This document shows, piece after piece, positions 1 to 53,892 of a stretch of 53,892 bases of DNA. The notes under the pieces are model-generated. The model ran no database searches. It saw only the letters and a program-made list of their open reading frames with translations, and was not told the origin of the DNA. Source of the stretch: a virus. The stretch lies in the IMG/VR virus record IMGVR_UViG_3300009550_000020, positions 1 to 53,892 of that record. The stretch is one strand, 5' to 3'. A program made the position numbers and the translations under genes. The stretch's first letter is position 1, and every line of letters begins with the position of its first letter.

Positions 1-63
1 ACGAATACACTCGCCGTCTGTTGCGAGTCTTCCTGATCCTACATTTACTAATTCAAAACTCAT
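1..63 (-). CDS. Start of a phage structural-type protein (cut by window edge)
   Basis: Only the first 21 codons are inside the window; the rest lies left of base 1. The peptide begins MSFELVNVGSGR and continues LATDGECIR. It resembles the conserved N-terminus of small T4-like marine phage structural proteins, which start with a Leu-Val-Asn-Val-Gly stretch followed by an Asp-Gly and Arg motif. An AAGGA ribosome binding site stands 6 bases before the ATG. It is the last gene of the minus-strand run, 9 bases after the stop of its neighbour. The family match rests on a short peptide, so the function is tentative. Confidence 0.6.
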   Translation of the reverse strand, partial: MSFELVNVGSGRLATDGECIR

Positions 64-72
64 TGTTATTCC

Positions 73-504
73 TTAATGATTCATCTTTATACTGTTGATT
101 GTACCACCTACCCAACGTGAAATATATGCACGTATCCACGTATAGTTTCCTACAAAGTTATAAATTTTAATACTTGTTTCAGGTTCGTCATATTGTAATT
201 TAAATGGTACAATTTCACTTTGCCACAATCCTGTAGTAGAAACACAAACAGGTTTGTCACTTAGCACTGGTGTCCAATCTGTACCGTCATTACAGTTTGT
301 GTAAAATGGATCCTGAGGATCTACACCTAGTGTTCCTTCTATTTCAATGCAACCTACAAAGTTTGTCAGTCTAATTTGAACAGTGTGTAAGCCATCGTCT
401 CGGCTATAATATCCGTCGCCTTTAAACTTTTCCCCTCTCAGCTCTTGTTCGCTGCTGTCTCCTGGGTGTGTTTGTAATGATAATATTGTCTCACTGTTAC
501 TCAT
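73..504 (-). CDS. Probable virion structural protein, 143 aa
   Basis: No catalytic motif is visible. Residues 45-137 (IEIEGTL, then a tryptophan-rich segment, NFVGNYTWIRAYIS and a short basic end) match the C-terminal part of the next gene upstream (533-1342: VEIQGTL, then FKGVYSYLRFIA). The two are paralogous domains of beta-sandwich appearance. A late-promoter-like box lies 5 bases before the ATG and there is no Shine-Dalgarno sequence, so the mRNA may be leaderless. Position next to other structural-type genes and the late-type promoter suggest a tail, neck or decoration role. The exact function is unknown. Confidence 0.65.
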   Translation of the reverse strand: MSNSETILSLQTHPGDSSEQELRGEKFKGDGYYSRDDGLHTVQIRLTNFVGCIEIEGTLGVDPQDPFYTNCNDGTDWTPVLSDKPVCVSTTGLWQSEIVPFKLQYDEPETSIKIYNFVGNYTWIRAYISRWVGGTINSIKMNH

Positions 505-509
505 ACTTA

Positions 510-517
510 TATTTATC
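510..517 (-). promoter_or_regulatory. Late-promoter-like box GATAAATA
   Basis: The minus strand reads GATAAATA, then TAAGT, then the ATG of the 73-504 gene. The box matches the T4 late promoter core (TATAAATA). If the core occupies -13 to -6 as in T4, transcription would start at the A of the ATG. Confidence 0.5.
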
Positions 518-532
518 CATACTGGTTTTTTA

Positions 533-1342
533 TTAGTTTCTCACTAAAATCTTTAATAGCTTATCACTAGGGTTTGCATCTGCAATAAAACGCAAATATG
601 AATAAACACCTTTAAACACATTCAATACAGGTCTAACTTCACTGCCATCAAATGCCACAGTATCAATTGTATACCAATCATTTTGTTCAGTAACTTGATT
701 GTCTAGTGTTCCTTGTATTTCAACATTTCCTATGTAACCTTTGCTGTTGTAAGCATCTGTATAAAATGCTACTGTGTGTACAGCTTCATTTTTGTTTATT
801 TTTGGTTGTGCAGTAATCTTATTTGCATCATCATAACCTGCTATCCAGGTTTCGTTTGTAGGTAGCCAATTAATTACTTTGTTGCTGCTGCGTATTGTAG
901 GATGTGTGCAATCATCTACATAAATGTGTCCGCAAGCATCGAAGCCTCTATTGGTATATGTGACTTCTCTTGAATCGCAAGTTTCAAGCAAATAAATTGT
1001 GTAACTTAAATATTGCGATGGCATCGGCAATAAATCATTTTCTGTAATTGTAACAAAAAACAATCCTTTGGTTGATTTGGTTGAACCGTCATCTAATATA
1101 GTTGCATCTATTTGTAACACTTGATCTTTTTCTTCGTCAAATGCTTCAAATCTTACAACTTTGCCGTTTATATTGATTGGTTTTTGATCAGCGTTGAGCA
1201 TTCTGAATTGCACTTTATTGTCAACGCCCTTATATACTTTTACTTGTCTACTATACACTGGTCTATACTCCACAATAAATCCTACATCGTTTGATACAAC
1301 GTCAATTTGATTTTTGTATAAATATCTTGGTATTAGTTGCAT
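533..1342 (-). CDS. Probable virion structural protein, 269 aa
   Basis: The start MQLIPRYLY is chosen because it follows an AGGA site about 6 bases upstream; the open frame runs 32 codons further up, but those codons cross a promoter-like region and a divergent gene. The N-terminal part (YRPVYSRQVKVYKG, then VQFRML) looks like a beta-rich tail or baseplate-type domain. The C-terminal about 90 residues repeat the domain of the 73-504 protein. No enzyme motif is seen. It diverges from the plus-strand gene at 1405, and both are preceded by AT-rich late-type boxes. Probably a structural or host-contact protein; no closer assignment is possible. Confidence 0.65.
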   Translation of the reverse strand: MQLIPRYLYKNQIDVVSNDVGFIVEYRPVYSRQVKVYKGVDNKVQFRMLNADQKPININGKVVRFEAFDEEKDQVLQIDATILDDGSTKSTKGLFFVTITENDLLPMPSQYLSYTIYLLETCDSREVTYTNRGFDACGHIYVDDCTHPTIRSSNKVINWLPTNETWIAGYDDANKITAQPKINKNEAVHTVAFYTDAYNSKGYIGNVEIQGTLDNQVTEQNDWYTIDTVAFDGSEVRPVLNVFKGVYSYLRFIADANPSDKLLKILVRN

Positions 1343-1365
1343 AAAGGATCCTATAACTATATACA

Positions 1366-1373
1366 TATTTATT
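1366..1373 (-). promoter_or_regulatory. Late-promoter-like box AATAAATA in a divergent region
   Basis: Minus strand reads AATAAATA about 24 bases before the ATG of the 533-1342 gene. On the plus strand, TTTAAATA (1385-1392) points towards the 1405 gene. The 62-base spacer may therefore fire both ways. Confidence 0.4.
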
Positions 1374-1404
1374 AAAAAACTACATTTAAATATATCGAGA
1401 GCAG

Positions 1405-1770
1405 ATGTTATTAAAAGATATTGAAAAAAAATTTCCATATGTAAGCGTGGTTGCTTATGGTGGCAACGAGTATGTGGGAATTGTTTCTAATCAAGACACT
1501 TTTGTAACAACTATGTATGTCTTTAACCGTTTGAAAACAGACGAAGAAAAAAAGTTATTTTTGGAGTTAGGAGAAGTATGGTGGTGGGAATCAAATAGAA
1601 TGATTCCTATAAACATATTTTTAAAAACAGAAATGCAACCCTTTACTTATTGTATGATGACAATGAATACAAAAGATGTCAAAATATCTGTAGGGCCTTG
1701 TGTAAATTTAAATAATTTATCAAATAAAAGAATTAAAAGAAAAAGTGTGCAGGTTTTAAGAAAGCGTTGA
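1405..1770 (+). CDS. Conserved phage protein of unknown function, 121 aa
   Basis: A compact basic protein starting MLLKDIEKKFPYVSVVAYGG. Features include ELGEVWWWESNRMIPINIFL near residues 54-73 and a strongly basic C-terminus (RIKRKSVQVLRKR). I recall similar proteins in marine T4-like phages, always unnamed. It is one of few plus-strand genes here, divergent from the structural gene at 1342, and its last 15 bases overlap the end of the convergent Pol III alpha-like gene. Conserved tryptophans and the basic tail could suit nucleic-acid binding, but that is a guess. Confidence 0.7.
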   Translation: MLLKDIEKKFPYVSVVAYGGNEYVGIVSNQDTFVTTMYVFNRLKTDEEKKLFLELGEVWWWESNRMIPINIFLKTEMQPFTYCMMTMNTKDVKISVGPCVNLNNLSNKRIKRKSVQVLRKR

Positions 1771-2316
1771 TTCGCAAATTAAATTCATATGCACTACACA
1801 CGCCACAGCATAAGATACGGCGTGTGCCTTCTTGAAGTAGTATTCACCGTTGTCTGGTTTGATCCAAACTTCTTGTAAAATGTGTTCCCACTTCTTGTTT
1901 GCTAGATATCTTTTTGCTGGACGTATAATCGCTAGTGTCGCGGCTAATTGTTCTACCGATTGCGGTTTCAATTGTTTCAATAGACTGTCGTGCCCGCTTA
2001 GATGAAATACTTTGTCTACGAAGTCTTTGTGCTCCAGTAGTTCCCATAATGGCTCCTTTCTCATTAGTTGTTGTAAATGTTCTTCGCTTTTTATTTCGCT
2101 ATATATAGATACATTTAAAAAATCTAATTTAAAGTAACCTCGATCTTCTGCTACTTTGTAATCTATTGTTGCTAGATTATCAACAGGATTGTGTGGACAT
2201 TCAGTCACATACACTCCTGTATTATGCTTTTTGCCTGTGTCTAGTTTTGCTACCCTATGTTTTATTTTATCTAAAATAAAATTTCTATCAGCAAAATCGA
2301 TATCAATATCAGGCAT
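1756..2316 (-). CDS. Miniature DNA polymerase III alpha-like (DnaE family) protein, 186 aa
   Basis: The protein begins MPDIDIDFADR, which matches the DnaE catalytic motif PDFD(V/L)DF carrying two metal-binding aspartates. In the same order as in DnaE follow HNTGVYVTE (E. coli HAAGV region), YFKLDFLNVSIYS (E. coli VKFDFLGLRTLT, third catalytic Asp), VFHLSGHDSLLKQLKP (VFQLES region), ATLAIIRPAKRYL (ALFRPGP region) and FKKAHAVSYAV (FNKSHSAAYAL). The PHP, most finger and C-terminal domains are absent; full-length DnaE is about 1160 residues. The start is firm: GAGGAG lies 8 bases before the ATG. Function unknown: it might retain nucleotide binding or have a non-polymerase role. Colinearity makes the family assignment good, but activity is unproven. 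Confidence 0.75.
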   Translation of the reverse strand: MPDIDIDFADRNFILDKIKHRVAKLDTGKKHNTGVYVTECPHNPVDNLATIDYKVAEDRGYFKLDFLNVSIYSEIKSEEHLQQLMRKEPLWELLEHKDFVDKVFHLSGHDSLLKQLKPQSVEQLAATLAIIRPAKRYLANKKWEHILQEVWIKPDNGEYYFKKAHAVSYAVACVVHMNLICESTLS

Positions 2317-2328
2317 TTATTTTACTCC

Positions 2329-3009
2329 TCATAGTTTTGCTTCTTTGACAACTTGTTTTACAAGTTCAACATCTTTTGGTTGTCTTCTAAATCTCAAAGC
2401 CCAATGCTGTGGATCTAGTACATTGTTTAACATTCCTAATTGCTCGTCATTAAGTTCACTTAAAACTTTTTTGCCACTGTCGCAATTCAATACTAACCAA
2501 GGCGATATTTTGCCATCTTTAATATTCCAAGTAATTCTGTTTGTACTTGCATATAAAAAGTAATGATTGTATGAACTATTTTTTTCTTCACTCCATTCAA
2601 TCATTGTATTTATTGAACGTTCTAATGCTGTTTCTACACCCTCTTTGCGTATTAATTCTATAGCATATCTTTCATACATTTCATCTCTACACCAATGATC
2701 AAGTTTCACATTGCTTGTTACAACATAATCAATATACTTGTCAGGATACAAAGGTTTGACGTTATTTACAAAACTACCAAACTTTACAAACGCATTGTAG
2801 AAAGATGACTTTACAAAATCTTCATATATTTTTTCTTTCTTATGTCCTGCACTTAATTTATAAAATCTTTGGAACGCATAAAATCCTACCTTTACACGTT
2901 TTTCATCTTGCTGTAGCCAACGTCTTTTTGGTTCGCACATATGAGCTAACAATGTACTTTCTTTTACATAGCTTTTGCCACAATAATCGCAAGTGTAATT
3001 AGATGTCAA
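2329..3009 (-). CDS. Conserved phage protein with N-terminal zinc-finger-like motif, about 226 aa
   Basis: Near the N-terminus is YTCDYCGKSYVKESTLLAHM followed by C: a C-x2-C-x12-H-x-C pattern, like a C2HC zinc finger. The rest is mostly helical, with conserved-looking LDHWCRDEMYERYA and KISPWLVLNC segments. No known enzyme motif is seen. Start is uncertain: there is no ATG before the finger. TTG at 3009 overlaps the upstream stop by 11 bases and is preferred; TTG at 3072 would add 21 basic residues. I recall similar unnamed proteins in T4-like marine phages. The finger suggests DNA or protein binding. It sits between a replication-type gene and another conserved unknown. Confidence 0.7.
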   Translation of the reverse strand: MTSNYTCDYCGKSYVKESTLLAHMCEPKRRWLQQDEKRVKVGFYAFQRFYKLSAGHKKEKIYEDFVKSSFYNAFVKFGSFVNNVKPLYPDKYIDYVVTSNVKLDHWCRDEMYERYAIELIRKEGVETALERSINTMIEWSEEKNSSYNHYFLYASTNRITWNIKDGKISPWLVLNCDSGKKVLSELNDEQLGMLNNVLDPQHWALRFRRQPKDVELVKQVVKEAKL

Positions 3010-3469
3010 CTTTTTCGTAACCGTGTTCTTTGGCGAGCTCTTTAATTTCTTTTTTTGTAGATATTCTAGCAAGTGTTTCTACCTCGTCCATTTTCATTTC
3101 AGGATATATTTGCGCCAATAACTTTACTGCTTTACTACTGTCGTCTTTTTTCTTCTTCAACCCAATCCAAGGATGAAATTGTTTCTTTCCTGTTTTGCCA
3201 GCAACACATAATAGTTGCCATTGTAGTTTTACGTGATTAGTTCCGCCTAGCTCATTCCAGTTCTTGTTGTAATATTCATTGACTTTGAATACTGCTAGTG
3301 CAGTTTTTTCATAGCTACCTTTTACACTACTAATATAACGGTTTAAGTTCCATAAGTCAAGTTTTATATCCTTCTTGCCATCTTCCCCGGCAGCATCATA
3401 CAGCTCTTTGAATCCCATATCAATGCTTGGAATAAGTTCCTTAAACAAGTCAAGTTCTTTATTGGGCAT
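2999..3469 (-). CDS. Conserved phage protein of unknown function, 156 aa
   Basis: Starts MPNKELDLFKELIPSIDMG. Recognisable blocks are LWNLNRYISSVKG, WQLLCVAGKTG and FHPWIGLKKKKDDSS, followed by a lysine-rich helical C-terminus (ISTKKEIKELAKEHGYE). The start codon overlaps the stop of apt (TAATG) with AAAGG upstream, so translation is probably coupled. Basic, helical composition fits a nucleic-acid or replication-associated protein, but I know no function for the family. Confidence 0.7.
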   Translation of the reverse strand: MPNKELDLFKELIPSIDMGFKELYDAAGEDGKKDIKLDLWNLNRYISSVKGSYEKTALAVFKVNEYYNKNWNELGGTNHVKLQWQLLCVAGKTGKKQFHPWIGLKKKKDDSSKAVKLLAQIYPEMKMDEVETLARISTKKEIKELAKEHGYEKVDI

Positions 3470-4014
3470 TACATTACCTTTTCTAAATATGCCATATCGA
3501 TGTGCAACGGTTCATTTCTTACATATTTTAAATCTATTACTGTACTAATACCTAACACACTTGCACCTGTTTGTTCTACTAGACGTTTGGTTGCTAACAC
3601 ACTGCCACCTGTTGCTACCAAGTCATCTGCTATTATAACACGATCTGTATGTCCAAGTAAACCAGTTTGTAATGTTAGTGTTGCTTGACCATATTCAAGC
3701 GTATAACTTTCTTCCAGTAAATCTCCAGGATACTTTGCACCTGCTTTACGCACCATTATAAAAGGCAAGTTCATTGAATGTGCTAGTATGCTACCTAATA
3801 CAAAGCCTCTACTTTCAATGCCAATTATGTGTGTAGGAGTTCTGTGTTCAAATCTACAACGTGTCTTTATCAAAAGTTCTTCCATAGCTTGGTTAAAATA
3901 TGGACCTGCAAATAAACTATTGAGATCATAAAAATTTACACCTTGTACAGGATAGTCAGGTATTGTTCTTATGTAATCTTTGATTGGAGTTTTTTTTAAT
4001 TCTGTGTTTGCCAT
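3469..4014 (-). CDS. apt: Adenine phosphoribosyltransferase
   Basis: Converts adenine and PRPP to AMP plus pyrophosphate in purine salvage. The sequence has the full APT layout: TIPDYPVQGVNFYDL near the N-terminus (typical IPDFPxxGIxFxD), IIGIESRGFVLG, MVRKAGAKYPG for base and PRPP contacts, and the PRPP-binding signature VIIADDLVATGGS. Length 181 aa is typical. It overlaps kdsB by 19 bases, so both are co-translated. A phage APT could recycle adenine from degraded host nucleic acid, or from a base released by phage metabolism (inference). Assignment is strong. Confidence 0.93.
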   Translation of the reverse strand: MANTELKKTPIKDYIRTIPDYPVQGVNFYDLNSLFAGPYFNQAMEELLIKTRCRFEHRTPTHIIGIESRGFVLGSILAHSMNLPFIMVRKAGAKYPGDLLEESYTLEYGQATLTLQTGLLGHTDRVIIADDLVATGGSVLATKRLVEQTGASVLGISTVIDLKYVRNEPLHIDMAYLEKVM

Positions 4015-4661
4015 TTTTCTAAATCCTCAGGTGTGTTTATTTCTATGCCGTCAAACTCAACTTCGACTACACCAATACGTACTCCATTTTGTATCCAACG
4101 TAACTGCTCTAGTTTTTCAATATCTTCTTCTACAAATTTTGTGCTTGCATTGTACATAGCTTTTGCTTCTCTATTGTAACCATATATACCTAAATGATGA
4201 TCACCATATTCTAAACTAGCACGTAAGAACCAATGCGCTCTTCCTCTGCTGTGTATCATTTTAACACTATTTGGATCATTACGCAAATTAAAATCCATTG
4301 GTGTATATGCTGTTGCTACATCACTCCTATACAACTCATTTTCAACTGCAAGTATTATTTCTGAAGTTATATCGGGCATATCGCCTTGTACATTTATATA
4401 TCTATCATACTGTAATTTTTCATCAATCACTTGCATACAACGTTCAGTGCCGTTTTCTGCCTCTTGTGTCATAATACATTTACCACCACCCATATGGTTA
4501 TATACTTCTTGTGCATCTGTAAGCACATATGTATCTAAGCCAGTTGCTGAACATTTATTGTAAACTACTTCAACTAAAGGAACTCCATTTAATGGCGCCA
4601 TCATTTTACCAGGAAATCTTGTACTTGCATATCTTGCAGGTATTAGTATTGCTGTTGTCAT
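3996..4661 (-). CDS. kdsB: CMP-Kdo synthetase (3-deoxy-manno-octulosonate cytidylyltransferase)
   Basis: Activates Kdo with CTP to give CMP-Kdo, the donor for Kdo transfer in LPS and capsule. The N-terminus MTTAILIPARYASTRFPGKM is the KdsB signature; the metal-binding NVQGDMPDI (family NVQGDEP), the segment LRASLEYGDHHLGIYGY and the C-terminal EINTPEDLE also fit. The start at 4661 is preferred over upstream codons because AAAGGA lies 8 bases before it. At 221 aa it is slightly shorter than cellular KdsB (about 250). It lies in one run with kdsA and overlaps apt. The family is certain; sugar specificity is inferred from the paired kdsA. Confidence 0.92.
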   Translation of the reverse strand: MTTAILIPARYASTRFPGKMMAPLNGVPLVEVVYNKCSATGLDTYVLTDAQEVYNHMGGGKCIMTQEAENGTERCMQVIDEKLQYDRYINVQGDMPDITSEIILAVENELYRSDVATAYTPMDFNLRNDPNSVKMIHSRGRAHWFLRASLEYGDHHLGIYGYNREAKAMYNASTKFVEEDIEKLEQLRWIQNGVRIGVVEVEFDGIEINTPEDLEKWQTQN

Positions 4662-4662
4662 T

Positions 4663-5226
4663 TTACATCCTTTCCATTTGGTACAAATTATCTTGCACTT
4701 TTTGTACAGTAGGAATAGCATCAAAATCTACGTAAGTTTGGTTACTGAACTTACAACTATTCTTTGGTAACAATATTTTTGATTTTGTTTTTTGTAACCA
4801 AAAGTCAAATCCTAACGGTCTATGTCTGACACAAATATCCCAGGCTGCTCCATACATATAAACTGATTGTATTTCATCAATGTTTGGAAACTCCCAAGGA
4901 TAATGTATTGTATACAAATTTTTTGTTTGTGTCAACCTCCAAACTTCAGGATTTGTAATATGTTCTTCTTTATGATTAAACACTTGGTCGTATTGTATAT
5001 TTTTTATTTTACTAATCCAATTGTGTTCGCCTACAAATTGTTTTGTAGTTTGTGCAATTGGATGTGTCCATTCTTTGTCACACACATCGTATGTAGCAAC
5101 AATTACTGTGTCAATATCTTTACTCTCAACATCTGTAATCCATTTTTTATGTGTAGCTTTAGTAAGCAAATCTAAACTGCCATCAGCTAGTGTCCATAAA
5201 TCAATGAGTACAGCAATATTTTTCAT
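4663..5226 (-). CDS. Unknown protein between kdsA and kdsB, possibly isochorismatase-like
   Basis: 187 aa from the ATG that overlaps the kdsA stop (TAATG), implying coupled translation. The opening MKNIAVLIDLW has a hydrophobic strand followed by Asp, as in cysteine hydrolases of the isochorismatase fold, and MYGAAWDICVRHRPLGFDFW resembles the G-x3-D-x-CV motif of that fold with its nucleophilic Cys. The match is short and the catalytic Lys is not clear. The usual Kdo pathway needs a Kdo-8-phosphate phosphatase (KdsC) between KdsA and KdsB, and no HAD-type phosphatase motif (DxDxT) is present here. Filling that gap is a hypothesis only. Confidence 0.6.
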   Translation of the reverse strand: MKNIAVLIDLWTLADGSLDLLTKATHKKWITDVESKDIDTVIVATYDVCDKEWTHPIAQTTKQFVGEHNWISKIKNIQYDQVFNHKEEHITNPEVWRLTQTKNLYTIHYPWEFPNIDEIQSVYMYGAAWDICVRHRPLGFDFWLQKTKSKILLPKNSCKFSNQTYVDFDAIPTVQKVQDNLYQMERM

Positions 5227-6029
5227 TATAACCAATGCCAATTAGTTGCTGTTTTATACGTATGATATATCTGTTTTACAGTATCTTCAAATTCACTTAA
5301 TTGTAACATATTAGGACCATCACTTGGTGCGTTGTCAGGGTCAGGATGTACTTCTATAAAAAAAGAAGATATCCCAAGAGCGGCCCCAGCACGACCAAGA
5401 TGAGGCACATACCTGCGATCACCGCCACTGGAGGTTCCGTTGCCTCCTGGTCTTTGTACCGAATGAGTAATGTCATAAACAAAGTTGGTACCAAGATCGC
5501 TAAGGAGATCGTACATACCAGTGAAATCATTAACAAGACGCCCATATCCAAAACTTGTTCCTCTCTCTGTAATCCAAACTTCTTTTGCACCATAATGTGC
5601 TGTTTTACCTAATATTCCTTTAACATCTGAAGGTGCTAGGAACTGTCCTTTTTTTACATTTACAATACAGCCAGTATCACAAGCCGCTTTAATCAAATCT
5701 GTTTGTCTACACAAGAACGCAGGAATTTGCAGTACATCAATACTGCTAGTCATTCTATTCCAATCTTTGATTTGATAAACTTGTGACTCAGTATGCACAT
5801 CAGTAAGTGTTTTTATTTCTAAACTTTTTTTGATTGTATCAAAATGTTTCAGTGTATCTTCTAAGCCAACACCACGTTTGCCTGATATACTTGTGCGATT
5901 GGCTTTGTCAAAACTTGCTTTGAAATAATATTCGATACCGTACCTATCGCAAACCCGTTTGCATTCTTTAGCAATTTCAACACTTTGTGATAAAGTTTCG
6001 TGTTGACAAGGTCCTGCTATAATTCTCAT
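5226..6029 (-). CDS. kdsA: Kdo-8-phosphate synthase
   Basis: Condenses phosphoenolpyruvate with arabinose-5-phosphate to Kdo-8-phosphate. Clear family motifs: IIAGPCQHETLSQS at the start, YYFKASFDKANRTSISGKRG (substrate-binding FKASFDKANRtS), TDVHTESQV, VLQIPAFLCRQTDL, VNVKKGQFLAP, VYDITHSVQRPGG and FIEVHPDPDNAPSDGPNML. 267 aa is close to the normal 280. The Cys in AGPC is the residue found in metal-dependent KdsA enzymes, where metal-independent ones have Asn. It starts within the end of the upstream 88-aa gene (ATGA overlap) and overlaps the next gene by one base. Very secure. Confidence 0.96.
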   Translation of the reverse strand: MRIIAGPCQHETLSQSVEIAKECKRVCDRYGIEYYFKASFDKANRTSISGKRGVGLEDTLKHFDTIKKSLEIKTLTDVHTESQVYQIKDWNRMTSSIDVLQIPAFLCRQTDLIKAACDTGCIVNVKKGQFLAPSDVKGILGKTAHYGAKEVWITERGTSFGYGRLVNDFTGMYDLLSDLGTNFVYDITHSVQRPGGNGTSSGGDRRYVPHLGRAGAALGISSFFIEVHPDPDNAPSDGPNMLQLSEFEDTVKQIYHTYKTATNWHWL

Positions 6030-6292
6030 TTGCTATCCTTTACAATATAATATGTTGTTACTGCCGCTTGTAATTGTTTTTTTAGTGTTGGGTATTCTTT
6101 TGCTAAATCCATCATTTCTTGCCACTGACTATAACTAAATAGATTTCCTTGTGCCCTACTAATACCATCTGCATCGCCACCTATTATCCATCTTGGTATT
6201 TGGTTATGTGGTGGATCTCTATACCTTGCGTAAAGAACGTCATCTACACGCTCATAAATTAATGCTTCACCAGGTATAAGTTTTTCATCCAT
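6026..6292 (-). CDS. Conserved small phage protein, 88 aa
   Basis: Starts MDEKLIPGEALIYERVDDV and contains YARYRDPPHNQIPRWIIGGD, which I recall as a conserved block in unnamed small proteins of T4-like marine phages. The C-terminal half is helical (QWQEMMDLAKEYPTLKKQL). Overlaps the methyltransferase upstream by 8 bases and kdsA downstream by 4, so it is embedded in the operon. No function can be given. Confidence 0.75.
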   Translation of the reverse strand: MDEKLIPGEALIYERVDDVLYARYRDPPHNQIPRWIIGGDADGISRAQGNLFSYSQWQEMMDLAKEYPTLKKQLQAAVTTYYIVKDSK

Positions 6293-6836
6293 TTTTTTCT
6301 AACAACACAATATATTTTATCATATGTATGTTTTGCCCTTGTATAAATCTATCTTTTTCTTTTACTTCTTCAAAAACAAAAGACCAGTTATATTTTTCTA
6401 ATTTATTTCTCCACCAATTTGGTTGTTCTATTATTAAATGTGCATTTCTGCCATCACGTAATTTTTTCTTTGCAGGATGACAAGCAATTAAATGATATTG
6501 ATACTTCGTTGCAATATTAAACAAAACATCTAATGTATCATCTATAAATTCAGGTTCAACGTGTTCCAATACATCACTGCTATAAACTATATCAACTTGT
6601 TCAGGTAGATCAATAGGTGATGTTACTGGGTCATAAGAATATACTTTTATATTATTATTATATTCTTTTACTGTTGTACTAAACTTTCCTTTCCCGCATC
6701 CAAAATCTAATAAACTATCTACACTTGTTATATATGGCTGTAACTTTTTTGGAACTTTTGAACCGCCACTACCAAAGTCAGTTGTCCTATGTAGGTGTTT
6801 CAACTGATTTACATATTGTGTAGTTAGTTGACTCAT
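6285..6836 (-). CDS. SAM-dependent methyltransferase, 183 aa
   Basis: Class I methyltransferase core: SLLDFGCGKGKFSTTV is motif I (SAM-binding glycine loop), KVYSYDPVTSPI carries the acidic motif II residue, and VDIVYSSDVLEHVEPEFIDD is the typical motif IV-V region (SDVLEHV). The C-terminal half holds a tryptophan-rich EQPNWWRNKLE segment. It overlaps the cupin gene by 4 bases (ATGA). Its substrate is not shown. Co-location with Kdo and sugar genes suggests a small molecule or sugar rather than DNA; DNA methyltransferase motifs (DPPY or PC) are absent. Confidence 0.85.
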   Translation of the reverse strand: MSQLTTQYVNQLKHLHRTTDFGSGGSKVPKKLQPYITSVDSLLDFGCGKGKFSTTVKEYNNNIKVYSYDPVTSPIDLPEQVDIVYSSDVLEHVEPEFIDDTLDVLFNIATKYQYHLIACHPAKKKLRDGRNAHLIIEQPNWWRNKLEKYNWSFVFEEVKEKDRFIQGQNIHMIKYIVLLEKNG

Positions 6837-7177
6837 ACTGTTGTGCCGACAGACCTTCTTACAATATCATTATGATTAAATTCTGCCCAATACAATTCAA
6901 ATGCAACACCATCTTCAAGTCCTTCAAACTGATGAATTACGCCAGGCTTAACTTGTGTAAAATCACCTGGTCCAAGAATAGTTTCGTCTATGAGCTCATA
7001 ATCTTTTTGCCAAACACGAACAAGCATTTTACCTGACTCAACAAAAAAGCCATTCCACTTAAATTGATGCTCGTGTTCACTACATTTGTAACCACCTTTA
7101 AATTCAATACGATGAAACTCTAATACACCGTTAGCGTGGATAAGTTCTGTCTGTCCCCAAATCTTTCCTGCTTTCAT
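6833..7177 (-). CDS. Cupin-domain protein, 114 aa
   Basis: A single cupin barrel: GYKCSEHEHQFKWNGFFVESG is cupin motif 1 (metal-binding HxH-type) and GDFTQVKPGVIHQFEGL is motif 2 (PG-x-x-H). Length fits a single-domain sugar epimerase or isomerase-like cupin. A clear AGGAG site precedes the ATG. A second cupin is fused to the nucleotidyltransferase at 14765-15541, so two cupins are in this glycan-rich genome. A role in sugar metabolism is inferred from context only. Confidence 0.85.
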   Translation of the reverse strand: MKAGKIWGQTELIHANGVLEFHRIEFKGGYKCSEHEHQFKWNGFFVESGKMLVRVWQKDYELIDETILGPGDFTQVKPGVIHQFEGLEDGVAFELYWAEFNHNDIVRRSVGTTV

Positions 7178-7186
7178 TTTACTCTC

Positions 7187-7693
7187 CTATAGCAACTTGC
7201 CAAAGTCAATAACTTCACTTTGACGATTTATATCTTTTACAAAAAATGCACAATATGGATCATTGCCTTCTGCAATTGGAACACTTAGTAGCTGTCCTGT
7301 TTTCAATTTAGGAAAATACCATTTTACATCATTGTAAAAATTTACTATTTCTATTTTACCGAATTTAGGTTTACTACTAGTTAAAGGATTAAAAAGATAT
7401 GCTTCAAATCCTCTTTGATTTAAACTAGTCAAAGGCAACACTTCTAAATCACTGCCTGCTTGACTACATCCTACTGCTAAACACCAATCCAATGGCATTG
7501 TAATTTGATTATCGTTTATTTCTAAAACAACAGCTGGCGAACTAAAACTTTCTAAGAAAATTAATGGTATAAAAAAGAAATCCGGATCTTGAGGATTGCT
7601 GTTATCAAGCACACTAAATCTTACTGAATCATCTACTTCTTCTGGCACTGTGTTTAAATTAAAACTTCTGTTTTCTAATGTTAATATATTCAT
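7187..7693 (-). CDS. Conserved phage protein next to uvsW, 168 aa
   Basis: Starts MNILTLENRSFNLNTVP; conserved-looking blocks are DNSNPQDPDFFFIPLIFL, MPLDWCLAVGC, LEVLPLTSLNQRGFEAYLFN and DVKWYFPKLKTGQLL. I recall the same protein beside uvsW in marine T4-like phages, without a known function. The ATG follows the uvsW stop directly, so it is co-translated with the helicase. A regulatory or replication-linked role is possible from position only. Confidence 0.75.
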   Translation of the reverse strand: MNILTLENRSFNLNTVPEEVDDSVRFSVLDNSNPQDPDFFFIPLIFLESFSSPAVVLEINDNQITMPLDWCLAVGCSQAGSDLEVLPLTSLNQRGFEAYLFNPLTSSKPKFGKIEIVNFYNDVKWYFPKLKTGQLLSVPIAEGNDPYCAFFVKDINRQSEVIDFGKLL

Positions 7694-9157
7694 TTATTTC
7701 CAATCTACCTTTTCAATGGTGAATGGGTACTGTGCTTCCTTATAAAACTTTTTACGTTGGGTAAGGTGCCGCTTCGCAAACTTACAAGTACTCGTAAGGT
7801 CCCATATTTGTACGAAGTCTTTGTCCTTTGCCTTTCTAACGCCTCTGCCGATACTTTGTATTACTCTTACAAAAGACTTACCAGGTTCGATAAGAACAAG
7901 GTTAAAAATACGAGGTATGTTTATACCAACAGCGGCAACACCATAAGTAGCAATTACTACGTGATTAGTGCCTTCGTTGATTTCGTCATACGCATTTTTT
8001 CGGTCCTTTAATTTAACATCACCTTTTACAAAAGTTGATCCGGGTATAAGTTCTTGTAGCATTTCGCCTGCTGAAATTCTATCTACAAGTATAAGAGTGT
8101 TGCCTGATTCTTTTACTGTGTTTAATAATTTGCCTAAATAATCTATTCTATCTTGATTTGTAACAAGATATTTTAATTCTTCTTGATATCCTTTGTGTAC
8201 TACTGTGTCTATTAATTGTACAATGTTTACGTGACACTGAGATAGCACACCTTTGTCTTGTAATTCTTTTGCTGATATTTCTCCAATAACAGGACCTAAA
8301 CTAGCGTGTATTGATTCAAACTCAAACTTTTCTTTAGGAATAGTGCCAGTAAGTCCCCAACGTATTGGAGCATTTTTTAAGTTGCGTGTTAGCAAGTTCT
8401 TTAGTACTTCTGCTTTTGCTTGATGTACTTCGTCTACAATAACCGTGCTCACACCATCTAAGAACTCTGCTAGTGATAACACTGCTTCTCCGTCCTTGTG
8501 CTTCTTGTCCAGTATGTTCAATGACTGCCAAGTGCAGATGGTGTGAGTCTTACCTAACTCTTTTCTATCTCCAAAATAAACGCCAACGTCAAGTCCGCAG
8601 TTTATATAATCTTCTTCTGTTTGTGTAACTAAACTTTTGTTTGGAACAATAACTAAACTACGTCCATATTTCTCACCCATATGTGATAATGTTGCTGTTG
8701 TAATAGTTTTGCCTGCTCCTGTAGCAATTTGTTGTAAACTTTGTGGATTGTTTGCAAAATTGTTTATTGCTTCTACTTGATAGTCACGCAGAATAATTTC
8801 TTCGCCTTCAGCTGGATGTCTTTTAGGCCAATGCACTCCTTGGTCAGCCCAATATCTTTCAGACACTTGTGGAAAGTCTAATTGTATAGGATGACGTTTG
8901 TCTTCAATATCAACAATTTGTACATTGTTTTTTTCTAGTACATTTGTAATAGTATCAAGATGATTTACATAGCCAGTGCCACCAATACCAAAAAAAGCAA
9001 CCTTACCATCCCAACGTCCAAGTTTATATTGTGGCATATATCGTGCATACGGAACTTCAAACTTAAGAGCATTGGATAACTTCCGCCGAACATCAACATC
9101 AAGTCCTTCGATTTTGATGTTTACTTCATCTTCGATTATTAATTTACAACTTGCCAA
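7694..9157 (-). CDS. uvsW: UvsW-type RNA-DNA and DNA-DNA helicase
   Basis: Superfamily 2 helicase that in T4 unwinds branched DNA and R-loops and shifts replication from origin to recombination mode. The N-terminal segment (KFEVPYARYMPQYKLGRWDG) is the UvsW DNA-binding domain. Then come the Q-type motif LRDYQ, Walker A ATGAGKT (residues 145-151), Walker B VDEVH (241-245), motif III GLTGTIP, and C-terminal GINIPR and QSIGRGVRK (motif VI). 487 aa is close to T4 UvsW (about 500). It uses a TTG start with AAAGGG 8 bases before it, overlapping the upstream gene by 19 bases. Confidence 0.95.
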   Translation of the reverse strand: MASCKLIIEDEVNIKIEGLDVDVRRKLSNALKFEVPYARYMPQYKLGRWDGKVAFFGIGGTGYVNHLDTITNVLEKNNVQIVDIEDKRHPIQLDFPQVSERYWADQGVHWPKRHPAEGEEIILRDYQVEAINNFANNPQSLQQIATGAGKTITTATLSHMGEKYGRSLVIVPNKSLVTQTEEDYINCGLDVGVYFGDRKELGKTHTICTWQSLNILDKKHKDGEAVLSLAEFLDGVSTVIVDEVHQAKAEVLKNLLTRNLKNAPIRWGLTGTIPKEKFEFESIHASLGPVIGEISAKELQDKGVLSQCHVNIVQLIDTVVHKGYQEELKYLVTNQDRIDYLGKLLNTVKESGNTLILVDRISAGEMLQELIPGSTFVKGDVKLKDRKNAYDEINEGTNHVVIATYGVAAVGINIPRIFNLVLIEPGKSFVRVIQSIGRGVRKAKDKDFVQIWDLTSTCKFAKRHLTQRKKFYKEAQYPFTIEKVDWK

Positions 9158-10371
9158 TTATTGAACCCTTTGTTATAATGTGTTCTAAAACTGCTTAAAT
9201 CTGTATCGTTGTATACAATTAAATCACAGTTGTAACTTACATAATTTGTAACAAGTCTATTAGAACGTAAACTTGATTTGCAAACTGCTGTACGTGGTTT
9301 GAAGTTACTTTTTAATAATACTTTTGGTAGTTTGTCTTTTTTAATATACACTACTTTTGTATCTTGGTCTACCCAATTATTAAGACTGTTTTCTTTTACA
9401 AAGTTGTTTAGAGGATTGTTTACTTTATCACTGCTTTCAACTCTAAACATAACACTTTGTAAATTATCAGGAACAAACTTTTTAATTGATGTATACATTT
9501 CTTGCACTTGTTCAAATGCATCGTCTTTGTCTACACATACTAATAATGGATATCTATTTAAATAATCTAAACAATCAACTATATCGTAAAGGCTGTATAT
9601 TTCTATATTAGCAAGCACTGTAGGTTCTTTACGATAAGCAATACTATCAAGTAATGTATCTTTTGCAGGCTCATTAATATAAAATCCGTATTCAACAGAT
9701 GCATCAGCAATGTTTACTTTGTCTTTTGATTCTAACAACGATACTATTTTTTCATCAACATTAATAAACTTATTGTTTTTATATTGGGGAATATAGTCTT
9801 CTTTGTTGTCTAATATTTCTTGTACCTTATCTGATAATTCAATTACTTCTTTATCAGTTTGCCACTCTGGAAATGCTGTTCTAATTTTATAACTGTTTAT
9901 AGGATCAAGTTTAAAATAATGTTCGTGTGAATTTTTTTCGTGAAAGTATGTTTTATTATTGTTACTATGAATTATACTTTCTAGTTTTGCAATAAATTTT
10001 TTGTTAAAAGGAAATCTTACTTTTATATAATTGCCTTCTTTTAATGACCAATGTGTTCTTGTATTTTTAACAATTTTATCAAACTCAACAACTTCTATAG
10101 ATTTTGTTCTATCTATTTCTCTAAATTCTGTTGAACAGCTTTGCATTGCTGCTTGCCAATTACCTATTTCGTTTTTCTTAAATTGTGATCCATAGACTTC
10201 TAATTTAGTTTTTAACAAATTAAACTGTCTATCAGTAAGTGCTACGCCTTTACATATTTGTCTATCAAAACTATTCAACAAAGTTAGGTCTGCATCTCTT
10301 AATGCAAAGTTGTGTCCGTACTTGCCCAATACCACTTGAAGCAAGTCTTCAATGTAATTTATTTCAGTCAT
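9139..10371 (-). CDS. Conserved unknown protein upstream of uvsW, 410 aa
   Basis: Starts MTEINYIEDLLQVVLGKYGH. An N-terminal block (SFDRQICKGVALTDRQFNLL, then YGSQF) is one I recall in proteins preceding uvsW in marine T4-like phages. Further on, YIKVRFPFNKKFIAKLESI could be a HARP-like or helicase-accessory segment; this is weak. The C-terminal 150 residues look alpha/beta, without Walker motifs. It overlaps uvsW by 19 bases, so a joint role in recombination or replication restart is likely. A sigma-70-type promoter ends 5 bases before its ATG and no Shine-Dalgarno sequence is seen. Confidence 0.7.
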   Translation of the reverse strand: MTEINYIEDLLQVVLGKYGHNFALRDADLTLLNSFDRQICKGVALTDRQFNLLKTKLEVYGSQFKKNEIGNWQAAMQSCSTEFREIDRTKSIEVVEFDKIVKNTRTHWSLKEGNYIKVRFPFNKKFIAKLESIIHSNNNKTYFHEKNSHEHYFKLDPINSYKIRTAFPEWQTDKEVIELSDKVQEILDNKEDYIPQYKNNKFINVDEKIVSLLESKDKVNIADASVEYGFYINEPAKDTLLDSIAYRKEPTVLANIEIYSLYDIVDCLDYLNRYPLLVCVDKDDAFEQVQEMYTSIKKFVPDNLQSVMFRVESSDKVNNPLNNFVKENSLNNWVDQDTKVVYIKKDKLPKVLLKSNFKPRTAVCKSSLRSNRLVTNYVSYNCDLIVYNDTDLSSFRTHYNKGFNNWQVVN

Positions 10372-10376
10372 ATTTT

Positions 10377-10405
10377 ATAATAGCAGATTAGAGTAAATTA
10401 GTCAA
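10377..10405 (-). promoter_or_regulatory. Sigma-70-type promoter TTGACT-17-TATTAT
   Basis: Minus strand: -35 TTGACT (10400-10405), exactly 17 bases, -10 TATTAT (10377-10382). Five bases (AAAAT) then separate it from the ATG at 10371. Start of transcription would fall on or next to the ATG, implying a leaderless mRNA for the uvsW operon. The -35 box lies within the end of the upstream gene. Confidence 0.6.
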
Positions 10406-11239
10406 TCTATTTAAAGGTATACCTTGTTCTATTTCTGGTATAGTAAATTCTGTCCAAGCATAATCATTCAACCATTGTTGTCTTTCTGGCTTTTTTGGAT
10501 TTTTAATTTGCGATAAATGTTGATTTGCTATAGGCCACGCTAAACTACTTGGCCCAGTAAAAACAGGAATACCGTGTATGGCTGCTTGAATACCTGGATT
10601 ACTACTCCAACTTATAAGTGCAAAAACATCTTTGAAACTTAGATTAAAATCATCATATGTGCCACGTAATTGTACAGGATCATCTCTATAAACGTTTTGA
10701 TATTGACGTTCTATATGTTCTAATCTGCAACGTGGATGCGGTCTAAATATAATTGGCATATCAGTGTATGTTTTTATTTCATCTATAATACTCATAACCC
10801 AATTACTCATACGTGGCATATTTTGCCACTGTAAACTTTTATCGTGTTGTCCACAGATCAAAATATGATCCCCATTATTTCTCCAAGGTTTTAGATGTAG
10901 CCCGAGTTCAGTAGCTCTAGTACTATCCATATTACTACTACCAAAAGAAGCGTCCCTATTAATTCCATTTAGACCTACTTTCCAAGTTGTGCCACGTTTT
11001 ATACCTCCAACTTCAAGTACAATAACAGGCTTGTTTTGTTTTTTACAATTCATCCATATATGTTTGTTTGGAGCCATTCTGCCAGCAAATAATACACTCC
11101 ATATTACGTGTACATCAGCATCACTAATTTTTTCGCTTTTAGATATACTATGTCCAGCTTCAAGAATACTTTTCTTAAATGCTTCAAATACAGGAGTTGA
11201 ATTCATTGCTCCATATTCATTCCATAATTTAAATATCAT
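10388..11239 (-). CDS. KpsC/KpsS-like capsule-type glycosyltransferase, 283 aa
   Basis: Shares a domain with the 12110 protein and the C-terminal part of the 13029 protein: GDHILICGQHDKS, then IIFRPHPRC (RPHP), then a Ser-Asn-Pro-Gly loop, GIPVFTGPSSLAW, and the end motif IKNPKKPERQQWLNDYAW with an acidic helix. This order matches capsule polysaccharide transferases of the KpsC/KpsS type, several of which transfer Kdo. The start MIFKLWNEYG (11239) is chosen over the longer open frame, which runs into the divergent gene at 11280; GGAG lies about 12 bases upstream. Acceptor unknown; Kdo as donor is inferred from kdsA and kdsB. Confidence 0.75.
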   Translation of the reverse strand: MIFKLWNEYGAMNSTPVFEAFKKSILEAGHSISKSEKISDADVHVIWSVLFAGRMAPNKHIWMNCKKQNKPVIVLEVGGIKRGTTWKVGLNGINRDASFGSSNMDSTRATELGLHLKPWRNNGDHILICGQHDKSLQWQNMPRMSNWVMSIIDEIKTYTDMPIIFRPHPRCRLEHIERQYQNVYRDDPVQLRGTYDDFNLSFKDVFALISWSSNPGIQAAIHGIPVFTGPSSLAWPIANQHLSQIKNPKKPERQQWLNDYAWTEFTIPEIEQGIPLNRLTNLL

Positions 11240-11279
11240 ATGTAAATACTCCAGTACACTATTTAACAAGGGAAATAAA
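11240..11279. promoter_or_regulatory. Divergent spacer with two late-type boxes
   Basis: Plus strand TGTAAATA (11241-11248) points at the 11280 gene and minus strand GTTAAATA (11260-11267) points at the 11239 gene. The boxes face each other. Both genes have ribosome sites (AAGGG and GGAG). Promoter activity is inferred from similarity to the ATAAATA boxes elsewhere. Confidence 0.3.
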
Positions 11280-12122
11280 ATGTCAGCAATAACTGTGGTT
11301 ACAACATTCAATAAACAAGGAATGGATTTATATGGACAAAGATTTATAGAATCGTTTGAAGAAAATGTTGATGAATCTATAAAGTTATATGTGTATGCAG
11401 AAGATTGCTTTCCTGCTATTGTAGGAAGACATCGTGTTTTTGAACTACAAACAAGACAAGTATTACCTAAACTAATAGAGTTTAAAAAACGCTGGAAAGA
11501 TGTACCAAAAGCAAATGGTGTACCTCCAGACGATATAAAAGCACGTAGACCTAGAGATTGGCATAAAGAGTTCAAATGGAATGCTGTACGTTTTGCTAAT
11601 AAAGTTTATGCAGTATTAGATGCATTTGAAAAAAGTACTGATTGGTGTGTATGGATGGATGGAGATACATTTGTACACAATGAGTGGAGTTACAAACAAT
11701 TTAAAAAATTATTGCCAGACGATAAATGGATTACATACGTAGGTAGAGGTAAAGGTTCGCAAACTTGGCCCGAGTGCGGCTTTTATGGATTAAACAAAAA
11801 CCACCCAATGTGTGTTCAATTTATAAAAGAGTTTGAAAGATTTTATGAAGATGCAGAAAACGGTATCTTTGAATTAGAAGAATGGCACGATAGTTTTGTA
11901 TTTGGCCACATCTTAAATCAGCTCAAAAAAATTGATAATAATGTTTTAGATTATAGTGCTGATATGTATTTGAAAGAAGCAAAAACCGGAGGCGGAGGGC
12001 ATCCTTTGATTAATACAGTGTTAGGAACTTGGATCGATCATATGAAAGGTGATAGAAAAAACACAGGTAAAAGTTTAGCTAAAGATATGATGGTCAAAAG
12101 AACTGAAAGTTATTGGACGTAG
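11280..12122 (+). CDS. Glycosyltransferase with DxD motif, 280 aa
   Basis: A GT-A type transferase: ITVVTTFNKQGMDLYGQRFI at the N-terminus, then DWCVWMDGDTFVHNEW with the metal-binding DGD, and a C-terminal segment with DSFVFG, YSADMYL and GGGGHPLINTVLGTWIDHMKG. The last segment is typical of phage-encoded transferases of this family. The start MSAITVV is preceded by AAGGG; upstream codons are antisense to the 10388-11239 gene. It is the only plus-strand gene in the glycan cluster and its end overlaps the convergent 12110 gene by 13 bases. Donor and acceptor are unknown. Confidence 0.78.
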   Translation: MSAITVVTTFNKQGMDLYGQRFIESFEENVDESIKLYVYAEDCFPAIVGRHRVFELQTRQVLPKLIEFKKRWKDVPKANGVPPDDIKARRPRDWHKEFKWNAVRFANKVYAVLDAFEKSTDWCVWMDGDTFVHNEWSYKQFKKLLPDDKWITYVGRGKGSQTWPECGFYGLNKNHPMCVQFIKEFERFYEDAENGIFELEEWHDSFVFGHILNQLKKIDNNVLDYSADMYLKEAKTGGGGHPLINTVLGTWIDHMKGDRKNTGKSLAKDMMVKRTESYWT

Positions 12123-13042
12123 TTTTTTATATGACTCCAACATTGTCCTGTTTCTAGTTCACTAAAGTTCCAATGAAACATACTTATTCTACGTAACCAC
12201 TTTAGCCTATCAAACATTTTTGGATTTTCAATATCCGATAAATGATGATTACTAACTTCTGCACATTGACTTTTATTTGGTTCTGTAACAAATGCATTGT
12301 AGCCTTTAATAATAGGTCCTACTATACCACTACTATTTTTATTAATTACAGCGTGACAATTCCGCAAATCATTTTCAAGCATATTTGTAGGATCACATAG
12401 TTGCACTTTATTCAGCTTGTAAAATGGATTGTGTCTTGGATTTAAAAATAACTTTGATTTTTTACAACCAGGATGTGGTCTTATTCTTATAATTCTATCA
12501 CATCCTGTCTTTCTAATTTGTCTAACTGTCCGCATAGTCCAGTCTACAACATCTTCTCCGCCCATACTCCAACCGCCTTGTCTTTGTAGCAAAATTAGAA
12601 TATGGTTACCATTTGTTTTCTGTTCCTCAATACGTATACCTGTATTGGTACTAATTTTATTCCATCTAGTTTCGTCTACATTATCGTCACAATATATTCC
12701 TGTATCTGGAAATACACCGTTTAAACTATATCTTAAATATCCGTGTGGGTTAGCTTTATTTGCATATAAAAATAAATTTGCATCTGCAACTATAGTATAT
12801 TTGTTATTTTTTTGTTGATGATCGATTACTTTTTTTCTTAAATCTAAATGACTTGGTCTGGTATCAGAATACACCCAACCTTGAATTACTGCTGCATCAC
12901 AATCAACAGGAAAATAGCCTTGCATCAAATGAGATTCATCGCCGATACGCTGTACACCATTGTGAAATTTTATTATTAGTTCTTCTTTTTGTTTATTAGT
13001 ATTACCTCTTGGAACACTAGTAAGGTAATTAACTACTTTCAT
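12110..13042 (-). CDS. KpsC/KpsS-like capsule-type glycosyltransferase, 310 aa
   Basis: Second copy of the domain found in the 10388 protein: GNHILILLQRQGGWS, RIIRIRPHPGCKKS (RPHP), AVINKNSSGIVGPIIKG with the Asn-Ser-Ser loop that binds donor phosphates in such enzymes, and the closing DIENPKMFDRLKWLRR then FSELETGQCW. The N-terminal half (VIQGWVY, VADANLFLY) is a Rossmann-like GT-B half. It overlaps the next gene upstream by 14 bases. Sequence divergence from its paralogue suggests a different acceptor. Family confidence is fair; Kdo specificity is inferred. Confidence 0.75.
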   Translation of the reverse strand: MKVVNYLTSVPRGNTNKQKEELIIKFHNGVQRIGDESHLMQGYFPVDCDAAVIQGWVYSDTRPSHLDLRKKVIDHQQKNNKYTIVADANLFLYANKANPHGYLRYSLNGVFPDTGIYCDDNVDETRWNKISTNTGIRIEEQKTNGNHILILLQRQGGWSMGGEDVVDWTMRTVRQIRKTGCDRIIRIRPHPGCKKSKLFLNPRHNPFYKLNKVQLCDPTNMLENDLRNCHAVINKNSSGIVGPIIKGYNAFVTEPNKSQCAEVSNHHLSDIENPKMFDRLKWLRRISMFHWNFSELETGQCWSHIKNYVQ

Positions 13043-14765
13043 TTAAAATACGCCACGCAGTACCATCTTGCATTTCTTGCTTTGTAAATTGACAATATGT
13101 TAAATGAGCTGCATATGCTTCCATAGTTAGTTTATCAAATTTTGTAGGATTTTCTACTTGTGACAAACTAGTGTCACATAAAACAGTGGCAGCATTTGGT
13201 CCTAATGCAATTGCAGGTTTGCCGTTTAGCAATGCTTCTGTTGCTGCAATGCTATTATACGTGACTACACAATGCACATCGTTTTGCAAAGCGTGTATAA
13301 TATTACCGTCCGCTATACGTTCGTTACGCTTTGGTTTTAATCTAACTTCTACAGGTCTGTCTGTATATTTTTTAAGTTCTTTAATAACATTTTGTGTCCA
13401 CTCTTCTGGAGTAGGTTGTTGCCAAAACTTCATTACTTTATCACTTGGCGGACAAATTAATATTTTTCTTCCTGGATGAAATTTTAAATATTTCCATCCT
13501 AGTCTATTTAATCTGTCACTAGGACGTTCTTTAATTGGTCCTAGATGTTGTAAAGCATTTTTTGTTATGCGATGCCATACTTTACTTTTGGTTCTTTCAT
13601 TTCCTAAATAACCGCTGTCGATAGCAAAGAAATCTCTTTTCTTTTGCCAACACTCTTTAATTGCAAGTTGACTCTTTTTACCCAAGCCTCTTATAAGTAA
13701 TGGCACACTTGATTTTTGCTCTTGTTCCCAAGTGCTAAGTTCTCCACTAGGAATACCTTGTACTAATGCTTCTAAATATTCGTCAAACTCATAACCTTTT
13801 TTCTGTGGATTAAAATTACCTTCATCATAGTCAGGAAAAATTGCTGCTACTCTATCACCTCGTATTGCCATTAACTCCTCCTTAAAATCTGTTTCGTAAA
13901 ATTTTGCATCTGGATCCTTCAAATGATTGAAGAACTTAACCATTAATTTTTTTTTTTGGTCGTCCATTATAATGTTTTCAGGATGTATTCTTTCGTTTAT
14001 TTCAACTTCTTTATCACGTTTGCGTTTTTCATCTAAACTTTGTGCTTTGGCGCTTGCGTGTTTATATGCATAAGACAAATAATTATTTTTTGCTTTGTAC
14101 CACTCAAGTGCATATTCGCAATTTTCATATTCTTTAAACCAAGGCCCGCCTTCTGTATAGTGTAATGCTTTTGGTCTACCATCCTTTGGTTCTTGGTACC
14201 AACCTACAAGCCAATTCCATTCGTGACTTAATTCTCCTATTTCAGCATCAGGCACCCAACTGAATCTATGGAAGTATGCACCAGTTTTCAATGTGTCGTT
14301 AATCAACTCTTTTCCTAATACACCATTTGTATAACTACTACAATTTATTAACATCATACTACTCCAATTTTTTCTAGGATATTGATGCTGTACTTTGCCA
14401 TCCATTTTTGTACCTTCTTTAGGTGTATAATCGTGTTGAGCACACATAATAGCATACTTTTTATCTGCTTGATCGAATAGTTTCTTTACATCATCTAAAA
14501 AAACAAAGTCACAATCAATAAACAATGACCAGCCTGTAAAGCCACTTAGGTATGGCACTAAAAACCTTGTAAATGTAAATTCAGTACTAGCCATTGCATC
14601 TAAAGGTCTATTGTATATGTCCTTTTTTCTTAATTCGTCCTGTTTAAGTGGAATAATTTTTACAGGAACAGAAGCGTGATCTAATATGCTTTGTTTGCAC
14701 ACTTGAAATGCAATATCTTCTCTACTATCCCATCCTACAAATATTTTTAAGGGTTCTTGTTCCAT
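13029..14765 (-). CDS. Two-domain glycosyltransferase: GT-A domain fused to KpsC/KpsS-like domain, 578 aa
   Basis: Residues 1-230 form a GT-A (glycogenin/GT8-like) domain: KIFVGWDSREDIAFQVCKQS, GWSLFIDCDFVFLDDV (metal-binding DCD), SSMMLINCSS and ALHYTEGGPWFKEY. Residues 230-400 are a charged linker. The C-terminal about 180 residues (GRKILICPPSD, VEVRLKPKRN, VTYNSIAATEALLNGKPAIALG, then QVENPTKFDKLTMEAYAA) are the third copy of the capsule-transferase domain. Two sugar-transfer sites in one chain suggest consecutive addition of two residues. Overlaps the nucleotidyltransferase gene by one base (TGATGG). Confidence 0.8.
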   Translation of the reverse strand: MEQEPLKIFVGWDSREDIAFQVCKQSILDHASVPVKIIPLKQDELRKKDIYNRPLDAMASTEFTFTRFLVPYLSGFTGWSLFIDCDFVFLDDVKKLFDQADKKYAIMCAQHDYTPKEGTKMDGKVQHQYPRKNWSSMMLINCSSYTNGVLGKELINDTLKTGAYFHRFSWVPDAEIGELSHEWNWLVGWYQEPKDGRPKALHYTEGGPWFKEYENCEYALEWYKAKNNYLSYAYKHASAKAQSLDEKRKRDKEVEINERIHPENIIMDDQKKKLMVKFFNHLKDPDAKFYETDFKEELMAIRGDRVAAIFPDYDEGNFNPQKKGYEFDEYLEALVQGIPSGELSTWEQEQKSSVPLLIRGLGKKSQLAIKECWQKKRDFFAIDSGYLGNERTKSKVWHRITKNALQHLGPIKERPSDRLNRLGWKYLKFHPGRKILICPPSDKVMKFWQQPTPEEWTQNVIKELKKYTDRPVEVRLKPKRNERIADGNIIHALQNDVHCVVTYNSIAATEALLNGKPAIALGPNAATVLCDTSLSQVENPTKFDKLTMEAYAAHLTYCQFTKQEMQDGTAWRILNESS

Positions 14766-15541
14766 CAGTCTCTTCTTTCTATATCATCTTCTGTCAATTC
14801 TTTACCAAGCCATACTTCTATTACTTTAGCAGATTGATTATCTAAGTTTACTGCTTTGTGCCAGTAACCAATAGGTATATCAATGCTATCACCTGGCACT
14901 AATAGTTTACTTGTTTCATTGCCGTTCTTATCTTCAAGAAACATATTAATTACACCATCAACAACGTGCCAATGTTCACTACGTTTAAAATGTCTTTGAT
15001 CGCTTAGTTCTTGTCCTTGTAAAAATTCTAATTGCTTTACTTGCCAGCCTTCGCCTTTATCTAAAACAGTGTACTTGCCCCAAGCACGTTCTGTTGTTGG
15101 TTGGCTCCAATCTTTCAATATCCAACTACTTGAATTTTTCTTTTCTGATCCACCAACACTAAACACAAACTCTACCTCAGTGCTATCACCATACTTTTCA
15201 TATTCAGGTGTGCTTATAAGTGTTCTATCACCGCCATTAGCAAAAACAACTCTCCAGTTACTACCTTTTGTGCTTAATACTGTGAAGATTGCTGCACAGG
15301 CACTATTATCGCTATCGTCAAAAGCAATAACTTGATCAACACATTCCATTTCTTTTATAATTTCAGCACGTTCTCTAAATGGCATAAATGCTCGGCCTTT
15401 TTTACGTGCAAGCCATTCGTCACTGTTTAGTCCCACAACAAGTTTGTCTCCTAATTTTTTTGCTGCTTTGAAGTATGCAATGTGTCCTGAGTGTATAGGA
15501 TCAAAACCTCCTGTAACTAATACTGCTTTTTTACCAGCCAA
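14765..15541 (-). CDS. Nucleotidyltransferase-cupin fusion protein, about 258 aa
   Basis: Residues 1-140: cytidylyltransferase-like fold with VLVTGGFDPIHSGHIAYF (the HxGH signature, here HSGH), VVGLNSDEWLARKKG and FRERAEIIKEM, close to the HldE (RfaE) ADP-heptose synthase nucleotidyl domain and TagD. The C-terminal 110 residues are a cupin like the isomerase half of mannose-6-phosphate isomerase/GMP enzymes (RHFKRSEHWHVVDG, LVPGDSIDIPIGYWHKAVN). TTG at 15541 has AAAGGA 8 bases upstream; an in-frame GTG at 15562 lies further up without a site. Probably makes a nucleotide-activated sugar or sugar alcohol; substrate unknown. Confidence 0.83.
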   Translation of the reverse strand: MAGKKAVLVTGGFDPIHSGHIAYFKAAKKLGDKLVVGLNSDEWLARKKGRAFMPFRERAEIIKEMECVDQVIAFDDSDNSACAAIFTVLSTKGSNWRVVFANGGDRTLISTPEYEKYGDSTEVEFVFSVGGSEKKNSSSWILKDWSQPTTERAWGKYTVLDKGEGWQVKQLEFLQGQELSDQRHFKRSEHWHVVDGVINMFLEDKNGNETSKLLVPGDSIDIPIGYWHKAVNLDNQSAKVIEVWLGKELTEDDIERRD

Positions 15542-16151
15542 AGATATAATCCTTTCTGACACTACTTATTTCAAAAGCACCGTGTGATTTCAAAAACTCA
15601 CCTGCACAATATTCAGTATCTGGATGTTGTTCAACAATAACAATTGGCTTGTATTTTTTTAGAGTGTTTATGCCACCCTTTAGTACTTCTAGTTCGTGTC
15701 TTTCACAATCAATTTTAATTAGTTCAAACGGAGGCATAAAACTTTGGTCAAGTGTTTTTACTTTAATGTTGCCTTCTTTACCGTTAATAAAACTATTTCC
15801 TGTGTTGTTTGGATCATAAGTCATATCTACATTTTTTTGTTCACTACCTAGTGCAAAATTATTTAGAATAACATTCTCAATACCTTTTGTATTTTCTATT
15901 AAACATTCAAAAACTTGTGCCATAGGTTCAAAGGAAATTACTTTGTTAAATTTCTTTGACAGCGGAACAGTCCATAATCCTACATTTGCACCAACGTCAA
16001 TTGCTGTGTTAAATTCTTTCACATACAAAAATGCTTCGTCTCTAACATCGTCTTGGTATTCAGCAGGACCACCTTGACTAATACGTTTGTTTATCATTCT
16101 TTCAAAATGTGTATCTGTATCTGGCAAATAATAATTATGAACTTTTTTCAT
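15531..16151 (-). CDS. FkbM-family methyltransferase, 206 aa
   Basis: Typical FkbM layout: NTAIDVGANVGLWTVPLS (SAM-binding loop), KVISFEPMAQVFECLIEN (FEP motif), VKTLDQSFMPPFELIKIDCE (IKIDCEG-like motif, here DCER) and KPIVIVEQHPD. These enzymes O-methylate sugars and other small groups. It sits in the glycan cluster and overlaps the nucleotidyltransferase gene downstream and the transferase upstream by 17 bases. O-methylation of a glycan made by the cluster is the likely use (inference). Confidence 0.87.
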   Translation of the reverse strand: MKKVHNYYLPDTDTHFERMINKRISQGGPAEYQDDVRDEAFLYVKEFNTAIDVGANVGLWTVPLSKKFNKVISFEPMAQVFECLIENTKGIENVILNNFALGSEQKNVDMTYDPNNTGNSFINGKEGNIKVKTLDQSFMPPFELIKIDCERHELEVLKGGINTLKKYKPIVIVEQHPDTEYCAGEFLKSHGAFEISSVRKDYIFGW

Positions 16152-17061
16152 TAATAATTCTTTCTAGCTCAAGCCATTTATCTACTACTTTAATTGGTGT
16201 ATAGTACTTATTAATATGGTCCTGGCCCATTAAAACTTTTTGGTGAACTTCGTTTGGATTATGTACAAAGTATTGAAAACCTGCTGTTAAATTACCTGTC
16301 CATATATAATCTTGCAAATCAACATAACTTGGTATGTAACTTTGTGTAATTACAAACTTTCCTTGTTGTAATGCATCTATTGGTCTATTGTTGCCTTTAC
16401 CTTTTACAAATTTTTCTATTTTGTCTTTGTAAAAAATTGGTAGCAAAATAGCATCACTATTGTTAACCATTTCTTCTTGTGTTTCATAACTCCAATTCAT
16501 CCACCAGCTTGGATCGTCTATATTTTTATTTGTTACAACATCAATGTGTACGTTTGGATGTATAGTTTTAAAATTAGCAATTATCATATCAAAGTTTACT
16601 TTGTGAATATTTTTTCTTGCTCCATAACATACAAGTTTTATAATATCATTGCTACTAAAAACTTTTTTAATTGGTTTACTTTGTTTTCTTTCTGTTAAGT
16701 CTGCTATAATATAACATTTATTTTTAAACAATCTTTCTACATCTCTTGCTAGATATTCACAGGTAGCAACAAAAAATTTACAATGCTTTGCAGCCTTTGT
16801 GTACAAATCTATAACATCTTGTTTATAAAATTTATAGTCAGATATATCACAAATAAATTTTGCATTTTTATCTATTAAAGAATTTAAAATTTCGTTTGTA
16901 AATTTTTTACCAAATACAAATAATCTATTATCATTCTGTTGTATCTGGTTTAAATCTGTAATAAGACCGTTGTTATTGCTGTCCATATTTTCAAGTAACA
17001 AAGTACCTCTTGATCTAAAACTATATCTATTGTGTTCTTTGTCACTTACATAAAAATACAT
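16135..17061 (-). CDS. Probable GT-B glycosyltransferase, 308 aa
   Basis: Starts MYFYVSDKEHNRYSFRSRG. The N-terminal half holds a KFICDISDYKFYK segment and FFVATCEYLARDVERLF (the VATxxLAxxL type signature of GT-B enzymes); the C-terminal half has IIKLVCYGARKNIHKV (inter-domain start), SDAILLPIF, then KGNNRPIDALQQGKFVITQS, the donor-site loop followed by a conserved Gly-Lys-Phe-Val strand. Donor and acceptor unknown. Adjacent genes are a nucleotidyltransferase upstream and a methyltransferase downstream. Confidence 0.72.
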   Translation of the reverse strand: MYFYVSDKEHNRYSFRSRGTLLLENMDSNNNGLITDLNQIQQNDNRLFVFGKKFTNEILNSLIDKNAKFICDISDYKFYKQDVIDLYTKAAKHCKFFVATCEYLARDVERLFKNKCYIIADLTERKQSKPIKKVFSSNDIIKLVCYGARKNIHKVNFDMIIANFKTIHPNVHIDVVTNKNIDDPSWWMNWSYETQEEMVNNSDAILLPIFYKDKIEKFVKGKGNNRPIDALQQGKFVITQSYIPSYVDLQDYIWTGNLTAGFQYFVHNPNEVHQKVLMGQDHINKYYTPIKVVDKWLELERIINEKSS

Positions 17062-17789
17062 TATTCTTCCTGGTATTCTGATAACAGTCTACGTATCTCG
17101 CCCCAAGTACCTAAGTCTATATAATCCTCGACTTCTATACCTTCAGTATTATAAAAAGGTGTATATGTCATTTTATTTTTATTAACTTTTTGTTTTAATG
17201 TACTTTTTTCCATATATTCTATAGCAGGCATAAAAGAACTTGCTCTAAATGCAAAGCTACACCAATAAGCATTAAATTTTGCAAAGTCAGTTTGAGGTTT
17301 ATCCTCATAAAATTTAACAACATTATTTTCCATTTGTAATGCACCTTTTGTTGATAACATTAATGGATCTGTTTCTTTTTTGTAAAAAAATACAAATTCG
17401 TTATTTACTAATTTATCTTTAACTTGCGTATACAAATCTTCAGTGCCCTTTAGTTTCAAAATAGTATCTGGTAATAAAACCACATTGTCTTCACCAAACC
17501 AACTGTAGGCACTTTTAATTGCACCAGTATATTCTAATTCTTTTGGATTTTGATATACAAAAGCAATATTGTATTTGTTTTTGTACTTTGATAGATATTC
17601 AACTATTTCAGTTTTGTATTCATTAATTACTATAACAAAGTCTACACTATTTCTGTCATAGTCTTTAAACCAGTCAAAACTATAATCTATAAGTGCTTGA
17701 TTTTTATCTAGTCTAAGTATTTCTTTGGGATAAGGTAAATTTAATCTTGTGCCTTTACCTGCGGCAGGAAGTATTACTGTTAGGGTCAT
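17061..17789 (-). CDS. Sugar-phosphate nucleotidyltransferase, 242 aa
   Basis: GT-A-fold NTP transferase like RfbA or GalU: MTLTVILPAAGKGTRLNLPYPKEIL is the nucleotide-binding signature (G-x-G-T-R-L and PKE). VVLLPDTILKLKG carries the metal-binding Asp, and VEDYIDLGTWGEIRRLLSEY is the closing helix. It would make an NDP-sugar, most likely UDP- or dTDP-type. It is the first gene of the glycan cluster, directly after uvsY. It has no fused cyclase or kinase domain. Confidence 0.88.
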   Translation of the reverse strand: MTLTVILPAAGKGTRLNLPYPKEILRLDKNQALIDYSFDWFKDYDRNSVDFVIVINEYKTEIVEYLSKYKNKYNIAFVYQNPKELEYTGAIKSAYSWFGEDNVVLLPDTILKLKGTEDLYTQVKDKLVNNEFVFFYKKETDPLMLSTKGALQMENNVVKFYEDKPQTDFAKFNAYWCSFAFRASSFMPAIEYMEKSTLKQKVNKNKMTYTPFYNTEGIEVEDYIDLGTWGEIRRLLSEYQEE

Positions 17790-17796
17790 ACTCTAT

Positions 17797-18252
17797 TTAC
17801 AAAGTTGCGTCTTCCATTCCTGCAACTCTGAGTTTTACAACATTCGTAATTTGCCATTGTTTTTGATCAAGTGCTTTTAGCACACCTAACCATTTGTTAC
17901 GCATAAGCGCAAATTCATTTATAATCTTTTCATAGTCGACGACATCTTTTTCGCCGTCGACATATTTTTCTACATCTCTACTGCTTAATGCACGTTGATA
18001 GTTTTCTAAGTACTTACGGAAAAAAGAGCTACGCAATCTACGTAGCTCTATGTTCAAATATTCTAAAATGGCTTCGATCTCTTGTAGTTGATTAAATCTA
18101 TGTTCTACAATGCCAGGCATTTGTGATGCTTGTTTTTCAACATTGCCAAAAAACTTACATTCTTTTTTTGCCTCTGCTAGTTCGATTTCAAAGTGTTGTA
18201 TAGCCGCTGGTATTTCATTTATATTACGACTTACTCGACTGTACCATCCCAT
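17797..18252 (-). CDS. uvsY: UvsY recombination mediator, 151 aa
   Basis: In T4, UvsY loads UvsX recombinase onto gp32-coated single-stranded DNA. This protein is small, helical and basic, with the helical core RSSFFRKYLENYQRALSSRD followed by VEKYVDGEKDVVDYEKIINE, where T4 UvsY has the same A/R-rich, Y-x-G/RA-L and EKY-D pattern. T4 UvsY is 137 aa. It lies two genes from uvsX, which strongly supports the call. One 76-aa gene lies between. Confidence 0.85.
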   Translation of the reverse strand: MGWYSRVSRNINEIPAAIQHFEIELAEAKKECKFFGNVEKQASQMPGIVEHRFNQLQEIEAILEYLNIELRRLRSSFFRKYLENYQRALSSRDVEKYVDGEKDVVDYEKIINEFALMRNKWLGVLKALDQKQWQITNVVKLRVAGMEDATL

Positions 18253-18482
18253 TACTCATCCCACTCTTCTTCTTCATCAATATCCTGATGATCCATTTCT
18301 AAATAATATTGAATAGCATAATCTAAATGTTTGTCGTGACCTAACATTTCCTGTAATTGATCATCTGCTAGTCCATAATCTATCAATGTGTCAACATATT
18401 TTTCTGCTGCAAGCTCGATGTGCTTCTTATCCAGATACTCCTTAAAGAGCATCCATATATCCGCCACAAATTCTTCATCCAT
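18252..18482 (-). CDS. Conserved acidic protein between uvsX and uvsY, 76 aa
   Basis: Starts MDEEFVADIWMLFKEYLDKK and ends in an acidic tail (DIDEEEEWDE). The block KKHIELAAEKYVDTLIDYG is one I recall in a small unnamed gene next to uvsX in marine T4-like phages. Overlaps uvsX by 8 bases and its stop touches uvsY. It may help or modulate the UvsX-UvsY system, but no function is known. Confidence 0.75.
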   Translation of the reverse strand: MDEEFVADIWMLFKEYLDKKHIELAAEKYVDTLIDYGLADDQLQEMLGHDKHLDYAIQYYLEMDHQDIDEEEEWDE

Positions 18483-19563
18483 TTAAGACTGGCTCCTCGT
18501 TATGATCCACAGCTTCTTCGTCTGCGTTAGCGATATTTACCATTTGTTCTTCTTTTGCCGGTAAATCGGCCATGATCATTTCGAGTTTGTCACCTGTCCA
18601 GTTCTTTCGATATTCTAAAGTTTCCACATTGTTGCTATCAATATACTTGTAGCGATTGCCTTGCTTTTCAAGTAAGCCTTTTGCTTCTAACAAATCAAAC
18701 ATACCTGAATATGGATCCATACCTGTTTCATATGGAATCTTTACTTGCACACCTTCAAACGGTTTTGCATAACGTGTTTTCATAACTTTACACGCCGCTC
18801 TTATACCATTTACTGTGCTAGTTTTGTTACCATCTGCATCCTCTTTTAGTTTCAGCTTCTTCATAGCAACTACCATTGAGCTTGCATATATAAAGCCACT
18901 ACCGCCTGAGATCTTATCATCTGGATCAAACATATCTTGCGATGCGTATGTGTGGTTAGTAACAACCATACCTACATTGTGTGAACCAAACATATTAACA
19001 CAGTTAGTAACCAATGCTTTTAGTGCTTTTGCCTTACGGCCCATATCACCTTTCATATCACCTGCTTCAAACTGATTAACTTCAGTTGGTGACATAAGCA
19101 TACCTAAACTATCAACTACAAACAATACCTTAGGACGATCATCTTCATCCATAGCACGATAGTCATCCATAAATGTTGATATTGTTTTTGCAACATCATC
19201 AATCATTGCCATATTAAGTTTTAGGATTTTGTCGTCTGTTGTTTCTACACCTAGTGCGTGTAGCCACTTTTCATCAAGTGCATTTTCACTGTCAATCAAT
19301 ACAACAAAAATACCTTGTTCTTGTGCTGACTTTACAATATTGCCAGACACAATGTAAGACTTGCCTGCACCACTTTCGCCTGCAAACACACTTACTTTGC
19401 CTAGTGGAACACCTTTTCTAAAGTCTCCACTAAGTAGATAGTTAAGTGCAAAGTTACCTGTGCTGATCCAATCTTTAGGATCATTGAACCCTGAACTCAT
19501 ACCTTTAATAGATTTTGTTAAACTGTTTCGAAACTTTGAAGGATCGAATGCCTTAGTAGCCAT
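18475..19563 (-). CDS. uvsX: UvsX RecA-like recombinase, 362 aa
   Basis: Catalyses strand exchange in T4 recombination-dependent replication. Features: GNFALNYLLSGDFRKGVPLG, Walker A GESGAGKS (residues 62-69), VVLIDSENALDEKW (catalytic Glu region), PKVLFVVDSLGMLMS (Walker B), VVTNHTY and GGSGFIYASSMVVAM. Length is near T4 UvsX (391). The start MATKAFDP is preferred because AGGAG stands 6 bases before it; the track-type extension of 8 codons has no such site. A UUCG terminator separates it from gp32 upstream. Confidence 0.97.
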   Translation of the reverse strand: MATKAFDPSKFRNSLTKSIKGMSSGFNDPKDWISTGNFALNYLLSGDFRKGVPLGKVSVFAGESGAGKSYIVSGNIVKSAQEQGIFVVLIDSENALDEKWLHALGVETTDDKILKLNMAMIDDVAKTISTFMDDYRAMDEDDRPKVLFVVDSLGMLMSPTEVNQFEAGDMKGDMGRKAKALKALVTNCVNMFGSHNVGMVVTNHTYASQDMFDPDDKISGGSGFIYASSMVVAMKKLKLKEDADGNKTSTVNGIRAACKVMKTRYAKPFEGVQVKIPYETGMDPYSGMFDLLEAKGLLEKQGNRYKYIDSNNVETLEYRKNWTGDKLEMIMADLPAKEEQMVNIANADEEAVDHNEEPVLNG

Positions 19564-19578
19564 ATTATCTCCTATTCT

Positions 19579-19609
19579 AAAAAGCAATTGAAAGGGCCGA
19601 AGCCCTTTC
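19579..19609 (-). terminator. Rho-independent terminator with UUCG loop, between gp32 and uvsX
   Basis: On the minus strand GAAAGGGC-TTCG-GCCCTTTC forms an 8 bp stem with a UUCG tetraloop (19590-19609), followed by AATTGCTTTTTAG. It sits 2 bases after the gp32 stop, so a strong gp32 message would end here, with some read-through to uvsX. Confidence 0.8.
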
Positions 19610-19611
19610 TA

Positions 19612-20622
19612 TTATTGACCTTGTCTTGCACGAATCATTGCTAGAATGTCTTGTGCGCCGCCTGCGTTTTCTTCTGCAGGTGCTGCCTCTGCTGTTGGAG
19701 CAGGAGCAGGAGTTGGTTCGGGCGTTGCTGCCGGAGCAGGTTCTTTCCAGCCTGTATCAGTTTTTGTTTCTGATACTGTTGCTGTTGCTGCCGGAGCAGA
19801 TGCTTTTGCAACTACTGGATCACCAGTCTTTGCTTGCATACCTGCTGGACGGAAATATTGACTCCATTTCTCAGCATCATATGCTTCGCCATCTACTGAA
19901 GCTTCAAACATTTCTGTAAGAACTTTTACTTCGACTTCCCCTGGCTTTTTAGGAAGGAAATCATTAAGATTAAACAAGCCGTGATTATTCACTGCTGCCA
20001 TCTCTGCATCACCTAGTGGACGCTCTCTACGTGCCCAATTACTTGCGCCATAATCTGCGTAACCACCTTTTGTACCCTTTGATAATCTAAAGTCTACACC
20101 AGCAGTATAATCTGTTGGTAGTTCTTCCATATCAGGATCCATAAGTGCTGCCTTGATTAGTTGGAAAATTTGTGGACCAATAATGAATCTACGAATTGGA
20201 TTCTCTGGTTGTGAATCTTCCTTCAATGGATCATCTACAACGAAACCTTGGAAGATATAAGAACGCTTCTTCCAATATTTACGACCCATATCTTCTAATG
20301 ATGGATCTTTAAACCAACCACGTACTTCAGAAAGTATATTACAACTTTCACCATACATTTCCATACAAGGAACTTGTACTTGTACTGGACGTGAATCAGT
20401 TTCACCTTTTATACCAGCAAATGGAAGTTTGATCATCAAACGTTCTTTCCAAAAGAAAGTGTTTGAATCATCGCCGTCAGGCAAAAAGCGTAGCGTTGCT
20501 TGCTCGCCTTCTTTCATATTCCAAAATGGGTAAATTGCGTTATCACCGCCGCCTGTTCGTTGTCCGCCAGCGCCGGCTTCTTGTTCTTTGAGCTTTGCTC
20601 TAATTTCTGCTAATGATGCCAT
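19612..20622 (-). CDS. 32: gp32 single-stranded DNA-binding protein, 336 aa
   Basis: Coats ssDNA during replication and recombination. The OB-fold start (IYPFWNMKEGEQATLRFLPDG) is typical of T4-like phage gp32, and the LFNLNDFLPKKPGEVEVKV block is also conserved. The C-terminal third is an Ala/Pro/Thr-rich linker followed by DILAMIRARQGQ, where T4 has an acidic tail. The T4 zinc site (H-C-C-C) is not intact: only C86 and C94 are found here, so zinc may be lost. A strong AAGGAGG site precedes the ATG and a sigma-70-type promoter lies 63 bases upstream. It is preceded by an inverted repeat. Confidence 0.95.
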   Translation of the reverse strand: MASLAEIRAKLKEQEAGAGGQRTGGGDNAIYPFWNMKEGEQATLRFLPDGDDSNTFFWKERLMIKLPFAGIKGETDSRPVQVQVPCMEMYGESCNILSEVRGWFKDPSLEDMGRKYWKKRSYIFQGFVVDDPLKEDSQPENPIRRFIIGPQIFQLIKAALMDPDMEELPTDYTAGVDFRLSKGTKGGYADYGASNWARRERPLGDAEMAAVNNHGLFNLNDFLPKKPGEVEVKVLTEMFEASVDGEAYDAEKWSQYFRPAGMQAKTGDPVVAKASAPAATATVSETKTDTGWKEPAPAATPEPTPAPAPTAEAAPAEENAGGAQDILAMIRARQGQ

Positions 20623-20666
20623 AGTTATGCCTCCTTATATTTGCCTATGTCTTCTGTGCCTTTAAT

Positions 20667-20693
20667 GTGTAGCACATATTATTAATACTACAC
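20667..20693. repeat. Inverted repeat over the gp32 promoter -10 and start region
   Basis: Arms GTGTAG (20667-20672) and CTACAC (20688-20693), 15 bases apart. The right arm covers the -10 box of the gp32 promoter. Could be an operator, or a hairpin in the 5' leader. T4 gp32 is known to repress its own translation through a leader structure. Confidence 0.35.
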
Positions 20694-20713
20694 AATGTTA
20701 TTTATCTTGTCAA
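20685..20713 (-). promoter_or_regulatory. Sigma-70-type promoter TTGACA-17-TAGTAT for gp32
   Basis: Minus strand: consensus -35 TTGACA (20708-20713), exactly 17 bases, -10 TAGTAT (20685-20690). The spacer also contains GATAAATA, the late-box sequence. The transcript would have a leader of about 55 bases with AAGGAGG. The 128 bases between the LysM gene and gp32 hold only this control region. Confidence 0.65.
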
Positions 20714-20749
20714 CTACTTTTTTGACAAAATTTTCAAATAGTTAGCAGA

Positions 20750-23029
20750 TTAACTTAAACCTGCTAACTTTTGAATTCTTGTAAATTCTTCGTCTATACC
20801 ACGTAGTTTTTTTGCCTTTTTGATATAATCTGTTAATGTGCCATATGATAAATTAAATGGATCTAGTCCATCATCTTTCGCCAATTCCTTAGCGTGTGTC
20901 ATAATGTAATATGCATCGCCTTCTGATTTACCTTCGCCCATTAATCTTTTAACATTATCTTTAAGATGTGGGTATTTTGCCATTATATTTTTAGCATACA
21001 TTCTTAGAACATCTGGATCGTCAATTTTTAACATTGGTTTTAGAAGTTCCATATCTCCTGGCTGTAAATTACCTTCTTCTATGTTTTCGCCTAATCCTGA
21101 TGCTTTCATAAAAGCTTGACCTGTTTCGCCGTATTGTCCTCCGCTTTTCCACCATTTTTTAAAATCTGGATCATCTGAATACAAGTCCATAGCTGCTTGG
21201 GCCATTGCATTTGGATTACCTTTGTGTTTATGCATAATGGCTTTTAACTTCTTTTCATCAGGATCAGTCAGAAATTGTGCTCTTATTGCAGGGCCTAATG
21301 TTTTTAGAATAGAATTGTCATCAGCCTCTTTGTATCCCATTACCTCTGCGACCTTTGCGTCGATGCGTTCTATGAACTCTAGTGCCGGCCTTACAAATTT
21401 TTCTCCGTATTCTTTCTCGACCATAGTAAGTACGGCTGTTGGGCCTTTTGGAAATGTTCCATTTTCTCTGTCAAAATAACTTAGAATAAATTCGCCTAGT
21501 GGTGTTTTATCTTTTTCAATTACAATGTCATCTTCGTCTTTGTCTGGATGTGCAATTTTATCGCCTTTTTTCTTGCCGTTCATTTTTGCTTGTCTTACAG
21601 CGTGTGCATATGCGTTACCTTCATTTTCGTCTATATGATTTTTAGGATCATCACACTTTGGATCAGGACAATCGCACTTCATTTCATTCAGTGACTCTGC
21701 AAACTGTCCCATTAATGATTCAAGTGCTGCTTCAAATGCAGATTCCATACTAGGATTTGTTAGACGCTTGAAATCTGCTGCACTATAATTGTCTTTAGGG
21801 TCAATGCCTCTAGTGCTGCCACCTTTCATACCGCCTATGGTTACTGGTTCTGATGTTACTCTTGGAATAACTAATTCTTGTCCGACTTGTATAAGTTTTG
21901 GATTTGCTATACCATTTGCATCTTGTATTTCTTCAACGCCTTGCTGCACTCCGCCTGGAAAATGGTCTGCATATTTCTGTGCAATACTTGTAAGAGTTTC
22001 ACCAGGTGATACTTTATGATATGTATCTTCTTCAGCTTCAAAAAAACTTTCAGGTGTAATTGTTTCTGCTAGTGTTGCTTCACTTACTAAATTGTAAATA
22101 TATGGAAACACATCTTTTAGTTCTTCATTGAACTGTTTTATTGTAAGTTGATCAATCCAGTTTTCAGCAACTTCACTTGGTACTTCTTCCATTACAGGAA
22201 CAACATAATTTTTTACAGCTTCGGCGTAAAAAGATGGCTTTTGTAAATTAGCAATTTCTTTTTTGATATGTGTCATACGTTCCTTAACACTGCCGCTGTA
22301 TTTTTTAAGTGTTTCTGCCATTACTGTACTACGATTCAAATACTGGTTAAATTTTCTTAGCTTTGATAATTCTTCACTTAGTCCCGTAATGTGCTTACCA
22401 AAATCATCATATGCGTGTCCACCTTCACCTATGTGTGTAGCTAATGCTCTTGCACCACTCAAATGTTTAAATGGATATTTAAATTTTTCACCTTCAGAAG
22501 TTTCAATAAACAATGAACCAATCTTGCTAGTTCTGCTTTCACCTTCACCAATTGTACCATTGTGCTTAATAGAAAGTTTTGCTGTTCCAAACTTTTGGAA
22601 ACTTGTTTTATGATTTCCATACATTTTTGATTCTGACATTGTATTATCTCCGGGACGATTTGTTGCTAAGAATTTGTAATCTCTTTTTTGTAGGTTTGAA
22701 CGTGTAATATCTCTAACTTCAAATTTAAGTAACCTTCTTTTACTAAACATTCTCATATCTTTCAAAAAGGCAAACCAATCATTTTTATGTTGACCGTAAT
22801 TTTCGTCAATCATATCTTTGTTGTATATAATAACAATTCCGTTTTCCTCATCTAAACTAACACTTACTTTTCCAATAGGTTGATCCTGTGGACCAAAATC
22901 AAAATCAAAAAATCTTGCTTCTTTTGGAACATTAGTCACATCGCCTTTATCATCGCCAATTGTTAAATTGCCAAAGCGACCTTTTACTGAATTAAACAGT
23001 TGTTCTGCTATTACATCTAAATTCATCAT
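20750..23029 (-). CDS. Large virion-type protein with LysM domain, 759 aa
   Basis: LysM (peptidoglycan-binding) at about residues 337-391: YHKVSPGETLTSIAQKYADH, a spacer, LIQVGQELVIPRV. The N-terminal 130 residues (VSVSLDEENGIVIIYNKD, LKFEVRDITRSNLQ) are a block I recall from unnamed marine T4-like phage structural proteins. A Cys cluster CDCPDPKCDDP lies at 452-462, then a lysine-rich, helical C-terminal half. Start: ATGATG, with a GATAAATA box 6 bases upstream that overlaps the end of gp17. It follows the terminase. It is likely a virion or internal protein that touches the cell wall on infection (inference). Confidence 0.8.
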   Translation of the reverse strand: MMNLDVIAEQLFNSVKGRFGNLTIGDDKGDVTNVPKEARFFDFDFGPQDQPIGKVSVSLDEENGIVIIYNKDMIDENYGQHKNDWFAFLKDMRMFSKRRLLKFEVRDITRSNLQKRDYKFLATNRPGDNTMSESKMYGNHKTSFQKFGTAKLSIKHNGTIGEGESRTSKIGSLFIETSEGEKFKYPFKHLSGARALATHIGEGGHAYDDFGKHITGLSEELSKLRKFNQYLNRSTVMAETLKKYSGSVKERMTHIKKEIANLQKPSFYAEAVKNYVVPVMEEVPSEVAENWIDQLTIKQFNEELKDVFPYIYNLVSEATLAETITPESFFEAEEDTYHKVSPGETLTSIAQKYADHFPGGVQQGVEEIQDANGIANPKLIQVGQELVIPRVTSEPVTIGGMKGGSTRGIDPKDNYSAADFKRLTNPSMESAFEAALESLMGQFAESLNEMKCDCPDPKCDDPKNHIDENEGNAYAHAVRQAKMNGKKKGDKIAHPDKDEDDIVIEKDKTPLGEFILSYFDRENGTFPKGPTAVLTMVEKEYGEKFVRPALEFIERIDAKVAEVMGYKEADDNSILKTLGPAIRAQFLTDPDEKKLKAIMHKHKGNPNAMAQAAMDLYSDDPDFKKWWKSGGQYGETGQAFMKASGLGENIEEGNLQPGDMELLKPMLKIDDPDVLRMYAKNIMAKYPHLKDNVKRLMGEGKSEGDAYYIMTHAKELAKDDGLDPFNLSYGTLTDYIKKAKKLRGIDEEFTRIQKLAGLS

Positions 23030-23035
23030 ACTTGT

Positions 23036-23043
23036 TATTTATC
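23036..23043 (-). promoter_or_regulatory. Late-promoter-like box GATAAATA before the LysM gene
   Basis: Minus strand GATAAATA, then ACAAGT, then ATGATG. The box overlaps the stop of gp17. Spacing of 6 bases would start transcription very close to the start codon. Confidence 0.5.
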
Positions 23044-24623
23044 TAATTGCTGCTTATAAAGATCGGCATTGGCATATCGTAATCTTCTTCGTGATCTACT
23101 TGTGTAAATGTATTGTATACATTAGGATCCCAATCTTTCATAACGTTTATTATCCTTAGTGTTAAAATTAATGCACTAACTAAGTCATCAGTGTTACCTG
23201 GTTTTGCTTGAAAACTACTGCCTGTAGCAATAAAGCCTTTTAACTCTGTAATCAAAGGCTTGCTTCTAATTACTAGTTTGTCATTTTCAATCATTGTTTT
23301 TAATCTTGCACAGGTTGTAGTTTTACTTCCGTGTGTTGTGTTAAAACCTTTGCGGAACTTACGAACGTGTCCTTTACGTATAGGTTCACTAATAAAAAGT
23401 CCTGGTATATTTTCTTCACCAAAGTCTTGTATTACTATTAAGGCTGCTTCGCCTATACCGTTGTTTTCTACACTCCAATATACATTACTTCCTTCGCTTT
23501 TGGTAGTGTCAGCAATATACTTACAAATATCTCTCATAACTCTAACTTGTCCAGGTATTGCAGTTAGATTATGTTTCCATTCTGCTACCTGTTCATATGA
23601 TGGCAGTTCCAAAACTTGTATTGCAGCGTTGTCTCCTCCTGTGCCCATAGCAGGATCAAGTGCAACAGTATAATTTTTATCAGCAGTTGGTGTTTTGTAC
23701 CAACGCACTTGGCCCATATTTAATTTAGGGTTTACACCTTCCATTACTGCAAGTTTCAAACTGTTAATTAGTGTTTCATCAAATACTAAAAATTCACACT
23801 CGTATTCACGTCTAAACATTTCCTCGCCAATACGTCCAATTTCATCTACTTTCCATTTGTCATCTCTATCTGGATGTTCGCTCCAATGTGCCATAAATGC
23901 GTGAAAACCATTTACACCTACTTCTTGCTCATTGCCGTGTTCGTCAAACTTTTGTTCAGCTTGCTTCCAAATTGTTGCAAACGTATCTTCATCTGAATTA
24001 GGTGTGCTAGTAATAATAGCACGACCACCTGTTGCTAGTGTAGGTGATATTGAAGTCCAAAATTCTTCTGCAATATTTGGTTGCACAAACGCAAACTCGT
24101 CACAGTATAGTAATGAAATAGATAAACCACGTCCAGTAGTTCCAGTTGTTGTTTGACTTAATATACGAGAACCGTTTTCAAACTCAATACTACCTTTATT
24201 ATAACTTGTAACACCTGCACGAATATGGTCAGGACATAGTTCATAAACATAACGAATACGCTGCATAATTTCTTGCGCACCTGTGTATTTGTGTGCTGCA
24301 ATTAATATTGTTTGATCTGGTACAAACATTGCATACCAAGCAAGGTATATACTTGCACACGTTGTTTTACCTGTTTGTCGTGGCATCATATTAATGTTAA
24401 ATCTATAACTATGATAGCTATGTAACAATCCTAACTGATATTCATAAGGATCAAACAATAACTTTCCTTGTACAGGATGTTGTATGTGTGCAAACTTTCG
24501 TGCAAAATACAAATATCCAGTGTCAGGATCCATACATTGCATTAGATCTTCAACTTGATTATTTGTAAATGTTTCTTGCTTGTTTGCTTTTTTGACTAAT
24601 ACGCCGTCTAAACTTTTACTCAT
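23043..24623 (-). CDS. 17: Terminase large subunit gp17, 526 aa
   Basis: DNA-packaging motor with ATPase and nuclease domains. Walker A PRQTGKTT (residues 81-88), Walker B LLYCDEFA (172-179), coupling motif AIITSTPNS, then a C-terminal RNase-H-like nuclease with YTVALDPAMGTGGDN (first catalytic Asp), YWSVENNGIGEA and, near the end, TDDLVSALIL (third Asp). T4 gp17 is 610 aa. The start MSKSLDG (24623) is chosen; the upstream Met at 24638 lies in the T-run of a terminator. ATTAAATA 4 bases upstream gives a leaderless-like arrangement. Confidence 0.96.
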   Translation of the reverse strand: MSKSLDGVLVKKANKQETFTNNQVEDLMQCMDPDTGYLYFARKFAHIQHPVQGKLLFDPYEYQLGLLHSYHSYRFNINMMPRQTGKTTCASIYLAWYAMFVPDQTILIAAHKYTGAQEIMQRIRYVYELCPDHIRAGVTSYNKGSIEFENGSRILSQTTTGTTGRGLSISLLYCDEFAFVQPNIAEEFWTSISPTLATGGRAIITSTPNSDEDTFATIWKQAEQKFDEHGNEQEVGVNGFHAFMAHWSEHPDRDDKWKVDEIGRIGEEMFRREYECEFLVFDETLINSLKLAVMEGVNPKLNMGQVRWYKTPTADKNYTVALDPAMGTGGDNAAIQVLELPSYEQVAEWKHNLTAIPGQVRVMRDICKYIADTTKSEGSNVYWSVENNGIGEAALIVIQDFGEENIPGLFISEPIRKGHVRKFRKGFNTTHGSKTTTCARLKTMIENDKLVIRSKPLITELKGFIATGSSFQAKPGNTDDLVSALILTLRIINVMKDWDPNVYNTFTQVDHEEDYDMPMPIFISSN

Positions 24624-24627
24624 AACG

Positions 24628-24635
24628 TATTTAAT
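24628..24635 (-). promoter_or_regulatory. Late-promoter-like box ATTAAATA before gp17
   Basis: Minus strand ATTAAATA-CGTT-ATG. The 13 bases TAAATACGTTATG are identical to those before the junction protein gene (29481). No Shine-Dalgarno sequence fits between the box and the start codon. Confidence 0.45.
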
Positions 24636-24636
24636 C

Positions 24637-24660
24637 AAAAAATTAGCGCCCGAAGGCGCT
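24637..24660 (-). terminator. Rho-independent terminator with UUCG loop before gp17
   Basis: Minus strand AGCGCC-TTCG-GGCGCT (24645-24660) followed by AATTTTTT. The UUCG loop closed by C-G is an extra-stable tetraloop. It ends the transcript of the peptidoglycan-binding gene just before gp17, which then starts from its own late-type box. Confidence 0.8.
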
Positions 24661-24683
24661 ATTGAGTTCTGGGGGGATTCGTT

Positions 24684-25622
24684 TTACTTTTTCTTTGCTT
24701 CTAATGCTGCACTAAGTTTTGCACGTAGTTCATCTTCAAGTGCCATTGGATTATCACCGCCTGCTGCTTTTGGATATGATTTTTTCTTCTTATGTAAATC
24801 ATCACCGTGCGGAATACTTGCACTTACATCATTAGAATATACTTCGTCTGGCGCACTTGGTTCGTCATCATATTCGTCACCCATTGGCCCGTCATCTTCT
24901 TCTGTAGCAGACATCATTCTAACCATATCGCCCATATCAGGTTCTGGTTTACTTGCACCACAAGGTGTTTCTGGTGCTTGATTGATATCGCTTGCATCTA
25001 CTGCTTTTGCACCTTCGGCACCTGCTAATTGCATCATACGGATCAAGTCATCTGCGCTACCTGAAATTGTAATTTCTTCATTAATTTGATTGTCATCTGA
25101 CATAGTTGCTCCTTCTCCGTAACCAGCCATTACTGCTTGATTTGATTTTACTGTGGGGTTCATTATTTTTGCTGTTTTTACTGCACCCTTTGGAAGTTTT
25201 TCCTGATAACGGTCGCTACTATCATTCTGCATTCTATTCAACTTAGCAATAGTATTCTTACCAGCAATGCCGTCAACTTTCAAACCTTGATTTTTTTGAA
25301 ATGTCCTTAGGCGTTTTTCTGTGTTTGGTCCAAACTTACCGTCAATTTCTGGACCGCTTGTTTTTCCGTATAACAGTTGTTGTAATCTTTTGACTTGTGG
25401 ACCTGATCTAGTGATTTTTCCATTTACTACGACACCGGTTGTTCTTGCTGCTGGTGCTCCACCTGGCGCATCTGGATTTTTCCAGTTACCTGTTTTTGCA
25501 TCATCAACTGCTTTTGCTGCTGCTCTTTTTGCTTTATTTTTTTCTAAGCCCATACCAACGAGAGCGCCTATTAGGGCTGCTACAAGTGGTGCTACTTCAT
25601 TTAATTGTTCTTTGTCACTCAC
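24684..25622 (-). CDS. Virion-type protein with peptidoglycan-binding domain, 312 aa
   Basis: A peptidoglycan-binding 1 domain spans about residues 73-131: GPQVKRLQQLLYG, IDGKFGPNTEKRLRTFQKNQ and LKVDGIAGKNTIAKLN. N-terminally, APLVAALIGALVGMGLEKNK (11-30) is a glycine-zipper-like hydrophobic stretch followed by a basic helix. The C-terminal part is acidic, with ISGSADDLIRMMQLAG, then a Lys-rich MALEDELRAKLSAALEAKKK tail. The start is GTG at 25622, overlapping the upstream stop (GTGA); AAGGCGG lies upstream. Possibly a head-internal or ejected protein aiding cell-wall crossing (inference). Confidence 0.78.
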   Translation of the reverse strand: MSDKEQLNEVAPLVAALIGALVGMGLEKNKAKRAAAKAVDDAKTGNWKNPDAPGGAPAARTTGVVVNGKITRSGPQVKRLQQLLYGKTSGPEIDGKFGPNTEKRLRTFQKNQGLKVDGIAGKNTIAKLNRMQNDSSDRYQEKLPKGAVKTAKIMNPTVKSNQAVMAGYGEGATMSDDNQINEEITISGSADDLIRMMQLAGAEGAKAVDASDINQAPETPCGASKPEPDMGDMVRMMSATEEDDGPMGDEYDDEPSAPDEVYSNDVSASIPHGDDLHKKKKSYPKAAGGDNPMALEDELRAKLSAALEAKKK

Positions 25623-26173
25623 GATAACACCGCCTTACTATTTTCTGTGTCGCCAATATCCTTGCTTTCTCCAGTTGGTACATCGTCCATAGTAGCAGTA
25701 TCTCTATCTTTACGAGATGCTTCTAATTCTTTAAGTAAGTCCATTACTCTTGAACCTCCAACATCGGCTTGCCCACTTTCGCCACCCATATCTTCTTGTG
25801 TAAGTTTTGCAACATACTCTTCGTCTTCTTTTTCTTGTTGATAAAGTTCTTGTGGTTCTTGTGGATTACGTACAATTATGTGGCTTTGTGGAACTTTACA
25901 AACACTACCTAAGTATTCTTGTAATACTCTACTAGTTGTTGGGTACATCAAATCTACTTCGTAGTAATGTACTTCTGTGTTTTCCAACTGTGGAAAATCT
26001 AGTGGACGTTCTTGAATTGGTGTTTTTTTGCCTGCTGACATTTTGCCAACTCCAAACTTTTGCAATCCACGTTCCATATGATCTTCAAAATTTTCAGGTA
26101 ATTCACCTGCTACGCCTACTTTAAAAGAATATACTTTCTTTGATTCAGCTAAGTATTCTGTAAAACTTTTCAT
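25619..26173 (-). CDS. Probable internal head/core protein with capsid-targeting-like N-terminus, 184 aa
   Basis: Begins MKSFTEYLAESKKV, which resembles the T4 capsid-targeting sequence (MKTYQEFIAEA) carried by Alt and internal proteins. LAE at residues 8-10 would match the T4 prohead-protease site rule (hydrophobic-x-Glu). The middle has FGVGKMSAGKK and an HYYEVDLMYPTTSRVLQEYL block; the C-terminus is acidic and Glu/Asp-rich (KEDEEYVAKLTQEDMGG, then TATMDDVPTGE). Located between gp16 and the peptidoglycan-binding gene. AGGA precedes the ATG. It could be a scaffold or internal head protein; this is inferred. Confidence 0.65.
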   Translation of the reverse strand: MKSFTEYLAESKKVYSFKVGVAGELPENFEDHMERGLQKFGVGKMSAGKKTPIQERPLDFPQLENTEVHYYEVDLMYPTTSRVLQEYLGSVCKVPQSHIIVRNPQEPQELYQQEKEDEEYVAKLTQEDMGGESGQADVGGSRVMDLLKELEASRKDRDTATMDDVPTGESKDIGDTENSKAVLS

Positions 26174-26193
26174 AATTGTATTCCTATTATATA

Positions 26194-26682
26194 CTATTTA
26201 TCTTTATCTAAACCTTTTAGGCGTTCAAGTAGACTATTTCTATCAGTAACAACATAACCTTCGCCGTTAACAATACCATCAGGAGCTACACCACCGTCCT
26301 TATCCATTTTTTCTTTTTTAAGTTGTAGTTCAACCATTTTAAGTTTTTTATCAAGTTTTGCAACTTTTGCATCTAATGATGTTTTAAGCATAGTGCCAGC
26401 AACTTCAAATACACGCCCACTGTAACGACTTTCAACATTCATTCCTAAATCCATTAAATCATCATATGCAGTCATTGCTTTATTGGCTACTTCATTTAAT
26501 TCGTTATCAGCCATATCGCCTAAACCTTTTACAGCAGGTAATGCACTTGCTATTTTATCAAAGTCTGCAATATCTCTAAATGTATCTTCTTGTTCTACAA
26601 TAGCATTTTTTGCTTTTTCAGTATTTTCTTCTTTGATGTCGTCTGGTGCGATATTCAATAAATCTTCTAGTTTTTTAGTCAT
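26194..26682 (-). CDS. 16: Probable terminase small subunit gp16, 162 aa
   Basis: Length and architecture match T4 gp16 (164 aa): a Glu-rich N-terminus, a long helical middle (RVFEVAGTMLKTSLDAKVAK followed by a Lys-rich coiled segment, compare T4 [20 protein letters not shown]) and a C-terminal NGIV-GEGYVVTDRNSLLERL. It lies two genes upstream of gp17 in the same direction. It would recognise viral DNA and regulate the gp17 motor. Identity is inferred from shape, position and one conserved block. Confidence 0.72.
   Translation of the reverse strand: MTKKLEDLLNIAPDDIKEENTEKAKNAIVEQEDTFRDIADFDKIASALPAVKGLGDMADNELNEVANKAMTAYDDLMDLGMNVESRYSGRVFEVAGTMLKTSLDAKVAKLDKKLKMVELQLKKEKMDKDGGVAPDGIVNGEGYVVTDRNSLLERLKGLDKDK
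26195..26202 (-). promoter_or_regulatory. Late-promoter-like box GATAAATA before the head protein gene
   Basis: Minus strand GATAAATA followed by GTATATAATAGGAATACAATT and the ATG at 26173. Unlike several other boxes, this one leaves a normal leader with an AGGA site. The box overlaps the end of gp16. Confidence 0.5.
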
Positions 26683-26708
26683 AACATTTTTCCATTATAT
26701 GCTACTAT

Positions 26709-26715
26709 TATTTAG
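26709..26715 (-). promoter_or_regulatory. Late-type box CTAAATA before gp16
   Basis: Minus strand CTAAATAATAGTA, the same 13 bases found before the tail sheath gene (33567-33579). Shared sequence at two late genes supports a regulatory role. Confidence 0.45.
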
Positions 26716-27339
26716 TCAAATATTATTCAGCAGTGCATTTATTTTTTGTTGTGCTGTCCACACTGTGCTAGTTCTAGCAGTAATCCAATGTGTATAATCT
26801 TTCAATTCTTGTTTGTTTTCTGTTTTAAGTTGCTGTTCACTTTTGTGTTGATATTGTGTTAGATTTTCTATTTGCCAAATATTCATTGGGTGATCTGTTG
26901 TAGGCGGATTGGTCAACATTGTTTTTGCTTTTTCAACAACTTTTTGTGCAGCATTAGATGTGAATATACTTGCTGACACTCCTCCTAAGTATCCTCTTTT
27001 TTGTCTTTGTATACGCCATTGTTCTACAGTAATTTTAGGAAAGTTTTGTTTCTTAACTGCTAAACAATTTATTTGTGTACAAAGTATATTTGCTTTTTTA
27101 TAATAGGGTAAACTCAGCCAACGCATTAAATAGAAATGTTCACGTTTTGGATTAGATGGAAGCAAATGTGTAACATCTACACTTTCTACTTTACAGTCTT
27201 TACATTTTTGTAATGCGCTTTTGCTTGGTTTATATAATGCAATTACTTTGTCATTATTGTAAAATTTATTTAATTGCTTATTCCATAAATCAAAATAAAG
27301 ATCAAAGTATACAGGATCAGCTGCACAATATATTATCAT
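26716..27339 (-). CDS. Unknown protein, possibly glycosyltransferase-like, 207 aa
   Basis: Starts MIIYCAADPVYFDLYFDLWN, which has the strand-Asp-tyrosine-rich opening of short GT-A-like phage proteins (compare YYF..YF..W types), followed by KVIALYKPSKSAL. PYYKKANILCTQINCLAV resembles the position of a DxD segment but no DxD is seen. The C-terminal half is Lys/Gln-rich. Lies between gp4 and gp16. The call is weak; it could equally be a phage-specific accessory protein. Confidence 0.5.
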   Translation of the reverse strand: MIIYCAADPVYFDLYFDLWNKQLNKFYNNDKVIALYKPSKSALQKCKDCKVESVDVTHLLPSNPKREHFYLMRWLSLPYYKKANILCTQINCLAVKKQNFPKITVEQWRIQRQKRGYLGGVSASIFTSNAAQKVVEKAKTMLTNPPTTDHPMNIWQIENLTQYQHKSEQQLKTENKQELKDYTHWITARTSTVWTAQQKINALLNNI

Positions 27340-27773
27340 CTACGTTTGCCTTGATGAAATATATCTCCTTCATTAACAACTCTAAACATCATACCTTTTT
27401 GTTTACAATATGCTCTTGCTGCTGACCATTTTGCTTGATTGACTGCATAATGTAATTGATTAGTTCTACTACGCCCTGCTCTTTCCAGTGTGGTTTGATT
27501 TGCTGGCTTAACTTCTATTAGTTCTACTTTTTGTTTGCCTGTTCTATCCACATATACTATAAAAAAGTCAGGAACATAAATTGTATATTTTCCACTTAAT
27601 GGATTTCTATAAGGTATTTTTACTGCTTCGCTTGCCCATTTTGAAATGCTTTGATTTGTGTCACACATACGCATAAAAGCATATTCCCAACTGCTTCTAT
27701 AAGTAGGTGTTCTACCCCCTATGTATTTGTCAGGATTTTTAAGGGCATACTTTCCTTGTGCAAAACGTGCCAT
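27336..27773 (-). CDS. 4: gp4 head completion protein (PD-(D/E)xK nuclease fold), 145 aa
   Basis: Closely matches the T4 gp4 pattern: GKYALKNPDKYIGGRTPTYR, SSWEYAFMRMCDTNQSI, then KYTIYVPDFFIVYVD and VELIEVKPANQT. The conserved residues E30, D69 and E87-x-K89 form the PD-(D/E)xK site. In T4, gp4 completes DNA-filled heads before tail joining. 145 aa is close to T4's 150. It overlaps its neighbours by 1-4 bases. Confidence 0.92.
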   Translation of the reverse strand: MARFAQGKYALKNPDKYIGGRTPTYRSSWEYAFMRMCDTNQSISKWASEAVKIPYRNPLSGKYTIYVPDFFIVYVDRTGKQKVELIEVKPANQTTLERAGRSRTNQLHYAVNQAKWSAARAYCKQKGMMFRVVNEGDIFHQGKRR

Positions 27774-28153
27774 TACAATACAATATTTCTAGCTTCTCTA
27801 CTTTGCACTAGTGGTAATATTTGATAACCTAATGCACTTGATTTACTTCTATTAACATTGATTATTGTTGTTACAAGTTTGCTAATTTGAACTTCTGTCA
27901 AACCTTTTAGTGTATCAAGAATAGTATACACAGGTGTTTTTTCTAATGCAGCCTGTTGTAAAATAACTGTTGAAACAGCAATAGCACTTTGTTTTTCAAA
28001 ACCTCTTTTTTCAAAAAAACCAACAACGCTATCAACTTGGTTTGATGTATAACTTATTTGTTTTGTAAAATACTTGTTAAAAAATTCTTTTACTTCGCCT
28101 GCACTATCAGTATTGTTTGATACACCACTTATGTCTGTTTTGTTATAACTCAT
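27773..28153 (-). CDS. Conserved small structural-type protein, 126 aa
   Basis: Mostly helical; blocks include SAGEVKEFFNKYFTKQISYT, VDSVVGFFEKRGFEKQSAIA and a C-terminal SSALGYQILPLVQSRE. I recall this type among unnamed virion-module proteins of marine T4-like phages. It sits between the tail-tube junction protein and gp4, with 4-base overlaps at both ends. The role is unknown; baseplate or neck is plausible by position. Confidence 0.65.
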   Translation of the reverse strand: MSYNKTDISGVSNNTDSAGEVKEFFNKYFTKQISYTSNQVDSVVGFFEKRGFEKQSAIAVSTVILQQAALEKTPVYTILDTLKGLTEVQISKLVTTIINVNRSKSSALGYQILPLVQSREARNIVL

Positions 28154-29481
28154 TGTGCATTCCTTATGTTATCAAAATTATCTATTGCAACTTGTCCAAA
28201 TGCATCTTTTTGTGCTCTACTCAAATTATTCCACGCTGCTTTTCTATCATTCAAGTTACCAGCTTGCTGTTGATTAAAATACAAATTTCTAAATGCAAAA
28301 TCGTCTTTTGCTTGCTGATTGTTATTTAAAAAATCTAGTGCATCATTACGTGACAAGTTGAATATGTTTGTGTTTGTATCTGATATTTGTTGTGAAGAAG
28401 CTGTTGATGCTGTTTGTGCTGATGGAAATACATAGTTTGTTAAACCATTAATTGCTGCAAGAGAAAACTGTGCAAGAACTCCATCTAGTATTGCATCTTT
28501 TTCTGCTTGCAAACTGTTGTTAGAAAGATTATCAATGTTTCTAATACTGTTTATACCTGTTAAAACTGTGCCAACATTTATATTGTTATTTTCTATATCC
28601 TTAAAAACAGATGTAATACCACTTAATATACCGCCATCACCAAATAAATTATTTGTACCGCCTCCTTCAATTGATAAAGGACTTGGTGTAACATCATAAT
28701 GTGATGGATCTGCAAAGCCAGCTGGATTGTCTTCTGTTGTTAATCCTCTGCCATACATTACAGATTCGTATTCAAGTTGCATTTCATTTTTTGTAAAGTT
28801 AGAAGAATTTTGTTCAAGTGTATCGTGTCTTAAACTTGTTATCAATGGATTAATTATTGTGTAACTAGTAAACGTGCTTTCGCCACTATTACCGTGTAAT
28901 TGATTAATTGTAATACTATTGAAAAAAGGAGCAGTAGGTCTTGTTTTATCTAATCCGTATCTATAATTATTTCTTATATCGCTGCCGTATATATTATCAG
29001 GATTGTTAATGTATTGCAAAGGCACAGTAGTATCAGGCTGTCCTATTGCATTTTTTCTTGCATAGTTTGGATCTTGATAGTAATATCTGAAGTAACATTC
29101 CCATAACAATGTTGTTAAGCCTGCATTGTCATCGTGGAATATCATAGTAACAGGATCGTATCTCAATCCTGTTTGTATAACTTTTTTTCTATTGTACTGA
29201 TTTTTTGTATCTGTGTTTAAAGTATAACTGGGTAAATCTGTTGTTTGCACAAGCAAATTAAATTCTTTTTTGTTTAACAATTGTCCTGCTGCATTTCCTA
29301 AACTTGCTAATGCAACTTGATTAATATCAAATACAACGTGATAGAGGAATTTAAAGTTTGGTGCTAAACGTAAATTATTGCGTACATACAATGCACTGGC
29401 GTGTGCATAATCGCCCATATTACCTTTAGGGTTTCCTAAGGCACTTGTAAAATTATCAAAGAATCCGTTAAACTTACTCAT
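28150..29481 (-). CDS. Baseplate-tail tube junction protein (gp48/gp54-like), 443 aa
   Basis: Contains the tube-like fold signature: FKFLYHVVFDINQVALA, KKEFNLLVQTTDLPSYTLNT, YNRKKVIQTGLRYDPVTMIF and HDDNAGLTTLLWECYFRYYY. These are the strands shared by tail tube gp19 and the T4 tube initiators gp48 and gp54. It follows gp19 directly. The C-terminal half is Asn/Gln-rich and less conserved. Which of gp48 or gp54 it represents cannot be decided. A GATAAATA box lies 4 bases before the ATG. Confidence 0.72.
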   Translation of the reverse strand: MSKFNGFFDNFTSALGNPKGNMGDYAHASALYVRNNLRLAPNFKFLYHVVFDINQVALASLGNAAGQLLNKKEFNLLVQTTDLPSYTLNTDTKNQYNRKKVIQTGLRYDPVTMIFHDDNAGLTTLLWECYFRYYYQDPNYARKNAIGQPDTTVPLQYINNPDNIYGSDIRNNYRYGLDKTRPTAPFFNSITINQLHGNSGESTFTSYTIINPLITSLRHDTLEQNSSNFTKNEMQLEYESVMYGRGLTTEDNPAGFADPSHYDVTPSPLSIEGGGTNNLFGDGGILSGITSVFKDIENNNINVGTVLTGINSIRNIDNLSNNSLQAEKDAILDGVLAQFSLAAINGLTNYVFPSAQTASTASSQQISDTNTNIFNLSRNDALDFLNNNQQAKDDFAFRNLYFNQQQAGNLNDRKAAWNNLSRAQKDAFGQVAIDNFDNIRNAQ

Positions 29482-29485
29482 AACG

Positions 29486-29493
29486 TATTTATC
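29486..29493 (-). promoter_or_regulatory. Late-promoter-like box GATAAATA before the junction protein gene
   Basis: Minus strand GATAAATA-CGTT-ATG with no room for a Shine-Dalgarno sequence. Transcription would begin at or near the start codon (leaderless). The TAAATACGTTATG segment is identical before gp17. Confidence 0.5.
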
Positions 29494-29514
29494 ACTTTGT
29501 TAATACACGTATAT

Positions 29515-29545
29515 AATAAAAAAAGGAGCCATAAAGACTCCTTTT
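29515..29545 (-). terminator. Rho-independent terminator after gp19
   Basis: Minus strand AAAAGGAGTC-TTTAT-GGCTCCTTTT, a 10 bp stem (one G-T pair) followed by TTT. It lies between the gp19 stop and the late-type box of the next gene, so the tube and junction genes are transcribed separately. Confidence 0.75.
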
Positions 29546-29567
29546 CGTGCAATCTCTTTTTTAATTA

Positions 29568-30194
29568 TTAGCTGCCGCCACCTGTTGAAAGGCTGCTGAC
29601 ATTTCTTGCTACTGTTGATCCAACGCCTGTTCCAACTGGTGTTTGAATTGCGTTGTCGTACATAATTGTAAGTGCAACAGTTACTGGATCGCTGCTTGCA
29701 TAAGCAACTGAACCATAATCTACTGATGTTAGATATGCGCCGTAAATTTCCCAAGTTTCTAAAACATTTGGAGCATTTACACCGTTACCACCATCTAGTA
29801 TTTCTAAACGCTGTGTAAATTTGTAATCAATACCTGATGCAGCACTTGCTTGTTCGAAGAAATCGAATTGCTTCTGTAGTTGTTCGCCAACTAGTTTAGA
29901 AACATTACCGTTTACATCGTCACGCAAGTTAACTGTGATTTCGTTCCAACTATGCTTACCAGCAATATTTACTTTACTGTTGTAAACGTGTAGTTCTTGA
30001 TTTTCAAAACTAATAGTTGGACGACTTGCATCGATTACTTGTTTTGTAAGTTCTTGTGTTTCGTTTGATACACCAAAATTTTCTAGTGTAATTCTAAAAC
30101 GATATTGTAGCTTTGGCATAAGCAAACCTTGATTGGTTGCGCTTGTATCATTTGCCAAAGGCACTGTAATATTTGTGAGTGTTGAGATTGCCAT
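29568..30194 (-). CDS. 19: Tail tube protein gp19, 208 aa
   Basis: Major tail tube subunit: LMPKLQYRFRITLENFGVSN, an ELTKQVIDASRPTISFENQE segment, VNIAGKHSWNEITVNLRDD, DGGNGVNAPNVLETWEIYGA, and DPVTVALTIMYDNAIQT close the fold. T4 gp19 is 163 aa, so this form is somewhat longer. The ATG is preceded by AGGAG. It directly follows the sheath gene, as in T4. Confidence 0.94.
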   Translation of the reverse strand: MAISTLTNITVPLANDTSATNQGLLMPKLQYRFRITLENFGVSNETQELTKQVIDASRPTISFENQELHVYNSKVNIAGKHSWNEITVNLRDDVNGNVSKLVGEQLQKQFDFFEQASAASGIDYKFTQRLEILDGGNGVNAPNVLETWEIYGAYLTSVDYGSVAYASSDPVTVALTIMYDNAIQTPVGTGVGSTVARNVSSLSTGGGS

Positions 30195-30214
30195 ATATAA
30201 ACTCCTATCTACAA

Positions 30215-30254
30215 GTATTTATCATTGTAGGATGTTAAATCAATAACACCCTAC
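30215..30254 (-). promoter_or_regulatory. Hairpin then late-type box between sheath and tube genes
   Basis: Minus strand: an 11 bp perfectly paired stem (one G-T) at 30227-30254 with a 6-base loop, then GATAAATAC (30215-30223) 22 bases before the tube ATG. There is no T-run after the stem, so it may be a processing or barrier structure rather than a terminator. Confidence 0.5.
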
Positions 30255-30261
30255 TTAATGA

Positions 30262-33200
30262 TTATAAGCCTGCTATTTCTCCTGTGTTTTTCAAACGTAG
30301 CGGAATGTAAATAAATTCTACTGCTTTAACTGGTTCTACAGCAATATCTACATATAGCTCATTTCTATCAATTCTAGCAGGTGTGTTGTTTGTTTCATCA
30401 CATACTACTAAGAAGTCATAAAGTGCTCTAAGTCCAACTAGTTCAATCATTAAACTTTCAACTTGCTGTTTGATTTCATCACGTGTGATTTTATCATTTG
30501 GTTCAAACAAGTATGGTTTTGCAAGTTGATTAAGCTGACTACGTAAGTAAACAGTAAGTCTTGCAACGTTTACTCTATCCAAAGCACTTGCAGCTCTTGC
30601 ACGAGTTTTCTGTCCAAATACAACCAGCCCTGCTCCTGTTAGGAATGTAATTGGGTTTACATTGTTTTGATACAGTGTATCTCTTTGACCTTCGTTCAAT
30701 GCAACACTTACAAACTCGCCTTCGCCGTTTATAAAACCTGTTGCTGTTGCATTGTTTACGCCACCACGTCTAGTACCTGCTGGTGCAAACCAAGGAAATG
30801 CAACTTGATCGTTTAGAGCCATTGTACGTAGTACCATATGACTTGGAGGAACAACTACATTGTTGCCTGCATTGTCACTTGTGAAACCGCTTGGATAGTA
30901 AACACCTAAGTATTCATCACGTGTTACTAGTCCATCATCGTTATCTTCTGGTGCTAGTGCTTGGTTAGTTGCCCAGTTATTCAATGATGTTGCATCTGGT
31001 GTCAAACGCATTGGTGAGTCACCTACTACAAATGCTGTAAGTCCTCTATCTGCATTCAAGCTAATCATTTCACCAATTAGTTCTGGATAACCTGGTGTTG
31101 CAATCAAGTTAAAGATACGTGACTCATCATCTCTGATATCGTCGTTACTGTTAATCATTGATTGTAGTGCTTGTACAACTACTTTACGTTGTGCAATTCT
31201 ACCAAATGCACCTGAGCCGTCTGCATTGTTAGCTGATTCTGTTACCCAACGATGTGGATAGTAATCTGCCATACTTGCTTCACCCATACGTACATTTACA
31301 CCGCCTAGATCTACGTAATTACGTACGAATTTCTTAACATTGAATCCGCTCTTACGTGTGTTCCATAACAACATACCTTTTGGATATAGTGCTGGATCTG
31401 GGCAATCTGTATCTACAAAGTTACTTGCGATAAGATCTGCAATGTCGCCTTCTGGATGTGAAGCAGCAGTACCGCCGTTTGTACTCCAACGTGCATCTGC
31501 AAATAGTACACCGTTTTCAGTTGTTTGATCTGTGTTATCTAACAACACCCACTTGTTACCTGTCAATGCAGCATTGTACACATAAATTTTTGGAAAGTTT
31601 TCTAAATCAGCTGTGCTAATCCAAATATCACCAGTTACTAGGTTGTTACCATCTGGACGACTTGAATTATCTGGTTCTGATGCACTTACAATCGGTCCTG
31701 CTGCACTTGGTGCTAGTGATGGAGTTGCATTATAAACTGGTGAATCAGCATTTAGATAACCAGCCCACTTAGTACCATCGTGAATCATAATATCAATTTC
31801 GTCAATTACACTACTGTACCATAATGCTCCGTCTGCTGCTAATGCAGTAGGTGCATTAGCACTTGCTGTGTACATCAAGCCTTTCCATAATGATGCAGTT
31901 AGTTTTTCTGGGTTGCTGCCGTCTTCTCCTGGCTGCCAATATAAGTTAGCAGTTGTGCCTGGTACAAAACCTGCTGCTGTCAATGCATTGTCTGTGTCAA
32001 CTAAGTTTACTTCTCCACCTAGTCTGTGTGAAATAGTAACTCTGTTTTGACTATCTACAGTTGCTGAAACGTTTACTAGTCCTAAATTGTTAACTGCTTC
32101 TGCCATTAAATCAGCGTCTGTTACTGCACCTGTTGCTGTAAATGATGCTGTTACAGGTGTTGTCATTGTTGCGTTGCCTTTTAATGACTCGCTTACTGTA
32201 AATGTTAATGCACCTGCGCTGAATGTAGTTGCTGTAACTTTATTAGAAATTACACTTGTTGCACCTGCACTAGCTCTGTAATACACATAGTAAGATGCTA
32301 GTTCTGGTGTATCGTTTGCAGCGTTATACTTGATATAAACTGCGTTAGTTGCTAAGTTAGCGCCACCGCCTGCATTATCTAGTTTTTGAATTGCAGTTGC
32401 ATTGTCTGTATAAATTGGTGAAGATGATAAGTCCCAAGTTTCAGTTGAGCCGTTCCATCTACGTATTTTCCAGCTTGCACCTAGATTTGGTTCTGTAGTT
32501 TTAATCCACAAGCTACCTGATGGTCTTGGGCTTGTATCGCCTGACTTGTATTCTGGAACACTTGTATGTGGTGCAATTTGTAGTGCAGTGTTATGATATG
32601 TACCTGCTGCAATACCAACATCAGCTAAAGGTGTGCCTGTGCCGTCTGCAAGTACAACAGTATCTTGACCTGAACCATCGTTATAAATTTCTAGTTTATT
32701 ATCAATAACACTAGCACTTACACCTGCAACATTTGCACCAGTTATGTCTGACGCCATTGTTGATAGTGATGTGCCTGACGTAGTAACAGTGGTACCATTT
32801 ACTGTGAATGTTTCACCTGTGCCAGTTGTTCCACCGGCTGTACTTGTTACTGATGGCCAACTCTTCTTCCAAAGAGCGCTGCCTACTTCTACCCACGCTC
32901 CGATTTTGTTTTTGTAATATGTTTTCAATGTTGTGGTTGTAGCTCTCACAGCATAATCACCAACTACACCAACTGACCCTTTTGGTGCACCTGTTGCTGA
33001 TTCGCCTACAAGTTGTGTTTTGTCTGTAATTACTATAGGTGTTTTATTTGCAAAAGTTTGTCCACCTGTTGTTGTTACTGCTGCTGAGTTCCATTCTTGG
33101 ATACCAAACAATGATGTTTGTGTATCAAACCACCAAGTACCGTCTACTGGATTTGCAGTAGTTGGTGTTGCACTTGCTGATATGTTTGCTAAGTCTACAC

Positions 33201-33537
33201 CAGCTCTAACAATATAAGCTCTGTTGCTTACACCTAGATATGAATATGCAGCTTGTAAGCCGTATTCATTTTGCTCTCCACCGTGTATTGGATTATTATT
33301 TGAATCTGTGTAGAAAGCTGGATCTCCAAATGTTTCTACTAAATCTCTTTGAGATGTCATCAAAAATACTTTTCCAGCGTTGGCTGCTGTTGTGCCTGGA
33401 GCAATACCTGTTCCTGCTCCGTTTAGTTTGTCTTGAGCAGTTGCTACAAAGATGATAGGTGTTGTACCTGGTTCAGCTGGAGTGTAGAAACTCTCGTCTA
33501 TTACGCTAACCTGTACACCTGGTGATGTTAAAGCCAT
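30262..33537 (-). CDS. 18: Tail sheath protein gp18, 1091 aa
   Basis: Contractile sheath subunit. N-terminus ALTSPGVQVSVIDESFYTPA, then PIIFVATAQDKLNGAG and AYIVRAGVDL; C-terminus VVFGQKTRARAASALDRVNV, RLTVYLRSQLNQLAKPYLFE and PVKAVEFIYIPLRLKNTGEI are typical. T4 gp18 is 659 aa; the extra residues are mainly an inserted Gly/Thr/Asn-rich region of about residues 150-600 with repeated modules (FTVNGTTVTTSGTSLS and TVSESLKGNATMTTPV types). The start MALTSPG has AGGAG 8 bases upstream. A late-type box lies upstream. Confidence 0.95.
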   Translation of the reverse strand: MALTSPGVQVSVIDESFYTPAEPGTTPIIFVATAQDKLNGAGTGIAPGTTAANAGKVFLMTSQRDLVETFGDPAFYTDSNNNPIHGGEQNEYGLQAAYSYLGVSNRAYIVRAGVDLANISASATPTTANPVDGTWWFDTQTSLFGIQEWNSAAVTTTGGQTFANKTPIVITDKTQLVGESATGAPKGSVGVVGDYAVRATTTTLKTYYKNKIGAWVEVGSALWKKSWPSVTSTAGGTTGTGETFTVNGTTVTTSGTSLSTMASDITGANVAGVSASVIDNKLEIYNDGSGQDTVVLADGTGTPLADVGIAAGTYHNTALQIAPHTSVPEYKSGDTSPRPSGSLWIKTTEPNLGASWKIRRWNGSTETWDLSSSPIYTDNATAIQKLDNAGGGANLATNAVYIKYNAANDTPELASYYVYYRASAGATSVISNKVTATTFSAGALTFTVSESLKGNATMTTPVTASFTATGAVTDADLMAEAVNNLGLVNVSATVDSQNRVTISHRLGGEVNLVDTDNALTAAGFVPGTTANLYWQPGEDGSNPEKLTASLWKGLMYTASANAPTALAADGALWYSSVIDEIDIMIHDGTKWAGYLNADSPVYNATPSLAPSAAGPIVSASEPDNSSRPDGNNLVTGDIWISTADLENFPKIYVYNAALTGNKWVLLDNTDQTTENGVLFADARWSTNGGTAASHPEGDIADLIASNFVDTDCPDPALYPKGMLLWNTRKSGFNVKKFVRNYVDLGGVNVRMGEASMADYYPHRWVTESANNADGSGAFGRIAQRKVVVQALQSMINSNDDIRDDESRIFNLIATPGYPELIGEMISLNADRGLTAFVVGDSPMRLTPDATSLNNWATNQALAPEDNDDGLVTRDEYLGVYYPSGFTSDNAGNNVVVPPSHMVLRTMALNDQVAFPWFAPAGTRRGGVNNATATGFINGEGEFVSVALNEGQRDTLYQNNVNPITFLTGAGLVVFGQKTRARAASALDRVNVARLTVYLRSQLNQLAKPYLFEPNDKITRDEIKQQVESLMIELVGLRALYDFLVVCDETNNTPARIDRNELYVDIAVEPVKAVEFIYIPLRLKNTGEIAGL

Positions 33538-33572
33538 TTTAATTCTCCTATGGGTCAATTCTTTATTACTAT

Positions 33573-33579
33573 TATTTAG
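33573..33579 (-). promoter_or_regulatory. Late-type box CTAAATA before the tail sheath gene
   Basis: Minus strand CTAAATAATAGTA (33567-33579), identical to the sequence before gp16. The ATG of gp18 is 36 bases further, with a normal AGGAG site. Confidence 0.5.
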
Positions 33580-33631
33580 CTGATTTGGTGAAATTTGATG
33601 GTTTTAAACAAGTAATACACGCATTTTTCTA

Positions 33632-33660
33632 TTGACTTTTTTGTAAAATTACTCTATTAT
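33632..33660 (+). promoter_or_regulatory. Sigma-70-type promoter TTGACT-17-TATTAT
   Basis: Plus strand: -35 TTGACT (33632-33637), exactly 17 bases, -10 TATTAT (33655-33660). It drives the DUF3310-like gene at 33680, with AAGGA just upstream of the ATG. It suggests early expression of this gene inside the late module. Confidence 0.65.
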
Positions 33661-33679
33661 AAAATAAAAAGGAATGCAT

Positions 33680-33955
33680 ATGGCTATTAACTATAAATTT
33701 GACGAAAACAAATATATTGAAGAATTTTCGAAGTACATTGATAAAACGTATGACGGACATTATTCTACAAATAAGTTTCAGTCAACTGAGGTTATAATTG
33801 ATAGAGGACACGGCACAGGATTTTGTATGGGCAATGTTGACAAGTATGCAAATAGGTATGGCAAAAAAGGCACACAAGATGATGCTAGAAAAGACTTAAT
33901 GAAAATTTTACATTATGCTTTGATTCAATTGTACGTACACGACAACGAACTTTAA
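33680..33955 (+). CDS. DUF3310-like small protein, 91 aa
   Basis: The C-terminal half GTGFCMGNVDKYANRYGKKG, then DARKDLMKILHYALIQLYV matches the DUF3310 (SaV-like) pattern of a GN-x-KY-x-R core and a D-L-K-alpha end. In phages this family is small and often called nucleotide kinase-like, but its function is unproven. The ATG at 33680 is chosen since AAGGA is 7 bases before it. It has its own sigma-70-type promoter and stands alone on the plus strand between sheath and SGNH genes. Confidence 0.8.
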   Translation: MAINYKFDENKYIEEFSKYIDKTYDGHYSTNKFQSTEVIIDRGHGTGFCMGNVDKYANRYGKKGTQDDARKDLMKILHYALIQLYVHDNEL

Positions 33956-34761
33956 TTTATAAAGTTACAAAACTTATCTGCCCAAAATTTATGTGCTGCT
34001 TCGAGTGGATGAGATTGTGGACCACATTTATATCCATTTTTTATTGACCAATCATTAAAGCCTAAATTATCTTCTGTGTGTATTATTTTATGTAGATTCA
34101 AACGTTTTACCATACTATCTATAAAAATATTAGATTCTCTTTCGTAATTTACATACCTGTTGAAATCGTCAAAAGCACTTGTAAAGTAAAATTTTACACC
34201 TTGTAAATTTAAATAACTTATCAAGTATTCTATTTGTTGTAAAGGATAATATATTATGTTTGTATTATCAGCACGTTTCCTATAAAAATCTAGCACTGTT
34301 CTTTTGAGATGTTCGTCATTTATTACATCTTTACGTTGTTTTACTGTTTCAGATTTCCAGTTAAGATAACCTTCTGCATCTGATGGCAACGAACACCAAA
34401 ATTTATCCTCGTCATCAGTATAAAATGGAATTGAATCTTTTTGTAAAATACGAGGATATTCTCTACGTAAAAAACTTGTCCACATAACCAAAACTACTAT
34501 GTTTTGCGGATCATATGATTGTAACAAATGATCTATATGATATATTACTCTGCGGACACAGCTACCATAATCACTTCCTGGCATTGCTACGTTATCTACA
34601 GTTGCATCTGGATATAATTTTTTCTGTACCCAATTTACCCAAGCAGATTCAGTTGTATATCTTATACATCCAATTGATTTGTTAAGTTTAACTTGATCTG
34701 CTAATTCTGCTCCAGCTGTAAAACTACATCCACCTGCAACAACTTTTTTTATGTTAGCCAA
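33952..34761 (-). CDS. SGNH/GDSL-type hydrolase-like protein, 269 aa
   Basis: SGNH hydrolase blocks: VVAGGCSFTAGAEL (block I Ser in a GCSFT setting), TVDNVAMPGSDYGSCVRR (Gly/Ser block), VVLVMWTSFLRRE (block III-like position, though the usual Asn is not clear), and GPQSHPLEAAHKFWADKF at the end (block V His in SHP). Such proteins act on ester or acetyl groups of polysaccharides. It uses a TTG start (34761), overlapping gp13 by 8 bases. Target could be host capsule or a phage-made glycan. The active-site set is partial, so activity is not certain. Confidence 0.75.
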   Translation of the reverse strand: MANIKKVVAGGCSFTAGAELADQVKLNKSIGCIRYTTESAWVNWVQKKLYPDATVDNVAMPGSDYGSCVRRVIYHIDHLLQSYDPQNIVVLVMWTSFLRREYPRILQKDSIPFYTDDEDKFWCSLPSDAEGYLNWKSETVKQRKDVINDEHLKRTVLDFYRKRADNTNIIYYPLQQIEYLISYLNLQGVKFYFTSAFDDFNRYVNYERESNIFIDSMVKRLNLHKIIHTEDNLGFNDWSIKNGYKCGPQSHPLEAAHKFWADKFCNFIN

Positions 34762-35521
34762 TTAGAAAGCCATAACCTGTGCCACCTGCAACAGCCATTG
34801 CAAGATCCATTTCAAGTTTTTCCATTTCGGCTTGTGCTTCTGCTTTTAGTGTATCTCCGTTAAGAGTTGTACCACCACCTGGTCCAGCAATAGTTGAAAA
34901 TTTACTACGTGCTTCGCCTAACATATATTTGCAACTTGCTAGTGTGTAATCTTTGAGCCATTGTATGGCTTTATAGTCTTTCAGTAATTGCATATCAGGA
35001 CGATAATTATATGCAAAAAGCATAACTTCTTCACCAGCTCTTGGTCGTTGTAAAATTGTTAGCACACTACTTGCAGGATTCCATTTGAACTCTATAAAAC
35101 TACCAAACATACGTCCTACCAATTCTTGCTGCTGTGCAAAGAAATCATAAGTTGCAAGTCCGCCAATACCTGAACCTGCTAACAAATATGTGTTTGTGTA
35201 TGCTAGGTTAAATGGTTCAAATAAACTGCCTCCATCTGCACTACCGCCTAATCTACTACCTATACTACGTCTAAATATTTTTCTTACCTCAATAACTTCT
35301 TGTGGTAAAGTATAAGTGTTTACATTTTCTTCTAATTTAATAGTAATGTAGCTTTCTTCAACTGCGTTTTCACTACGTTGTCTGTATTTTGTAAACGCTT
35401 TTGTTAATGCAGTTTCGTAATGCATCGGATCTAGCTCAACATCAATCATACCTCCGCCTAACATTGCGTTGACATAATCAAATACTTGTTGTTTTTGTGT
35501 TACTAAATTGCTATCTGCCAT
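34754..35521 (-). CDS. 13: Neck protein gp13, 255 aa
   Basis: Head-tail neck subunit. Characteristic blocks: FDYVNAMLGGGMIDVELDPM, HYETALTKAFTKYRQRSENA, YTLPQEVIEVRKIFRRSIGS, LFEPFNLAYTNTYL and IQWLKDYTLASCKYMLGEAR. T4 gp13 is 309 aa. It is divergent from gp14, from which it is separated by a 38-base spacer with a palindromic late-type promoter; a CGGAG site precedes the ATG. Confidence 0.93.
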   Translation of the reverse strand: MADSNLVTQKQQVFDYVNAMLGGGMIDVELDPMHYETALTKAFTKYRQRSENAVEESYITIKLEENVNTYTLPQEVIEVRKIFRRSIGSRLGGSADGGSLFEPFNLAYTNTYLLAGSGIGGLATYDFFAQQQELVGRMFGSFIEFKWNPASSVLTILQRPRAGEEVMLFAYNYRPDMQLLKDYKAIQWLKDYTLASCKYMLGEARSKFSTIAGPGGGTTLNGDTLKAEAQAEMEKLEMDLAMAVAGGTGYGFLIG

Positions 35522-35538
35522 TGAAGTTCTCCGTACAG

Positions 35539-35554
35539 TATTTATGCATAAATA
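35539..35554. promoter_or_regulatory. Palindromic bidirectional late promoter
   Basis: TATTTATGCATAAATA is a perfect 16 bp palindrome containing one ATAAATA on each strand. The plus-strand box (35548-35554) ends 5 bases before the ATG of gp14 (leaderless-like). The minus-strand box (35539-35545) leaves gp13 a normal leader with CGGAG. One element can therefore serve both neck genes. Confidence 0.65.
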
Positions 35555-35559
35555 TAACT

Positions 35560-36717
35560 ATGCCACGTTTAAGTTTATACAGACCAGAAAAAAGCCACGA
35601 TTATGATTTTTTAGACAAAATTATCTATGAACAATTTACTGTAGGTGGTACTGATCTTTTTATACACAAATATATTGGTACAAAAAATCCAACAGGTGAA
35701 GGTATCACAAAAGAACAGCCGCAATATGCTGAACAAGATGTTACAAACATACAAGATCTTTTGTTTTTAGAAAATAGAGATAGAAAATATGATGAGGATA
35801 TTTACACACTACGTGGACATTATAACGTACAGGATCAGGATTTTGATCTAAGTCAGTTTGGTTTATTCCTAAGTAATGATACTTTGTTTATGACTATTCA
35901 TCTTAATAACAGCGTAAAAACATTAGGAAGAAAAATTATTTCAGGAGATGTAATTGAACTTCCACATCTAAATGATGAATATGCATTAAACGATATTAGT
36001 GTTGCACTAAAACGTTTTTATGTAGTTGAAGATGTAAACCGTGCAGCAGAAGGTTTTTCACAAACTTGGTATCCACATTTGTATAGATTAAAACTTAAAC
36101 AAATTTATGATAGTCAAGAATATAAAGACATATTAGATTTACCAGCAGGCGATGAAGAAAATCCAAACACTACGCTGCGTGAATTGATGTCAACATATGA
36201 AAAAGAAATGCAAATCAACAATGCTGTTATTGCACAAGCAGAAGAGAACACTCCAGCATCAGGATATGATACAAGCCATTTTTATACTATAAGTGTATTA
36301 GAAAATGGCGAAGTAAATTTAGTTACAGTTGATGAAACATATCTAGTAGATCAAGAAGTAGACGTTTCACAAATTATGGAAATGCCGCCAAGGTCAGGAT
36401 ATCCCGGATACTTAGTAGGTGACGGATTGCCACCAAATGGTGCTCCACTAGGCAGTGGTCCAGGCTTTCCAGCAGATTCAGCTCTAGGTGATTATTTTTT
36501 GAGAACAGATTTTGTTCCTAACCGTTTATTTAGATATGACGGTAACAGCTGGCGTAAAGTAGAAGATAAAGTACGTACTACACTGACACCTAATTTACAG
36601 CGTAATACTCTAAAAGGAACATTTGTAAACAACACTACTGTAAATAACATTGCTGGCGAAGAAGTAGTTGAAAGACAATCATTAAGCAAAGCGTTGAGAC
36701 CAAAGGCAGATAACTGA
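35560..36717 (+). CDS. 14: Neck protein gp14, 385 aa
   Basis: Starts MPRLSLYRPEKSHDYDFLDK. Distinctive blocks: EQFTVGGTDLFIHKYIG, TNIQDLLFLENRDRKYDEDI, YTLRGHYNVQDQDFDLSQFG, SGDVIELPHLNDEYALND and FSQTWYPHLYRLKLKQI, which correspond to the T4 gp14 pattern (QV..E...S..L.; GD.I.FP). T4 gp14 is 256 aa; the C-terminal extension here is disordered in appearance with a Gly/Pro-rich stretch. The start at 35560 is preferred over 35497, which overlaps gp13. Adjacent gp13 and gp15 support the call. Confidence 0.9.
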   Translation: MPRLSLYRPEKSHDYDFLDKIIYEQFTVGGTDLFIHKYIGTKNPTGEGITKEQPQYAEQDVTNIQDLLFLENRDRKYDEDIYTLRGHYNVQDQDFDLSQFGLFLSNDTLFMTIHLNNSVKTLGRKIISGDVIELPHLNDEYALNDISVALKRFYVVEDVNRAAEGFSQTWYPHLYRLKLKQIYDSQEYKDILDLPAGDEENPNTTLRELMSTYEKEMQINNAVIAQAEENTPASGYDTSHFYTISVLENGEVNLVTVDETYLVDQEVDVSQIMEMPPRSGYPGYLVGDGLPPNGAPLGSGPGFPADSALGDYFLRTDFVPNRLFRYDGNSWRKVEDKVRTTLTPNLQRNTLKGTFVNNTTVNNIAGEEVVERQSLSKALRPKADN

Positions 36718-38450
36718 TGCAATATTTTTACGATGGGCAGATACGTAGATATCTAACACAAATTATTAGAGCTTTCAGTAATTTTAGTTACAAAGATGGT
36801 GACGGAGATTTACGCCAAGTACCAGTAATGTATGGCGATTTAACACGACAAGTTGCAAACATAATCAAAGAAAACAGTGAAAACAAAATGCCTAGTGCTC
36901 CACGTATGAGTGTATATGTGACCAGTATGCAAATGGATAGAGCAAGACTAAGTGACAGTAGTTTTGTAAGTAAAATAAATGTTAAAGAAAGAGAATTTGA
37001 CGAGAGTGCTAACGAATACAAAAATACACAAGGCACAGGATATACTGTAGAAAGACTACATCCAACTCCATACACGTTGAGTGTAAATGTAGATATTTGG
37101 AGTACAAATACAGAGCAAAAATTACAAATACTAGAACAAATTTTTATGATGTTCAATCCAGATTTAGAATTTCAAACAAACGATAATTATGTTGACTGGA
37201 CAAGTTTAACTGTGTTACAACTTGAAAATATTAATTTTAGCAGCAGAAGTATTCCTACAGGAACTGAATCAGAAATTGATGTAGCAACATTGAGTTTTAT
37301 TGCTCCTATATATATTTCACCGCCAACAAAAGTCAAAAAACTTGGTGTTATTACAGAAATTATCAACAGTGTGTTGAACTTTGATTCTGGAACAATTGAA
37401 CTAGAAGGCTTCAATCCAGATACAAGTGACACTACAAAAGCAGCAACAGGTACAGTTGTAATGCCTGACGGTTCTGTTATAACAAAAGATCCTGCTTCAC
37501 CTCCAGCAGCAGTAGTTGATGAAAATGGGCAAATAACTTATCCACCAATCAAACCGGAAGATACTCGTGCAACAGTTATTAAAACTTCGCCGGACGGAAA
37601 CGTTAATCTTTCACAAGTTAACACAGCAAGTTATAGAAATTTTGATATTATTGTAGAAGGCAATATTGCAAGACTAGGTAGAAATGCTGCACGTATAGGA
37701 GATATAAACTGGTTCAATGTTATAGAAGCAGAAGCGCCGGCTAAGTATCAACCAGGTATAAGTCAAATACGTTTGAAGAGAGGAGAACTACTTACTCCTA
37801 TAGTTGCAACATTTGCAATTAACGGCAATAATACGCAAGAAATAGCATTAACATTTGATATTGATACAGTGCCTAATGATACAATAATAAATGGATACCA
37901 AAATAGAGGAACCATAGATTATATTATTAATCCAAGAGATTTCAATCCTAATATAGTAAAAGCACCAGGAATACGTTTACTAATGTTACAACCAATTGGT
38001 GGTGCTATAGAAAGAATACAAACCATTGTAGGTAGCACAACAAGAATAGAAACAGAAGTTGATGCAGATGTAGTTTATGACTTTGATGTATTTGTTGAAA
38101 ACGTTAGAGTGACTGATGCAGCTACACAAGAAACAATTGACGGATCGCTTGTAATAAGATTAGCAGATGCTCCTAATCCAGGTGAAGAATTACGTTATGT
38201 ATTGTATATAAATGAAGATGGTGCTGATGCGTGGAAAAGCACAGGAGGCAGAGATTTCATTGCTGATACACACGACATTGTAGAGTGGGATGGATCACAA
38301 TGGAATATAATATTTGATGCAAGCGAAGCCACTGATAGTGTTTATATTACAAATCTCAATACTAGTCAACAATTTTATTATAACGGATTCTATTGGCAAT
38401 TTGCTGTTGACGGATTATATCCAAGTGGCGCCTGGGATTTAATTATCTAA
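36717..38450 (+). CDS. 15: Tail sheath stabiliser gp15, 577 aa
   Basis: The first 250 residues match T4 gp15 (272 aa) in order: YFYDGQIRRYLTQIIRAFSN, QVPVMYGDLTRQ, MPSAPRMSVYVTSMQMDRAR, PTPYTLSVNVDIWSTNTEQK, and then FMMFNPDLEFQTNDN. gp15 caps the tail at the sheath end and joins it to the head. The remaining 320 residues are an added region with beta-rich, Asn/Asp-rich sequence (VKPPGIRLLML, DIVEWDGSQWNIIFDASEA) that is not in T4 and may be exposed. Its ATG overlaps the gp14 stop (TGATG). Confidence 0.92.
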   Translation: MQYFYDGQIRRYLTQIIRAFSNFSYKDGDGDLRQVPVMYGDLTRQVANIIKENSENKMPSAPRMSVYVTSMQMDRARLSDSSFVSKINVKEREFDESANEYKNTQGTGYTVERLHPTPYTLSVNVDIWSTNTEQKLQILEQIFMMFNPDLEFQTNDNYVDWTSLTVLQLENINFSSRSIPTGTESEIDVATLSFIAPIYISPPTKVKKLGVITEIINSVLNFDSGTIELEGFNPDTSDTTKAATGTVVMPDGSVITKDPASPPAAVVDENGQITYPPIKPEDTRATVIKTSPDGNVNLSQVNTASYRNFDIIVEGNIARLGRNAARIGDINWFNVIEAEAPAKYQPGISQIRLKRGELLTPIVATFAINGNNTQEIALTFDIDTVPNDTIINGYQNRGTIDYIINPRDFNPNIVKAPGIRLLMLQPIGGAIERIQTIVGSTTRIETEVDADVVYDFDVFVENVRVTDAATQETIDGSLVIRLADAPNPGEELRYVLYINEDGADAWKSTGGRDFIADTHDIVEWDGSQWNIIFDASEATDSVYITNLNTSQQFYYNGFYWQFAVDGLYPSGAWDLII

Positions 38451-38462
38451 GATAATTACTAT

Positions 38463-38915
38463 ATGAACCAAATTATTTGTAGTGGTGCATTATTCTATTC
38501 TTTAAGCACTAAACGTTTTTTATTATTACATAGAACACAAGGTAAAACAAAAAACCAATGGGGACTTGTTGGGGGTACCAACGAAAGCACTGAATCTCCT
38601 TGGGAAGCTTTGCAACGAGAAATAAAAGAAGAAATAGGCGAAGTACAAAATATTAAAAAAATTGTGCCTTTAGAAAGTTTTATATCAAACGATCAACATT
38701 TTTACTTTCACACTTACCTTTGTGTAGTAAGTAATGAATTTGTGCCTGCACTAAACGGAGAACACGATGGCTATGCTTGGGTAAGTTTTGGTAAATGGCC
38801 AAAGCCATTGCACAATGGACTTGCTAATACTTTGCGTAAAAAAACAAATGCAACAAAATTAGAAACTACAATTAAACTTATTGATGTGTTTCTCGATAAT
38901 GAAATAATTGATTAA
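38463..38915 (+). CDS. NUDIX hydrolase, 150 aa
   Basis: A complete Nudix box is present: GTNESTESPWEALQREIKEE followed by IGEV, exactly the G-x5-E-x7-R-E-U-x-E-E-x-G-U pattern. GLVGG precedes it. The fold family hydrolyses nucleoside diphosphates linked to other groups; sugar-nucleotide or nucleotide cleansing would fit this glycan-rich phage (inference). The end overlaps the convergent 1099-aa gene by 38 bases. T4 has its own Nudix protein, but this one is not close enough to identify as NudE. Confidence 0.92.
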   Translation: MNQIICSGALFYSLSTKRFLLLHRTQGKTKNQWGLVGGTNESTESPWEALQREIKEEIGEVQNIKKIVPLESFISNDQHFYFHTYLCVVSNEFVPALNGEHDGYAWVSFGKWPKPLHNGLANTLRKKTNATKLETTIKLIDVFLDNEIID

Positions 38916-41900
38916 GTTCAATAACTTGTAAAATATCTCCAGTATAGGTAGCCATTTGTTCTTGAATAAGTTCTATAATTGTTAATTCACCAGCTAGTAA
39001 TTGTTTCCAATCATCTTCTACTAGTTTAATATTAGTTTCTAATGTCTCTGCTGATTCTTTTATACCAGTGCCATTAATAGATATATTTCCAACATCTTCT
39101 ATTTCTAATGACAGATTCAAATGTGCTGTTTCATTAAGGAATTCATTAAGTTCAATAATATATAACGAAATACCTGTTTGTACCCCAGCTTCAATTTTCT
39201 TTCTCAAATCAGCAAAAAAGTCTTGAGCTAACTCTACATCGCCTTCAATTATTAAGTCTCCTGCTTTGTAAAGTTCTAACGTATCAACTTCACCTGCAAG
39301 GGCTTTGAGTGCGTTCTTTAAATCAACAATTATTTCTGCATCTGCATATGCTTTACTAATTTTGACACCTTTGGAATCAAAATATATTTCTCCTACATTG
39401 TCTATAATCATTTTAACACTACCAGCGGAGTATCTGTAATTACTTCCAAGTTTCTTTTCTATTTGTGTAAATATCGATTTAGCAACAGGATTGAATTTTA
39501 TCAATAAATCTTCTTCTGATTCATCTAAAAAGTCTATGTTATATTCAGTAATATCAGGATCAAATGTATTTTTAAATTTATCATTAAGCCATTTAAAATC
39601 ATTTATTTTTCTTAAAGCATCTTTATTATTTTTGAAAGCTAAACCGTATTTTGCTCCTTCATATGCTCCAGCAATTGTTTCTGCACCAAAGGGTTTATCC
39701 AATCCTCTTGAACACCAAGCTTTCAATCTAAAAGTAGTTTCATCTTCAACTTGTCTGTCTATAGCTTTACTTGCAAGTTTTGCACACTCTCTAAATCCAC
39801 TACGCCACGCACTAAACGCATCTGTATTAAATGCAGTAACGTTACTCATCCTGTTTATACCTTTGAAGTTTTTACTAATACTTGTTGTCATATCAGCAGT
39901 TTCAACATCCATATTAATTGTAAGCTGTGTAGGTAATAGTTTGACACCACCGTATCCATATATTAAATCATTTACAGGATTCAAACTTCTCCAAACAAAA
40001 ACAGTTTTGTAACCGTCTATATCGTAGTGTGCAATTTGATGATCAAATTCAAAATCTTCTAATATTTCTGCATCACCGTCTACAACCCAAAACATTTTTG
40101 TATTAACTAATTTTGCAGCAGCAATATGAGCTTGGTGAATACCTTTTACTTTATCTACACGTTTTGCATTAGGATATGCTTTGAGTAATGTTTGATAATT
40201 TTGTTCTGCGTTTGCTTCACCGTTGCTAATAAACACGATATCAAAACCATCTGCAACACTAGCAACTTGTTCGTATTCTTTCTTGATAGCTAAAAATCTA
40301 TAATCAATTTCGTGTTTTGTAAGTAATATACTTTTTGTTGTTAGTGCAATGCCATCATAAAAATTTCCATTTTTCCAAACGTGATTGATTTTTCTTTCGT
40401 ATTGGTTATGATGTGTTATGTATAAGTCAAATTTAAAATCATCTACTACTACAATATCATCATAAATCATATAGAACATTTCTGTTTTAGATTGTTCTCT
40501 TGCACGTAGGTAATCGTCATAATTTGAAATTGTAAACTTTTCATATTTTTTTGGATTACTTGCTACTGTCTTCCATTCTTTTTTGTTAACATAAAAACGT
40601 GCTTCAACTTCTTTTTCTGTAGCAAGTGATTTTTTACTAAACAAAACCACACCATCATAAAATTCGTTGTTTAAGAATACGTGATTTATTTCCCTGTCAA
40701 ATTTATTATGATGACTAAAATATAAATCAAAATTAAAATCTTCACACACATCTACATCAGATGGTATTCCCCAAAACATATCTGATTTTGTTTCTTTTAA
40801 TGCACTGAGATAATCATTGTAATTGTTGATTACAAACTTTTCATATGCACGTGGATTACTTACAACTATATTGTGTTCTTTTTTGTTTGTATAAAATCTA
40901 TGTTCAACTTCTTTCTCAGTTACAGGATTGCCTTTACTGAATAAAACCACGCCGTCAAAATTTTCTCCATTCAAAAACAAATGTGTTGTACCAGTATCTA
41001 ATTCATCTGCATCGTAAAAATATGCATTAATATCAAAGTCATTTACTATAACATCACTTGGTACACCCAAAAACATTTGCGTTTCGGTTCTATCTAATGC
41101 ATCTAAATAATCTTTATAATTATTAATACTAAAAACATTGAATGGTTTAGGTTTACTTACAACGCTGTCGTGTTCTATTCTATCAGCAATAAATCTATAT
41201 TCTATTTCTTTGTTTGAAACAATACTATTTTTACTGAATAAAACAAGTCCATTATATTTGTTATTATTAAGCCAAACGTGATTTTTATTTTTTAGAGCTT
41301 GATTATGATGATCAATATAAAAATTAAAAACATTATCATCTGTAATTTCTATATCATCTGGAACACCCCAGAACAAATCAGTTTCTGATTTTTGTAATGC
41401 GTATTCATATTCTTTGTAACTATTAATAGGAAACTTGTTATAAGGCTTAGGCGTACTTGCCATTATCCTTACTTCTTTTTTATTAATATAAAATCTGTGT
41501 TCAAGTTCTTTGTCTGTAATTTGATAGTTTTTAGGAAACAAAGCAACTCCATCTAATGTATCTATATCTCCGTTACCAAAAACGTGTACATTGTCGTGAC
41601 TCCACTCATCTGGTTTATAACTAAATTTAAATGTATCTCTAACATCAATGTCTTCCCAAACTACCCAAAACATACCTGTGTATGATTTAGCCTGTGCTTC
41701 ATACCAGTTTTCTACAGTTTGTAAATGTGGAACTTTTTGTGATAGTTTGTCAATATCCTCTTGATTGCTTCCTATATAAAATGCATCAAACTTATCGTTG
41801 CCTTTATAAACATCATATTCACCGCAAATATGTATATGCTGTCTTGGCTCTGTATCAACTTTTTTTGTTGGTACTAATCTGACTTTGTCCCAACTTTTTA

Positions 41901-42177
41901 CTTTTCTACTTTCTTTATATACGTATGGAAATTCGTGTATTTGTACTTCGTCAATTGCACGTGGTTTGAACCACCAAGGAAAACTATCATACACTCTTAT
42001 ATTTTTATCCACAAGCCAAACATAATCACTATCAAAGTTTTGCTCGTACACTTTATCTAAATTACAATAGTCATCAATTTTCAAAACAGGATATCTATCA
42101 AATATTAAGTTTTTTAATTGATCTTGTCCGTTGTGTAACGGCTTAGAAAACTTTTCAAATCTATCAATTGCTCTCAT
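38878..42177 (-). CDS. Large repeat protein with glycosyltransferase-like units and SCP2-like domains, 1099 aa
   Basis: Seven units of one pattern, MFWGVPSDV-x-FDLY-x-HHN-x-NHVWLNN-x-YDGVVLFSK, begin at about residues 52, 169, 268, 368, 467, 567 and 695. The middle ones are tandem repeats with a period of 99-100 residues. The last unit has MFWVVDGDAEILEDFEFD (intact DGD) and is followed by a block to about 860 that I recall from marine T4-like phage proteins (GYGGVKLLPT, NVTAFNTDAFSAWRSGFREC). Residues 895-995 and 1005-1092 each resemble SCP2 sterol-binding folds. It overlaps the upstream glycosyltransferase by 4 bases. Function unknown; sugar transfer or glycan binding is likely for the last unit. 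Confidence 0.7.
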   Translation of the reverse strand: MRAIDRFEKFSKPLHNGQDQLKNLIFDRYPVLKIDDYCNLDKVYEQNFDSDYVWLVDKNIRVYDSFPWWFKPRAIDEVQIHEFPYVYKESRKVKSWDKVRLVPTKKVDTEPRQHIHICGEYDVYKGNDKFDAFYIGSNQEDIDKLSQKVPHLQTVENWYEAQAKSYTGMFWVVWEDIDVRDTFKFSYKPDEWSHDNVHVFGNGDIDTLDGVALFPKNYQITDKELEHRFYINKKEVRIMASTPKPYNKFPINSYKEYEYALQKSETDLFWGVPDDIEITDDNVFNFYIDHHNQALKNKNHVWLNNNKYNGLVLFSKNSIVSNKEIEYRFIADRIEHDSVVSKPKPFNVFSINNYKDYLDALDRTETQMFLGVPSDVIVNDFDINAYFYDADELDTGTTHLFLNGENFDGVVLFSKGNPVTEKEVEHRFYTNKKEHNIVVSNPRAYEKFVINNYNDYLSALKETKSDMFWGIPSDVDVCEDFNFDLYFSHHNKFDREINHVFLNNEFYDGVVLFSKKSLATEKEVEARFYVNKKEWKTVASNPKKYEKFTISNYDDYLRAREQSKTEMFYMIYDDIVVVDDFKFDLYITHHNQYERKINHVWKNGNFYDGIALTTKSILLTKHEIDYRFLAIKKEYEQVASVADGFDIVFISNGEANAEQNYQTLLKAYPNAKRVDKVKGIHQAHIAAAKLVNTKMFWVVDGDAEILEDFEFDHQIAHYDIDGYKTVFVWRSLNPVNDLIYGYGGVKLLPTQLTINMDVETADMTTSISKNFKGINRMSNVTAFNTDAFSAWRSGFRECAKLASKAIDRQVEDETTFRLKAWCSRGLDKPFGAETIAGAYEGAKYGLAFKNNKDALRKINDFKWLNDKFKNTFDPDITEYNIDFLDESEEDLLIKFNPVAKSIFTQIEKKLGSNYRYSAGSVKMIIDNVGEIYFDSKGVKISKAYADAEIIVDLKNALKALAGEVDTLELYKAGDLIIEGDVELAQDFFADLRKKIEAGVQTGISLYIIELNEFLNETAHLNLSLEIEDVGNISINGTGIKESAETLETNIKLVEDDWKQLLAGELTIIELIQEQMATYTGDILQVIELNQLFHYRETHQ
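40329..41550 (-). repeat. Tandem about 99-residue (about 297-300 base) coding repeats
   Basis: Four tandem copies inside the 1099-aa protein, beginning at residues 210, 310, 409 and 509, with a fifth partial at 609. Hallmarks of each: G(V/L)(V/A)LFSK, an R-F-Y-x-x-K-K-E turn, F-x-I-x-x-Y-x-D/E-Y, MFWG-P-D, and HHN-x-N-H-V. Conservation of spacing points to duplication of a whole fold. Confidence 0.8.
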
Positions 42178-42755
42178 AGTGTATAAGCCTTTGTTCCTAA
42201 ATGCCCTAGTTTTATTTCAGTGTCTACCCAAACATCAATGCCGTGATGCATTGCTTGATTGCAAAAGTATATATCCTCTCCACTGAACGTGTCGTCTATT
42301 TTATTATATTCGTGTACAAACCAAGGCTTAGGTAATGTATGGAAAACATCTATATCTATAAGCATACAACCCATTCCTACTGCCCAAATTTTGTGTAGTC
42401 CATTTTCTTTTAATCTTTTCTCTGGATTGTCTGGATCTACAAAAGCAACAGATTGCATTGGTTCGTATCTTGTGCTGTAAGTTGCAGCACAAATATCTTT
42501 GTTATGCGAATACAGTTTATCTATCATATTTGAAGGAAATTGTATATCGCTGTCTAAGAATAATATTTTATCACTGTTTACAGATAATGCTTCTTCAACT
42601 AAACGTGTTCTTGATTCACAAATAACACTACCAGCAAATAGATGTAATTCAAAATCTATTTCCTTGCGTGTCAGTCTGTTAGTTAAATTAACTAAACTTC
42701 TTGTAAACAATGTATGCACTTGATCTCTACAAGGCACACAGATACTTAGTTTCAT
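42174..42755 (-). CDS. GT-A glycosyltransferase, 193 aa
   Basis: MKLSICVPCRDQVHTLFTRS at the start, KILFLDSDIQFPSNMIDKLY with the metal-binding DSD motif, then AVGMGCMLIDIDVF, WFVHEYNKIDDTFSGEDIYF and GHLGTKAY. It is a short GT2-like enzyme, as often found in phages. The order DxD then SGEDxxF is typical. Overlaps its neighbours by 4 bases both ways and is in one run with the repeat protein. Donor and acceptor unknown. Confidence 0.85.
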   Translation of the reverse strand: MKLSICVPCRDQVHTLFTRSLVNLTNRLTRKEIDFELHLFAGSVICESRTRLVEEALSVNSDKILFLDSDIQFPSNMIDKLYSHNKDICAATYSTRYEPMQSVAFVDPDNPEKRLKENGLHKIWAVGMGCMLIDIDVFHTLPKPWFVHEYNKIDDTFSGEDIYFCNQAMHHGIDVWVDTEIKLGHLGTKAYTL

Positions 42756-43126
42756 AATGTGTTTGTTGGTATCAATTCTTCGTTCAAGTCTTTTTCAGCG
42801 TCAATTGTTTTTTGATTTAGTTTTCTTGCTGTACTTGTAGCAACTTTGACAGCTTCTTGAAAATCATCGCCTAAACCTGCCATTGCTAACATATTTTCTG
42901 GCTGTACTTTTCCCAACGTCAATAAATCAACGCCAGCTGATCTACCAAGTTTTTGAATCCAATGATGTCTCTCATCGTCTTCAGGAATATCAAGTTCAGC
43001 AATAGCTGCTGAAACTTTGTCCGCTAGTGCTTTATCCATATTAAGTGTTGCACCTTTGGCAATTTTTCTAGCTTTTGTATATTCGTCAGCTAAATCGACA
43101 TTCATTACTTCATATAATGTTTTCAT
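42752..43126 (-). CDS. Unknown helical protein, 124 aa
   Basis: Starts MKTLYEVMNVDLADEYTKAR. It is entirely helical in appearance, with Ala/Lys-rich stretches (ALADKVSAAIAELDIP) and a KLGRSAGVDLLTLGKVQPEN segment. No motif or family is recognised. AGGAG precedes the ATG and it leads a run that continues with the glycosyltransferase by a 4-base overlap. Confidence 0.65.
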   Translation of the reverse strand: MKTLYEVMNVDLADEYTKARKIAKGATLNMDKALADKVSAAIAELDIPEDDERHHWIQKLGRSAGVDLLTLGKVQPENMLAMAGLGDDFQEAVKVATSTARKLNQKTIDAEKDLNEELIPTNTL

Positions 43127-43141
43127 AACTTCTCCTGTGTG

Positions 43142-43312
43142 TTAAGGAAAATAGTATCCACCAAATGAACTACTCATAGAAATTGTTGAGCCATTTGATA
43201 TACCTATGTATGGTCCTAAATCAGCACCTAAACTAATGTTGCTAGATGGTCCACTAAAGTAGTTGGATATCTGGCTCATTGTAATTGTGCTTCCCGTATT
43301 TGGTAGTGCCAT
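43142..43312 (-). CDS. Small structural-type protein, 56 aa
   Basis: A short gene starting MALPNTGSTITMSQISNYFS and ending GGYYFP. The opening resembles the MAL-x-x-SG-x-ISL-x-x-(I/V)-x-x-E motif that I know from small marine T4-like phage proteins, where it continues with ISLSEYY. Here the middle is ISLGADLGPYIGISNGSTIS. TAGGAAAC lies 6 bases before the ATG and it has a sigma-70-type promoter of its own. Probably a small virion or tail-associated protein. Confidence 0.7.
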   Translation of the reverse strand: MALPNTGSTITMSQISNYFSGPSSNISLGADLGPYIGISNGSTISMSSSFGGYYFP

Positions 43313-43339
43313 ACTTGTTTCCTATTTTGTTATCTTGCT

Positions 43340-43368
43340 ATAATAACATTATATTTAATTTTTGTCAA
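43340..43368 (-). promoter_or_regulatory. Sigma-70-type promoter TTGACA-17-TATTAT
   Basis: Minus strand: consensus -35 TTGACA (43363-43368), exactly 17 bases, -10 TATTAT (43340-43345). It stands between the fibre-gene terminator and the 56-aa gene and would drive that gene and the glycosyltransferase run after it. Confidence 0.7.
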
Positions 43369-43394
43369 TAAAGTAGCCAGATAAAACTGACTAC
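43366..43394 (-). terminator. Probable terminator after the tail fibre gene
   Basis: Minus strand GTAGTCAG-TTTTAT-CTGGCTAC gives an 8 bp stem with one G-T pair, followed by TTTATTG. The T-run is short. Lies 7 bases after the fibre stop and just before the next promoter. Confidence 0.55.
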
Positions 43395-43401
43395 CTTAAT
43401 A

Positions 43402-46400
43402 TTATTTATCAAGCAATTTTGCTACCATTTCTTTGAGCTCATCAATCTGACTTTGTTGTTCTTTAATTGCTTCAACAAGTAAAGGTACAACACGCTCGTA
43501 TTTGATTGTCAAATACTCATTATCAAACGGAGCAGGTGCAACTACTTCTGGTAATACTTTTTGCACTTCTTGGGCAAGCAAACCTGCTTCTGGAGAATTA
43601 CTATCAGCATAAGTTTTCAAACCTTTTTCAAATGCAGTATCATTCCAAGTATAAATTACACCGTTTAGAGCTTTAACTTTTTCCACAGCGCCTTCAATAT
43701 TACCTGATACATCTTTCAGTCTAGCATCCGAAGAATATGCTGTTACCTCTCCTCTAAACTCCCAGTTGTTGTCATTGTAGTTATTATAAGCAGTCCACGC
43801 ATCTGTACCATTGTCTCTACGATATAGTGTAATTTTATCAGAACCTGCACCTGAAGTAGCTGGTGTGTTGTCACCATTGTATTCAATACCACCACCGTAT
43901 GCACTACTTTGTCCTACAAATAGTCTACCAGTACCTTGGCCTTCGCCTCTTAGTTCTAACTCTGCATTGCCGGCATCATTACACAATATAGTTAATTTTG
44001 TGTTATCACCTGCATCCATTGTATCACTTTGATCACTACGTAAGAACTGTGTGCTATCTAAGTTGTCTAGTGTGCTTGCGTTTGTAGCAGTAACACCTGT
44101 TAGTCCACTACCATCACCTGAGTATGTAGCAGCAGTAATGTTACCTGATATGTTAATATCTCCTGTACCACTAATTGTTCCTGAGAAACTATCGTTAGTA
44201 TCGCTGCGTAAGAAACTACCTGAACTTATACCGTCTACTGTATCTGCATTCAGTCCACTACCAGCGCCATCATTACCACTGTGCCAAACTGTGTATGTAT
44301 TTGATCCTTCGATAAATTTAAGTCCACCTACTCCGCCATCTATATCAAGTCTAGTTGATCCGCCTTCGTTAGCTAACTGTAAAACATCTCCAGTATCTGT
44401 ATATTGAATATAAGCTCTACGTGTACTTGCTTGCCATAAACCAATGTATGGACTACCTGTTGAACTTGAATCAGCAAGTTTCAGCATTTCTCCGCTTCTG
44501 CTTACAGTTATCAAACCAGTAGCTGTATCATCTGCATCACTACGTAAGAAACTTGTGCTGTTTATTCCGTCTACTGTGTCAGCATCAACACTAGTTAGTC
44601 CACTACCGTTACCAGTAAATGTACTTGTACCAATGTTAATATTACCAAAGTTAGCAGTAATCTCACCAGCATCAAGAGCACCAGTACCTGTTAAGTTACT
44701 GTATGTTCCATCAATTCTTGTGTTTGGAACTGTACCACTTGACAAGAAACTTGCGTTCAATGACTGTATATTGCTACCATCTGAAGTATAAATTGCAGCA
44801 CCGTAAATGTTTCCTGCTACACCAATACCGCCACTGATTCTCAAAGCACCTGTTGTTGTACTTGTAGCACTACTTGTATTCAACACTGTAACAATTGCGT
44901 TTGCATTTACACTAATAGAAGTACCATTATCTGCACTCAAGCTATCTAATGCAATGTTTCCAACATTTGTTAAGTTATTATCGTTAAAGTTTGTTGAACC
45001 TAAACTTGCTGCGCCAGTAGCTGTTATACTGTTTGTTCCAATATCAATATTTCCAAACCCACTTGAAATACTACCCGAAGCAAGTTGTCCTACTCCTGTA
45101 ATATCACCTTGGTGTTGTGTAACGCCGCTTGACTGTATTCTACTATCTGGTATTGTTCCAGTTGTTAATTGTGTTGCAGACAAATCTGTAAGTCCACTAC
45201 CATTACCACTGAATGTACTTGTACCAATGTCAACATTACCAAATCCTGATGTTATAGAACCTCCGTTCAATGCACCAGTGGCAGTAATATCTGTTTGGTG
45301 CTGTGTAATTGCACTTGATGGAACTCTAGCATCTGGTATAGTACCACTTGTTAAATCACTTGCACTAGCATCACCAATAAAGTTATCTGCTTTTATATCT
45401 TTAGCAACGTGTAAACCACCTGTGATTTTTACTGCTGCTGCACCACCTGCAAATGTTCCTGTTGCATTTGTTGAATCTGTAAATGTTACAAAGTTGTTTG
45501 CACTTAATGTTGTAAATCCACCAGCTGCTGGTGTAGTTTGTCCAATTGGCACATCGTCAATAGCACCAATAACCAAGTTCCCTGTAATTGTAAGATCTTG
45601 ATCAATTGCCACATTATGTCTAAATGTACTTGTACCTGTTGTTTCACCAATTACAATTGCAGTTGCAGCCTGTCCAAAAGCAATAGCAGTTGTATTGTCT
45701 TTTAGTAAGTTAAATGTACCTGTTTCGTCTGTGTCAAATGTGTTACCATTTACTGCTAAATCACCTGCAACAACAACATTTGCATTGTTCAAGTTCATTG
45801 TACCAGTGCTTGCACCCATATTGATAGTTGTTGCTGCACCAAATGCATTTACAGTAGTTGCACCTGTATTTGCAAGACTGAAAGTACCTCCACTAACAGT
45901 AAGATCACTTAATCCACCAATGCTTAGATTACCTAAAACATCCAGTGCATTATTAACAGTTGTTGTACCTGTTGTAGCACCTAGACTCAATCCAGTTGCT
46001 GCACCAAATGCATTTACTGTAGTTGCATTAGTATTGAACGCTGCAAAACTTGTACTTGAAGTAGTTACACTGTTTGTGAAGTTTGGATTATTATTAAACA
46101 CTAAATTACCAGTGCCTGTTTCGTCACTTATAACACCTGCTAGTTGAGCACTTGTTGTTGATGCAAACTGTTGCAAACCTGTGCCTGTAACTGCAAGTGT
46201 ACCGCTTGTTGGTAATGTAACACTTGTGTTGTTTGTTGTAGTAAGTGTTAATGTATGCGCTCCACTATGTGTAAAGTTTCCACCTAATGTTATAGTTTTA
46301 GTGCCATTGTTTACACCTGTGCCGCCATATGTAGGACTAATAATTGTACCATTCCATACACCTGTTGTAATTGTTCCAAGTGTTTCTAAACTTGAATTAA

Positions 46401-49400
46401 CAACAGCGCCACCTAGTGTTGTACTGTTAAGAACACTAGCATCATTAATGTAATATGCTTTTCCACTAGCTAGATTGAAGTCTTCTGTACTATCCCAACT
46501 TGTGTTTGTGTTATCCCAAAGTAGACTTGCATTTGCACCGTCAACTACTAAGCCAGCACCATTAGCTGCTGCACCATCTGCTGCTCCACTTGCTACTGTA
46601 ATTGTTTTGTCATCAACAGTAAGCTCGGTTGAATTAATAGTTGTTGTATCACCATTAACTGTAAGGTCACCGCTAACTACTAGATCGTGTCCAATAGTAG
46701 TAGTACCACCACCGTCTCCGCCAGTACCCATATTAATTGTTGTGGCTGCGCCAAATGCATTTACAGTTGTTGCGTTGGTGTTTATAACATTCATAGAAGT
46801 TTGATTAGTTGTTATATCACCACCATCAACATTTGCATCGCCATCTACATCTAAGTTATTCTTAATTGTAGTTGTGCCTGTTGCTGCACCAATATCAATT
46901 GCTGTGGCTGATCCACCCATATTAATAGTTGTAGCTGTATCATCTAATAATGCAACAGTTGTTTCTGTTGTGCTTATATTATTGTTTACTTCAACTTCGC
47001 CTGTAAATGCTGCTTTACCAGCAGTATCAATAGTCATACGTGTTGTTGCAATATGTTGAATATCACTTGTAGTTAATGATTCACCAGTTCTAACAATAAA
47101 GTCGCCGCCTGTTGCATTACCTGTACCTAAGCCTGCTTGTAATGTTAAATTACCGCCAGCTGTGTCAATACCTACTGCACTGGTGCCGCCTATAATTCCA
47201 TCTACAGGTGCTGTAGATGTTTGTGCATTACCAATAAACATATTTGGATTTCTTACAACAAAATTTGCATTTATAGTTAACTGACCTGCTGGAGCATCAA
47301 CTGGATTTGAAGTAACGTTATCATCTGTTTGGAATGTGAATGATGTAGCGTTTGCTGTAGCACCAGTCACTGGCCAAGTACCGTCTAAATTAGTTTTTGT
47401 ACTTGAACCAATATTAATTGTATCACCTACTTCAACACCAAGTGTTTTAGGTGTGTATGTAAATGTTAATGATTGTCCACTTAAAATTGTACCAGTTGTA
47501 TTATTGCTCAAATAAATGTATTCAGTAGTAACACCACTTACAGTTGTGTTTGCAGGAATACTTGCACTGCCAGTTACCACCATACCAGTAAGAACACTTG
47601 ATGTATCATCTAATGGTATTTCATTCAATCCATTTGCTGTAGCATCATTTGTAGTTGCAGTAATGCTTGCTAAATTAGCAACAACATTTTGGCTTGCACT
47701 TGCATCGTAACCTGATAAGAATGGAAATAAGTTTCTTGTACCGCTTGTGCTACCTATATCAATATTGGTTGCTGCACCGCCGATACTTAAACTTGTTACA
47801 TTTTCATTGTAAACACTACCACTACCAGTACTGCCAGATGTAAGTGCCGCTGCACCAACGTCTAATCCTTCTGCAAGATCAAGTGCTGTACCCCATTCAG
47901 GTGTTCCGCCGTTTGATTTTAGGATAGCATTGTTTCTACCTATGTTTAATGGATTGAGTGTACCAGTTGTTTCTGCATATAACAAATCACCTCTAGCATA
48001 TGTAGTAATGTTTGTACCACCCCTGTTTACAGGTACTGGACTTGTTAAGTTTGCAGGATTTAAAAAGTATGCACTATCTAAACCATCAAGTGTACCAGCA
48101 TCTACTATTCCGTCTTTAATAAACACTTCACCACTTGCATTTGAATTTACATCAAACTGTGATTGTAAAAATTTAGAAACACCTAATGTTGAAAATGTTC
48201 CTCCTGGATCAAGGTCAACGTTATCTACACCAATACTTACTGTACTATAAAACTCTTGGCTTATGCTGCTACCTGTAAGTGTAATTGGATTGTCGGTTGT
48301 GCTTGCTTTTTTAAGTTTTTGTACAACAACAGCATATGCACTGTCACCTCTTAAAAAACTATCACTGTTTGGAACACCGCTACCACCTAGTCTACTTGGT
48401 GATATAATACCTGAAATAATATTTTCTGCATCAATGTTTGTAACAGCAAGAGTATTCCAGTTTTTCTTTAATCTACTTGAAGTATTAATTTGTCCTGTAA
48501 CTTGTGCATTACTTTGTGTACTTTTTGCACTACCAACACCTGTACTTGTTAAATCTTCTGGATTTGTAACAAGGTCGTTTATACTGCTAAGTGCATCACT
48601 ACGTAATACGTGCAATGTAAAGGAGTTTGTGGTTACAGAACCAACAAAGAATCTTGAACCGTCTGGTATAGGATCTGCTCCATCAACTATTGGCAGTGCA
48701 TTAGCCGAACTACCGTCAGATAGTGTATTAATTCTAATAGCATCACCTGTTGTATATCCGTGTGCTTCAATAATAATACTATTGTCGGTTATATTAACTG
48801 TACTTCTTGTTAAGTTATGATTGTTGTTAGCTGGAGTGCTTGCAAATTCTATTTTGTTAAGTAATGAAAATCCTTCATACAATTCAATTGTGTTGTTGTC
48901 AATAAATTTTGCATAAACAACTTGTCCGTTTAGAATACCGCCAATTGGAGTGTTTCCAAGCGTATCGTATTTTAATGGATCACCGTCTTTGAATCCGTGA
49001 TTAGGAATGTTAATTCTAAAGTTTGTATAATCAACTGCACCGCCAGCGCCTGAAGAACCTGCTAAGAAGTTATGTGTAATAATATCATCTAAGTTAATTA
49101 TTCTTGCTGTTTGTACAGCAGTGTTATCTTCTACGAAGTCTACACTTGAACTACTTGCAACAAATAATTCTCCGCCAATAATATCAATGTAAGCACGTTT
49201 TTCAGTAGCAGTAACTACTATTTGAAAGCCACTACCTGTGCCGCCTAATTGAGAATTAGTTGCAGTAAGATTGTCATTTATTGCATAACCTGTACCACCA
49301 GTTTTAATATCAACATCAGTTACCTGTCCTGCTGTAACTGTAATATCTGCTGTAGCACCTGAAGCGACTGGATTAGTAACAGTTAGTGTTCCAACCATTG

Positions 49401-52400
49401 CACTATGATTACTACACTGATAGTAATAAGTTCCTGCTGCGGTAGGTGTCCAAGAAATAGCTGCACCGCTATGTGAGCCTTGGCCGGTAGCACCTGAAAC
49501 TAAATTTCCTGTACCAGTGCCTGCTACTGTTTTAAAATATAATGGATGCGAGCTGCTTGAATTATTTGTAATTGTAATTGTATCGCCTACAAGTACTGAT
49601 ATATTATCATTATCTCCTGATACACTTCCATCTCTATCAGATCCGGTTAATGTGTATGCACCACTACCGTTGTTAGTTGCAGTTAAGCCATAGCTTACTG
49701 GTACTATTGAAAGATTTACATCTAAATATGTTTTGTTGCCTACTGTTGGGGTGTAAAGTGTACCGCCTACAATATTTGCATTATCGATACCTGATAATAC
49801 ACCAAACCTTGTTTCAGTAACTCTACCCTGAGCGTTACCATCAGCACTTCTTACCACACTGCCAACAAAGCCGCTTGATACAGAGAAACTTGCAACGTCA
49901 TCTGGATCTACATTTGAGTACGTAAATGTTGTGCTAGTTGGAGTAGAAAGAACAGTAGTGTTTGTTTCAAATGTTTCATTATCATCGCAAGTAACACTGA
50001 TTTGGTTGCCAACTATAAGATTGTGAGCACCGCTTGTTGTTGCAGTTGTTACATTAGATGTACGTTCTAATGTTGTAATTGTGCTTGTTGTAAATGTATA
50101 ATTATCTGTTGGATCTAATACAAGGAACTGACTAGAGTTAGAACTTTTTAAGAAGAAGTTATCAACAACTTGACTTGATACACCAATGTTTGTTGGATAT
50201 ACACCTGAGTCTACTCCGTCTACAAAAAGATTGTTTCCAACACCAGTTTGGAATTGTGAACCTGTACTATCGTCTCCAACAATCCATTCACCGCCAATAC
50301 TTGCAACTAGAATGTTCCCACTGCTTCCATACAGTCCTTTTGCGTAACCAATTGCACCAAATGCTGTTGGCTGCGAAATTGTAGCACCATCAGCAGCACT
50401 GATGTTACCACTAAGTGTAAGTTCTACTTGTTCATAATTTTCTGTAGCAATGTCACCAGCTTTTAAATCAACAGGAGGAATGTTATCAACTTGTTGTAGT
50501 CTTGATAGATAACCATTTGTGTTTGTGTTTGTAAACTGTCTGGTAGCTGGAATCAAATCACCATTCAACTGTCCGTTAGTGTTAAGTTGAACAATAGCAC
50601 CAGGAACAGCAGCAGTTGACACAGTTTTGTCAACAAATCCACCTAGTCTGTTACTAATAAATGCTCTTACAGCTAACTGAGTTGATAGTCTTGAGTTACT
50701 AGCGCCGCCTAATTCGTCATCACCTAAGTTAACACTTGTTGAAATTTCTTCAATAGCAACATCAGACAAGCTCAATCTCAAAGCATCAAGTTCGTCCACC
50801 TGCACTTTGTTTCTAAATGTAATGTTACCTGTTCTGTTAAAAGCTGTAATAAAGTCACCAACTTTAAAGTCACCAAGTTCGTTTGTACCTGATGAGTACA
50901 CACGCCCTGGAAGTTCTTCAAACTGTTCAAACTCTGCTTTTGTGTTACCACCGTTTTGCGGTAGTGCGTTATAGTCTGTACCTGAACCTGCGTATTCCCA
51001 AGTATGTGATGATGAGTTAACAATACTTGGTCTGTGGAACCATACTTGATTTTCTGGTAAGTTTGCTAGATTAGTTAATGCACTGCTTCCGTCTGTTGCC
51101 TTAACTGCAAATGTTGCAGTACCAAGTCCTAGTTGTGTTTGAGCAGCATTAACACCAATAGTTGTATTTGGTGTACTTGCGTGGTCAGATGTAATTGTAC
51201 TTGTTTCGTCAAATTGGATACGTAGTAAACTTTGTCCAACTGCAACTTCTTCAATACTTACAATAAGTTCCCTAATAGCAGGCTTCCAACTAAACACAAT
51301 AGCAGCGTTGTTACTTGCACCTGTGACACCAGTAATTTGTCTACCAGGAACAAACTCATAACTTTCTGAACCTGATTCTAATTCTAGTTTCTGATATGTT
51401 GTATGTGATGATGTAATTTCATTTACAAAGAATTCAATCACACCTGACAAGAATTTATGTGTACCTGTGCTTGTTGCAATTACATTAACAGCAAAGTCTC
51501 CAGACTCGTCAAAACAAAGTGTAAATTCGTCATCGTTAACAATTTTAATATAGTATGTCTGTTCTGCATCTAAACCTTGTATAGGTGGATTATTGTCTGG
51601 ATCGTAAATAACTTTTTGTAAGTTTGTAAATCCGTGTCCTGTTATTGTAAACACATCAGCAGTTGTGTTAACATCTGTTGCAGCATTAAATGTGCTTTCT
51701 GTTGCGTTTGTTTTAAAATCGTTTGTTATATCGCCTTCAGAACTAACATCTTGTGCATCTGGCAAATCTGCACCGTCATTAATAATAGTAGTTACAATAT
51801 CAAATCTGCTACCTACAAAATTTTGTGCAGAAGTTGACAAATTAGTAATTGTTGCTAATGTTAATGCTTTAGCTTGATTAATAGCACTTATAGTTTGTCT
51901 TTCTTGTCCACTAATTGTAATTTGTGAACTATCGCCAATGTTTTTATTGTAGTAAGATAGACCAGCACTACGTGAATATCTGTTACCTGTGTCCCAAGCA
52001 TCTTTTGCAACAGCTTCAACAATAAGTTTTGTATCACGTAAACATTTTGCATTGTCGTATACAAAGTTGTACCATTGTGCTGCATCTACTTGTGTTTCAA
52101 TATATGCATTTACATTTTGTCCAATGTTTTTCTGTGCTTCAGAATATAGTCTATTTTTATCTTCAACAAAAGCTTGATTAGCAACCCAGGCATCAGCTGG
52201 TTCAACTTTTGTTGGAGGAGTTGCACCATCGCTGTTGATATAATCAATAATTTCTTGTATTCTATCTTTAGCAAAGTTTGCACTATCTGTAGTACCTGGT
52301 GTTGCAGATGTATCTTGAGTCAAAGCGTTACCGGCTGGACCAACATTTACAGTAATAGTAGTTCCTGTAACTGCTGTAATTGCTATAGCGGTATTATATG

Positions 52401-53892
52401 CAGGGTCTCCTACTCTTGGATATGTATGATTAGTTGAGTTACTATCAAGATCACAAGTAAATGTTAATGAATTTGCTGCTATTGTAACTGTATCACTAGT
52501 TGTAAAACTATGTGAGCCAATAGTCAATTCCATTACACCTGTTATGTAATTATAGTCTGCGGCTGTAACATCTCTTTGAACACTTCCTGCTGTGATAGTA
52601 ATTGCATTTGATACAGTGCCTCCTACATAAGTATGAGCTCCTCCGCCACTTTTTACTACTGTTTGTTCAAGAATAACTTTGCCAATTACTTCTTTTAATC
52701 TTGCGTAAGCGGCTAATGTTGTAGCTTTTTGTCCGTCAGCAAGTTGTTTAGTTGTGCCAACAAAGTATTGAATTGCTGCATCAAAAGTTTGTAGGTTACC
52801 ACCGTATGTAAGGTCATACCTCAATGCATCTAAAATTAATCCTATATCGTTTTCGCATTGAGCAACATCATATGAATATGTTGAAACAAATGGTGAAATT
52901 TCTGCTGCAACCTGATCTGCAATCCAAGCAGTAATTTCTTTGATAATAAAGTTTCTATTGTTTTCTAATTGTGTTCTAGCATCTCCGTAACCAGTAAGAT
53001 AGCTTGTATTATAACCAGTTGGATCTGTAAGTCCTGTAACACCAACACCTTCGATAGTAATACTATTTGCAACAGCAGACACCCAAGTATGTACTGATGT
53101 ATCACTGCTTACTCCAACGTTAACTGTAATAGTATCTGCTGTTACAGCTGAAATTGTAAGTGCAGTTTCACTTGCTGGATCTGTTGATCTTGGATATGTA
53201 TGCTGTGTATTGTTTCCATCTGAAGCACAAGTAAATGTTAAACTATTATCTGCAATTATTACTGATGTACCAATTTGCAAATTATGATTACCAATGTTGA
53301 CTACTAGTAATCCTGTGTTAGGATCGTATGTTGTTCCTGTTGTTGCTGTAAAAGTTTTGTCATTATCTAAAATTTCAATAATTTCGTCCCAAAGAGCATT
53401 AACACGAGTTTCGTATGCAGATAATAGTGTAACGTTTGTTGTAAATGCTTTTGCTTGTGTAAATGCTTCTACGTGTTGTGCTTTTTGTGCAGCGAATAAT
53501 GCAGCAGGGAATCTTCCATTAAAATATGTAAGTGCAGAACTAACAGATCTATAATTTGTGTCAAATGCAGCGTCCCATCTAATTGCATCAACTAATAATC
53601 CTGTATCTCTTTCACATTTTGCTTGGTCATATGTATAGCCTGCCCATATGCTTGGTGAAGCTGCTGCTATTTGTTGATTGATCCAAGTAACAGTATCTGC
53701 TGCGATTTGATCTCTTTCAACTAACAGTGTTTCGTTTGCAAATTTATAATCCGGTTCTCTAAAACGTAAAACAAATTCTTCAACTGGAGTATCTCTGTTG
53801 ATACCTACAATACTTACTGTTTGTAGTCCTTCAAATGCACCTGTACCAGTAACAAATGCACGGTCAAATTCAAATGCTTTTGGTGAATAACC
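43402..53892 (-). CDS. Giant tail fibre protein with C-terminal S74 chaperone domain (5' end outside window)
   Basis: One open frame runs off the right edge: at least 3496 residues, with no stop and no credible start inside. Much of it is Gly/Thr/Asn/Ser-rich beta repeats. The last about 115 residues are a peptidase S74 intramolecular chaperone (SDARLK with the Ser-Lys dyad, then a PEAGLLAQEVQKVLPEVV segment and a coiled end), which cleaves itself after trimer folding. Notable parts: three or more YD-x-AKC-x-RD helical modules near the visible N-terminal side, TTVNAFGAATTINMG repeats (45.8-46.8 kb), FLRSD repeats, and a cupredoxin-like domain (49375-49620). Probably the main host-contact fibre. 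Confidence 0.93.
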   Translation of the reverse strand, partial: GYSPKAFEFDRAFVTGTGAFEGLQTVSIVGINRDTPVEEFVLRFREPDYKFANETLLVERDQIAADTVTWINQQIAAASPSIWAGYTYDQAKCERDTGLLVDAIRWDAAFDTNYRSVSSALTYFNGRFPAALFAAQKAQHVEAFTQAKAFTTNVTLLSAYETRVNALWDEIIEILDNDKTFTATTGTTYDPNTGLLVVNIGNHNLQIGTSVIIADNSLTFTCASDGNNTQHTYPRSTDPASETALTISAVTADTITVNVGVSSDTSVHTWVSAVANSITIEGVGVTGLTDPTGYNTSYLTGYGDARTQLENNRNFIIKEITAWIADQVAAEISPFVSTYSYDVAQCENDIGLILDALRYDLTYGGNLQTFDAAIQYFVGTTKQLADGQKATTLAAYARLKEVIGKVILEQTVVKSGGGAHTYVGGTVSNAITITAGSVQRDVTAADYNYITGVMELTIGSHSFTTSDTVTIAANSLTFTCDLDSNSTNHTYPRVGDPAYNTAIAITAVTGTTITVNVGPAGNALTQDTSATPGTTDSANFAKDRIQEIIDYINSDGATPPTKVEPADAWVANQAFVEDKNRLYSEAQKNIGQNVNAYIETQVDAAQWYNFVYDNAKCLRDTKLIVEAVAKDAWDTGNRYSRSAGLSYYNKNIGDSSQITISGQERQTISAINQAKALTLATITNLSTSAQNFVGSRFDIVTTIINDGADLPDAQDVSSEGDITNDFKTNATESTFNAATDVNTTADVFTITGHGFTNLQKVIYDPDNNPPIQGLDAEQTYYIKIVNDDEFTLCFDESGDFAVNVIATSTGTHKFLSGVIEFFVNEITSSHTTYQKLELESGSESYEFVPGRQITGVTGASNNAAIVFSWKPAIRELIVSIEEVAVGQSLLRIQFDETSTITSDHASTPNTTIGVNAAQTQLGLGTATFAVKATDGSSALTNLANLPENQVWFHRPSIVNSSSHTWEYAGSGTDYNALPQNGGNTKAEFEQFEELPGRVYSSGTNELGDFKVGDFITAFNRTGNITFRNKVQVDELDALRLSLSDVAIEEISTSVNLGDDELGGASNSRLSTQLAVRAFISNRLGGFVDKTVSTAAVPGAIVQLNTNGQLNGDLIPATRQFTNTNTNGYLSRLQQVDNIPPVDLKAGDIATENYEQVELTLSGNISAADGATISQPTAFGAIGYAKGLYGSSGNILVASIGGEWIVGDDSTGSQFQTGVGNNLFVDGVDSGVYPTNIGVSSQVVDNFFLKSSNSSQFLVLDPTDNYTFTTSTITTLERTSNVTTATTSGAHNLIVGNQISVTCDDNETFETNTTVLSTPTSTTFTYSNVDPDDVASFSVSSGFVGSVVRSADGNAQGRVTETRFGVLSGIDNANIVGGTLYTPTVGNKTYLDVNLSIVPVSYGLTATNNGSGAYTLTGSDRDGSVSGDNDNISVLVGDTITITNNSSSSHPLYFKTVAGTGTGNLVSGATGQGSHSGAAISWTPTAAGTYYYQCSNHSAMVGTLTVTNPVASGATADITVTAGQVTDVDIKTGGTGYAINDNLTATNSQLGGTGSGFQIVVTATEKRAYIDIIGGELFVASSSSVDFVEDNTAVQTARIINLDDIITHNFLAGSSGAGGAVDYTNFRINIPNHGFKDGDPLKYDTLGNTPIGGILNGQVVYAKFIDNNTIELYEGFSLLNKIEFASTPANNNHNLTRSTVNITDNSIIIEAHGYTTGDAIRINTLSDGSSANALPIVDGADPIPDGSRFFVGSVTTNSFTLHVLRSDALSSINDLVTNPEDLTSTGVGSAKSTQSNAQVTGQINTSSRLKKNWNTLAVTNIDAENIISGIISPSRLGGSGVPNSDSFLRGDSAYAVVVQKLKKASTTDNPITLTGSSISQEFYSTVSIGVDNVDLDPGGTFSTLGVSKFLQSQFDVNSNASGEVFIKDGIVDAGTLDGLDSAYFLNPANLTSPVPVNRGGTNITTYARGDLLYAETTGTLNPLNIGRNNAILKSNGGTPEWGTALDLAEGLDVGAAALTSGSTGSGSVYNENVTSLSIGGAATNIDIGSTSGTRNLFPFLSGYDASASQNVVANLASITATTNDATANGLNEIPLDDTSSVLTGMVVTGSASIPANTTVSGVTTEYIYLSNNTTGTILSGQSLTFTYTPKTLGVEVGDTINIGSSTKTNLDGTWPVTGATANATSFTFQTDDNVTSNPVDAPAGQLTINANFVVRNPNMFIGNAQTSTAPVDGIIGGTSAVGIDTAGGNLTLQAGLGTGNATGGDFIVRTGESLTTSDIQHIATTRMTIDTAGKAAFTGEVEVNNNISTTETTVALLDDTATTINMGGSATAIDIGAATGTTTIKNNLDVDGDANVDGGDITTNQTSMNVINTNATTVNAFGAATTINMGTGGDGGGTTTIGHDLVVSGDLTVNGDTTTINSTELTVDDKTITVASGAADGAAANGAGLVVDGANASLLWDNTNTSWDSTEDFNLASGKAYYINDASVLNSTTLGGAVVNSSLETLGTITTGVWNGTIISPTYGGTGVNNGTKTITLGGNFTHSGAHTLTLTTTNNTSVTLPTSGTLAVTGTGLQQFASTTSAQLAGVISDETGTGNLVFNNNPNFTNSVTTSSTSFAAFNTNATTVNAFGAATGLSLGATTGTTTVNNALDVLGNLSIGGLSDLTVSGGTFSLANTGATTVNAFGAATTINMGASTGTMNLNNANVVVAGDLAVNGNTFDTDETGTFNLLKDNTTAIAFGQAATAIVIGETTGTSTFRHNVAIDQDLTITGNLVIGAIDDVPIGQTTPAAGGFTTLSANNFVTFTDSTNATGTFAGGAAAVKITGGLHVAKDIKADNFIGDASASDLTSGTIPDARVPSSAITQHQTDITATGALNGGSITSGFGNVDIGTSTFSGNGSGLTDLSATQLTTGTIPDSRIQSSGVTQHQGDITGVGQLASGSISSGFGNIDIGTNSITATGAASLGSTNFNDNNLTNVGNIALDSLSADNGTSISVNANAIVTVLNTSSATSTTTGALRISGGIGVAGNIYGAAIYTSDGSNIQSLNASFLSSGTVPNTRIDGTYSNLTGTGALDAGEITANFGNINIGTSTFTGNGSGLTSVDADTVDGINSTSFLRSDADDTATGLITVSRSGEMLKLADSSSTGSPYIGLWQASTRRAYIQYTDTGDVLQLANEGGSTRLDIDGGVGGLKFIEGSNTYTVWHSGNDGAGSGLNADTVDGISSGSFLRSDTNDSFSGTISGTGDINISGNITAATYSGDGSGLTGVTATNASTLDNLDSTQFLRSDQSDTMDAGDNTKLTILCNDAGNAELELRGEGQGTGRLFVGQSSAYGGGIEYNGDNTPATSGAGSDKITLYRRDNGTDAWTAYNNYNDNNWEFRGEVTAYSSDARLKDVSGNIEGAVEKVKALNGVIYTWNDTAFEKGLKTYADSNSPEAGLLAQEVQKVLPEVVAPAPFDNEYLTIKYERVVPLLVEAIKEQQSQIDELKEMVAKLLDK
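43405..43749 (-). other. Peptidase S74 (intramolecular chaperone) domain of the tail fibre
   Basis: Domain of about 115 residues at the fibre C-terminus. SDARLKDVSG carries the Ser and Lys of the catalytic dyad. A Gly-Leu-Leu-Ala-Gln-Glu-Val-Gln segment and a terminal helix (EAIKEQQSQIDELKEMVAKL) are typical. It helps trimerise the fibre and is normally released by self-cleavage before the Ser. Confidence 0.88.
45825..46775 (-). repeat. Near-identical fibre repeats at DNA level
   Basis: Three copies of a block near GCACCAAATGCATTTAC on the plus strand (about 45830-45861, 45997-46026, 46743-46772) code for TTVNAFGAATTINMG-type segments. Copies at such short distance could recombine and vary fibre length. 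Confidence 0.7.
49375..49620 (-). other. Cupredoxin-like domain in the tail fibre
   Basis: About 80 residues from VSVLVGDTITITNNSSSSHP to GTYYYQCSNHSAMVGTLTVT. The ligand set of a type 1 copper site is present: His (in SSHPLYF), Cys, His two residues later and Met two residues after that (C-x2-H-x2-M, the amicyanin spacing). The His-to-Cys gap is 44, compared with 39 in amicyanin and 47 in plastocyanin. Confidence 0.6.

Follow-up and report, generated by a model that had tools for sequence, protein, structure and literature searches.

A phage genome in which genes for Kdo-8-phosphate and CMP-Kdo synthesis (kdsA and kdsB) lie near three transferase-like domains raises the question of whether the phage adds Kdo to some acceptor. 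We examined this question for a 53,892-nucleotide stretch of viral DNA (IMG/VR record IMGVR_UViG_3300009550_000020; hereafter, the window), which belongs to a marine T4-like phage and carries the genes in a cassette between uvsW and uvsY/uvsX. Because the gene set is syntenic in dozens of independent marine contigs, the association goes beyond chance. The occurrence of kdsA and kdsB in phages is as such previously known: both have been reported as frequent LPS genes of viruses in surface waters (PMC10653327), the complete genome of one marine virus encodes KdsA (PMC5332604), and both proteins are annotated in cyanophage S-SCSM2R. Here, they occur in a T4-like clade beside a beta-Kdo-transferase-like cassette. 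The results described below suggest that the phage probably remodels a surface sugar coat, with a putative link to Kdo. The fuller interpretation, namely that the cassette remodels glycans and that kdsAB serves as an optional booster of CMP-Kdo, with both donor and acceptor putative, has in our judgment slightly less than an even chance of being correct.

The KdsA protein (5226–6029, minus strand) passed two curated equivalog cut-offs (TIGR01362, 317.6 bits against a cut-off of 314; NF003543, 330.5 bits against 242) and matched KDO8P synthases in the PDB (E 6e-77). All 99 distinct relatives from phages carried the KDO8P-synthase signature KANR[ST], which reads KANRT in the window, and 98 of them had the metal-type Cys (GPC). 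As judged from its sequence, kdsA is a full KDO8P synthase (3-deoxy-8-phosphooctulonate synthase) of the metal-dependent (Cys) type. The kdsB product (3996–4661, minus strand, 221 aa) passed PF02348 (81 bits; cut-off 22.6), and its best PDB matches were all KdsB (E about 1e-26; top match 1.6e-26). It scored below the TIGR00466 equivalog cut-off (111 against 155 bits), which was still its best-matching function. In KdsB, Mg-A is held by two Asp residues that are strictly conserved (Aquifex D95 and D219; PMC3149649). The first was retained in 84/84 sequences; the second was replaced by Asn in all 80 phage KdsBs of the main clade that cover the column, including that of the window, as opposed to Asp in 29 of 30 bacterial KdsBs and in the KdsB of cyanophage S-SCSM2R. 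The phage protein thus lacks the two-Asp Mg-A site of a CMP-Kdo synthetase. At the level of sequence, kdsB is a CMP-Kdo-synthetase homologue, and its product is uncertain because the active site is non-canonical. An earlier note on this DNA had named the two genes as makers of Kdo-8-P and CMP-Kdo, which holds for kdsA and, for kdsB, extends as far as homology.

Between kdsB and kdsA lies a small ORF (4663–5226, minus strand) that had no match in Pfam, NCBIfam or PHROG, and whose homologues were seen only in nearest relatives (L002/L083, L086 and L088). On the plus strand, a GT-A (GT2-like) glycosyltransferase gene (11280–12122), with a weak PF00535 match (16.4 bits; cut-off 23.3), is a conserved cassette partner, being present in 56 of the 57 contigs that were fetched by uvsW and had at least 5 kb on that side. 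The remaining cassette genes are on the minus strand. These comprise a fusion of an HldE-C/TagD-like nucleotidylyltransferase with a cupin of the mannose-6-phosphate-isomerase type (14765–15562; TIGR02199, 71 bits, and the C-terminal part of TIGR01479, 72.7 bits, both below cut-off), an FkbM-family methyltransferase (15531–16151) that passed TIGR01444 (90.7 bits; cut-off 37.7), a probable GT-B glycosyltransferase (16135–17061), and a sugar-nucleotidyltransferase-like protein (17061–17789) with weak matches, all below cut-off, to sugar-1-phosphate nucleotidylyltransferase models. The probable GT-B gene was assigned by eye and is kept in the nearest relatives; NCBIfam and PHROG gave no convincing family match for it.

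The three transferase-like domains, designated KPS1 (10388–11239), KPS2 (12110–13042) and KPS3, are also encoded on the minus strand. KPS3 forms the C-terminal part (about residues 301–578) of a fusion protein (13029–14765), of which the GT8-like N-terminal half (about residues 1–300) matched phrog_28018 (7e-53); in several relatives (L005, L086 and L090), each half is encoded by a gene of its own. KPS1 starts at approximately 11239 (ATG) and not at the upstream TTG listed for the ORF at 10388, the extended version of which overlaps the real plus-strand glycosyltransferase gene at 11280–12122. As the earlier note had proposed, the three domains were mutually homologous, both in BLASTP (E 1e-17, 9e-8 and 2e-12) and in profile–profile comparisons (E 7e-39, 3e-25 and 1e-28). 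They have no annotation in Pfam, NCBIfam or PHROGs: against Pfam Capsule_synth (PF05159; KpsC/KpsS), with a cut-off of 20 bits, KPS3 scored 12.8–14.1 and KPS1 and KPS2 had no match. A sequence-profile search of all three domains against all PDB chains likewise returned nothing, and their relation to solved structures was found by fold comparison only.

AlphaFold (AF2) models of KPS1 and KPS2 (pLDDT 95.6 and 94.1, respectively) were compared with solved structures using Foldseek, and for each model the top 24 PDB chains were all beta-Kdo transferases. The retaining beta-Kdo transferase families KpsC/GT107, WbbB/GT99 and KrkA/GT140 outranked all other solved structures for both models. The alignment with KpsC gave Z 13.8 over 239 residues for KPS1 and Z 13.9 over 241 residues for KPS2 (rmsd 3.9 in both cases), and the values for WbbB and KrkA were Z 12.8–13.0 and Z 10.8–12.2, respectively; Z was thus 12–14 for KpsC/WbbB versus about 10 for unrelated GT-B structures. 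Both models have the modified GT-B fold that characterizes GT107, GT99 and GT140. On the basis of these models, KPS1 and KPS2 have the fold of bacterial beta-Kdo transferases. KPS domains are near-universal in the marine T4-like phage clade and have relatives in SAR11 genomes. This placement gives a large unexplained gene family a testable function, and it connects the widespread viral gene pair kdsA/kdsB with a plausible but putative use.

In solved beta-Kdo transferases, RXHP contacts CMP, and the Gln of the QXXXD motif holds the Kdo carboxylate. Both elements were invariant in KPS1 (Q131..S135 and RPHP; 43/43 aligned sequences) and KPS2 (Q153..G157 and RPHP; 47/47). The QXXXD motif with its nucleophilic Asp defines the retaining beta-Kdo transferases (PMC10148158, PMC12887879), and this Asp was absent from all three window domains, its position being occupied by an invariant Ser in KPS1 (43/43) and an invariant Gly in KPS2 (47/47). 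KPS3 also lacked the Gln and had RLKP in place of RPHP, with Lys at the His position in all 40 aligned relatives, so that the (K/R)XHP CMP-binding motif is present in KPS1 and KPS2 (as RXHP) and lost in KPS3 (RXK). The RPHP motif reported previously for all three domains is accordingly confined to the genes at 10388 and 12110. A comparison with the Kdo-transferase families GT99, GT107 and KpsC, which the earlier note had called for, gave a divided answer, as did its placement of the domains in the family of bacterial Kdo transferases: the fold and RXHP of KPS1 and KPS2 agree with it, and the Capsule_synth scores and the missing Asp do not. Because the nucleophilic Asp, the defining feature of QXXXD, is replaced, the KPS domains lie outside GT99, GT107 and GT140; KPS1 and KPS2 are beta-Kdo-transferase-like enzymes and not members of these families. 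With KpsC (GT107, of group 2 capsules), they share the fold, the Gln and (K/R)XHP; however, KpsC has the nucleophilic Asp and is one dual-module protein, whereas the window has single modules in three genes, which fall below the Capsule_synth cut-off and have no sequence-profile match to PDB chains. The fold, Gln and HP motif are likewise common to WbbB (GT99) and KrkA (GT140), from which KPS1 and KPS2 differ in the missing Asp, in being phage-borne and in being known here from sequence and models.

The loss of Asp in all three domains and of HP in KPS3, together with the frequent fusion of KPS3 to a GT8 domain, might suggest catalytically dead paralogues whose role in other transferases is that of a structural or regulatory subunit. 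We consider this very improbable, given that the near-absolute conservation of the other active-site residues of KPS1 and KPS2 argues for catalysis. Because RXHP and Gln are kept and the nucleophilic Asp is missing, KPS1 and KPS2 probably follow a route that differs from the known Asp-linked double displacement, direct inversion being one option. KPS3, in which the CMP-binding motif is lost, would probably be a module that handles the acceptor or has another specificity, joined to GT8. A more specific proposal is that KPS1 and KPS2 each represent a new family of glycosyltransferases and together form an Asp-free, possibly inverting, branch of the beta-Kdo-transferase fold, the sugar moved being either Kdo or a related ulosonic acid activated with CMP, with the Asn-site KdsB activating the same or a modified sugar; taken as a whole, it is tentative and rather unlikely. 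As the family naturally includes members that have the nucleophile and members that lack it, how the unusual double-displacement mechanism arose becomes directly testable.

We further analyzed the distribution of these genes in 35 contigs drawn without reference to kdsA. KPS transferases were present in 34 and kdsA in 17, and 17 kdsA-free contigs carried transferases. Relatives devoid of both kdsA and kdsB, some of them on large records (262, 115 and 92 kb), also kept the transferases, and kdsA and kdsB were gained or lost jointly (both in 9 records, neither in 21). The near-universal transferases are therefore independent of phage-made CMP-Kdo, and the suggestion of the earlier note, drawn from the joint presence of donor pathway and putative transferases, that the phage adds Kdo or a Kdo-like sugar is not supported as stated. 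KPS domains could accordingly be general marine phage glycosyltransferases with other donors (e.g. from the HldE/TagD-like neighbour), kdsA and kdsB being an independent module that tops up host CMP-Kdo for LPS synthesis in infection. In agreement with such a separation, the nucleotidylyltransferase-cupin gene accompanied the transferases more closely than kdsA did, occurring in 39 of the 47 contigs whose flank was long, KPS domains were mostly missing from kdsA phages outside this lineage, to which cyanophage S-SCSM2R belongs, no glycosyltransferase cluster was restricted to kdsA contigs, and the nucleophilic Asp is lost. However, KPS1 and KPS2 show no variation in the CMP- and Kdo-carboxylate-contacting residues, every one of their nearest folds belongs to a Kdo transferase, KPS-type genes adjoin kdsB in some SAR11 genomes, and host CMP-Kdo could serve phages without kdsA. 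We regard this separation of functions as possible but somewhat doubtful.

Other candidates were rejected. A dedicated Kdo transferase co-varying with kdsA was dismissed, as no glycosyltransferase cluster was exclusive to kdsA contigs, and so was a NeuB/NeuA route replacing Kdo, as kdsA-free records contained no NeuB and no CTP_transf_3 (NeuB, 0/30 records). The N-terminal domain model of GT30 (WaaA/KdtA, PF04413) had no match in 29 records. An apparent tendency of the QXXXD type to track kdsA (8/20 versus 0/17 at one flank cut-off, weaker at others) disappeared on whole records (4/18 versus 3/13, with the subtype read from score).

The complete QXXXD and RXHP set does occur in sequence relatives, some of them in phages of this same clade, others in the genomes of SAR11 and of a single further bacterium. 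These homologues of SAR11 and phages, termed KPS4, are homologous to KPS2 in sequence (E about 1e-35); they have the full catalytic motif, of which the window has no example, and their presence shows no link to that of kdsA. Among the apparent cellular copies checked, only that of SAR11 SAG-MED31 was truly cellular; apparent Marinimicrobia and Euryarchaeota homologues (L173, L174 and L176) were phage contigs binned into MAGs, L174 being judged so by a match identical to that of L173. A KPS-type gene directly adjoined a kdsB-like gene in 5 of 27 fetched SAR11 regions, in four of which a HAD phosphatase gene was also adjacent. This adjacency is real but a minority arrangement, and it supports the reading of the donor without proving it.

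As regards the acceptor, variable regions of SAR11 genomes carry close relatives of the transferases as host genes. The earlier note had put forward the phage's own glycoprotein, and the window does contain a very long tail-fibre-like ORF (43402–53280), so that the target of the cassette might be this fibre, or a different structural protein of the particle, and not the host envelope. Such self-glycosylation appears improbable, in view of these SAR11 relatives, of the failure to identify a carrier or acceptor protein within the cassette, and of the resemblance of several GTs with sugar-making enzymes to envelope-glycan clusters. For remodelling of the host surface, family membership suggests that KdsA would convert host arabinose-5-phosphate and PEP to Kdo-8-phosphate, that the phosphatase KdsC would presumably be supplied by the host, and that KdsB would then form CMP-Kdo, raising the donor pool. 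KPS1 and KPS2 would be GT-B transferases whose donor is probably CMP-Kdo or the CMP-activated form of a related acid sugar, and, with the GT8, GT-A, FkbM methyltransferase and nucleotidylyltransferase-cupin proteins, would most likely build or cap a host-surface oligosaccharide (LPS or capsule).

For this Kdo-cassette explanation speak the identity of KdsA and KdsB, the nearest folds, the invariant Q and RXHP, the QXXXD relatives, the SAR11 adjacency, the synteny, the joint gain and loss of kdsAB and a published pelagimyophage proposal; against it stand the threefold absence of Asp, the kdsA-free transferase carriers, the KPS-free kdsA phages and the non-canonical KdsB site. According to that proposal, pelagimyophage GT8 and rfaE-like genes and glycosyltransferases modify the host O-chain (PMC7029224), and an altered host surface would, by extension, hinder superinfection. 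The passages of that account examined here report neither kdsA/kdsB nor a beta-Kdo-transferase fold. Pelagiphage Mosig carries GT8 and KPS3-like genes, as does the window.

The three transferase-like domains of the window, KPS1 (10388-11239), KPS2 (12110-13042) and KPS3 (the C-terminal half of 13029-14765, a gene with a GT8-like N-terminal half), are clearly homologous to one another, and none had a match above the cut-off in Pfam, NCBIfam or PHROG. We modelled KPS1 and KPS2 with AlphaFold2 from 43 and 47 relatives, respectively (mean pLDDT, 95.6 and 94.1), and compared the models with the PDB using Foldseek. For both models, ranks 1-24 all belonged to the three known retaining β-Kdo transferase families, with E-values starting at 3e-7 (KPS1) and 7e-7 (KPS2). 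The VIA-align Z scores of KPS1 were 13.8 for KpsC (239 residues, rmsd 3.9), 12.8 for WbbB and 10.8 for KrkA, and those of KPS2 were 13.9, 13.0 and 12.2; the first unrelated rows reached 10.3-10.4 for both models, the KrkA score of KPS1 being <1 above them. The predicted common fold of KPS1, KPS2 and the β-Kdo transferases is not equivalent to a common function. We found no prior report of this fold in phages in the open-licence literature searched.

In solved β-Kdo transferases, the Gln of an invariant QXXXD motif grips the Kdo carboxylate and the Asp forms the covalent intermediate, while a (K/R)XHP motif, also present in several sialyltransferase families, binds CMP (PMC10148158; PMC12887879). 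The motif register is firm: when 309 distinct domains were aligned, KPS1, KPS2 and KPS3 matched column for column through the loop, without gaps. Gln and RXHP were invariant in KPS1 (43/43) and KPS2 (47/47), and the Asp position was occupied by an invariant Ser and an invariant Gly, respectively. The RPHP motif that the earlier note had assigned to all three domains was retained for KPS1 and KPS2 but not for KPS3, which reads RLKP, with Lys replacing His (40/40 aligned relatives) and Pro replacing Gln. Full QXXXD and HP motifs were found in 25 of the 309 domains, these 25 belonging to SAR11 genomes and same-clade phages; Q, D, R, H and P were all invariant in a 17-sequence alignment of this type, and GQVPGDAS occurred with FRPHP in one further bacterial genome. 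The window enzymes are thus nucleophile-less variants within a superfamily containing complete Kdo-transferase motifs. Candidate true β-Kdo transferases with QXXXD and RXHP lie at L190:1456-2412 (minus strand), L191:1216-2172, L112:2753-3691, L173:3303-4220 and L287:1216-2073; these five loci are from SAR11, from marine phages and from a further bacterial genome.

The cassette, namely the putative glycan-remodelling genes between uvsW and uvsY/uvsX, was syntenic in contigs fetched by kdsA, a biased sample for which contigs fetched by uvsW are a fairer substitute. Among the 35 uvsW-fetched contigs with both flanks, 34 carried KPS1 and 17 carried kdsA. Of 30 whole records, 9 had both kdsA and kdsB and 21 lacked both, even at record lengths of 262, 115 and 92 kb; NeuB was found in 0/30. 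Most kdsA-bearing records from other lineages had no KPS domain. These distributions therefore indicate that kdsAB is an exchangeable pair and that the transferases are the constant part. CMP-Kdo as donor can be compatible with kdsA-free phages, because a Gram-negative host can supply it. The QXXXD subtype was not associated with kdsA across whole records, and no glycosyltransferase clusters restricted to kdsA contigs were found. Adenylyltransferase-like and kinase-like families (L079:3227-3649 and L104:10905-11342) were restricted to kdsA-bearing contigs (26 and 25 loci; 0/23 kdsA-free).

A KPS-family relative was detected in 60 of 110 genomes of the searched SAR11 family. It directly adjoined a kdsB-like gene in 5 of 27 fetched regions, followed in 4 of these 5 by a HAD phosphatase gene; operons in which a KPS3-like gene is joined by kdsB-like and HAD phosphatase genes are represented by L195:1003-3131, L196:118-2265, L199:7403-9531, L210 and L213. 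By eye, the other examined regions placed the relative near purH, at a variable site that also has 2OG oxygenases and, in some cases, an additional putative glycosyltransferase. These neighbourhoods favour a surface-glycan role and lend limited support to a CMP-Kdo-type donor. In one SAR11 single-cell genome, a lone KPS2 homologue (41%; L175:8001-8909) is flanked by guaA and a redoxin gene. In L173, L174 and L176, labelled as MAGs of Marinimicrobia and Euryarchaeota, the phage cassette likewise adjoins uvsW, and all three are probably mis-binned phage contigs (L174 from a match identical to that of L173).

Viral kdsA and kdsB were already known. KdsA passed curated KDO8P-synthase models and has the KANR[ST] signature; the best-matching function of 3996-4661 is KdsB, yet its score is below the equivalog cut-off. 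Two Mg-A-binding Asp residues are reportedly strictly conserved in CMP-Kdo synthetase (PMC3149649). The second is Asn in 80/80 covering KdsB sequences of the main phage clade, including that of the window, and in these sequences QGDMP also replaces QGDEP; Asp is kept in cyanophage S-SCSM2R, SAR11 and 29 of 30 bacterial KdsB matches. This Asn may alter metal usage or the sugar, or have no effect. Between kdsA and kdsB, an ORF without a family match (4663-5226) contains YGAAWDICVR, by eye vaguely reminiscent of cysteine-hydrolase (isochorismatase-like) folds.

Beyond the gene identities, fold, motif presence or absence and distribution observed here, we propose that the CMP-Kdo pool would be raised and that KPS1 and KPS2 might use a CMP-linked acid sugar without an Asp intermediate. 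The target would be the host surface and the benefit superinfection exclusion, the latter in line with what has been proposed for pelagimyophage GT8/LPS genes (PMC7029224).

The 53.9 kb virus record belongs to a T4-like phage with UvsW (7694-9157), UvsY, UvsX and gp32, and its large terminase subunit has a best identity of 53%, to Pseudomonas phage PA5oct-type phages. The minus-strand order runs from the uvsX side through the sugar genes to uvsW, kdsA and kdsB. An adenine-phosphoribosyltransferase-like gene (by eye; 3469-4014) adjoins kdsB and was absent from every other locus tested. The window also encodes a 1099-aa protein with repeated units (38878-42177) and a tail-fibre-like ORF of 3292 aa (43402-53280).
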